Below are positions 1 through 32,786 of a stretch of DNA of 32,786 bases, piece after piece. The stretch comes from Rhodospirillaceae bacterium (lineage in GTDB: Bacteria; Pseudomonadota; Alphaproteobacteria; Rhodospirillales; Rhodospirillaceae), in the NCBI GenBank assembly GCA_019752235.1, contig JAIEMI010000055.1, positions 1-32,786 of the forward strand, in the 5' to 3' direction. Under the pieces are notes generated by a model. The model had not been told where the DNA came from. It did not search any database and worked only from the letters and a program-made list of their open reading frames with translations. The translations under genes were made by a program, and so were the position numbers. The stretch's first letter is position 1. Each line of letters begins with the position of its first letter.

Positions 1-69
1 TAACCCCACCGCCGCAGCCGTCGATAACAAATACCCCGTGTACCCAAACTTCCTCTGGATGATGGTCAT
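1..69 (-). CDS. 5' end of a gene leaving the window; signal-peptide-like start
   Basis: An ATG at 69 reading leftwards is preceded by CGGGAGGAACCGC, the same GGGAGGA ribosome site used by several other genes here. The 23 visible codons begin MTIIQRKFGYTGY and continue into a Leu/Ala/Val-rich stretch, which resembles the charged and hydrophobic parts of an export signal. Third codon positions are GC-rich, as expected of coding sequence. A competing start at 115, in another frame and also behind GGGAGGA, would give a charged peptide beginning MSLPMFSDHAIREE. A 63-codon frame ends at 66 and overlaps the ATG as ATGA. Only one of these can be the main gene. I favour the ATG at 69 but the product cannot be named. 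It lies downstream of the ene-reductase gene in the same direction. Confidence 0.35.
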   Translation of the reverse strand, partial: MTIIQRKFGYTGYLLSTAAAVGL

Positions 70-281
70 GCGGTTCCTCCCGAATTGCATGGTCCGAAAA
101 CATCGGCAGCGACATGTCGCCGTTCCTCCCGATCGCGCGGCACACGGACCGATGGCGGGACCGCGCAGGCTCGAACTATGTGGAGGTTGATCGCCATCAG
201 GAAGATAGCGACATCAACGAACAGCTTTACAGTTTCTGCAATGTCGCATATAGGCAACTAACTATATGATTTTAATAAATA

Positions 282-1475
282 TTATGAGGATGGTTGGACG
301 TCGTTAGGGACGCGACCGCGCAATCGCTCCACCACGGGCTCCCACTTTTCAAGCCAGAAGCCGTACTCGGTCGGCCAACTTTCGAAGGCGCGCTCGTTCT
401 GCAGAGTCCTTGCCGCATACTTCATCCAGTACGGATGGAAGAGCGCGCTGCGCGCGATCGCGATGATGTCCGCTTGGCCCTCTTGCAGGATGCGTTCCGC
501 ATGATGCGGATCGACAATCAGGCCGACCGCCATAGTCGCCACGCCCGCTTCATTCCGGATACGCGCTGCATAGGGCACCTGGAATCCGAAGTCGCGAGAC
601 AAAGAGCCGAAGGGCTCGACCTCGCGCGCCACTCCCGATCCCACGAGACCGCCGGACGAACAATCAACGACATCTACCCCTCGGGCCTTCAGTTCCTTCG
701 CGAGCACAACGCTGTCTTCTAGCGTCCAACTACTGGCGGCACCATCGACCGCGGATAAACGCACGAAAACCGGCAACGTCTTCGGCCATACGTCACGCAC
801 GGTTTCAACGACTTCGAGCGTCAGGCGCATACGCCCTTCGCGGTCGCCGCCGTATCCGTCCGCCCGCTTGTTCAGAAGCGGCGATAGAAACTGGTGCAGG
901 AGATAACCATGGGCCGCATGTATTTCCACGATATCGAACCCCGCGTTCTTGGCCCGTTCGGCCGCGGCACGCCATGCACTAACAACGTCTCCGATCTCGT
1001 CAATAGTCAACGCATGGGGCGTATGCCAACCGGAGTCCAGCGGTTGTGCCGTTGAGGAAACTGTAGCCCATGACTGCTCACCGCGGGTCTGCGCGTCCAC
1101 CTCGCTTAAGTAGCTGGCGCCGCGCCAAGGAACTTGCGCGCTCGCTTTGCAACCTGCATGAGCCAATTGAATGGCTGGCGCTACGCCTTGAGACCGGAGG
1201 AAACTTGCAATTCGAGCCAACGGGGAAATGAACTTGTCGTCCCAAAGGCCGGTATCACTATGGGTAATACGTCCGCGCTCTTCGACCGCCGTGGCTTCAA
1301 CAAATATTATCCCTGCGCCGCCCAACGCATGCTGCCCCAAGTGAACAAGGTGCCAGTCACTCACAAATCCGCCGACCGCAGAGTAGGTGCACATCGGCGA
1401 GATGCACAGGCGGTTCTTAACGGCAAGCTCGCGGAGTTTAAACGGCGAAAACAGCATCGGCGGCGGACTCGACAT
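282..1475 (-). CDS. NADH:flavin oxidoreductase, old yellow enzyme (YqjM-like)
   Basis: This is a 397-residue TIM-barrel FMN enzyme that would reduce activated C=C bonds (enones) with NAD(P)H in the cytoplasm. The first ATG of the frame lies 69 bases further upstream, but the ATG at 1475 follows GGGAGGAACAT and yields MSSPPPMLFSPFKL, where family homology begins, so that start is chosen. Family marks are Cys29 in MCTYSA (the redox-tuning Cys of YqjM-type enzymes), the substrate-binding pair His186 and His189 in EIHAAHGYL, the Tyr after it, the YGGDREGRMRL segment and the C-terminal phosphate-binding region around IAIARSALFHPYW. All key residues are intact. It is followed on the same strand by the gene leaving the left edge. 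The substrate is unknown, and a role in reducing an unsaturated ring intermediate is inferred from context. Confidence 0.9.
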   Translation of the reverse strand: MSSPPPMLFSPFKLRELAVKNRLCISPMCTYSAVGGFVSDWHLVHLGQHALGGAGIIFVEATAVEERGRITHSDTGLWDDKFISPLARIASFLRSQGVAPAIQLAHAGCKASAQVPWRGASYLSEVDAQTRGEQSWATVSSTAQPLDSGWHTPHALTIDEIGDVVSAWRAAAERAKNAGFDIVEIHAAHGYLLHQFLSPLLNKRADGYGGDREGRMRLTLEVVETVRDVWPKTLPVFVRLSAVDGAASSWTLEDSVVLAKELKARGVDVVDCSSGGLVGSGVAREVEPFGSLSRDFGFQVPYAARIRNEAGVATMAVGLIVDPHHAERILQEGQADIIAIARSALFHPYWMKYAARTLQNERAFESWPTEYGFWLEKWEPVVERLRGRVPNDVQPSS

Positions 1476-1581
1476 ATGTTCCTCCCGGCGGGCGCGAACA
1501 ACATTCGAACACTTAGTTAGGGCGACGCCAACAGTTCTCCGCATTGCAAACTACAAGGCAGCTCTTCAGAATTTGAAAGGA

Positions 1582-2095
1582 TCAGGGAAAGCACTGGGTC
1601 TGAGACCTGGGAATTGGATCGTTTCTAGGCGGCATTTTGCGCTGATTTTTTCCCAGGCTGGGAGGAGTGGCGAGTACGTGCGAGATCGCGCCGCGATAGG
1701 CAATTTCGCACCCGTTCATCGCCAATGCCCGGGCATTCTCGGGGTAAGAACCTTCATTGGCCATCATGATGCCGATGCGGCCGATTTTTGTATCCGCGAC
1801 TGGCCAAAAAGCGTCGAGCGTACGGCCGTACTTACTAACCCACAGATCGAACACGTCATGCGGACACACGGTGTGTTCGGCCGGATAGAGCGGCGTGGAC
1901 TTATAATGTGTTAAAACAATCTCACCGTCGGGATCGATCACGAAGCCGGCGTTGAAGAAACGGTCTTTAAAGTCGGCATGCTTTACCTTGGCCTGCGCGA
2001 TGATATGAATGTTCATCTCGCGCGCCCACTTTGCAATGATGTCGGTTTCTTTTCCCGGAAGATCGATGGCGCACATGCGCGTGTACTCGGTCTTT
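1582..2095 (-). pseudogene. Nitrilase-superfamily (carbon-nitrogen hydrolase) fragment
   Basis: The frame carries the central part of a carbon-nitrogen hydrolase: an Ile-Asp-Leu-Pro-Gly entry segment, FFNAGFVIDPDGEIV, the Lys region LTHYKSTPLYP, and GRIGIMMANEGSYPENARAL, which corresponds to the nucleophile elbow. The elbow has Ala where the catalytic Cys normally sits (MMANEG), so even the intact parent may have been non-catalytic or of an atypical subfamily. About 170 residues remain against roughly 260-320 for the family. The N-terminal third, including the first catalytic Glu, is missing at a junction near 2089-2103, and the C-terminal third after residue about 140 loses similarity. A shifted frame there looks slightly more nitrilase-like, which suggests a frameshift. 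I read it as a decayed remnant, though expression of a short protein cannot be excluded. Confidence 0.7.
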
Positions 2096-2099
2096 GATG

Positions 2100-2462
2100 G
2101 GCTCGGGCGTCGTGAAGCGGTTCCCACGCCTCCGCTTCCTGCTGAGCCATGGCGGCGGCGCTCTACCGAGTATACTCGGCCGCCTAGAAATGGCGCGACA
2201 GCTCATGCCGTCGATCGACAAAGCACTTGGTGAAAATGCTTGGCAACTCGCGCGCCGGTTCAGGTTTGATTCAAACGTCTACGATGCCGGGACGTTGAAG
2301 GTGCTAACCGATAGGATTGGGCTCGACCGGTTAGTCGTCGGGTCCGACTACCCGTTCCTTGTCCGCTAGTCACACCCGGTGGCATTCGTCGAGGGTATCC
2401 TGCCGGGAAGTGCCCCGCAATGCTGCAGCAACGCCAATATTCTTTTGGGGCGTCACTATTGA
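2100..2462 (+). pseudogene. Amidohydrolase family 2 (ACMSD-like) C-terminal fragment
   Basis: Plus-strand translation from about 2103 gives the C-terminal third of a metal-dependent amidohydrolase of the ACMSD / amidohydrolase_2 group: VVKRFPRLRFLLSHGGGALP, then RFRFDSNVYDAGTL and RLVVGSDYPF. It includes the HGGG and metal-binding GSDYPF motifs. A TAG at 2367-2369 interrupts the frame, yet similarity continues behind it (HPVAFVEG, then NANILLG) to a TGA at 2460-2462, so the stop is a nonsense mutation inside an older gene. The N-terminal two thirds, including the HxH metal site, are absent. The fragment starts where the oppositely oriented nitrilase fragment ends, so a deletion or recombination probably joined two unrelated gene pieces. 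Confidence 0.75.
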
Positions 2463-2749
2463 GGGCAAGACGCCCAACGCTCCAGATGGGCTGAGAAGAG
2501 CCGACGCTTAGACGGCTTTATAGGAGAGGTTATTCAGCCAATCTGTGGAGACCCTATGAAGATCGCTTATATTGGTGCGAGTGGCCCTTCTTACGCGACC
2601 ATCGTGTCGCCTTAACGCCCATTATGCGGCAGCTTCCTGGAGGGCCTTGTCCCCGCTATACCTCAGATGTTTGAGCTACTTGCCCAATGCTGGTAAATCG
2701 CGCTCACGGCGCCATGCATTCGCGCAAAGCACCCGTGGATACGGCGTAA
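2463..2749. other. Gene-poor stretch with a short broken frame
   Basis: No intact gene is visible. A plus-strand ATG at 2556 follows GTGGAGACCCT and encodes MKIAYIGASGPSYATIVSP before a TAA at 2613-2615. The frame continues beyond that stop as RPLCGSFLEGLVPAIPQMFE to a TAA near 2696. The opening resembles the first strand of a nucleotide-binding fold and the continuation reads like protein, so this may be the front of another decayed gene. No product can be named. Confidence 0.3.
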
Positions 2750-3472
2750 TCAGTGTTTCACTGTTCCTCCGTCAACTACCAGGGTCTGGCCGGTCATGAA
2801 GGCCGAGCGATCGCTGGCGAGGAAGCTTATTGCACCTAATACGTCCGTGGGAAGCGCAACACGAGGAATAGCTTGCGAAGCTACCGTCTGCGCAACAACT
2901 TCGGGCGCTTCACGTTCAACGATCGCCGTTCCCTCGGTCCGCGTGAAGTTCGGCGCCACACAATTCACTGTAATACCGTGCGGACCGAACTCGGCAGCGA
3001 GTGAGCGAGACAGTCCAATCACAGCACCCTTGCTAGCAATGTAGTGGGCGAAATTTGGAAGACCCATAAAAAAGGTATTGGAAGCGATGTTGATGACCCG
3101 CCCCCACCCGCGCTCGCGCATTCCCGGCAAGACGGATTGACAAAAATTGACGACGGACTCCACGTTGGTGCTCATTACCCGCCGCCAGTCCTCAATACTT
3201 ATCGAAAGAAACGGCTGGATAGGATAGATTCCAACGTTGTTTACAAGGATATCCACTGGGCCCAAAACCTGTTCGGTTTTTTCAACAAACCGACGGACGC
3301 TTTCTCCTTCACTTGCGTCACAAGGCCCCTTAAGCCATTCATGGCCGACGTGCTCAAATGCTTTGAAATTCAGGTCCGCGGCGGCAACATGATAATCTTC
3401 CTCGCGAAACATCTGAGCAATAGAAGCGCCTATGCCGCGGGCTGCACCTGTGACAACAATCGTACGTGTCAT
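2750..3472 (-). CDS. SDR family NAD(P)-dependent oxidoreductase (FabG-like)
   Basis: A 240-residue classical short-chain dehydrogenase/reductase. The cofactor motif TGAARGIG is at residues 8-15, NNVG at 78-81, and the catalytic tetrad is complete: Asn103, Ser131, Tyr144 and Lys148 (YIASK). The C-terminus ends in the usual FMTGQTLVVDGG. It would oxidise a secondary alcohol or reduce a ketone in the cytoplasm. The Asp at residue 33 after the second strand (AADLN) is compatible with NAD(H) preference, an inference from the family. The ribosome site before the ATG is weak (AAGAGA). It is the last gene of a minus-strand run behind the TonB receptor and a second SDR but is separated from that SDR by 325 bases, so it may have its own promoter. 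Substrate unknown. Confidence 0.88.
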   Translation of the reverse strand: MTRTIVVTGAARGIGASIAQMFREEDYHVAAADLNFKAFEHVGHEWLKGPCDASEGESVRRFVEKTEQVLGPVDILVNNVGIYPIQPFLSISIEDWRRVMSTNVESVVNFCQSVLPGMRERGWGRVINIASNTFFMGLPNFAHYIASKGAVIGLSRSLAAEFGPHGITVNCVAPNFTRTEGTAIVEREAPEVVAQTVASQAIPRVALPTDVLGAISFLASDRSAFMTGQTLVVDGGTVKH

Positions 3473-3797
3473 AAATTAGTTCTCTTAGGTGAGATGGCGG
3501 ACAATTATTGATTAGTCGAGCCGGACAGCTTTACCTAGCCCACGCGAAGTTGAGTGCATGAGACCTTTGCAATTACTTGGGACGGTTCGATATTGCCTGA
3601 GCAACAGCACAACATTCAGCCTGCCCTTCAATATGACGAACGTCTGGGACTCACTTTTTTCATAGAAAGGGGACTATTTGCCCGCCATAACAGCTTGCTG
3701 ATCGGACAATCAAAAGCATGTGCACTCTCGCCAATCTCGATCGCTTGCCTGCCTCGTTCGCGTGGGGCCTACAAGGAGTGAAATCACAGCAACTCTT
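3473..3797. other. Intergenic gap between the two SDR genes
   Basis: These 325 bases between two minus-strand SDR genes hold no frame with recognisable protein similarity on either strand. I see no convincing terminator hairpin or repeat. It may contain the promoter of the downstream SDR, but no clear -35/-10 pair stands out. Confidence 0.4.
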
Positions 3798-4562
3798 TCA
3801 CCACGCGGTGGTTCCACCATCTACAGGCAAATTCGCGCCGGTGATCCAACTCGCATCATCAGAAGCCAAGAAAGCCGCTGCCGCGGCGATATCCTGCGGG
3901 CGTCCCACCCTACCCAACATAATCTTCGCCTCCATCCGGCCTCGCCATTCAGGATCCTCCATGAGTGCTTTACTCTGTTGAGTTTCAACCAGCCCCGGCG
4001 ATACCGCATTCGCGCGGATGTTGTGCTTCGCACCCTCCATTGCTAAGTGGCGCGTCATTCCGAGTATCCCTGCCTTCGCGGTAGAATGTGCTAAACCCGG
4101 AACGACTTCATAACAAATCATGCCAGAAACCGACGCGGTATTTACGATGACTCCATGCCCTTGGGCTACAAAGAGAGGCCACACCGCCTTGCAGGCGTGA
4201 AATACAAGGTCGACTTCATCTTTAATGGTCTTCTGAAATAGGTCATGCGACATATCGGAAAACCAAGAGAAATGTGCAAGAGCCGCATTATTGTAGAGTA
4301 TGTCGATCCGCTTCACATGATGTAAGGCGAAGTCCACGAGAAGTTGCGCACCGTGTGGCTCGCTAAGATCGCAGGGCGCCATCGAATACATGAGCCCACC
4401 AGCCATCTTTACTTCTGCCGCAGTCTCGTCGGCTCTTTCACCATCAATATCACAACCGATGACGGTGGCGCCTTCTTGACAAAACCGCAAACACGCCGCG
4501 CGACCGATGCTGCCACCACTCCCTGTAATAATTACAACCTTATTTGACAAGCATGGTGCCAT
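3798..4562 (-). CDS. SDR family protein lacking the catalytic Tyr
   Basis: A 254-residue short-chain dehydrogenase/reductase fold. The glycine motif TGSGGSIG is at residues 13-20, with Asp38 after the second strand (CDID) suggesting NAD(H), NNAA at 91-94 and the C-terminal WITGANLPVDGG. In the YxxxK motif the Tyr is replaced: the segment reads LAHSTAK, giving His159 and Lys163, with Ser146 thirteen residues before the His. The Asn of the tetrad is also not at its usual place (EVDLVFH). I recall an SDR subgroup with a similar LAHTTNK-type motif, so this may be an established variant rather than damage, and the rest of the protein is well preserved. It lies 57 bases downstream of the TonB receptor and is probably co-transcribed. 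The ribosome site before the ATG is weak. Confidence 0.85.
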   Translation of the reverse strand: MAPCLSNKVVIITGSGGSIGRAACLRFCQEGATVIGCDIDGERADETAAEVKMAGGLMYSMAPCDLSEPHGAQLLVDFALHHVKRIDILYNNAALAHFSWFSDMSHDLFQKTIKDEVDLVFHACKAVWPLFVAQGHGVIVNTASVSGMICYEVVPGLAHSTAKAGILGMTRHLAMEGAKHNIRANAVSPGLVETQQSKALMEDPEWRGRMEAKIMLGRVGRPQDIAAAAAFLASDDASWITGANLPVDGGTTAW

Positions 4563-4619
4563 CGCAATTCCGATTTTTCAGGTGTGCTCATCCTTTGGTA
4601 GGGTGAAAGTTCATTTCCC

Positions 4620-6977
4620 CTAGTAGCGATAGCCGACCTTAAGATACCACGCCCGGCCGTCAGCATAGGCGCGACCGGCGTATTCGGGTACGGAACCGAA
4701 GAAGCCGGTTGTCCAATACGTCTTGTCGAACAAGTTGCTCACGCCAAAAGTTGCGGAAATACGGTCGTCGGGGGTTTTATAAGTGATGCTGGTATTTGCC
4801 ACTACATAAGCCGGAACCAATTCGGAATCCAGATTGGCCACCCCAAGACCGTTGAACTGCCGATCAACGCCATCAAGAGTGCCGTCAAAAATGAGGTGTC
4901 CCAGGGTTCCGATCTCGGCCTGGTAGTTCGCGCCCACGCTGAAGCTATATGGAGGCGAGGCAACGGGCTTGGCTTTTAATCCGGGCGCAAACCCGGTCAA
5001 ATCAGGCGCGAAAATGGGATGTGACGCGTCAGCACGTTTATATTTAGCATCTAGCAGGCCCAAGTTTCCGTATATCTGAAGATGCTTCACTGGCACCCAT
5101 GTTACTTCGAGTTCGATGCCGTTGATTCTCTGGTCGGAGAGCGCAACGGTTTGCGGAGAAATTAGATCCGCATGGTTTTTGAATTTGCTTGTGAACGCGG
5201 TTAAATTTGTTCGCAAGCTTCGGTCGAACCACTCAGCTTTGAGACCCGCCTCGAAGGTTTTCACGGTCTCTGGAGCCAAAAAATTTGTAGCCGGCCCCGC
5301 GCTGGTTGCCCGATCGCCCTCTAAGTTGCCGGACTTATAGCCCTGCGTATATGTGGCATATAAAAGGCTGTCCTGCGCGACTTGCCAATTGATCCCTACG
5401 CGCGGCGTAAATCGACTATAGTTCTTGCGTGGAGAAACTGGGAAACCTGGGTAAGGCGTTACGTTATCCTCGAATAGGGAGTTGTAACGAATTTTCTTTT
5501 TGTCCCAGGTCTGTCGAACACCGGCTAGAAGGGAGATATTCTCAATTACCTCCCAGCTTGCATCCAGGTAGGTCGCATAGCTTTTCGCGTTCAGGAAAGT
5601 GTCCTGATAAGAGCCCCCAAAGCGCTCCGTATATCCGGGATGGAAAACGGGCGAGAACTCTACGGGTACGCCGATTGTTGAGCCGTACTGTAACTGTCCC
5701 CATTGATTGCTAAAATAATATAGACCCGCGGTGTACTTCAATTTCTCGGCGATTGAACCCGAGAGTTGGAACTCTTGACTAAACTGTTTGTAGCTTTCTC
5801 CAGAATCCACCGTGCTGCCGATCGTTACTCCAAAGATTGTCGATCGGTTACCATTTGAACTGAGCTGCGACACGTAGTGACCATCATAATGACGGTAGCC
5901 GGTGATCGACTTGAAGGTTCCTATATCAGTATCAACAGTCCCCTTAAAAACAATGCCGTAACCATCAAATTGATGCCCCGGGCGGCGGTCAAAGCCGCCC
6001 TGCGCCGTAAGGGGTTCGAGCGAACCTCGCCGAACACCATATAACGGCTGAAAATTAGAAGACCCATTTTTAGAGAGCAGTTGAGCTAGGGAGCTTGGAT
6101 TGGGGGGCACAATCGGCGTCATAAGATTAACGCCGTCGTTCTGCTTAAACACGTCGCCGTTCAATTCAAACTCGGCGTTATCAAATAGTTTCCAAACTGA
6201 TGAAAGACGAGCACCATAGTGTTCGGTCTTCGAAATGTTCTTCGAGAGCACGTTGTTGGTATTGTCTACCAGCGTCGTAAAGCCGTCGTTTGATGTCCTG
6301 TATGCATCTAACTTAATACCGATCTTTTCCTGAAGAATCGGCACACTGAGATATCCTTTGGCGTCAAATCGGTTGTGGCTGCCCGTTGTTAAATTGATCG
6401 CACCCTGGACTTCGTATAGGTCTGGTTTACGAGGAACAAATTTTATCGCGCCTACAGTAGCGTTTCGGCCATATAGAGTGCCTTGCGGGCCCCTGAGCAC
6501 CTCTACTCGCTCAAAATCAATCATGTCGATATAAGCCGCTGCCGTGGATTGCAAGTATATGTCGTCGACAAAAACCGCGACGGCGTTTTCCGCATTCCAG
6601 TTGTTGTTGGCGCGTCCCGCACCACGCAGGTAAAACTGCGGCGCAGCAAAAGAAACCGTGTTCTTTGGAGCTTGGAAATTCGGAATAACCGACGACAGGT
6701 CCATTACGCTTTGCATATCGCGCTGTGCAAGCTGATCACCGGTCAGCGCCGACACCGCGATAGGAACCTCCTGTAGGTTCTCACTTCTCTTACGTGCGGT
6801 GACGATAATTTCCGCCATTCCACCACTGTCGACCGCTTCGCGCTCGCTGGCCGCTTGTTGAGCTAGCGTCTGATTGGATAGCGCCGCAAAGACAACGGCT
6901 GTCAGGCTCATGCCCAGCAAGCGCTGCGCCGTTCGGCGTAAACACGGGTTTGATTCAGGTGTGGAATGCAAAGTCAT
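4620..6977 (-). CDS. TonB-dependent outer-membrane receptor
   Basis: A 785-residue TonB-dependent receptor that imports a ligand across the outer membrane. The ATG at 6977 follows GGGGGAGGACTCT, much better than the ATG eleven codons upstream, and gives a signal peptide (RRTAQRLLGMSLTAVVFAAL, cleavage probably after TLA or AQ). A TonB-box-like EIIVTARKR follows, then the plug domain (VPIAVSALTGDQL, VEVLRGPQGTLYGRNATVGA) and a beta-barrel ending in an aromatic residue (KVGYRY). The length is typical of the CirA/FepA-like receptors that sphingomonads use for aromatic or terpenoid substrates as well as siderophores. No siderophore genes are near, and SDRs follow in the same direction, so I infer uptake of the pathway substrate. 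It is transcribed divergently from the LLM-MhpB operon. Confidence 0.93.
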   Translation of the reverse strand: MTLHSTPESNPCLRRTAQRLLGMSLTAVVFAALSNQTLAQQAASEREAVDSGGMAEIIVTARKRSENLQEVPIAVSALTGDQLAQRDMQSVMDLSSVIPNFQAPKNTVSFAAPQFYLRGAGRANNNWNAENAVAVFVDDIYLQSTAAAYIDMIDFERVEVLRGPQGTLYGRNATVGAIKFVPRKPDLYEVQGAINLTTGSHNRFDAKGYLSVPILQEKIGIKLDAYRTSNDGFTTLVDNTNNVLSKNISKTEHYGARLSSVWKLFDNAEFELNGDVFKQNDGVNLMTPIVPPNPSSLAQLLSKNGSSNFQPLYGVRRGSLEPLTAQGGFDRRPGHQFDGYGIVFKGTVDTDIGTFKSITGYRHYDGHYVSQLSSNGNRSTIFGVTIGSTVDSGESYKQFSQEFQLSGSIAEKLKYTAGLYYFSNQWGQLQYGSTIGVPVEFSPVFHPGYTERFGGSYQDTFLNAKSYATYLDASWEVIENISLLAGVRQTWDKKKIRYNSLFEDNVTPYPGFPVSPRKNYSRFTPRVGINWQVAQDSLLYATYTQGYKSGNLEGDRATSAGPATNFLAPETVKTFEAGLKAEWFDRSLRTNLTAFTSKFKNHADLISPQTVALSDQRINGIELEVTWVPVKHLQIYGNLGLLDAKYKRADASHPIFAPDLTGFAPGLKAKPVASPPYSFSVGANYQAEIGTLGHLIFDGTLDGVDRQFNGLGVANLDSELVPAYVVANTSITYKTPDDRISATFGVSNLFDKTYWTTGFFGSVPEYAGRAYADGRAWYLKVGYRY

Positions 6978-7292
6978 AGAGTCCTCCCCCTTGGTGGTCG
7001 CCTTCAGCACTACAGAAGCATGAGGCTTGGCCGCGCCGTGCCTATCTTTTGGATAAATTGCGAACGGCCTTCCACTCCGCCCCCTTTATCCATCATCTAT
7101 GTAACAAAATGCCCGTCCTCCCCTTCCCATTGACAGCGAAGCACGCGGATTTTGCCAGACATTGTCCGAAAGATGGGTGCCCGTACGGGGATTTGATGGA
7201 ATTAGGCTTACGCAGAGGCGGAACGGACGCGCCACTTTGGGCGAATTCACGTTCGACCGCGGATGGCATATCCAACACTTCGGGAGGACTCC
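6978..7292. promoter_or_regulatory. Divergent promoter region, TonB receptor / ring-cleavage operon
   Basis: The 315 bases between two divergent starts must contain promoters for both the receptor and the LLM operon. The clearest element is a perfect 10-bp palindrome, CCCGTACGGG, at 7180-7189, a candidate regulator site. The ribosome sites at the two ends are near-identical (GGGGGAGGACTCT and CGGGAGGACTCC). I see no convincing sigma-70 hexamer pair. Confidence 0.45.
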
Positions 7293-8522
7293 ATGGAAGT
7301 CGCATTCTTCATTCCACCAACCGTTGGACCACGCGAGGAACTGGTCAAGGGCTTGGCTGGAAGGCGAACCGATCTTTACCAAACGATGCTCGCACATCTG
7401 ACAGAAATTGCCCAATTCATGGATGAATTTGGGTACTTCGGCATGGGTTTTACCGAGCATCACTTGTCGGTCGAAGGTATGACTCTGTCTAACAGTCCGT
7501 CCATGCTTGGGGTCTATTTAGGATCACGAACCAAGCACAGTCATTTCGGCGCGCTGGGATACGTATTGCCTGTCCATGACCCGCTACGGGTAGCTGCGGA
7601 AGTCACTATGCTCGATCAAATGACTCAGGGTCGCGCCTTTGCCGGATTCGCGCGCGGCATTCAAACGCGCTGGATTAACACGATGGCCCAGCATCGTTAT
7701 AGCCTCGCCGATAATATTACCGATCCACAGCGATATGATGACGACCGTAGGCGCCTCTTTTATGAAAATCTCGAGATCATTTTGAAGGCATGGGACAACG
7801 ACACTTTCTCTCACAAGGGCGAATACTGGACGATTCCGGCGCCCAAAACCGCATGGCCCGGCCAACGCATGAGCAGAGAAATGGGTGGCCGCAGCCTTGA
7901 TGAGCATGGAAACCTGGTCGAAGTCGGCGTCGCACCGGCAATGTACAACCGTAAGCGGCCATTAATGTTCGAGCCCTTCTCTGTTAGCCATAAGTCCATC
8001 GAAACGGCCGCCGCCAACGGCCTGATCCCTATTGGAATCATGTGTGATCCTGCGATTGTTTCTGAGCAGGTCGACGCCGCACAGCGCGGTTGGGAGAGAG
8101 CCGGGGTCAAAACCAAGCGCGGAGAAAGGCTTGGCTTCGCGCGCTACATGATAGTGGCGGATACAGACGCAGAAGCCATGGAATTCGCCGAGCTGGCGAT
8201 GTTCGAATGGACCTATTTCTTCGCACAATTCGGCTTCAACGCCGTGCTCTCGAAGCCCGGAGAAGATTGGAAAGATATTCCAAGTACCATTCCCGAGTTT
8301 ATCAGGCGTGGCATGCTGTTTTGCGGCAGTCCCGACACCGTAAATAGGCAGCTTGAGGCAGCATTGAAAGTAATGCCAATTGATTATCTGTGGCTATTCA
8401 CCCCCAATGAGCTTCTACCGCAATCGAAAATGATGAAGCACTTGGATCTTATGACGCGAAAAGTACTGCCAAACTTTACCGACAAGATCGGTCCAAATAT
8501 ACACAGACGGCCTGCGGCTTGA
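7293..8522 (+). CDS. LLM-class flavin-dependent monooxygenase
   Basis: A 409-residue luciferase-like TIM-barrel monooxygenase that uses reduced FMN supplied by a reductase. The start is the ATG at 7293 behind CGGGAGGACTCC, giving MEVAFFIPPTV; an ATG ten codons upstream lacks a ribosome site. Family marks are FGYFGMGFTEHH near residue 50, a GYVLPVHDPLRVAAEVTMLD segment around residue 100, GRAFAGFARG, a middle segment containing FSHKGEYW, and the C-terminal CGSPDTVNRQL. Some members hydroxylate, others perform Baeyer-Villiger or desulfurisation reactions, and the sequence alone does not decide. It is the first gene of a five-gene operon with an extradiol dioxygenase, where a hydroxylation step preparing a diol ring would fit. 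No dedicated flavin reductase of the usual small type is visible nearby. Confidence 0.9.
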   Translation: MEVAFFIPPTVGPREELVKGLAGRRTDLYQTMLAHLTEIAQFMDEFGYFGMGFTEHHLSVEGMTLSNSPSMLGVYLGSRTKHSHFGALGYVLPVHDPLRVAAEVTMLDQMTQGRAFAGFARGIQTRWINTMAQHRYSLADNITDPQRYDDDRRRLFYENLEIILKAWDNDTFSHKGEYWTIPAPKTAWPGQRMSREMGGRSLDEHGNLVEVGVAPAMYNRKRPLMFEPFSVSHKSIETAAANGLIPIGIMCDPAIVSEQVDAAQRGWERAGVKTKRGERLGFARYMIVADTDAEAMEFAELAMFEWTYFFAQFGFNAVLSKPGEDWKDIPSTIPEFIRRGMLFCGSPDTVNRQLEAALKVMPIDYLWLFTPNELLPQSKMMKHLDLMTRKVLPNFTDKIGPNIHRRPAA

Positions 8523-8532
8523 GGCGGGAAAA

Positions 8533-9387
8533 ATGACCTATCAAAGCCTCTGGAGCGACGTGCATCGAATAGCCTTCCGCCAAGACTATATAGATGCCGG
8601 CGGCGTAAAGACTCGTTTTATTCAATCGGGACGCACTGAAGCGCCAGTCTTGCTTTTTTTGCACGGCACTGGTGGGCACGCTGAGGCATTTCTTCGTAAC
8701 ATCGAAGCTCATGCCAAGCACTTTAACACCATCGCGCTTGACTATCTCGGGCATGGATGGACCGATAAGCCCGACGTTGCCTACGAGCTACCCGCCTATT
8801 GCCAGCATTTGATCGATTTTATGAATGCCATGGGGATCGACAAGGCGTCGATCTGCGGCGAATCTATGGGTGGCTGGATCGCCGCTGCACTCGCCATAGA
8901 TTATCCTGAACGGGTAGAGCGCCTTATTCTCAATACCATGGGCGGCGCTACGATGATTCCGAAGGTCATGCAGACCGTCATTACGAACACAATGGCGGCA
9001 GTAGAGGATCCGGCGCGCTTTACTCGCGCAAGGCTTGAGTGGCTTATGGCCGATCCCGGTCAAGTCACAGATGACCTAGTCGCATGCCGTCAACGTATCT
9101 ATGAGCAGCCGTCCATGCGTGAGGCGATGCCCAAAATACTCTGCTTACAAGAAGAGATACCGCGGCGTCGAAATCTGATGACGGAAGATAAGATGTCGAA
9201 GATCACGGCGCCAACGCTCGTGCTCTGGACGACGAAAGATCCTACAGCCTCACCAGAGATCGGTCGGAAAATAGCCGGTTGGATTCCAAATTCCAAGTTT
9301 GTCGTCATGGAGAACTGCGGCCACTGGCCACAATATGAAGATCCGTTGACCTACAACCGCATTTCGCTCGATTTCCTGCTCGGATAA
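8533..9387 (+). CDS. Alpha/beta hydrolase, meta-cleavage-product hydrolase type
   Basis: A 284-residue alpha/beta hydrolase of the MhpC/BphD-like group. The oxyanion motif HGTGG is at residues 44-48, the nucleophile elbow GESMGG has Ser111, the acid is probably Asp236 in WTTKDPTA, and the base is His264 in NCGHWPQYE. In this group the enzyme splits the C-C bond of the dienoate produced by extradiol ring cleavage. Placement between the LLM monooxygenase (10 bases upstream) and an MhpB-type dioxygenase (20 bases downstream) supports that assignment. It could instead hydrolyse an ester or lactone. The ATG at 8533 follows GAGGCGGGAAAA. Confidence 0.85.
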   Translation: MTYQSLWSDVHRIAFRQDYIDAGGVKTRFIQSGRTEAPVLLFLHGTGGHAEAFLRNIEAHAKHFNTIALDYLGHGWTDKPDVAYELPAYCQHLIDFMNAMGIDKASICGESMGGWIAAALAIDYPERVERLILNTMGGATMIPKVMQTVITNTMAAVEDPARFTRARLEWLMADPGQVTDDLVACRQRIYEQPSMREAMPKILCLQEEIPRRRNLMTEDKMSKITAPTLVLWTTKDPTASPEIGRKIAGWIPNSKFVVMENCGHWPQYEDPLTYNRISLDFLLG

Positions 9388-9407
9388 AAACATCGGGGAT
9401 ATTTTTC

Positions 9408-10385
9408 ATGTCGGCGGAACTTATCTGCCTTGGACATGGGGGCCTCATGAATGTTGAGGAACTTCTGTCGGAGGCTGAACTAAACGCGGTAAAAATCGAG
9501 CTCGCGCGCGCAAAAGCTACTGCGCAGATAATGAAGCCTGATTTAGTTGTTCAATTCGGCAACGACCACAATAGTGGGTTCTCACTTCGCCTAATGCCGC
9601 CCTTTCTAATAGCGCTTCGCGCGAAGGCGCTTGGGGATTTTTATACGTCACAGGGCGAAATCTTAGTCAATGAAACACTCGGTAGGGCATTGGCGCGCCA
9701 CCTACACGAATCCGGTATCGATATCGCAACATCTTATGACGCTTTGCTGGATCACGGTTTCACGATGGCGCTCGATAAGCTGTTCTCCGGCATAGGAACC
9801 TGCCCTACCATTCCTGTGTTCACAAACTGTGGGGGAGATCTTCGTCCGCCGGTCAGGCGCTCACGCGCGCTCGGCGAAGCAGTTGGACGCTATTTTCGGA
9901 AGTACCACCCTGATTTGAAAGTTCTATATCTAGGTTCTGGAGGGCTCTCTCATGATCCTCCCTTGCCCCAATTCGAAAACTCGGCGCCTGAAGTTCAAGA
10001 GAGGATGATTAGCGGTGCGACGTGGACACCCGAGAGCCTTGCGCAGCGCACTCGTTGGGTAACAGAAACCGGGCGCGAGCACGGAGAAGGTGGGGGAAAC
10101 CTGCGTTCACTCAACCCTGATTGGGATCGGTGGATTTTAAAGTGTCTTACGGATGGCGATCTCGAGGCCATCGCGAACCTCGACGACGGCGCCGTAATAC
10201 AAATGGGCGGAAGAGGAGCAAGCGAGGTTCGAAATTGGCTGGCTGCTTTCGCGGCATTAGAAGCTCACGGTGGCGGCACATATCATTTGGAACATCAATT
10301 TTATCGGGCTCTACCGAGTTGGATCATGGGATTCGCTTTGGTTCACGCACGGACCGAACGATCAGCCGAGATGGAGGCGACATGA
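9408..10385 (+). CDS. mhpB: MhpB-like extradiol ring-cleavage dioxygenase (LigB superfamily)
   Basis: A 325-residue type III extradiol dioxygenase closely patterned on E. coli MhpB (2,3-dihydroxyphenylpropionate 1,2-dioxygenase). Shared segments include PDLVVQFGNDHNSGF near residue 45, MPPFLIALRAKALGDF, DIATSYDALLDHGF with His116, VLYLGSGGLSHDPP with His182, SLNPDWD, and near the end YRALPSWIMGFALVHARTE. The two His residues correspond to the catalytic pair of MhpB. It opens a catechol-type ring next to the hydroxyls using Fe(II) and O2. The neighbouring hydrolase would cleave the product. Its stop overlaps the next start as ATGA. The symbol denotes family membership; the real substrate may carry a different side chain. 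Confidence 0.9.
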   Translation: MSAELICLGHGGLMNVEELLSEAELNAVKIELARAKATAQIMKPDLVVQFGNDHNSGFSLRLMPPFLIALRAKALGDFYTSQGEILVNETLGRALARHLHESGIDIATSYDALLDHGFTMALDKLFSGIGTCPTIPVFTNCGGDLRPPVRRSRALGEAVGRYFRKYHPDLKVLYLGSGGLSHDPPLPQFENSAPEVQERMISGATWTPESLAQRTRWVTETGREHGEGGGNLRSLNPDWDRWILKCLTDGDLEAIANLDDGAVIQMGGRGASEVRNWLAAFAALEAHGGGTYHLEHQFYRALPSWIMGFALVHARTERSAEMEAT

Positions 10386-11302
10386 GTTTTGTTCACCCAC
10401 AGGCTCTCGCCTTTTTAGAGGCACTAAAACAGGGTTCCGCTCCGCCGGCGGACATTGAGGGACAACGCACTTGGTTTAGCCGGCTTTGGCGCAGCATGCA
10501 GCCAAAAGTAGGCGCGACGGTGACTTTCGAGCCGAGAACAATTGTGGCCGGAGGAAGGAGCATCGAGTGCCTAGTTTATAGACCGACAGGCAGCGTTGGT
10601 GCATTGCCTGTAATCCTGTTTTGCCACGGTGGCGGCGGCATAACGCTTTCTCCGGAGGACTTTGACCCCACCAGCCGCATCCTGGCACATCAGGTCAATG
10701 CGATCGTAGTCGTTCCCCGCTACCGCCTAGCACCCGAACATCCCTTTCCAGCCCCGCTCGAGGATTGTTTCGCTGTTTATCGTTGGTTGGTTGAATCTGG
10801 TGGGAAGTGGGACATTGACCAAGAGCGCATCGCGGTTGCAGGGGACAGTGCTGGAGGATATTTAGCTGCGGCTATCGCTCAAGAAGCCCGCCGACAGAGC
10901 ATCCCCCAACCAGCGGCACAAGCGCTCATCTACCCGATGCTAGACATGGCGGGGGCAAGCCCTAGCCGCTACGATCGAGCATATTTCGTGAGTGATGAGG
11001 CATTGAAGAGCACCATCGCACTTCACATTGGTAACGCCGTTCTTGATCCTCGGGCTTCCCCGTTACGCGAGCCCGATTTGGCCGGCATAGCGCCCACCCT
11101 CATTATTACAACTGATCTTGATCCACTGATGGACGAGGGACGCGCTTATGCACATCGACTTCGCGCTGCAGGAGTGAGTGCTTCTTACTTTTGTTACGAA
11201 GGGCAAGTGCACGGCTTCTTCTCCTTTAGCGGAGCGATGGAAGAGGGCAAGTATTGCATTGCTCACATATCAAGCTGGCTGCGCTGTAATCTCCATCCCT
11301 AG
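10382..11302 (+). CDS. Alpha/beta hydrolase, HSL (hormone-sensitive-lipase-like) family
   Basis: A 306-residue esterase-type alpha/beta hydrolase. HGGGG at 82-86 is the HSL-family oxyanion motif, GDSAGG at 154-159 carries Ser156, Asp247 lies in DLDPLMDEG and His277 in QVHGFF, so the triad is complete. Substrates in this family are short-chain esters or lactones. The ATG at 10382 overlaps the dioxygenase stop by four bases (ATGA), so the two are translationally coupled, and the following oxidoreductase begins one base after this stop. It probably removes an ester or opens a lactone formed by the monooxygenase or lactonase; that is inference. Confidence 0.88.
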   Translation: MSFVHPQALAFLEALKQGSAPPADIEGQRTWFSRLWRSMQPKVGATVTFEPRTIVAGGRSIECLVYRPTGSVGALPVILFCHGGGGITLSPEDFDPTSRILAHQVNAIVVVPRYRLAPEHPFPAPLEDCFAVYRWLVESGGKWDIDQERIAVAGDSAGGYLAAAIAQEARRQSIPQPAAQALIYPMLDMAGASPSRYDRAYFVSDEALKSTIALHIGNAVLDPRASPLREPDLAGIAPTLIITTDLDPLMDEGRAYAHRLRAAGVSASYFCYEGQVHGFFSFSGAMEEGKYCIAHISSWLRCNLHP

Positions 11303-12409
11303 ATGACTGAACAACTAGACTGCGTGGTCATTGGCGCCGGCGTCATTGGCCTGGCTTGCGCTGCGGCTCTTGGCAAGACTGGCCGGGAAGTGGTTGTATT
11401 GGAGGCTGCAAATCTCATTGGGAGTGGGACGAGCAGCCGAAACTCCGAAGTAATACACGCCGGGATTTATTATCCCGCAGGCTCTCTAAAAGCTCGACTC
11501 TGCAGAGCAGGCAAGGCTCAGCTCTACGCCTACTGCGAGGGGCGTGGCGTTCCCTTTAAACGCCTGGGTAAAATGGTGGTTGCTAGGCAAGCCTCTCAAC
11601 TCCCGGCCTTGGCACGGATAGCCGAGAGCGCCCTTAAAAACGACGTCAGAGACCTTGTTTGGTTATCCCGGACGGAATTAGCGAAGGTGGAGCCGTGTAT
11701 CGCCGGCGAGCATGCGTTATTTTCGCCGTCAACCGGGATTATTGACAGCCATTCCTTGATGTTAGCCCTTGAGGCAGATTTGCTGAATGCGGGTGGGATG
11801 GTTGTCTTACAAGCGCCTGTCCTGCGGGGCGAGGTTAAGGCGGACGGCTTTCTTCTCGACGTTGGCGGCGTGGACCCGATACGGATTAACGCTAAAAGTC
11901 TAATTAACGCCGCAGGACTTTCAGCTCAACAGATTGCTCAATCGATTAGGGGTATCCCACCTACGGCGGTTCCGAGTTCATTCTTCGCAAAAGGCCACTA
12001 CTACAGACTGAGCGGCCGCGCACCCTGCTCACATTTGATATATCCGCTACCGGAAGATGCCGGCCTCGGCATTCACCTTACGCTGGACATGGGTGGACAA
12101 GCAAAATTTGGACCCGACGTACGATGGGTATCGAGTATCGACTACACTTTCGATGATCAGCATTTTGATGCTTTTGTGGAAGCGATCAGACTCTATTATC
12201 CGGGCCTCGATGTCAGCCGCCTTAATCCAGATTACACGGGAATCAGGCCAAAACTAGGCGGCCCCGGAAGCCAGTTTGCCGACTTTCGCATTGATGGCCC
12301 TGCGCAGCACGGCATACCCGGCCTGGTCAATTTATTTGGGATTGAATCGCCCGGGCTTACCGCTTCGCTAGCGATAGCTGATTACGTAAGCCTTCTCATG
12401 AATTCATGA
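11303..12409 (+). CDS. FAD-dependent oxidoreductase, L-2-hydroxyglutarate oxidase (LhgO/DAO) family
   Basis: A 368-residue DAO-type flavoprotein. The FAD dinucleotide motif GAGVIG is at residues 11-16 with the acidic VLEA after the second strand, and the L-2-hydroxyglutarate oxidase signature SSRNSEVIHAGIYYPAGS is at residues 44-61. The C-terminal FAD-contact region reads GIRPKLGG and later LFGIESPGLTASLAIADYV. LhgO enzymes oxidise an L-2-hydroxy acid to the 2-oxo acid. Here it is last in the operon, right behind the esterase with no spacing, so its substrate is more likely a 2-hydroxy acid formed in the pathway than the housekeeping 2-hydroxyglutarate. Two bases separate it from the convergent SMP-30 gene. 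Confidence 0.87.
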   Translation: MTEQLDCVVIGAGVIGLACAAALGKTGREVVVLEAANLIGSGTSSRNSEVIHAGIYYPAGSLKARLCRAGKAQLYAYCEGRGVPFKRLGKMVVARQASQLPALARIAESALKNDVRDLVWLSRTELAKVEPCIAGEHALFSPSTGIIDSHSLMLALEADLLNAGGMVVLQAPVLRGEVKADGFLLDVGGVDPIRINAKSLINAAGLSAQQIAQSIRGIPPTAVPSSFFAKGHYYRLSGRAPCSHLIYPLPEDAGLGIHLTLDMGGQAKFGPDVRWVSSIDYTFDDQHFDAFVEAIRLYYPGLDVSRLNPDYTGIRPKLGGPGSQFADFRIDGPAQHGIPGLVNLFGIESPGLTASLAIADYVSLLMNS

Positions 12410-12411
12410 TT

Positions 12412-13329
12412 CTACTTGTTGAAGTTCAACCGCAATCCAGGACGCGGCCAGTTGATCGCGACAAGATGACCGGTGCATGACAGCGTGACGTAGGCGATTT
12501 TCATGTCATGACCACCAAAAGCGATATTGGATGTCCCGGGATCAGGTAGCGGAACGTGCTCGACAAAAGCACCTTCGGGAGAAATCACGGTAATGCCGCC
12601 ACGCGCCAAGGTTCCGACACAAAGATTACCGCAGGCTTCGACTGCCATAGAGTCGTATAAATCGAACCCCGGCGCGCCATAGAGCAACGCAGCTGAGTTT
12701 AGCAAGCCGGGCGGCACATTGACCTGACCGGGCGCCACAACTGGGTATTGCCATACCCGCCCAACCATAGTTTCAGCGACATAAAGCGTTCTACCATCGG
12801 GTGAAAGGGCGATGCCGTTGGGGTGGCTTCGGGGATACACCTGTTCAGATATAAAATTCCCATCAATCGTCGCATAGTAGACTGATCCAACATCTTCCGT
12901 GCGTGCGTAACGCTTTCCGTTGTCCGTGAACCAAAACCCACCTTGATCGTCAAAGACTAGATCATTGGGGCCTTTTAGGCGCTCATCTCCGCAATGCGTA
13001 TAAAGCGTTCGGACGTCCCCGGTTTGCAAATCGACCTGCTGTATACTTCCGCCGATGTAATTGTCCGGGGCAAAACCAGGAACCAACATTCCATTGGCTT
13101 CGTGCCACTCAAAACCGCCATTGTTACAAACATACACCTTTCCGTCAGGACCGATCGCAGCGCCGTTGGGGCCGCCGCCTAAGTTGGCAACGATCTCAAC
13201 TACTCCACTCGCCGTAACTCTGGTCAACGTCCCGCGGGCAATCTCTACGATTAGAATCGACCCATCCGCTAAATATATTGGGCCTTCTGGAAAGCGCAGG
13301 CCGGACGCTATAACGCGGCAATCAACCAT
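12412..13329 (-). CDS. SMP-30/gluconolactonase family lactonase
   Basis: A 305-residue six-bladed beta-propeller hydrolase of the SMP-30/gluconolactonase/LRE family, which opens lactone rings using a divalent metal. Metal-site segments are present: Glu in LRFPEGPIY near the N-terminus, Asn in LKGPNDLVFDDQGGFWFTD, a propeller repeat HPNGIALSPDGRTLYVAET, and the LYDSMAVEACGNL blade. The ATG at 13329 (MVDCRVIASG) follows GAGGGAGCCTCC; an ATG eleven codons further upstream is less well placed. It is convergent with the LLM operon and divergent from an SDR gene with which it shares a 129-base promoter. A lactonase fits downstream of a Baeyer-Villiger-type LLM reaction, which is inference. Confidence 0.87.
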   Translation of the reverse strand: MVDCRVIASGLRFPEGPIYLADGSILIVEIARGTLTRVTASGVVEIVANLGGGPNGAAIGPDGKVYVCNNGGFEWHEANGMLVPGFAPDNYIGGSIQQVDLQTGDVRTLYTHCGDERLKGPNDLVFDDQGGFWFTDNGKRYARTEDVGSVYYATIDGNFISEQVYPRSHPNGIALSPDGRTLYVAETMVGRVWQYPVVAPGQVNVPPGLLNSAALLYGAPGFDLYDSMAVEACGNLCVGTLARGGITVISPEGAFVEHVPLPDPGTSNIAFGGHDMKIAYVTLSCTGHLVAINWPRPGLRLNFNK

Positions 13330-13402
13330 GGAGGCTCCCTCACTTGAGTACCATCGCCTCATCGCATGAATCTGCTTGAAGAACGCCTGCTGAAAGATAG
13401 GT

Positions 13403-13415
13403 GCCTTTGAAAGGC
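13403..13415. promoter_or_regulatory. Palindrome in the SMP-30/SDR divergent promoter
   Basis: GCCTTTGAAAGGC is a perfect inverted repeat of six bases around a central G. It lies in the 129-base gap between the divergent lactonase and SDR starts, 44 bases before the SDR ATG. Position and symmetry suggest an operator; the binding protein is unknown. Confidence 0.4.
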
Positions 13416-13458
13416 GCTGAATTGTTACTATGGTCGAAGCACAACTGGAGATTCGTCC

Positions 13459-14220
13459 ATGACTGCACTGCTCGACGGTAAAGTTATCATCGTAACCGGC
13501 GCTGGGGGAGGCATCGGCGAGGCATCGGCGGAGGTGTTCGCACGCGAGGGCGCTGCGGTTATTCTCTGCGGTCGCAACGGAGGCACGCTCAAAGCCGTGA
13601 CCGAACGCATTGCCAGCGGTGGGGCTCGAGCCGCCTCAATAGTTGCGGACGTATCTAAAGGTGATGACGCGAAGGCATTGGTCGAATTTGCCTTGTCGAA
13701 GTTTGGCCGACTCGACGGAGCCTTCAATAACGCAGGCATCGACGGACCCATAGCATCCGCCGCCGACTACCCCGAGCAAGCCTTTGATGAGGTTATCGCT
13801 ATCAATCTCAAGGGCGTGTGGAATTGTATGCGCTTTCAAATCCCAGCCATGCTCAAGAATGGCTGCGGTTCAATAGTCAACAACGCCTCAGGCCTCAGCC
13901 AAGTTGGGCAGTTTGGTATGGCTGGATACTGCGCAGCTAAGGCGGGGGTTCTAGGTTTAACCCGGGCTGCCGCACTGGACTATGGACGTTATGGAATAAG
14001 GGTGAATGCCCTGTCTCCGGGGGTCATAGAAACACCTATGATGCAAAATCAGATGGAGCAATATCCGGATCTCCGCGACATGCTTGTCGCGCGGCACCCC
14101 ATCGGTCGATTGGGACAAGCCGGCGAAATTGCTGCCGCTGCCGCGTGGATGCTTTCTGATAAGGCGTCCTTCATGCTGGGGGCGAACATTTCAGTTGATG
14201 GCGGCTATACGGCAATTTAA
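13459..14220 (+). CDS. SDR family oxidoreductase (classical, intact active site)
   Basis: A 253-residue classical SDR. TGAGGGIG is at residues 13-20, NNAG at 90-93, and the catalytic residues are Asn116 (INLKG), Ser144, Tyr157 and Lys161 (YCAAK). GANISVDGG closes the protein. Arg39 after the second strand (CGRN) suggests NADP(H), by family knowledge. The ATG follows CTGGAGATTCGTCC. It would interconvert a ring or side-chain alcohol and ketone. Its TAA overlaps the TAA of the convergent MAPEG gene, leaving no intergenic DNA. Confidence 0.9.
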   Translation: MTALLDGKVIIVTGAGGGIGEASAEVFAREGAAVILCGRNGGTLKAVTERIASGGARAASIVADVSKGDDAKALVEFALSKFGRLDGAFNNAGIDGPIASAADYPEQAFDEVIAINLKGVWNCMRFQIPAMLKNGCGSIVNNASGLSQVGQFGMAGYCAAKAGVLGLTRAAALDYGRYGIRVNALSPGVIETPMMQNQMEQYPDLRDMLVARHPIGRLGQAGEIAAAAAWMLSDKASFMLGANISVDGGYTAI

Positions 14221-14618
14221 GCCGCTTTAAATGCTCTAAGGATGAGGGCCGCGCCAAGCAGTCCTCCTCCCATATATGTTCCCAAGCCCCCAACGAAGCG
14301 CATTCCATTAAAACGGCGTAAGTCACCACCAAGGATGAGAGCTGCGGCGTGGAGCACTCGAGCGAACGTGGTCGCAACTATTATATATCGAATCGTCTGC
14401 GAACTTGCCGTCAGCGCGAAATACAGAAAGAGACCCAAGAGAATAGGCAGGTACTCGGAAGCGTTAGAGTGGGCGCGGATGAGTTTATAAAGAACTTCGG
14501 TCGAATCTGCCGGCGTGCCGGTCAGGTAATTTTTCCGGCCCCTTTCAATCGAGACCGCCAATCCCAGCGCAAAAAGCATCAAACTAAGAAACCCGGCGCA
14601 AAAGATTTCAACGGACAT
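14217..14618 (-). CDS. MAPEG family membrane protein
   Basis: A 133-residue integral membrane protein of the MAPEG family (membrane-associated proteins in eicosanoid and glutathione metabolism). It starts MSVEIFCAGFLSLMLFALGL, and the family signature is IRAHSNASEYLPILLGLFLY, with Arg, His-x-Asn and Glu before the second membrane helix. Two further hydrophobic segments follow, making about four helices. Bacterial members often have glutathione transferase or peroxidase activity or no known function. The frame can be extended upstream to 14849 without family similarity, so the start at 14618 is preferred although its ribosome site (GGGGTG) is modest. It is divergent from the second old yellow enzyme. 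Confidence 0.83.
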   Translation of the reverse strand: MSVEIFCAGFLSLMLFALGLAVSIERGRKNYLTGTPADSTEVLYKLIRAHSNASEYLPILLGLFLYFALTASSQTIRYIIVATTFARVLHAAALILGGDLRRFNGMRFVGGLGTYMGGGLLGAALILRAFKAA

Positions 14619-14745
14619 TTGTTCACCCCACAACCCGGAAACTTCGCGCCCACCATTGCAGGCCATAGGGGGGACCGAACCTATCTTTCGAAAGGTCGTT
14701 AGGGGCTTCAGTCGTGTTAGACATCTGGAAAGCAGGATAGGACAG

Positions 14746-15846
14746 ATGAACGATAGCCCGCTTTTATCTCCCGTAGACCTCGGCAGCGTTACACTGGCCA
14801 ACCGGATAGTCATGGCGCCGATGACTCGCTTGCGCGCGCCCGACAACATGCCGTCACAGGCGATGGCGAATTACTACAAACAACGCGCAAGTGCCGGGCT
14901 GATCATCACCGAATGCACCATGGTATCGGCCACAAGCGCGGCATATATCGGCGCGCCGGGGATGTTTCACGACCGTTTTATTGACCCGTGGAGACGGATT
15001 ACGGAGTCTGTACACGAAAGCGGTGGCCGCATTTATCTCCAGCTTTGGCACAGTGGAAGAGTTGCGCACACTACCCTCATGCCAGACAACATGGCTCCTC
15101 TGGCCCCCAGTGCGGTACCCGCAAATACAGAGCTACACACGGCCCTGGGCAAAAAGCCGGCCTCTGCGCCTCGCGCTCTTGCATTGGATGAGATACGTGA
15201 CCTGACACGAGCGTTCGGAAGGGCCGCAGAACGTGCGCGAAAGGCGCAGTTCGATGGCGTCGAGATTCATGGTGCCTTTGGTTATTTAATCGACCAATTC
15301 CTCCAGGATGGCAGCAATAAGCGCACTGATGCATATGGTGGGAACTACGAAAACCGTACAAGGTTTCTGCTGGGGGTGCTCAGCGCAGTACAGCAGGAAT
15401 TCGGACGGAACGTTGGACTAAAACTTTCTCCAAGTAGTAGAGCCCACAGCATGTCAGACTCTGACCCCGTGGGGCTTTTTTCGTTTTTATTAGACGCACT
15501 CAACGACACAGATCTCGCATATCTCCACATGATGGAGGCGCTGCCGACCGACCACGCTTCAGGCGTTACGATAAAAAACATCACAAGATTTTCTCGAGAG
15601 CATTACCGGGGGACAATTATTGCTAATGGCGGTTTCGATCAAGCGCGCGGTGAGGACATAGTTCGATCTGGTTCGGCCAATCTCGTATCGTTCGGACAAC
15701 CGTTCATAGCCAATCCCGATCTCGTTGAAAGATTTCAAAATAATTTTCCTCTGTCGGAACCAAATTTTGCATACCTCTACGCAATTCCAGGGCAGCCTCT
15801 CGAACTCGGCTACACCGACTATCCGTTGATGGATACCACAAGATGA
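14746..15846 (+). CDS. Old yellow enzyme, NemA/OYE class, with altered active-site motif
   Basis: A 366-residue FMN-dependent ene-reductase of the classical OYE/NemA group. Family marks are NRIVMAPMTRLRAP near residue 20, GLIITECTMVS, the YLQLWHSGRVAH segment, VEIHGAFGYLIDQFLQDGSN at about 172-191, RTDAYGGNYENR, and IIANGGFD plus SFGQPFIANPDLV near the end. His175 and Tyr180 are kept, but the second carbonyl-binding residue, normally Asn or His, is Phe178 (HGAFGYL). This should change how a carbonyl or nitro substrate is held. The ATG at 14746 follows AGGATAGGACAG. Its TGA overlaps the ATG of the SnoaL-like gene, so the two are coupled. The natural substrate is unknown. Confidence 0.9.
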   Translation: MNDSPLLSPVDLGSVTLANRIVMAPMTRLRAPDNMPSQAMANYYKQRASAGLIITECTMVSATSAAYIGAPGMFHDRFIDPWRRITESVHESGGRIYLQLWHSGRVAHTTLMPDNMAPLAPSAVPANTELHTALGKKPASAPRALALDEIRDLTRAFGRAAERARKAQFDGVEIHGAFGYLIDQFLQDGSNKRTDAYGGNYENRTRFLLGVLSAVQQEFGRNVGLKLSPSSRAHSMSDSDPVGLFSFLLDALNDTDLAYLHMMEALPTDHASGVTIKNITRFSREHYRGTIIANGGFDQARGEDIVRSGSANLVSFGQPFIANPDLVERFQNNFPLSEPNFAYLYAIPGQPLELGYTDYPLMDTTR

Positions 15847-16385
15847 CGCCTGAAGCGGAACGCCTGCAAACACTGTGGGATCGAGGAGAAATTGAGCGGG
15901 TCATGCTTGATTTTGGCAAAGCTCTTGACCGCGGGGATTGGCATCTCTACCGAGCCTGCCTAGCCGACCGCATTAGAATAGACTTTGAGCGCTTAACTGG
16001 CTTTGCGGAGGTGGAAGTTAATGCGGATGAATGGGTACGGTTTGCTTCCCTTGCGCTAGGCCCCGTCAAAAGGCACCACCAATACTCTAACTTTTCTTGC
16101 GTTATTAACGGGGATCACGCCGATACAACGATGTACATGGTGGCACGGCACTGGAAAGCGACAGACCGGGGCGGAGCAACAAATACGCAATACGGGTGGT
16201 ATGAAAACCTATTCCAGCGCATCGAGGGGACGTGGAAAATCAGCCGAATATCGCATCAGTTTCAGTGGATTGATGGAAACGACGCGTTACTGGATTTCTC
16301 TGAGCCGGAACTTGCCGCTCAGATGAGAGTCGTGTTCTCACCAGCGAATTTGATCAAACCATTAACCCCAGCTGTCGCGCCTTAA
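15843..16385 (+). CDS. SnoaL-like / NTF2-fold protein
   Basis: A 180-residue protein of the NTF2-like, SnoaL-type group, which includes isomerases, dehydratases, cyclases and small hydroxylases. Recognisable parts are the helical start with IERVMLDFGKALDRGDWHLY, RACLADRIRIDF, the RHHQYSNFSCVINGDHADTT strand pair, and the closing WYENLFQRIEGTWKISRISH. The start overlaps the ene-reductase stop (ATGA). Similar proteins occur in many sphingomonad catabolic clusters, often without assigned chemistry; a dehydratase or isomerase acting on the ene-reductase substrate or product is plausible. Its last 32 bases overlap the convergent regulator gene. Confidence 0.75.
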   Translation: MTPEAERLQTLWDRGEIERVMLDFGKALDRGDWHLYRACLADRIRIDFERLTGFAEVEVNADEWVRFASLALGPVKRHHQYSNFSCVINGDHADTTMYMVARHWKATDRGGATNTQYGWYENLFQRIEGTWKISRISHQFQWIDGNDALLDFSEPELAAQMRVVFSPANLIKPLTPAVAP

Positions 16386-19125
16386 ATACAGCTTCAGACC
16401 GGCGATTAACACCCAATTTTGCATATATCTGCTGAAGATACCATTTTACGGTACCTAAAGTGAGCCCCGTCTCGCTAGCTATTTGATTATTCGTCATACC
16501 GCTCGAGATCATAAGAAGCACCTCAGACTCGCGATTGTTAAGGGAAGCGTACTGTCCACCTATCTCGCTCAAATCCACCTTATGAATAACGCGTTCACGA
16601 ATGTCGCTACCCATCACGCGCAGGACTGCCTGGTGATAAACTGCTAGCCCCGCATCGACCCCTATAGGTAAAATCTCCATCTGCTCCATTTGAGCCCTAA
16701 CAGCGGGGTTCGCGTCCGCAAATGACCGCAAAAATTGTCCCTTCAAGCCCATTTGTAGCGCGAGACGCAGAGACCTGTGCGCGGCCTTTTGGTCCCCCAA
16801 TAAAATCTGAACATGTGACAAGAGGACAGCAAAACGAATCCCGAAACGAACATTCTGGTTATCTTCGAGAAATCTCAACCAGCGGCGCAAAAGCTTTTCT
16901 GCTGCCCCGAGATCATTTTGAATCAGCGCTATTTGGCCTGCGGCAAACGCCCGCGCCGCCGAAGCCGTTGTAACTCCCCGACCGAGTGGGTGGTTGTCGG
17001 GGTCAGTCGAAAGATTGTAGAGCAGACCTATTCGTCTGACTTCGCCATAGTCACCAGTTCCGGAAAGTATTCTGACACGATCAGCGACCAGAAACGCATT
17101 CAGTCGCTCAAATTGGCGTGAGATTGCGATTTCTTGTCCTTCGTCTAACGCTTGTAGAGCTTCCGCAGTTGAGCTCAATGCGGCAATTCTCACTCTGGTC
17201 TGGTATCCAGCAACCAATTGATCGACGAGACCAGTTTGTGTTGCTAAGGGCAAGAATTCATCGACGAGTGCCTTTGAAGTTTCTATATCATTCCGCTCAT
17301 ATAGAAGCTCTGCAAGGTGTAGGGCCGGGAGAGCAGTCGTGGGATTCGATCTTCCAACGACATCAACAGCCGTATCAAATGCAGCCGCAAAAATAGCCTG
17401 CGCCTTATCTAAATTCCCTATTTGGGAATATCCCGAGCCTACAATACAGTCGTGCCAGATCGTGCCCCACCGATTGTCATGACTTGTGAGAATTTCGCGC
17501 GCCCGACCAGCGGCCGCTAAGTTGCGACAGTTAAATTGTTCTCTCTCAGCGTAGATAAGCGAGGTTTGGGATACGGCGTCTTCAAACGGAGAATAACCGC
17601 CCTCCATAGTTGGCCATTGCCTCGCCAGCCCCTCGGCTCTGGGCATATCATCGCTTAGAATCGCAATCTGCATGTCGCAATAAGTCAATTTGCGTTGGAT
17701 TTTATTTACGTTAAAACCGGATTTCCTCCATTGCTGAATGCGCTTGGGATTTACGCAATTTGCCCGAACTTCGTTTAAGAAGCGCCGGGCGTCACTAAAT
17801 CTCCACGTGAGGGTGAGCGAGTAAACATATTCGAGTAACAAATGTGGATGGTCTTTAAGTAGCTCCACCGGAAGCATTTCTAGATAGCGTGAAAGAGTCG
17901 CGCCGCGGCCGGATTGGATGAGTGTAGATGCAACGCGCTCTAATACTTCGACGGAAAATACCGGGTTACCGGATGCGAAGGCGTGCCTTAACGCATGGAC
18001 CAATAAATCTCTATCTTCAAACCAGGCCGCCGCTCGTTGATGCAGATCCGCCCTTCGCTCAGATAGCTTATGCCCGCCGATCGCTACGACTGCATCTGCG
18101 AATAGCTGATGGAATCGAAACCAGCCGGGCTGGCCAACCCTGGAAAGAAATAACTGCCTAGCTTCCAAATCCGCTAGTAGCGTCGAACTGTCACTGCGGC
18201 TCATAACGTGGTCACATAGTTCGGCGGAAATCTCACCAAGAATGGCGGCCTCTTGAACAAAACTGAGAACAGGCTTTGGCAAGTGGTCAAGGACTTCGTC
18301 CCGTAGAAATTCTTCCACTCCAGTTTCAGGGCCGAAGACCTTGTGCTTAACTTGACCTGCTGCCTGATTAACCAAAGATAGCGCCATCAACTTCAAACCG
18401 GCAGGCCACCCCTCGACGCTTCGGACAATCGTATCCACAAAGTCGGCATCCAGTGACAGCAATCCGTTGCGTACGAAAAAGTCGTGCGCTTCGGAAATGC
18501 TAAATCTAAGTTCCGAAGCGCCGATTACCATGACCTCGCCAAGCGCGCGTAGTTTTGCGATACGAAAGTGTGGATGAGTTCGCGAGCCGAGCACCAAATG
18601 TAAGCGTTTGCTGCCGGCATTCGCCATAAAACCGATCATATCCAGTACTTGCTGGCTGGTAATGGCGTGTAAATCATCAATCAGCACCACAACATCGAGA
18701 GCTAATCTTTCGAGTACATTGATTATCTCAACGCAGACGGAATGCGCATTCATATCGGCGCGAAATTCGATTGCCGATTGAATTTGATTATTTAATTCAG
18801 GGATATTGTAATTGATTGAGGAAACAAGATGATTGACGAATTGAATCGGGTCGTTGTCGCTCTCATCTACAGTTAGCCAGCAGCTAAAGGAACGGTCGAC
18901 TTTGATGTTGAGCCACCAATCACACAAGGTGGTCGTTTTTCCATAGCCTGCGGGAGCCATGACGAGAGTAAGAGCGACATCAAGGGACTGAGACAATTTC
19001 TCGAACAACTGAACGCGTGGCACAGTATCAGATGGCCTGATACGAGGCGGAGTTAACTTAGTAGCTAATACGCTACTCGAAAGCTTGACCCCATTTCTTC
19101 GGGGTTGATGCCGGGCGCTAGCCAT
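16354..19125 (-). CDS. MalT/LAL-type LuxR family transcriptional regulator
   Basis: A 923-residue ATP-binding LuxR regulator of the MalT-like LAL class. The N-terminal ATPase has Walker A in MAPAGYGKTT (56-65) and Walker B in VVVLIDDLHAI. The family's ELRFSISEAHDFF and SVEGWPAGLKLMALSL segments follow, then a long TPR-like middle. The C-terminal LuxR helix-turn-helix begins LNNRESEVLLMISSGMTNNQ and continues through GLTLGTVKWYLQQIYAKLG. Members sense a small ligand through the TPR region and activate transcription in an ATP-dependent oligomer. The ATG follows GTGAGGTCGAAGT. It lies 9 bases behind the RibB-like gene, so the two form an operon, and it is the likely regulator of the surrounding genes. 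Its 3' end overlaps the SnoaL-like gene. Confidence 0.92.
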   Translation of the reverse strand: MASARHQPRRNGVKLSSSVLATKLTPPRIRPSDTVPRVQLFEKLSQSLDVALTLVMAPAGYGKTTTLCDWWLNIKVDRSFSCWLTVDESDNDPIQFVNHLVSSINYNIPELNNQIQSAIEFRADMNAHSVCVEIINVLERLALDVVVLIDDLHAITSQQVLDMIGFMANAGSKRLHLVLGSRTHPHFRIAKLRALGEVMVIGASELRFSISEAHDFFVRNGLLSLDADFVDTIVRSVEGWPAGLKLMALSLVNQAAGQVKHKVFGPETGVEEFLRDEVLDHLPKPVLSFVQEAAILGEISAELCDHVMSRSDSSTLLADLEARQLFLSRVGQPGWFRFHQLFADAVVAIGGHKLSERRADLHQRAAAWFEDRDLLVHALRHAFASGNPVFSVEVLERVASTLIQSGRGATLSRYLEMLPVELLKDHPHLLLEYVYSLTLTWRFSDARRFLNEVRANCVNPKRIQQWRKSGFNVNKIQRKLTYCDMQIAILSDDMPRAEGLARQWPTMEGGYSPFEDAVSQTSLIYAEREQFNCRNLAAAGRAREILTSHDNRWGTIWHDCIVGSGYSQIGNLDKAQAIFAAAFDTAVDVVGRSNPTTALPALHLAELLYERNDIETSKALVDEFLPLATQTGLVDQLVAGYQTRVRIAALSSTAEALQALDEGQEIAISRQFERLNAFLVADRVRILSGTGDYGEVRRIGLLYNLSTDPDNHPLGRGVTTASAARAFAAGQIALIQNDLGAAEKLLRRWLRFLEDNQNVRFGIRFAVLLSHVQILLGDQKAAHRSLRLALQMGLKGQFLRSFADANPAVRAQMEQMEILPIGVDAGLAVYHQAVLRVMGSDIRERVIHKVDLSEIGGQYASLNNRESEVLLMISSGMTNNQIASETGLTLGTVKWYLQQIYAKLGVNRRSEAVFKARQLGLMV

Positions 19126-19134
19126 ACTTCGACC

Positions 19135-19800
19135 TCACGCGAACTGTGCAATATCGAGCCCACCAGCCATGACAATTATCTGGGGCTCCTCGCCACTTCG
19201 CAACAACGAGAGATAATCAGTAACGGTGTTGGAAATTCTAACCAGAACCGGCAATTTGAGCGATCGCGCAAGTTCAGTACAGTAAAGAGATGAAGCTACG
19301 TCGCCGGTCTCGTCCAGGACGTCACACCAAGCTATCGCAAGCGCGTCCCCACGCCGCTTAGCATAATGGAATGCCACTGCCGCAAGCGATGAGTCTGCTC
19401 CAATTTCCTCCGGCACTATGATTGGCATAATATGCCCCGGCGTAACGAGGTCTTCCGATAAGGCCGCTGGCGATCCTAGTGTGCGCAAAGTAAGCGCCCG
19501 TTCATCGGCTGAAATCCCCGTTTCGGCGCACGCTGCGGCCTCAACACTGACAATATACGGAGGCATTTCACGTCTTCGACTGGAATTAGTCAGTGGCGGG
19601 AGCCCGAGTTGATAGGCACGCGTTGCCGAGATGGCAGCGCTTATGATGCCGCGAGCATTGCGGGCCATCAAATTCACATCAGTGGGCTGGATTGAATCAG
19701 CCTGCCCAAAGAATATGCCTCGGCCTTTCCCACAAAGCGTTTCACGATCAACCATAATTGACAGAGAAATGGTCGGCGGATTTGCGTGCAGGCCGGTCAT
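19135..19800 (-). CDS. DHBP synthase (RibB)-like protein with altered active site
   Basis: A 221-residue protein with the framework of 3,4-dihydroxy-2-butanone-4-phosphate synthase: VNLMARNARGIISAAISATR, AYQLGLPPL, PPYIVSVEAA, TGISADERALTLRTL (94-108), SEDLVTPGHIMPI (115-127) and a late WCDVLDETGDVAS. Key motifs are not intact. DRENEGD is reduced to DRETLCG, the Arg of RPGH is Thr, the GHTEA metal-binding motif is replaced by ADSSLAA, the Asp-Arg of the TGISA motif reads Glu-Arg, and the Glu after CE is Asp. The His of PGHI remains. Normal riboflavin synthesis is therefore doubtful. The frame is long, uninterrupted and 9 bases upstream of the LuxR gene, so it is unlikely to be decaying. It may bind a ligand or partner rather than catalyse. 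The start at 19800 has a weak ribosome site; an ATG at 19755 is possible. Confidence 0.72.
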   Translation of the reverse strand: MTGLHANPPTISLSIMVDRETLCGKGRGIFFGQADSIQPTDVNLMARNARGIISAAISATRAYQLGLPPLTNSSRRREMPPYIVSVEAAACAETGISADERALTLRTLGSPAALSEDLVTPGHIMPIIVPEEIGADSSLAAVAFHYAKRRGDALAIAWCDVLDETGDVASSLYCTELARSLKLPVLVRISNTVTDYLSLLRSGEEPQIIVMAGGLDIAQFA

Positions 19801-20225
19801 GCTGATTTCACCACTCTATCGTGGTTAACCTTTGTCCATCTGCCAATAGCTTGACAAAGTAGACTATCGCGTCCCAATCGAGGTTCAATTCTGGAGCTTA
19901 CGATCGAACACTTTGATGTCCGTATGCCGTCCGTCATGTGGCAAGGAAAGCCGCTTCGACGCCGTTCATGACTTCTACTCCCCCCGGAAAGTATTAAGCC
20001 AGACGCTGGACTGATCCACCTAACTTTTGACCGGTGGTGATCAACTTAACTGACCGAAGGTTAGGTGATCGACCCGCTAAAGGTACTCGATTGTTGCGAC
20101 AAGCTTGAGGTCGCCTATAGAGACCAAGTAATCTTCTCTCGACAGCCTAAACCCCAATAACCGCCGTGACGACAATTAAGCTAACGGCTACCCGCGTGCA
20201 TCGCTCCATTCCTGGGAAAATAATG
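19801..20225. other. Upstream region of the RibB-like/LuxR operon; start of a gene-free scar
   Basis: No protein-coding gene is evident here. The part next to 19800 should hold the promoter of the RibB-like/LuxR operon. It contains an inverted pair CTTTGTC (19830-19836) and GACAAAG (19853-19859), separated by 16 bases, which could be a regulator site. Confidence 0.4.
20017..20067. repeat. Inverted repeat, possible mobile-element remnant
   Basis: CACCTAAC at 20017-20024 is repeated in inverted orientation as GTTAGGTG at 20060-20067, and both arms are followed outward by GATC-like bases. Between them lies TTGACCGGTGGTGATCAA, itself partly symmetrical. The arms could be a hairpin or the end of a deleted insertion sequence. 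No coding sequence accompanies them. Confidence 0.35.
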
Positions 20226-20238
20226 CACCATCAAAACC

Positions 20239-20304
20239 TTGGACGAAACACCTAGCACCGAGCTTTACAATGCCCTGCGCGCACGCAAGACGCTGGCATC
20301 CTTC
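20239..20304 (+). pseudogene. Possible 5' remnant of a 2-oxopent-4-enoate hydratase (MhpD-like) gene
   Basis: From a TTG at 20239 the frame reads MDETPSTELYNALRARKTLA and then loses protein-like character. The ELYNALRARKTLA segment resembles the N-terminal helix of the MhpD/DmpE hydratase family (typically ELYxALRxRxxxAPL). That enzyme would follow the MhpB and hydrolase steps of the neighbouring operon and is otherwise missing from the window. Only about 22 codons remain, so the match rests on a short segment from memory and is tentative. Confidence 0.3.
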
Positions 20305-20446
20305 AGAGTGCCGTCACCGCGACATCTCCGTTCCTGGAGACGCGCGACTGCATGCTCGGGCACACAGCGTCTGGAGACGAGGGAACCGCCGGAAATTTTG
20401 CGGGAGACTGCGGGGTGGAAACACGCCGAGGCGGCGCACTAAAAGA

Positions 20447-20458
20447 GTCTCCGGAGAC
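20447..20458. repeat. 12-bp palindrome in a GGAGAC-rich stretch
   Basis: GTCTCCGGAGAC is a perfect palindrome. GGAGAC recurs at about 20336, 20371, 20403 and 20453 in the surrounding 130 bases. The stretch is not coding as far as I can see and looks like debris of a repetitive element. Confidence 0.35.
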
Positions 20459-20587
20459 GGAGAACGAGCGTTTTTGCGGCCACGTCCGCGACTTCTAAGT
20501 GACTGATATTGCACACAAAAAAACAGCGTGGCGGTGTGCACAATCCGTATGTGCTGAAGCTGCGGCGCGGAGCCGATTTTCCCAGCT

Positions 20588-20732
20588 AACAGGGTATTTT
20601 TCAGGGAAAAATGACTGGGTCCACTGTCCACCCAGCGGCGAAATCGCAATTTCTCTGCGCAAATCCGCCTCCTCACCCACCACGCAGTCGACGATATTGG
20701 ATCCCGGAACAGGGAATTATCAGGGAATTGAC
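20588..20732. repeat. Pair of imperfect AACAGGG...CAGGGAA direct repeats
   Basis: Two related units, at 20588-20615 (AACAGGGTATTTTTCAGGG, then AAAAATGAC) and 20708-20732 (AACAGGGAATTATCAGGGAA, then TTGAC), lie 120 bases apart. The first unit also sits in an inverted pair TTTTCCC (20577-20583) and GGGAAAA (20604-20610). CAGGGAA-type repeats of this kind are familiar from non-coding debris beside mobile elements in alphaproteobacterial genomes, by recollection only. Confidence 0.4.
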
Positions 20733-20925
20733 CCGCCGCTCTGTACGCTCAACGTAAGCGTCAAATTCTCGCACGCCTTAAGCATGTCAAACCCAGTTAG
20801 AGATGTCTCAGTGAGAACCAGATAGAAATGGCGCCCTCTGGGGCGCGGGGGCGGACCCACCAAGAGTCAAAGCCCCCAGCGCCCCATGGAAACTTAAAGG
20901 TCTTCGCGGCGAAGCCGCTCAGTTT

Positions 20926-21183
20926 CTAGGGATGATTGGTGACTTTGGGCACGGCGAACATGTGCCCGCTCTGGCCGCGCCGGCGTGGACACCGGCGGCT
21001 GCGTTCTTCGGTGCGCGCCGCCTGCGTGTCGGCCACCCAGGCTAAAACCGCGCCGAGGCGCTTATTTTCCACGATGGCAGCCCGATTGACCCGCTGAAGC
21101 TTGTCAAACTTCCGGTACGGCAGCCCAACGCCACCATACTCGATCTCCAGCCACCAATCCGGGTAATCGCAAACCGTAACCTG
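20926..21183 (-). pseudogene. C-terminal remnant of a transposase (ISNCY-like)
   Basis: The minus strand encodes about 85 codons ending at a TAG (20926-20928): KQVTVCDYPDWWLEIEYGG, then LPYRKFDKLQRVNRAAIVEN, KRLGAVLAWVADTQAART, and GQSGHMFAVPK. This matches my recollection of the C-terminal tail of ISNCY/integrase-core transposases (xYPDGxLEIxYxG, LPYxxFDKLxxV, AAIVENKRLGAAL). A TGA about 85 codons upstream, and no similarity beyond it, show that the catalytic part is gone. It marks a decayed insertion sequence in the gene-free stretch. The family assignment is less certain than the transposase reading. Confidence 0.55.
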
Positions 21184-21656
21184 CTTGCTAGGGTTTCATT
21201 CGGGTTTTGTCGCACCCAATCACCGCTCGACCACCGTACTTTGGCGGGTCTTTTTCGGCGCTCGGTCCAGCTCCTCGGAGATGGGGCCTGACTGCGTTAA
21301 GGCAGGAGTCCGCCGCCGGTGTATTACGCGGTCAGAAAATATGTCGTTCACGCCGTTGTACTTGGTCTTTAAGAGCAGTGCTGAGAATCGGGCCTTCGCG
21401 CCAGTCCATTGTAAAACACGCTTTAATGGAGGTTAGCCCTAGGCGGAAAGCTGCGCCATTTACGTCATCAGGCGCCGTAGGAGAAAGCAAATCCAATTGG
21501 CATTCTCCACACGCGTCTAAACTATCGGCCGTCCCTGTCATCACGCATGACTTCACTGCTCATAATAGGCTGTAGCCATCTGACAAAATCCCGCACCGCT
21601 AGCTTGGTTACCGCCGAGCGCGAAATTTTGATCGGCGCTGACTGTCGCTAATTGTT
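21184..21656. other. Gene-free stretch downstream of the MDR gene
   Basis: No recognisable gene. A minus-strand frame at 21332-21556 (74 codons, beginning MKSCVMTGTADSLDACGECQ) has no ribosome site I would trust and matches no family I know. It may be another fragment left by rearrangement. Confidence 0.3.
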
Positions 21657-22652
21657 TTACTCCCCGACCTGCACCACGATCTTGCCGATTTGCTCGCCCG
21701 AAAGCATGTACCGGTAAGCGTCGATAGCGTTTTCCATTGTAAAGACGCGATCGTTAACTCGAGGTTTGAAGCGTCCATCTTTCAATCGTTCAAGTATATA
21801 TGACATCGCCTTTTCAAGGCGATCGCGATGTCGCACTTCATTGAACATCGAATATGGGTAGATGATCGCATTCTTCCGAACCATCTTGACCACGTCTACC
21901 TTAGCTGGTTCGCCATCAAGCAAGCCGTAAAGAAATACGATGGCATCTTCTGCGAGCGCATCGAGGTAGCGGTCATACAAAGAACCGCCGACAGGGTCAT
22001 AGATCACGCGCACGCCCTTTCCCTCACTGATCTCCAAGATTCGGGCAGCCACATCTTCTTTCTCGGTGGCGATGACATGATGAGCGCCAGCCTCCATGAT
22101 TGCATCGGATTTCGAACCCGAGCGGGTAGTAGCAATTACGCACGCACCTGAAGCCCGTGCAATTTCAATTGCGCCAAGCCCAGCGCTCGAACTAGCGGCT
22201 GTGATGAGGACAAAATCCCCCGCCCCCGATTTTCCAATGCTCACGACCGGATAATATGCAGTGAGATACTGCATCCAGATCGAGGTAGCTTCGACCGCAG
22301 AGAGTTCATCGGGCCATGGCGCCAGAAAATCCTGATGCATAACCGCTTGCTCTCCGTGCACGCCATATCGCGCATTGGCGAAAGGGATTGTTGAAACCTT
22401 GTCACCCACGGCAAATCGCTTTACCCCTTCACCGACGGCCAAGATGGTCCCAGACGCCTCCGATCCGAGGCGAGAAGGAAGTGTGGGTAGGCTGTAGTGC
22501 AAGCCCTGAAAGAACAGAACGTCCGCCCGGTTTAGTGCAAAAGCTGCAACGTCCATTAAGACTTCACCAGGCTGAAGCGCCGGTGCCTCCCATTCTTCTA
22601 TTTTCAGAACCTCCGGCTCGCCGAGCTCATGAAATTGGACAACCTTCGCCAT
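21657..22652 (-). CDS. Zinc-independent MDR oxidoreductase (quinone oxidoreductase-like)
   Basis: A 331-residue medium-chain dehydrogenase/reductase. Features are the GroES-like N-terminal domain (LKIEEWEAPALQPGEVLMDV, FALNRADVLFFQGLHY, LPSRLGSEASGTILAVGEGV), the nucleotide-binding segment FVLITAASSSAGLGAIEIAR and VRVIYDPVGG. The catalytic and structural zinc Cys clusters are missing, placing it in the quinone oxidoreductase/enoyl reductase branch that uses NADPH. The ATG at 22652 (MAKVVQF) follows AAGGGAGCGGTC, better than the ATG five codons upstream. It lies 203 bases behind the XRE-cupin regulator in the same direction. It could reduce an enone or enoyl intermediate; the substrate is unknown. 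Confidence 0.88.
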   Translation of the reverse strand: MAKVVQFHELGEPEVLKIEEWEAPALQPGEVLMDVAAFALNRADVLFFQGLHYSLPTLPSRLGSEASGTILAVGEGVKRFAVGDKVSTIPFANARYGVHGEQAVMHQDFLAPWPDELSAVEATSIWMQYLTAYYPVVSIGKSGAGDFVLITAASSSAGLGAIEIARASGACVIATTRSGSKSDAIMEAGAHHVIATEKEDVAARILEISEGKGVRVIYDPVGGSLYDRYLDALAEDAIVFLYGLLDGEPAKVDVVKMVRKNAIIYPYSMFNEVRHRDRLEKAMSYILERLKDGRFKPRVNDRVFTMENAIDAYRYMLSGEQIGKIVVQVGE

Positions 22653-22683
22653 GACCGCTCCCTTCAATTTTGATTTTAGTGAA

Positions 22684-22744
22684 TGTCAATTCCGACTGGA
22701 CCGGACATCAGTGTCGCGATAAGCTTCTCAATCGGAATTGCTGT
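22684..22744. promoter_or_regulatory. Inverted repeat upstream of the MDR gene
   Basis: CAATTCCGACTG at 22687-22698 and CAATCGGAATTG at 22729-22740 form a 12-base inverted repeat with one mismatch, 30 bases apart. It lies 32-90 bases upstream of the MDR start, in the gap behind the XRE-cupin gene. The 12-mer GCAATTCCGATT, an extension of one arm, also occurs at 4564-4575, immediately before the start of the variant SDR gene. A shared operator is possible; chance is not excluded. Confidence 0.4.
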
Positions 22745-22855
22745 CAGTCATCACGCCGCAACTCGACCCCATCACATGAACCGTCTTGTTCACGCCGGAC
22801 TTGGCGAGATCTGCTCGCAGCGTTCATAGATAGAGCGCGCGTGACTAATCCGCGC

Positions 22856-23437
22856 TCACGACCGTTTACCGAATATCGTTGGCGTTCCAACATAAAGAAG
22901 CACGACATCACGATCTGATTCGTTCCACGCACTGTGCGGTGTTTGCGAGCGAAAGTGCATACTGTCGCCGCGTTTCAGAACAACCTTAACTTCACCGACG
23001 TGTGAGACCATTTCTCCTTCGACGATATACAAGAAATCCTCGCCTTCGCGCTGGTCGACCGGGAATCTATGGCCCGGCGGTATGGTCATGAGGATGGCAT
23101 CCATCATCTGACCGGGCAGCATAGAACTCAGCTGATGATAGATAACAGGTGAGTCCAAATCGATGAATTCAGGGGCCTCTGCTCTGTGGACGATATTGTC
23201 GTCCTTCGGCACTTCCATGAAGTAACCGATCTCAACATTGAGCGCACTCGCAAGCGCGGACAATGAGACGAGTGAAGGCACTGTTTGGTTTCGCTCGGCC
23301 TGGGAAAGGAATGGAGCGGATAGGCCGCTGGCTTCTGCAAGGGCCTGCAATGTCAGGCCAAGTTCTTGACGCCGACTTTTGATTCGCCCGCCGATCGCGA
23401 TCTTCCTGGCTTTCCTCTTCGAGGCAAGGAAGTGCAT
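22856..23437 (-). CDS. XRE-family transcriptional regulator with C-terminal cupin domain
   Basis: A 193-residue regulator. The N-terminal helix-turn-helix spans about residues 15-70 (GGRIKSRRQELGLTLQALAE, ASGLSAPFLSQAERNQTVPS). A cupin_2 domain follows at roughly 110-185, with FPVDQREGEDFLYIVEGEMV, VLKRGDSMHFRSQTPHSAWN and a closing DVVLLYVG strand. Proteins of this layout (PuuR-like) usually repress catabolic genes and release DNA when the cupin binds a small ligand. The ATG follows CCGGAGAAGTAAACA. It lies between the second TonB receptor and the MDR gene on the same strand, so it is the best candidate regulator of the receptor and of the divergent hydantoinase operon. Confidence 0.9.
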   Translation of the reverse strand: MHFLASKRKARKIAIGGRIKSRRQELGLTLQALAEASGLSAPFLSQAERNQTVPSLVSLSALASALNVEIGYFMEVPKDDNIVHRAEAPEFIDLDSPVIYHQLSSMLPGQMMDAILMTIPPGHRFPVDQREGEDFLYIVEGEMVSHVGEVKVVLKRGDSMHFRSQTPHSAWNESDRDVVLLYVGTPTIFGKRS

Positions 23438-23474
23438 TGTTTACTTCTCCGGTTTTATTACTTGCTTTTGCCTC

Positions 23475-23508
23475 GAACCCGTCCCCCACAAGCGTGAAGG
23501 ACGGGTTC
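23475..23508 (-). terminator. Strong hairpin after the TonB receptor gene
   Basis: GAACCCGTCC (23475-23484) and GGACGGGTTC (23499-23508) form a perfect 10-bp stem with a 14-base loop. It starts 12 bases past the receptor stop and ends 38 bases before the XRE-cupin start. There is no T-tract in the receptor direction (GAGGCAAAAGC follows), so it may act as an mRNA-stabilising or partial intercistronic hairpin rather than a full intrinsic terminator. Confidence 0.5.
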
Positions 23509-23519
23509 TTGGAGAGCCA

Positions 23520-25862
23520 TTAGAACTTTGCGGACAACTCTATGCCATATGTCCGCGGTCGCCCCTGATAGTTATAGTCAGGTGCGACGACCTCCTCATA
23601 ATAGCGTTCATTGAGAAGGTTCTTGCCCCAGACTGCGAGAGTCCATCCCTTTGAATGTTCGAGTGCGACCCGGCTATTGACGAAGTTGATAGCATTGCGG
23701 ACCGGAACGCCAACGAATGTACCACCTTCATGGAAATAGGTCTTGCCACGCCGCTGCCAATCGGTGCGCAGCACCACCGCCAAGTCGGTGGTGAGCGGAG
23801 CATCATACTCAAACCCAGAAGTAACTGTCAGCTTGGTGGTATAGGGAACCTGATTACCTACCGCAGCCGGACTTGCCGCATAGGCTTTGATTTCGGCATC
23901 GGTGTAACCAATGCTACCAAATAACTTGAAATTGGAAGCCGGTCGCAGGGTCCATTCCAACTCGGCGCCCATGATATCGACCTTGTCAATGTTGTTCACA
24001 ATCTGCGCATTGACGAGACCGTTGAAGTTGAAGGACTGCAGGTTGTCCGCCCGTGTGTAAAACACCGCGCCATTTAACGTTAGCATTCGGTCAAAAAGGC
24101 TGCTCTTCGCGCCCAACTCATAGCTGGTTGCAACTTCCTTTTTGTAGATGGAGTCCGCCACCTTGGTGCCGGTCAGCGGCGAGATTTCGGTACCAGGTGA
24201 GTTAAAGCCACCTGACCGGAATCCTTGGCCAAACGTGCCGTAGATTTGCAGATCTTCTTCGGGCTTCCAGCGCACAGTGGCCTTAGGCTGGAACTTCTGG
24301 AAGGTCGCTTCTCGGATCGCAGACCCGGTTAAGGGAATGCCAAAGCCGTCTACGCGAAAAGGTGCAACCCGTGGATCAGTTTGCTTGCGGTGATCGCGGT
24401 CGAAACGGCCTGAGAAGGACGCTTCGATCGTGTCTGTCAGATCATAATTCAATTGGCCGAACACCGCCCAAGCGCTGTCATCGTTCACTTCAGCAAAGTA
24501 ACGCGACGTCGGATTGGCCGAATTCGGATCAAAATTAAGCGCAGGCACGATACCGAAGCCGCGATCGGTATTGGTTCCGGTCGTCAGCGAACGGTCCGGC
24601 AGTAGGAAATAGGCCCCGAAAATATAGCGCAGACGGTCTGTAGACGGTGAGGTCAGCCGGACTTCCTGACTCCAGTTTCTAACCTCGTTGCGTTGGAATG
24701 TCGTGTTAAACGGAGCCGCGAACTGTACATCCGCACCATTGGGATCGCCGCTGGGGCCCAGCGCGAACGTGCGCGGATTGTTGCAGGCCGCGAGGCCGTC
24801 GGAGACGGCGCTGAAACCAAATAGATAGCACCTCTGGTTGTTCGAATAGTCGTAGCCGTCGAAGCCTACAGTGAGATCAACGGAGTTGTAGGCCGTCGTC
24901 GAACTAACTACACCGATACTCGTTTGAAGATCCATCTTCAGCGAGAAGTCGAGAAGTTGACGATCATCAAAGCCGAGATTGTTCGATGTCGGCGAGATAA
25001 TGTTGTTAGCGACGTCGACGCTGGCCGCCGGGTCGATGAAGGGACGTCCCGATGCCTGCAGTAATGGACGCACGAAGTAAGCCGCCCCGCCGCGATGTTT
25101 AGAGTAGAAACCGCGTAAATCGACGGCAAAGTTATCCGTTGCATCCCAGTTTAAACGCAGACGGGCGGAAGTGTCCTCGCTCCAATCGACGTTCTTATTA
25201 ACGAAGGTGTTCCGAATGTATCCATCAGTTTTGGAATGGTTGAGGCTCGCCCGAACGAACAACTTGTCATCGATCAGGGCACCGCTGACGGCAGCTAAGG
25301 CGTTGAACGCGTCGCCGTTGCCATAACCGCCCTTAAAGTTCCCGGAGAGATCGTTACTCGGTTTCTTCGTGGTGATGTTGATAGCGCCCGCTATAGCATT
25401 GCGGCCATAAAGCGCACCTTGAGGACCACGCAGCACTTCGATCTGCTGTATGTCGAACAAATCTTGCTTGAATTGAAGCGGGCTAGACAGCAGCACTCCA
25501 TCGATCGAGATCGCGACGGGTGTTTCGCCGTTGCGAATTTCACCGATACCACGGACGTTGATTGATACTGTACCCGCATCCTGCGAATCCGCGATCGTCA
25601 TGTTCGGAATCATCTGAAGGAAGTCTGTCGGCCTGGTGATATTCGCGCGCTCGATGGACTTTTCCGTGATGGCAGTAACCGCCACGGGCGAGTCCTGAAG
25701 CTTTTCTTCGCGCGAACGCGCCGTGACGACGATTTCTTCCTCGACGGACGAAGCGATATCATTCTTTTCTTTAGATGCTTGTGCGTACGCACCAGCCGGC
25801 ATCAAACACATGCCGATGAGCAACGCGGCAAGTGAAGCGCTGCCCTTAAGTCGCGTCTTCAT
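23520..25862 (-). CDS. TonB-dependent outer-membrane receptor (second)
   Basis: A 780-residue TonB-dependent receptor. The ATG at 25862 (MKTRLKGSASLAALLIG) follows GGGGAGTTATC and starts a clear signal peptide ending AGAYAQ; upstream ATGs in the frame add a non-exported stretch. A TonB-box-like EEIVVTARSRE is followed by the plug (SPVAVTAITEKS, INVRGIGE, IEVLRGPQGALYGRNAIAGA) and a barrel ending YGIELSAKF, with the terminal Phe typical of outer-membrane barrels. It is divergent from the hydantoinase operon and followed by an XRE-cupin regulator, so I infer that it imports the substrate of that operon. The two receptors in the window share architecture but differ through the barrel, so they are not a recent duplication. 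Confidence 0.93.
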   Translation of the reverse strand: MKTRLKGSASLAALLIGMCLMPAGAYAQASKEKNDIASSVEEEIVVTARSREEKLQDSPVAVTAITEKSIERANITRPTDFLQMIPNMTIADSQDAGTVSINVRGIGEIRNGETPVAISIDGVLLSSPLQFKQDLFDIQQIEVLRGPQGALYGRNAIAGAINITTKKPSNDLSGNFKGGYGNGDAFNALAAVSGALIDDKLFVRASLNHSKTDGYIRNTFVNKNVDWSEDTSARLRLNWDATDNFAVDLRGFYSKHRGGAAYFVRPLLQASGRPFIDPAASVDVANNIISPTSNNLGFDDRQLLDFSLKMDLQTSIGVVSSTTAYNSVDLTVGFDGYDYSNNQRCYLFGFSAVSDGLAACNNPRTFALGPSGDPNGADVQFAAPFNTTFQRNEVRNWSQEVRLTSPSTDRLRYIFGAYFLLPDRSLTTGTNTDRGFGIVPALNFDPNSANPTSRYFAEVNDDSAWAVFGQLNYDLTDTIEASFSGRFDRDHRKQTDPRVAPFRVDGFGIPLTGSAIREATFQKFQPKATVRWKPEEDLQIYGTFGQGFRSGGFNSPGTEISPLTGTKVADSIYKKEVATSYELGAKSSLFDRMLTLNGAVFYTRADNLQSFNFNGLVNAQIVNNIDKVDIMGAELEWTLRPASNFKLFGSIGYTDAEIKAYAASPAAVGNQVPYTTKLTVTSGFEYDAPLTTDLAVVLRTDWQRRGKTYFHEGGTFVGVPVRNAINFVNSRVALEHSKGWTLAVWGKNLLNERYYEEVVAPDYNYQGRPRTYGIELSAKF

Positions 25863-25951
25863 ATGATAACTCCCCATGAAATGTATTCCCCAGCTGACCA
25901 ATTTGGCGGCGCGGAAGCACATTGCTGCATCGCCCCACGAAAGAATTACCG

Positions 25952-25983
25952 TCAAAATTTTTGATGTCAATTAATTTTTGACA
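25952..25983. promoter_or_regulatory. Tandem AT-rich inverted repeats
   Basis: TCAAAATTTTTGA (25952-25964) is a perfect 6-1-6 inverted repeat. It is followed directly by TGTCAATTAATTTTTGACA (25965-25983), a 6-7-6 inverted repeat with the related core TCAA...TTGA. Two similar dyads side by side, covering TTGACA on both strands, are the layout of a dimeric repressor's operator. Confidence 0.5.
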
Positions 25984-26043
25984 TATTTAATTATTTGATA
26001 TAGCCAATATGCACATGATCGATAGCCGATTCTCAGGCCGGAA

Positions 26044-26062
26044 ATACCCTCATAGAGGGTAT
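26044..26062. promoter_or_regulatory. Perfect 19-bp palindrome, likely operator
   Basis: ATACCCTCATAGAGGGTAT has 8-base arms around ATA with no mismatch. It lies between the AT-rich dyads and the EthD-like gene, 216 bases before that start. I saw no second copy in the window. Size and symmetry suit a dimeric regulator such as the adjacent XRE-cupin protein, which is inference. Confidence 0.55.
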
Positions 26063-26277
26063 ATAGATAGTTTAGAAATTATATGGTGTGTCTGGTTATG
26101 CGTGTTGCTGTGAGCGCCGGGGGAATTCATCTCCTTAGCGAATTTCGAGGTCGCCGCCGGCAACCCACTGGAGGGCATCTCGCGGGGTCGGCGTCAGTGG
26201 CAATGGTCAGGGATCAGGTCTCGTCGATCAATACGCGCCCAGTCGCCGGAACAGTAATCTGTTGAAAACGAGAAAAG

Positions 26278-26619
26278 ATGATCCGCCTAGTAGTCATGTA
26301 CAATCTGCCTGATGGCGCAGACGAGGCCACATTCCTTGAATGGAGGCTTGGACCCCATCAGCGGTCTAACGCCGCTCTGCCCCTAATGCTGCGCACCGAC
26401 TTCGGCCGGATTGTGAAGGCCTGGCCTGACAGCGCCGTTCCCCGATTCCGGTTTGTGATGATCCTGGAATGGCCAAACATGGCTGCATTCGAGCGCGCAT
26501 TCTACGCACCCGAGGTCCAAGCCGGTTTACTCGAAAATATCAAGAAACTCGGAGACTATGAATATTCGATCTCCGAAATACTCATCAGTTCGGAAAATAT
26601 CGAGGCAGAATTATCATGA
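26278..26619 (+). CDS. EthD-domain (dimeric alpha/beta barrel) protein
   Basis: A 113-residue protein with the EthD-like ferredoxin fold: MIRLVVMYNLPDGADEATFL at the start, a His in GPHQRSN, and the strand FRFVMILEWPNMAAFERAFY. Such proteins form small dimeric barrels; some are needed for oxidative degradation, others are stress or ring-opening accessories, and most have no proven reaction. Its TGA overlaps the hydantoinase A ATG (ATGA), so it is translationally coupled as first gene of a four-gene operon. The ribosome site (ACGAGAAAAG) is weak. Confidence 0.75.
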   Translation: MIRLVVMYNLPDGADEATFLEWRLGPHQRSNAALPLMLRTDFGRIVKAWPDSAVPRFRFVMILEWPNMAAFERAFYAPEVQAGLLENIKKLGDYEYSISEILISSENIEAELS

Positions 26620-28631
26620 CCAAATATCGTGTGTCCGCGGATATCGGCGGAACCTTTACTGATTTCGTCTTTGAGGATGAAACCGGCGCCACACGTATCG
26701 GCAAGGTTCCTACTACTCCCCAAAATCCCTCGCGCGGGGTTTTAGACGGGCTGGCCGCCGGGCCTTCTTCGCTTGGCGAGATCGACTTCTTCGTTCACGG
26801 CACGACGGTCGGGCTAAATGCCTTTCTCGAGCGCCGCGGCGCCCGTACCCTACTCCTGATGACCGCTGGCATTTCAGACAGCTACACCATCGCCCGCGGC
26901 CACCGCACCCACCTCTACCAATTGCAGTACCGCAAGCCCGCACAACTCGTTCCGCGCCGCGACGTCTACGAAATCCGCGAGCGTCTTGCTTGGGACGGCT
27001 CGGTGATCGAGCCGCTCAATGAGGCTGATCTTCAAACGGTGATCGAGGTAGTAAGGGCACAAGGCATTCCGGCCATCGCCATCTGCTTCCTGCACGCCTT
27101 CACTAACCAGAGTCATGAGCAGCGCGCCAAGGCCGTGCTAGGCGAAGCCCTACCCGGCGTCTCCATATCTCTCTCCAGCGACATCGCCCGCGAATGGCGT
27201 GAGTACGAGCGAGCGTCTTCCGTTGTCATGGACGCCTACGTCGCCCCAGTGGTTGAACTCTATTTGAAGACCTTGCGGTCTGAACTCAGCTCAGCCGGCA
27301 TGGACAAGACCATTCACGTCATGCGCTCCAGCGGTGGAGTGATGACCGACCGCATTGCGCGCGACCAGCCAATCTCGACGCTGCTGTCGGGTCCGGTCGG
27401 CGGGGCAATTGGTTGCGTGCAACTCGCCAAGGACACCGGTCGCCAGAATCTTCTGGGCGTCGACATGGGCGGCACCTCCTTCGATCTGACCCTCGTCGTC
27501 GATGGAGAGCCACAACTCTCCACAGAGACCGCCCTTGAGGGCCTGCCGCTACTGATGTCAGTTGTCGATATCCCCACGATCGGTACCGGGGGCGGCTCGA
27601 TCGCCTGGATTGAAGCCGGTGGTCTCAGGGTCGGTCCCAAAAGCGCCGGCTCGCAGCCCGGACCGGCCTGTTACGGGCGCGGCGGCACCGAACCCACTGT
27701 CACCGACGCCAATCTCTTTCTGGGCCGCCTGGCAACCAATTCGTTGCTGGGTGGGCGGATGTCGTTGGACGCCACGGCTACGGCGGTAGCTATTGCCAAG
27801 CTGGCGGGGCCGCTCGGTATGAGCAATCTCGAATTGGCCGAGGGAATTCTAGCAATCAGCAATGCCAAGATGGCCGATGCCATGCGCACAATCACGGTGG
27901 AAAAAGGCATCGATCCACGATCGTTCACTCTGGTCGCGTACGGCGGTGCCGGGCCGATGAATGCGGCAGAGCTGGCCTTCGAACTCGATATTCGCGAGAT
28001 TCTGATCCCGCGCTTTCCGGGGACGTTCTCAGCCTGGGGCATGTTGAGGAGCGACATCCGGTCGGACTTTTCGGTCAGCTTCTTCACGATGGCCGACCAG
28101 GTCGATCCGCAGGCGATGCTGGCGACCTGCGAAGCACTTCAGGCGCAGGGGCGCGAGCTTCTTGAGCAGGAGCATGTGCCTGCCGATCAGATGACGTTCG
28201 CTTTATCCGCAGACCTTCGCTATGTAGGCCAAGAGTACACGCTGAGCATCCCATTCGGGCGCGCCAGCGCCATCGCCGACATCTTGAAAGCCTTTCACAT
28301 TGCACACGAGCGCCGGTTCGGCCACGCTCAATCGCAAAATCCGGTCGAGTTCGTTAATCTTCGCTTAGCTGCAATTGGCCGGCTTGCGCGTGCGCGGCAG
28401 GGTTTCGCCTTCACACCTCAGGCACGTTCGCCGCAGATCGGAGAGCGAGACATTGTCTTCGTCAGCCAAGCCATGCGCGCGAAGGTCTACAACCGCGCCC
28501 TCTTCACCGATCAGACCCGCTACCTCGGTCCGGCCGTGATCGAGGAAGAGAGCGCCACCACCTTTGTCCCGCCGGGCTACACTTTTCAACTCGACGACTG
28601 GGGCAATATTCTGATCCAGAAGGAAGCCTGA
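26616..28631 (+). CDS. hyuA: Hydantoinase/oxoprolinase family protein, HyuA-type subunit
   Basis: A 671-residue ATP-dependent hydantoinase A-type subunit. The N-terminal ASKHA-like motif DIGGTFTDFVFED is followed by GTTVGLNAFLERRGA, REWREYERASSVVMDAYVAP, STLLSGPVGGAIG, LGVDMGGTSFDLTLVVDGEP, IGTGGGSIAWI, GPKSAGSQPGPACYGRGG, ITVEKGIDPRSFTLVAYGGA and a C-terminal domain with LRYVGQEYTL. The family cleaves cyclic amides (N-methylhydantoin, 5-oxoproline) with ATP or carboxylates ketones (acetone and acetophenone carboxylases), always together with a B-type subunit. That partner follows two bases downstream. The length is near normal. The sequence alone does not say whether this is amide hydrolysis or carboxylation. 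Confidence 0.92.
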   Translation: MTKYRVSADIGGTFTDFVFEDETGATRIGKVPTTPQNPSRGVLDGLAAGPSSLGEIDFFVHGTTVGLNAFLERRGARTLLLMTAGISDSYTIARGHRTHLYQLQYRKPAQLVPRRDVYEIRERLAWDGSVIEPLNEADLQTVIEVVRAQGIPAIAICFLHAFTNQSHEQRAKAVLGEALPGVSISLSSDIAREWREYERASSVVMDAYVAPVVELYLKTLRSELSSAGMDKTIHVMRSSGGVMTDRIARDQPISTLLSGPVGGAIGCVQLAKDTGRQNLLGVDMGGTSFDLTLVVDGEPQLSTETALEGLPLLMSVVDIPTIGTGGGSIAWIEAGGLRVGPKSAGSQPGPACYGRGGTEPTVTDANLFLGRLATNSLLGGRMSLDATATAVAIAKLAGPLGMSNLELAEGILAISNAKMADAMRTITVEKGIDPRSFTLVAYGGAGPMNAAELAFELDIREILIPRFPGTFSAWGMLRSDIRSDFSVSFFTMADQVDPQAMLATCEALQAQGRELLEQEHVPADQMTFALSADLRYVGQEYTLSIPFGRASAIADILKAFHIAHERRFGHAQSQNPVEFVNLRLAAIGRLARARQGFAFTPQARSPQIGERDIVFVSQAMRAKVYNRALFTDQTRYLGPAVIEEESATTFVPPGYTFQLDDWGNILIQKEA

Positions 28632-28633
28632 CC

Positions 28634-30313
28634 ATGGACGCTCGCGTCATCGGGGCTAGCCCCATTACTACTGAGATTCTTCGCAACGCCTTTGCCTCTA
28701 TCGCCGAGGACATGAACGCGGCTCTCATTCGTAGCGCCTACAGCCCGTTGATCTACGAGGGCAAGGACTGCGCTGTCGCACTGCTGGATCAGGACGGCGA
28801 GGTTCTAGGCCAGTCGCTAGGCGTCCCCCTATTCCTGGGCAACCTATCCCTGTGCGTCCAAGCGACCGCCCAGATGCACGGATGGGACTATTTCCAGGAA
28901 GGCGACGTGGTCTTTCTCAACGATTCCTACATCGCTGGTACACACCTCAACGATGTGACTGTAATTCAGCCCATCTTCTGGCGTGGTCAACGGGTCGGGT
29001 TCGCTACCTCCAGGGCACACTGGCTCGATGTAGGTGGTAAAGACACGAGCCTATCGATCGATTCGACCGAAATCTATCAAGAGGGCATGCGCTGGGCCCC
29101 AACGAAGGTCTATGCCGGTGGCGAGCCGCGCACCGAGATTCTGGACTTCCTGCGCCGCAACAGCCGCTTCGGAGCGACGCTGATTGGAGACCTACACGCA
29201 CAAATCGCCGCAGGCCAGACCGGAGAACAGCGGTTGCGCGCGCTATTGGATCGGTTCGGTTATGACACCGTCCAAGCCGCAAAGCGGGACATCTTTGCTC
29301 AATCCGAACGGCTGGAGCGCGAAGCAGTCGCGGCCATACCGAATGGTCGCTATACCGCGGAAGGTTGTCTGGACAACGATGGCGCAGGTGTCGAACCAGT
29401 GCCGGTCAAGCTTTCTGTCCTAATTGATGGCGATACTATAAGTCTCGACCTTGAGGGATCAGCCGCGCAGACCCGCGGCTCGGTCAACTGCGGCTTTACC
29501 CAGACCATCTCCGCCGCGCGCTTGGCCTTCAAGCTCCTCATCAATCCCGGCCGGCCGGTTGACGGCGGCACCTTCCACACTCTTAAGGTTGCCGCTCCGC
29601 CCAATTCAATCTTCAATGCCCAAGAGCCAGCCGCCTGCGCCTGGTATTTCTCGTCCCTAGGTCTTCTGATTGACCTCTTCCTCAAAGCGATGGCACCGGC
29701 CTTGCCCGACCAAGTCGCCGCAGCGCACTACGGGGATTCAATGGTCATCTCCTTTAACGGGTTCGACGACCGCACAAATGAGCGCTTCCTGGTTGTCGAA
29801 GCAACCACCGGAGGCTGGGGCGCATGGTCATCGGGCGATGGCCAAGATTCCCTGATCAACGAGGTCAACGGCAGCTTCCGCGACTTGCCGGTAGAGATCT
29901 TCGAGCACAAGTATCCGGCTCGGATTCTCAAATACGGCATCCGCGCCGACAGTGGAGGCGCGGGTCAGTACCGTGGCGGAAACGGGACAGTCCGGCAGTA
30001 TCAACTGACGAACGATGCCAACATTTCTCTGTGGTTCGAACGCTCCACGACCCCTGCTTGGGGCCTTTCAGGCGGCGAAGCGGGTCAAGGGCCGGAAGTC
30101 GCGATTCAGCCGCCGGATGGGCGCGAGGAGCGCTTGCTCAAGGTCAACGCCAAGCCGTTGAAGGCTGGGACGATCATAACGGTCGCTACCGGCGGCGGCG
30201 GTGGTTACGGCCCACCGAGCCGGCGAGATCCAGAAGCGGTGCGTCGTGATCTTCTTGACCGCTTCGTCTCGCCCGCTATAGCCAAGGCAACATATGGCGT
30301 CGAGGTGACATGA
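28634..30313 (+). CDS. hyuB: Hydantoinase B/oxoprolinase family protein, HyuB-type subunit
   Basis: A 559-residue hydantoinase B-type subunit, partner of the preceding HyuA. Features are the family start PITTEILRNAFASIAEDMNA, ALIRSAYSPLIYEGKDCAVA, the metal-binding-like FLNDSYIAGTHLNDVTVIQP, FATSRAHWLDVGGKD, the region around GRYTAEGCLDNDG, GSVNCGFTQT, and the Gly-rich TVATGGGGGYGPPSRRDPEA near the end. In characterised family members the A and B subunits form one enzyme. The gap to HyuA is two bases, and its TGA overlaps the amidohydrolase ATG (ATGA), so all are translated together. Confidence 0.92.
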   Translation: MDARVIGASPITTEILRNAFASIAEDMNAALIRSAYSPLIYEGKDCAVALLDQDGEVLGQSLGVPLFLGNLSLCVQATAQMHGWDYFQEGDVVFLNDSYIAGTHLNDVTVIQPIFWRGQRVGFATSRAHWLDVGGKDTSLSIDSTEIYQEGMRWAPTKVYAGGEPRTEILDFLRRNSRFGATLIGDLHAQIAAGQTGEQRLRALLDRFGYDTVQAAKRDIFAQSERLEREAVAAIPNGRYTAEGCLDNDGAGVEPVPVKLSVLIDGDTISLDLEGSAAQTRGSVNCGFTQTISAARLAFKLLINPGRPVDGGTFHTLKVAAPPNSIFNAQEPAACAWYFSSLGLLIDLFLKAMAPALPDQVAAAHYGDSMVISFNGFDDRTNERFLVVEATTGGWGAWSSGDGQDSLINEVNGSFRDLPVEIFEHKYPARILKYGIRADSGGAGQYRGGNGTVRQYQLTNDANISLWFERSTTPAWGLSGGEAGQGPEVAIQPPDGREERLLKVNAKPLKAGTIITVATGGGGGYGPPSRRDPEAVRRDLLDRFVSPAIAKATYGVEVT

Positions 30314-31563
30314 TCGCGCGCGCTGCCGGTAGAACCGTGCTGTCAAATGCCCGCATATTTGATGGAATGTCACGAAAGCTCAGTAAGCCAAAATTCGTCG
30401 TACTATCGGGTGAGCTTATTGAGGGGATCTATGACGCCAAGCCGGGATGTGAGTTTAAGGCAGAAGTAGATGTCGCGAGCCGCACTCTTATGCCGGGCCT
30501 CATCGATGCCCATTTTCACGCATACGCCACTGAAATCGACACGGCGAAATGTAAAGAATTTCCCGCGACATATGAGTCGCAACGGGCACGCATTAATCTC
30601 GAGGCGGCATTACGCCGCGGATTCACGACCGTCCGCGATGTAGGCGGCGGCGATCACGGCACATGGCTTGCCTCTGAAGAAGGTCTGTTTCCCTCTCCAC
30701 GCTTTTTCTATTGCGGTCGGGCATTCAGCCAAACGGGTGGGCATGGCGACAGCCGTGCGCCGCACGAGCCGCACGATATGTGCGGTTGCCGGCCGAGCGG
30801 TGCCTTAGCTGACATAGTCGATGGCGTGGACGCATTGCGCAGGGCGTCGCGCGAGAGCTTACGCCAAGGGGCCCACCACCTAAAAATCTTTATGTCCGGC
30901 GGGATATCATCGCCCAGCGACCCGATCTGGTATTTACAGTTTGCGGATGATGAGATTGCCGCGGTTGTGGACGAAGCACACCGGCGCGGACGTTATGTGG
31001 CCGCCCACGCCTATACTGCAGCCAGTATCGTCCGAGCAGTTCGGCTTGGGGTCAGGTCCATTGAACATGGCAATCTGATCAACGCTGAAGCCGCCGCACA
31101 GGTATCAGAGGCGGGCGCGTTTGTGGTGCCCACACTGGTCACCTATGACGCACTCTATCGGTTCGGCACGCAATCGGGCGCTCCCTCCCACGCGCTAGAG
31201 AAACTTGCCGAAGTGCGTGAGCAAGGCTTAGAGGCTATCCGTATATGCCGCGCCGCTGGCGTGCAATTAGGTTTCGGCACGGACCTTCTGGGCCGTCTGC
31301 ACCACCTTCAGCGTGACGAGTTTCGCCTTCGCGCGCAGGTAGAAAGCCCTTTTGAGATTCTCCAATCTGCCACGTCGTCCAACGCAGCCTTGCTGAATAT
31401 GAAAGGCAAACTAGGGGTGATCTCGCCGGGCGCTTTTGCGGATTTCCTGGTTGTTGATGGCAACCCCGTGGAGGACATCTCTCTACTTTCGTCTGACAGC
31501 AGTGCCATCGTTCAAATATGGACTAGGGGCCAGCCCTTAAAGGGCCTTAACGACCACGCATGA
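30310..31563 (+). CDS. Metal-dependent amidohydrolase (imidazolonepropionase/Xaa-Pro dipeptidase-like)
   Basis: A 417-residue amidohydrolase-superfamily TIM-barrel enzyme. The metal ligands are all visible: His68 and His70 in DAHFHAY, Lys192 in HHLKIFMSGG (the carboxylated Lys position), His233 in AAHAYT, His253 in SIEHGN and Asp325 in FGTDLLG. The N-terminal and C-terminal beta-sandwich strands (LMPGLID, and GVISPGAFADFLVVDGNP) are typical. Relatives hydrolyse cyclic amides, imidazolones or dipeptides. Coupled to HyuB by an ATGA overlap, it may open the ring before the HyuAB step or hydrolyse the carbamoyl product; that order is inference. Confidence 0.9.
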   Translation: MIARAAGRTVLSNARIFDGMSRKLSKPKFVVLSGELIEGIYDAKPGCEFKAEVDVASRTLMPGLIDAHFHAYATEIDTAKCKEFPATYESQRARINLEAALRRGFTTVRDVGGGDHGTWLASEEGLFPSPRFFYCGRAFSQTGGHGDSRAPHEPHDMCGCRPSGALADIVDGVDALRRASRESLRQGAHHLKIFMSGGISSPSDPIWYLQFADDEIAAVVDEAHRRGRYVAAHAYTAASIVRAVRLGVRSIEHGNLINAEAAAQVSEAGAFVVPTLVTYDALYRFGTQSGAPSHALEKLAEVREQGLEAIRICRAAGVQLGFGTDLLGRLHHLQRDEFRLRAQVESPFEILQSATSSNAALLNMKGKLGVISPGAFADFLVVDGNPVEDISLLSSDSSAIVQIWTRGQPLKGLNDHA

Positions 31564-31783
31564 TTAACCCCCCTGTTTATCAGCGAACCCCCGCATAACT
31601 TGAGCGACTGACGTTCATAGAGAGAATAACTGCTTTCGGCGCTAGCCTCCGGTCTGAGGTCTGCGCGCGCGCGTAAAGGAGCTGCTCGTTGTTCTTAACT
31701 GGCCACTCATTGTCGCGTGAGAGCCCGATTCGTTCGATTACCACAGGCCGTAGGGCCCAAATCCATAAACTAGTGAGTTGATA
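31564..31783. other. Intergenic region before the toxin-antitoxin operon
   Basis: I see no gene here. There is a 13-base alternating TGCGCGCGCGCGT tract at 31662-31674, with a small CCTC/GAGG hairpin just before it. No clear terminator for the hydantoinase operon is visible. Confidence 0.4.
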
Positions 31784-31863
31784 TATAATGATATTACGGG
31801 ATTTCTAATATACGACTTGCGTATATTTAGATGCTCCGTATTGTTATAACATACGTAATAACA
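31784..31863 (+). promoter_or_regulatory. Promoter and two operator dyads of the toxin-antitoxin operon
   Basis: A perfect -10 box TATAAT is at 31784-31789; the -35 is poor. Downstream are two dyads: AATATACG (31807-31814) with CGTATATT (31820-31827), perfect 8-base arms around ACTTG, and TGTTAT (31842-31847) with ATAACA (31858-31863). Both contain TACG/CGTA cores. Placement between promoter and antitoxin start fits autorepression by the antitoxin-toxin complex. Confidence 0.6.
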
Positions 31864-31883
31864 CACTGTAAGGAGGCGTCATT

Positions 31884-32108
31884 ATGCAGGCCCTTAAGCT
31901 TATGACGATTGGCAACTCGACAGGTGTTGTCCTGCCAAAGGAAGTTACGGCCAAACTGAAGGTCGAAAAGGGAGACTCTATTTTTCTAACCGAGACCCCT
32001 GACGGATATAAGCTAACTCCATACAGCCCAGAATTTGAGACTCAGATGACTGCCGCTCGCAAGATAATGAAGAAGCGCCGTAATGCTCTGCGTGAGCTTG
32101 CGAAGTGA
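31884..32108 (+). CDS. AbrB/MazE-type antitoxin
   Basis: A 74-residue SpoVT/AbrB-fold swapped-hairpin DNA-binding protein: LKLMTIGNSTGVVLPKEVTA, LKVEKGDSIFLTETPDGYKL, then a basic C-terminal helix (MTAARKIMKKRRNALRELAK) that would bind the toxin. An AAGGAGG ribosome site lies 9 bases before the ATG. The stop overlaps the toxin's GTG start (GTGA). It should neutralise the Doc protein and repress its own promoter at the dyads upstream. Confidence 0.92.
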   Translation: MQALKLMTIGNSTGVVLPKEVTAKLKVEKGDSIFLTETPDGYKLTPYSPEFETQMTAARKIMKKRRNALRELAK

Positions 32109-32494
32109 CATGGCAGTGGATTGCTGAAGAAGTTATTTTAGCGATTCACGGCGAGCAGCTTGCCGAGCATGGCGGCCCAGATGGCGTACGCGACAGAGGC
32201 CTGCTTCAATCCGCCCTCGCACGCCCACAAAATGTAGTCGGATATAAGAACTCTTCACCCGACGCGGCTGACCTTGCGGCATGCTACGGATTTGGAATTG
32301 TACGCAATCATCCTTTTGTGGACGGCAATAAACGCGTGGCGCTTGTGGTCGTAGAGCTCTTCCTAGCGCTGAATGGCTTTGACCTAATCGCAGAAGACGC
32401 TAGCTGCGTTACCGCCGTTTTAGGACTTGCCGATGGCAGCATCTCGGAAGAGGCTTTTTCGGCTTGGCTGCGCGGTAATCTCAAGAAAGTCTGA
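32105..32494 (+). CDS. doc: Doc (death-on-curing) family toxin, Fic fold
   Basis: A 129-residue Fic/Doc protein. The Fic motif HPFVDGNKR occupies residues 69-77, with EEVILAIHGEQLAEHGGPDG and VRDRGLLQSALARPQ before it, the standard death-on-curing layout. P1 Doc phosphorylates EF-Tu and blocks translation; this member keeps the His, Asp, Asn, Lys and Arg of the motif. Translation starts at GTG 32105 within the antitoxin stop (GTGA), so toxin synthesis depends on antitoxin translation. Confidence 0.93.
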   Translation: MTWQWIAEEVILAIHGEQLAEHGGPDGVRDRGLLQSALARPQNVVGYKNSSPDAADLAACYGFGIVRNHPFVDGNKRVALVVVELFLALNGFDLIAEDASCVTAVLGLADGSISEEAFSAWLRGNLKKV

Positions 32495-32530
32495 GTTTAA
32501 CCTCAGCACGCCGCGTCAGTAGTTGTGTGA

Positions 32531-32606
32531 TGGTGGACCCGACCGGAATCGAACCGGCGACCTCCGCCATGCAAAGGCGGCGCTCTCCCGTCTGAGCTAC
32601 GGGCCC
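32531..32606 (-). tRNA. tRNA-Ala(TGC)
   Basis: Read on the minus strand, a 76-base cloverleaf starts GGGCCCGTAGCTCAGACGGG. It has anticodon TGC in the loop TTTGCAT flanked by a CCGCC/GGCGG stem, a T-arm with GGTTCGATTCC, and an encoded CCA end. The acceptor stem pairs GGGCCCG with CGGGTCC. Confidence 0.95.
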
Positions 32607-32617
32607 TTGAGATGAAA

Positions 32618-32701
32618 TGGTGCGAACGGTGGGACTTGAACCCACATGGGAAGCCCACTGATTCCTATGACCAGCGCGTCTACCAATGCCGCCACGCCCG
32701 C
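32618..32701 (-). tRNA. tRNA-Leu(TAG) with A at position 33
   Basis: On the minus strand an 84-base class II tRNA has acceptor GCGGGCG/CGTTCGC (two G-U pairs), D-arm TGGCGGCATTGGTAGACGC, anticodon stem CTGGT/ATCAG, variable arm TGGG-CTT-CCCA, T-arm GTGGGTTCAAGTCCCAC, A73 and encoded CCA. The anticodon loop reads CATAGGA, placing TAG at 34-36 and A rather than the near-universal T at 33. The long variable arm and D-loop identify it as Leu. Confidence 0.88.
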
Positions 32702-32704
32702 GCT

Positions 32705-32786
32705 TTAGATGTTTAGTCCCGGCATTTTCTGGAGCGGGTTGAGATTGAATCGCTCTGGCTCTTTTGTCCAGATCTTGCAGATGTAC
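32705..32786 (-). CDS. C-terminal tail of a gene entering from the right edge
   Basis: A minus-strand frame of 26 sense codons ends at TAA 32705-32707, four bases before the tRNA-Leu 5' end. It reads YICKIWTKEPERFNLNPLQK and then MPGLNI. I have an impression of a transposase-type C-terminus but cannot name a family from so little. If it is one, a mobile element sits immediately beside the tRNA pair. Confidence 0.4.
   Translation of the reverse strand, partial: YICKIWTKEPERFNLNPLQKMPGLNI

Follow-up and report, generated by a model that had tools for sequence, protein, structure and literature searches.

A RibB-fold protein without the DHBP synthase active site is encoded with a MalT-type LuxR regulator and may serve as its partner

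A 221-residue protein with the fold of DHBP synthase (RibB), for which we coin the name RibL, is encoded in a Rhodospirillaceae bacterium directly upstream of a LAL/MalT-type LuxR regulator and beside a catabolic gene cluster (contig JAIEMI010000055.1; the window below is the whole stretch of 32,786 nucleotides that was analysed). RibL is homologous to RibB, has lost metal-binding and catalytic residues of the enzyme, is conserved, and forms the same direct pair with the regulator in five genomes (the window's and those of loci L048, L073, L074 and L167). The loss of enzyme residues, together with conservation beside a regulator in flavin-oxygenase clusters, suggests that RibL became a sensor or partner rather than remaining an enzyme, and we infer from this a partner role toward the LAL regulator, perhaps one that restrains it. 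We tentatively propose, with a little less than even confidence, that RibL is a former DHBP synthase of luciferase-like monooxygenase (LLM) modules that in the window's lineage became a small-molecule-dependent partner of the regulator. It is possible, though on the unlikely side, that the emptied RibB is a dedicated ligand-sensing partner of the STAND/LAL regulator, with a flavin reductase co-encoded in some genomes, and links the state of a flavin-dependent oxygenation pathway to the expression of its genes.

The gene pair and its catabolic surroundings

The initial annotation had described a 221-residue frame with a DHBP synthase framework set 9 bases before a 923-residue LAL-type LuxR gene, and both frames, their spacing and the regulator's identity hold. 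The genes of the locus are as follows.

288-1472: second old yellow enzyme (OYE)
2750..3472, minus strand: SDR
3798..4562, minus strand: SDR
4620..6977, minus strand: TonB-dependent receptor
7293..8522, plus strand: LLM, start chosen among several ATG
8533..9387, plus strand: alpha/beta hydrolase (Abhydrolase_1)
9408..10385, plus strand: LigB-type extradiol ring-opening dioxygenase
10382..11302, plus strand: alpha/beta hydrolase (Abhydrolase_3), first ATG at 10382
11303..12409, plus strand: FAD-dependent DAO-family oxidoreductase (LhgO in the initial annotation)
12412..13362, minus strand: SMP-30/gluconolactonase
13459..14220, plus strand: SDR oxidoreductase
14743..15846, plus strand: OYE (Oxidored_FMN)
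15843..16385, plus strand: SnoaL-like protein, convergent with LuxR
16354..19125, minus strand: LAL/MalT-type LuxR regulator, 923 aa, with P-loop NTPase, MalT TPR and GerE HTH, 9 bases after RibL
19135..19800, minus strand: RibL, 221 aa, RibB fold without the metal and catalytic residues of DHBP synthase

The regulator has the architecture of MalT/LAL-STAND proteins, with an N-terminal P-loop that reads PAGYGKTT (NTPase models match only under their cut-offs), a MalT-like TPR region (TPR_MalT, 68.5 bits) and a C-terminal GerE helix-turn-helix (51.4 bits). Unlike MalT itself, which is its best equivalog, it scores under the threshold for an orthologue (298 bits against a cut-off of 537) and belongs to a catabolic cluster, where its gene is paired with that of RibL.

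LLM is the most conserved protein of this cluster (77-89% identity). The OYE at 14743..15846 is found in L048, L049, L073 and L074 and is absent from L167 as fetched, and the SnoaL-like gene is found in L048, L049 and L073 and is absent from L074 and L167 as fetched. The TonB-dependent receptor accompanies the cluster, at 71% and 74% identity, in two of the four other pair loci. Copies of the SDR at 3798..4562 lie beside the LLM region in L048 and L073 (67% and 71%), with only 46-48% in the other two, while the SDR at 2750..3472 has copies in the same two loci (58% and 69%) and only 30-43% matches in the other two. The earlier description of the locus as unusually rich in flavoenzymes is right as to the count (a pair of OYEs, an LLM and a member of the DAO family), but nothing closely matching the OYE at 288-1472 occurs in the other pair loci as fetched, where its best match is the other OYE at 32-34% identity. 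No RNA element, an FMN riboswitch for example, reached gathering score in the window apart from two tRNAs.

A RibB fold with a lost active site

The DHBP synthase framework is evident from the Pfam DHBP_synthase match (94.7 bits against a cut-off of 26.4), whereas the score against the TIGR00506 equivalog is far under its cut-off (71.4 against 177.45). A structure predicted for the monomer only (pLDDT 74.9) matches 2riu in Foldseek (E 5e-13) and resembles DHBP synthase, as in RibB or the RibBA/RibBX domain (1tks, Z 22.1 over 177 residues at 2.2 A), and the RibBX structure 6mnz (Z 22.1, 188 residues, 3.6 A), although the modelled fold is not independent of the RibB family, since the input alignment held 14 other RibB-family rows.

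RibL keeps the TGIS and PGH motifs of DHBP synthase but differs from it in the residues on which activity depends. In the alignment the DRENEGD loop and GHTEA are absent, as the initial annotation had claimed, and these losses extend across the whole nine-member clade described below. In E. coli numbering, the acidic metal loop, R150, H153, T154 and C67 are gone and E174 is replaced by Asp. The window protein has Cys and Lys at the metal loop (Glu38 and Glu40, equivalent to Glu39 and Glu41 of V. cholerae); the E40 equivalent is lost in all nine members, only two of which have an acid at the E38 column, and the metal-binding His (H153, or H154 in V. cholerae) is Leu or Phe in every one. The reported loss of the arginine of RPGH is correct in part: R150, the Arg located three positions ahead of the His of GHTEA, is missing, but RPGH itself reads TPGH here with its His retained, and SPGH or TPGH also occurs in intact alphaproteobacterial RibBs, including both RibB-domain genes of the same genome. 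T107 and H136 are kept throughout the clade, which also shares a new Cys, so that Cys91, His123 and Asp160 (window numbering) combine a clade-specific Cys with a retained His and an acid.

DHBP synthase activity has presumably been lost in RibL. That it still makes DHBP through a variant metal site, so as to provide more flavin to the cluster's flavoenzymes, we regard as very improbable. The predicted RibB fold is kept and motif-intact RibBs do adjoin LLM genes; one of them is the RibBA copy of this genome, which lies next to an LLM and a flavin reductase. However, metal ligands and catalytic residues are lost clade-wide, and mutating Glu39 (V. cholerae numbering) is reported to abolish activity in two species (PMC5228156). 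Moreover, intact motifs are present in two further RibB-domain genes of this genome, C27 (287 bits, at a contig end) and C31 (272 bits). Riboflavin synthesis thus does not require RibL, which is ruled out as the housekeeping RibB.

A degenerate active site and low identity between members could also be read as the marks of a decaying pseudogene or chance leftover. This reading is scarcely credible and was rejected on measures of selection, since the sequences carry signs of purifying selection: dN/dS is about 0.19 between L075 and L079 (14 changes in 136 codons), and pN is 0.35-0.38 against pS of 0.71-0.77 between three LuxR-paired members. The frame is open at all nine loci (in L079 as far as the contig reaches), the clade has invariant residues of its own, and operon position is conserved in genomes of two alphaproteobacterial orders.

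Recurrence of the pair and association with flavin monooxygenases

The nine RibL members form one clade with tree support of 100/100 (the second tree omitted L119, whose branch was 6.8, and both trees omitted L079, whose contig ends inside RibL). The question of whether the pair recurs with the same substitutions is answered by four other genomes, five with the window's, and the pair is thus not due to chance. The pair of Sphingobium algorifonticola TLA-22 is 46-51% identical to that of the window. The close LuxR clade has five complete loci, and in each of them RibL lies directly upstream of LuxR, with gaps of 9 bases in the window, about 23 in L048, about 19 in L073 and 53 in L074, and the genes overlap (ATGA) or abut in L167; the contig of L049, which carries LuxR, SnoaL and OYE genes, ends inside LuxR and cannot inform on RibL. 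The five pairs go back to a single ancestral locus and do not count as independent cases. All five LuxR-paired proteins end in a C-terminal tail, GL(x4)[FL]A, which is missing from L075, L077 and L119; the L079 contig stops before this position.

A dedicated partnership with LuxR is only partly borne out. In three of the nine RibL loci (L075, L077 and L119) the fetched stretch contains no LuxR gene of this kind, and the contig of L079 ends too early to tell, though its near-identical relative L075 lacks the gene. Nor does this type of regulator generally need a RibB neighbour, since distant LAL regulators (27-30% identical) of three catabolic clusters on plasmids have no RibB gene within 4 kb. 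Surveys gave no further clear clade member in the 317 genomes of the bacterium's own order, among the top matches listed for a phylum sample of 378 genomes, for which the threshold was too loose, or in the 13 genomes of the genus of G445. No relatives came from a plain protein query against genome contigs, a seven-row alignment against viral contigs, or RibL queries from L075 and L077 against plasmids at 1e-15.

The tie to flavin chemistry, also part of the earlier sensor proposal, is broader. LLM lies in the same region of all nine RibL loci, and RibL is directly behind the LLM gene in three of L075, L077, L119 and L079. In two of the five pair loci RibL has a flavin reductase gene immediately next to it, which overlaps its start (ATGA) in L074 and either overlaps it or lies 2 bases before it in L167. 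These calls rest on home-made profiles (12 seeds for LLM, five for flavin reductase), supplemented by Pfam for LLM in L048, L073, L074 and L119. Eight of the nine RibL genomes hold 3-18 LLM genes each, and catabolic genes cluster, so that a uniform model underestimates chance proximity, and in weighing this association the five pair loci amount to roughly a single ancestral event. LLM was found at none of 11 intact RibB contrast loci from other genomes of the order (L034-L044, 4.7-15 kb each, not matched controls), nor at three RibBA loci from Bacillota that were added for the tree (L170-L172, with flanks of 3 kb).

Given this linkage, it is possible that RibL has taken on a new enzymatic role in the LLM pathway, in which Cys91, His123 and Asp160, without a two-metal site, act on a product of LLM or ring cleavage and LuxR is merely a convenient neighbour. 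The constant presence of LLM, directly upstream in three loci, the existence of at least three loci with RibL and no LuxR, and the resemblance of the three residues to a selected site all favour such a scenario, which we consider doubtful but a serious contender. In the five pair loci, however, RibL is encoded with the regulator and not in the enzyme operon, and its identity between these loci (37-52%) is under that of eight catabolic enzymes (53-89%). LuxR (44-57%) has diverged in parallel with RibL, which favours the partner reading. Low identity alone is weak evidence, since two SDRs show 30-48% in L074 and L167, and SnoaL, which is no regulator, is also poorly conserved (47% in L048).

Alternatively, RibL could be a non-catalytic monooxygenase accessory that binds flavin, or the flavin reductase or LLM, and helps to deliver FMNH2. 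The flavin reductase genes of L074 and L167 fit this idea, and LLM lies near 7 of 13 opened plasmid RibBs with catalytic motifs (6 showed none; the 15 plasmid loci, L121-L135, were hand-picked among the matches listed). So do two degenerate RibBs outside the nine-member count. A Peribacillus plasmid (L124) encodes one without catalytic motifs near LLM and riboflavin kinase; its placement with the RibL clade is tentative, at 94/99 in the tree and with a p-AU of 0.158 for grouping with Bacillota RibBA instead. The second belongs to a separate branch (L078, L120, L125), in which L120 has LLM, DAO and FMN reductase genes, LLM and FMN reductase preceding the degenerate RibB; no LLM was found within 20 kb in L125/L140 or on the 5-kb contig of L078. 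We nevertheless judge the accessory scenario to be distinctly unlikely, as the flavin reductase profile found nothing in the window, L048, L075, L077 or L079 loci, and DHBP synthase is not known to bind flavin. No remnant of a flavin reductase gene was detected upstream of RibL (19701-21700 of the window).

A candidate partner of a STAND regulator

A more appealing scenario is that RibL acts on the regulator. The clade appears to travel with FMN-dependent LLM degradation modules, and within such a module RibL most likely started out as the RibB copy that supplied flavin. It would then have lost the metal site while retaining its fold and some of the pocket (Thr107, His136 and the acid at 174, E. 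coli numbering), and would have gained the clade-wide Cys. In the window's lineage RibL may have come to be co-transcribed with the LAL/STAND regulator, judging from spacing and overlaps, and it probably binds a small molecule and thereby holds the regulator inactive or releases it.

MalY and Aes have folds that differ from that of RibL. They offer a precedent nonetheless, as both bind and inhibit MalT (PMC10427625), and RibL would likewise be an enzyme-family protein restraining a MalT-type regulator by physical contact; MalY and Aes are described there as enzymes, unlike RibL, for which contact with LuxR is a proposal. A RibB homologue, orf2560, is also reported between ippA1 and ippA2 in Rhodococcus sp. 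D-6, inside an induced two-component flavin monooxygenase cluster, but with 42% identity to a RibBA and, in the portion of the account available, no mention of a LAL regulator (PMC12442392). Our search of the full-text literature found no report of a RibB-like protein paired with a LAL-LuxR regulator.

Since homology-based annotation treats RibB as an essential enzyme of vitamin synthesis, members of the RibL clade are likely labelled as riboflavin genes despite their lost residues. If RibL should prove to be an enzyme, it would represent new chemistry on the DHBP synthase fold. If instead it controls the LAL regulator, a partner derived from a flavin-biosynthesis enzyme would join the small set of proteins known to inhibit STAND regulators as a new class of regulator partner, and it would provide a route to the inducer of an LLM/LigB ring-cleavage degradation cluster found in two alphaproteobacterial orders.

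The RibL-LuxR gene pair and its altered active site

The RibL gene of the window directly precedes the gene for a LAL/MalT-type regulator (LuxR below), and a check of open reading frames bears out the sizes, positions and spacing that the initial annotation had given for both.

19135-19800, minus strand: RibL, 221-aa frame; Pfam DHBP_synthase match, 94.7 bits
16354-19125, minus strand: LuxR, 923-aa frame, 9 bases downstream of RibL; MalT-like TPR region and LuxR HTH
32534-32606 and 32621-32701, minus strand: one tRNA gene each, at the end of the contig

In profile searches window RibL reaches none of the RibB equivalog cut-offs, and LuxR matches the MalT equivalog, but under its cut-off. The window is contig 9 of an assembly that is 79.5% complete, and two further RibB-domain genes of this genome both keep DRENEGD and GHTEA. 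Aligned with RibBs from this analysis and with E. coli RibB, whose numbering is used here, window RibL lacks the acidic loop, Arg150, His153 and Thr154, has Cys67 replaced by Ser and Glu174 by Asp, and retains Thr107 and His136. The alignment thus upholds the loss of the DRENEGD loop and GHTEA claimed initially, whereas RPGH had been counted as lost in error, since SPGH or TPGH in its place is normal in this class. The catalytic residues of V. cholerae DHBP synthase are given as Glu39, Glu41 and His154, and mutation of Glu39 is reported to abolish activity in two species (PMC5228156). These residue numbers equal the E. coli numbers plus one. The structure model of RibL (mean pLDDT 74.9) aligns with DHBP synthases at Z 22.1 (2.2 A over 177 residues), its alignment having included 14 other RibB-family rows, so that the model is not independent of that family.

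Around the pair, about 1.9 kb between RibL and a zinc-type dehydrogenase gene (19801-21656) is devoid of a convincing gene, and no flavin reductase remnant was found in it. Further on, hydantoinase/oxoprolinase A and B genes lie with one for an amidohydrolase (26613-31560), apparently as a separate pathway, and nothing equivalent occurs in the stretches fetched for the other pair loci.

The RibL clade and its pair loci

The pairing of a RibB-like protein with a LAL-type LuxR, singled out initially, recurs with the same substitutions at four other loci (L048, L073, L074 and L167). Searching with LuxR led to Sphingobium algorifonticola (L048), where LuxR (51% identity to the window's) has RibL (46%) immediately upstream. 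The window's own order, searched in 317 genomes, gave no further clear RibL relative, the two other matches at threshold keeping their catalytic motifs. In the L048 family (397 genomes), a profile search gave seven matches (L048, L073, L074, L075, L077, L079 and L078), the last weak and separate from the RibL clade; L119 came from the matches listed for a class sample of 367 genomes, and L167 from 94 genomes of the genus Sphingobium. With the window, RibL thus has nine members, which form one clade with support of 100/100 in two trees, of which the first contained L119 but not L167 and the second L167 but not L119; L079 was outside both. All nine have lost E40 and H153 (the His replaced by Leu or Phe), share a new Cys and keep T107 and H136; E174 is Asp in all eight that extend so far, the L079 contig ending before it. 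For the close pair L075/L079, dN/dS is about 0.19 (14 changes, 136 codons), and between the RibL proteins of three pair members pN is 0.35-0.38 versus a pS of 0.71-0.77. It is conceivable that RibL is a new enzyme, although we regard this as unlikely.

Other RibB-like proteins have degenerated too. A second, separate clade (L120 7334-7948, L125 about 4965-5570 and L078 4186-4800) has lost DRENEGD and GHTEA, and its L120 member sits behind genes for a luciferase-like monooxygenase (LLM), a DAO-family oxidoreductase and an FMN reductase. Both motifs are also missing from a RibBA-like protein of Peribacillus frigoritolerans plasmid NZ_OY970401.1 (L124 4923-5900), encoded in a row with LLM, lactonase-family and riboflavin kinase genes and annotated as two pieces in Peribacillus sp. 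R9-11 (L173). Four of 14 viral-collection RibB genes (IMG/VR contigs L142, L143, L144 and L145) keep DRENEGD and have GQTEA for GHTEA, placing Gln at the metal-binding His position.

Common to the five pair loci are RibL-LuxR, an SDR, SMP-30, a DAO-family oxidoreductase, hydrolases, a LigB dioxygenase and an LLM. Four of the loci also have an old yellow enzyme (OYE) and three have SnoaL; in L167 additional genes separate SDR from LuxR. Identity of the window proteins to those of the other four loci is 77-89% for LLM, 53-74% for seven other enzymes, 44-57% for LuxR and 37-52% for RibL; SnoaL is 47% (L048) and 68% (L073) identical. For two SDRs and a TonB receptor encoded at the far end, identity is 58-74% in L048 and L073 and just 26-48% in L074 and L167, whose matches may be other genes. 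Positions 1-3227 of L049, a contig titled Pseudomonas sp. PGPPP3 and perhaps a mis-binned sphingomonad contig, hold the LuxR (67% identical over the C-terminal part), SnoaL and OYE of the pair locus.

The window genome shares its class, but not its order, with the Sphingobium family, which is the 'same class' family f36 of the wider sample: there G1203 has a match at the same coordinates as G332, a genome of the family set. The pair locus therefore probably moved between orders, the alternative being a wrongly binned contig.

LLM company and the role of RibL

An LLM gene precedes RibL in L075, L077 and L079, the gap being about 30 bases at most. The RibL of L119 has a LigB gene nearby, and the LLM and flavin reductase of that locus are some 10 kb off. 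A LuxR of the pair type did not turn up in the stretches fetched for L075, L077 and L119, and L079 gives no verdict on LuxR, its contig breaking off inside RibL. An LLM occurs in the region of all nine RibL loci (adjacent in three, at 8.7-10.6 kb in five, at about 18 kb in L167), in genomes that, L167's aside, carry 3-18 LLM genes each. By comparison, no LLM shows up at any of 11 intact RibB loci (L034-L044) or of three Bacillota RibBA loci. The window genome's own RibBA (L045, contig 31) lies by an LLM, as do seven of 13 plasmid RibBs that carry catalytic motifs, at loci chosen by us rather than at random. In L045 and on plasmids L121, L128, L130, L131, L132, L133 and L134 the motif-bearing RibB lies <5 kb from LLM, often with flavin reductase, as if LLM modules carried their own flavin supply. 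A RibB homologue within an induced monooxygenase cluster is described for Rhodococcus sp. D-6 (PMC12442392). A flavin reductase gene overlaps the RibL start in L074 (ATGA), and in L167 it overlaps RibL or sits 2 bases ahead; a role of RibL as a flavin or monooxygenase accessory nevertheless appears rather improbable to us.

A more appealing, if still tentative, reading is that RibL is a partner of the LuxR regulator, based on operon position, a C-terminal tail and a similar rate of change in the LuxR-paired branch. RibL and LuxR are separated by 9 (window), about 23 (L048), about 19 (L073) and 53 (L074) bases; in L167 they either share an ATGA overlap or lie end to end. The tail, ending GL(x4)[FL]A, is present in all five LuxR-paired RibL proteins and absent from those of L075, L077 and L119, L079 ending before it at the contig end. 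Precedent comes from MalT, whose inhibitors MalY and Aes are enzymes that bind it directly (PMC10427625). In three catabolic clusters on plasmids, one of them also with LLM and flavin reductase, no RibB gene lies within 4 kb of LAL relatives at 27-30% identity, which speaks against a RibB partner as a general rule. Among the papers listed by a full-text literature search, with most subscription papers outside it, none describes the pairing of a LuxR regulator with a protein derived from RibB; the progesterone cluster of Caenibius tardaugens contains LLM and LuxR-type genes (PMC12239570), and 'RibB' is absent from the main text of that paper.

In the simplest history, RibL would descend from a flavin-supply RibB that lost its chemistry within LLM modules, and in the LuxR-paired branch it would have become a partner of the regulator. 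Since the window genome's own RibBA, seven of the plasmid RibBs and the RibL loci all lie near LLM, RibB family genes often accompany LLM genes, and the emptied RibL clade has kept that company.
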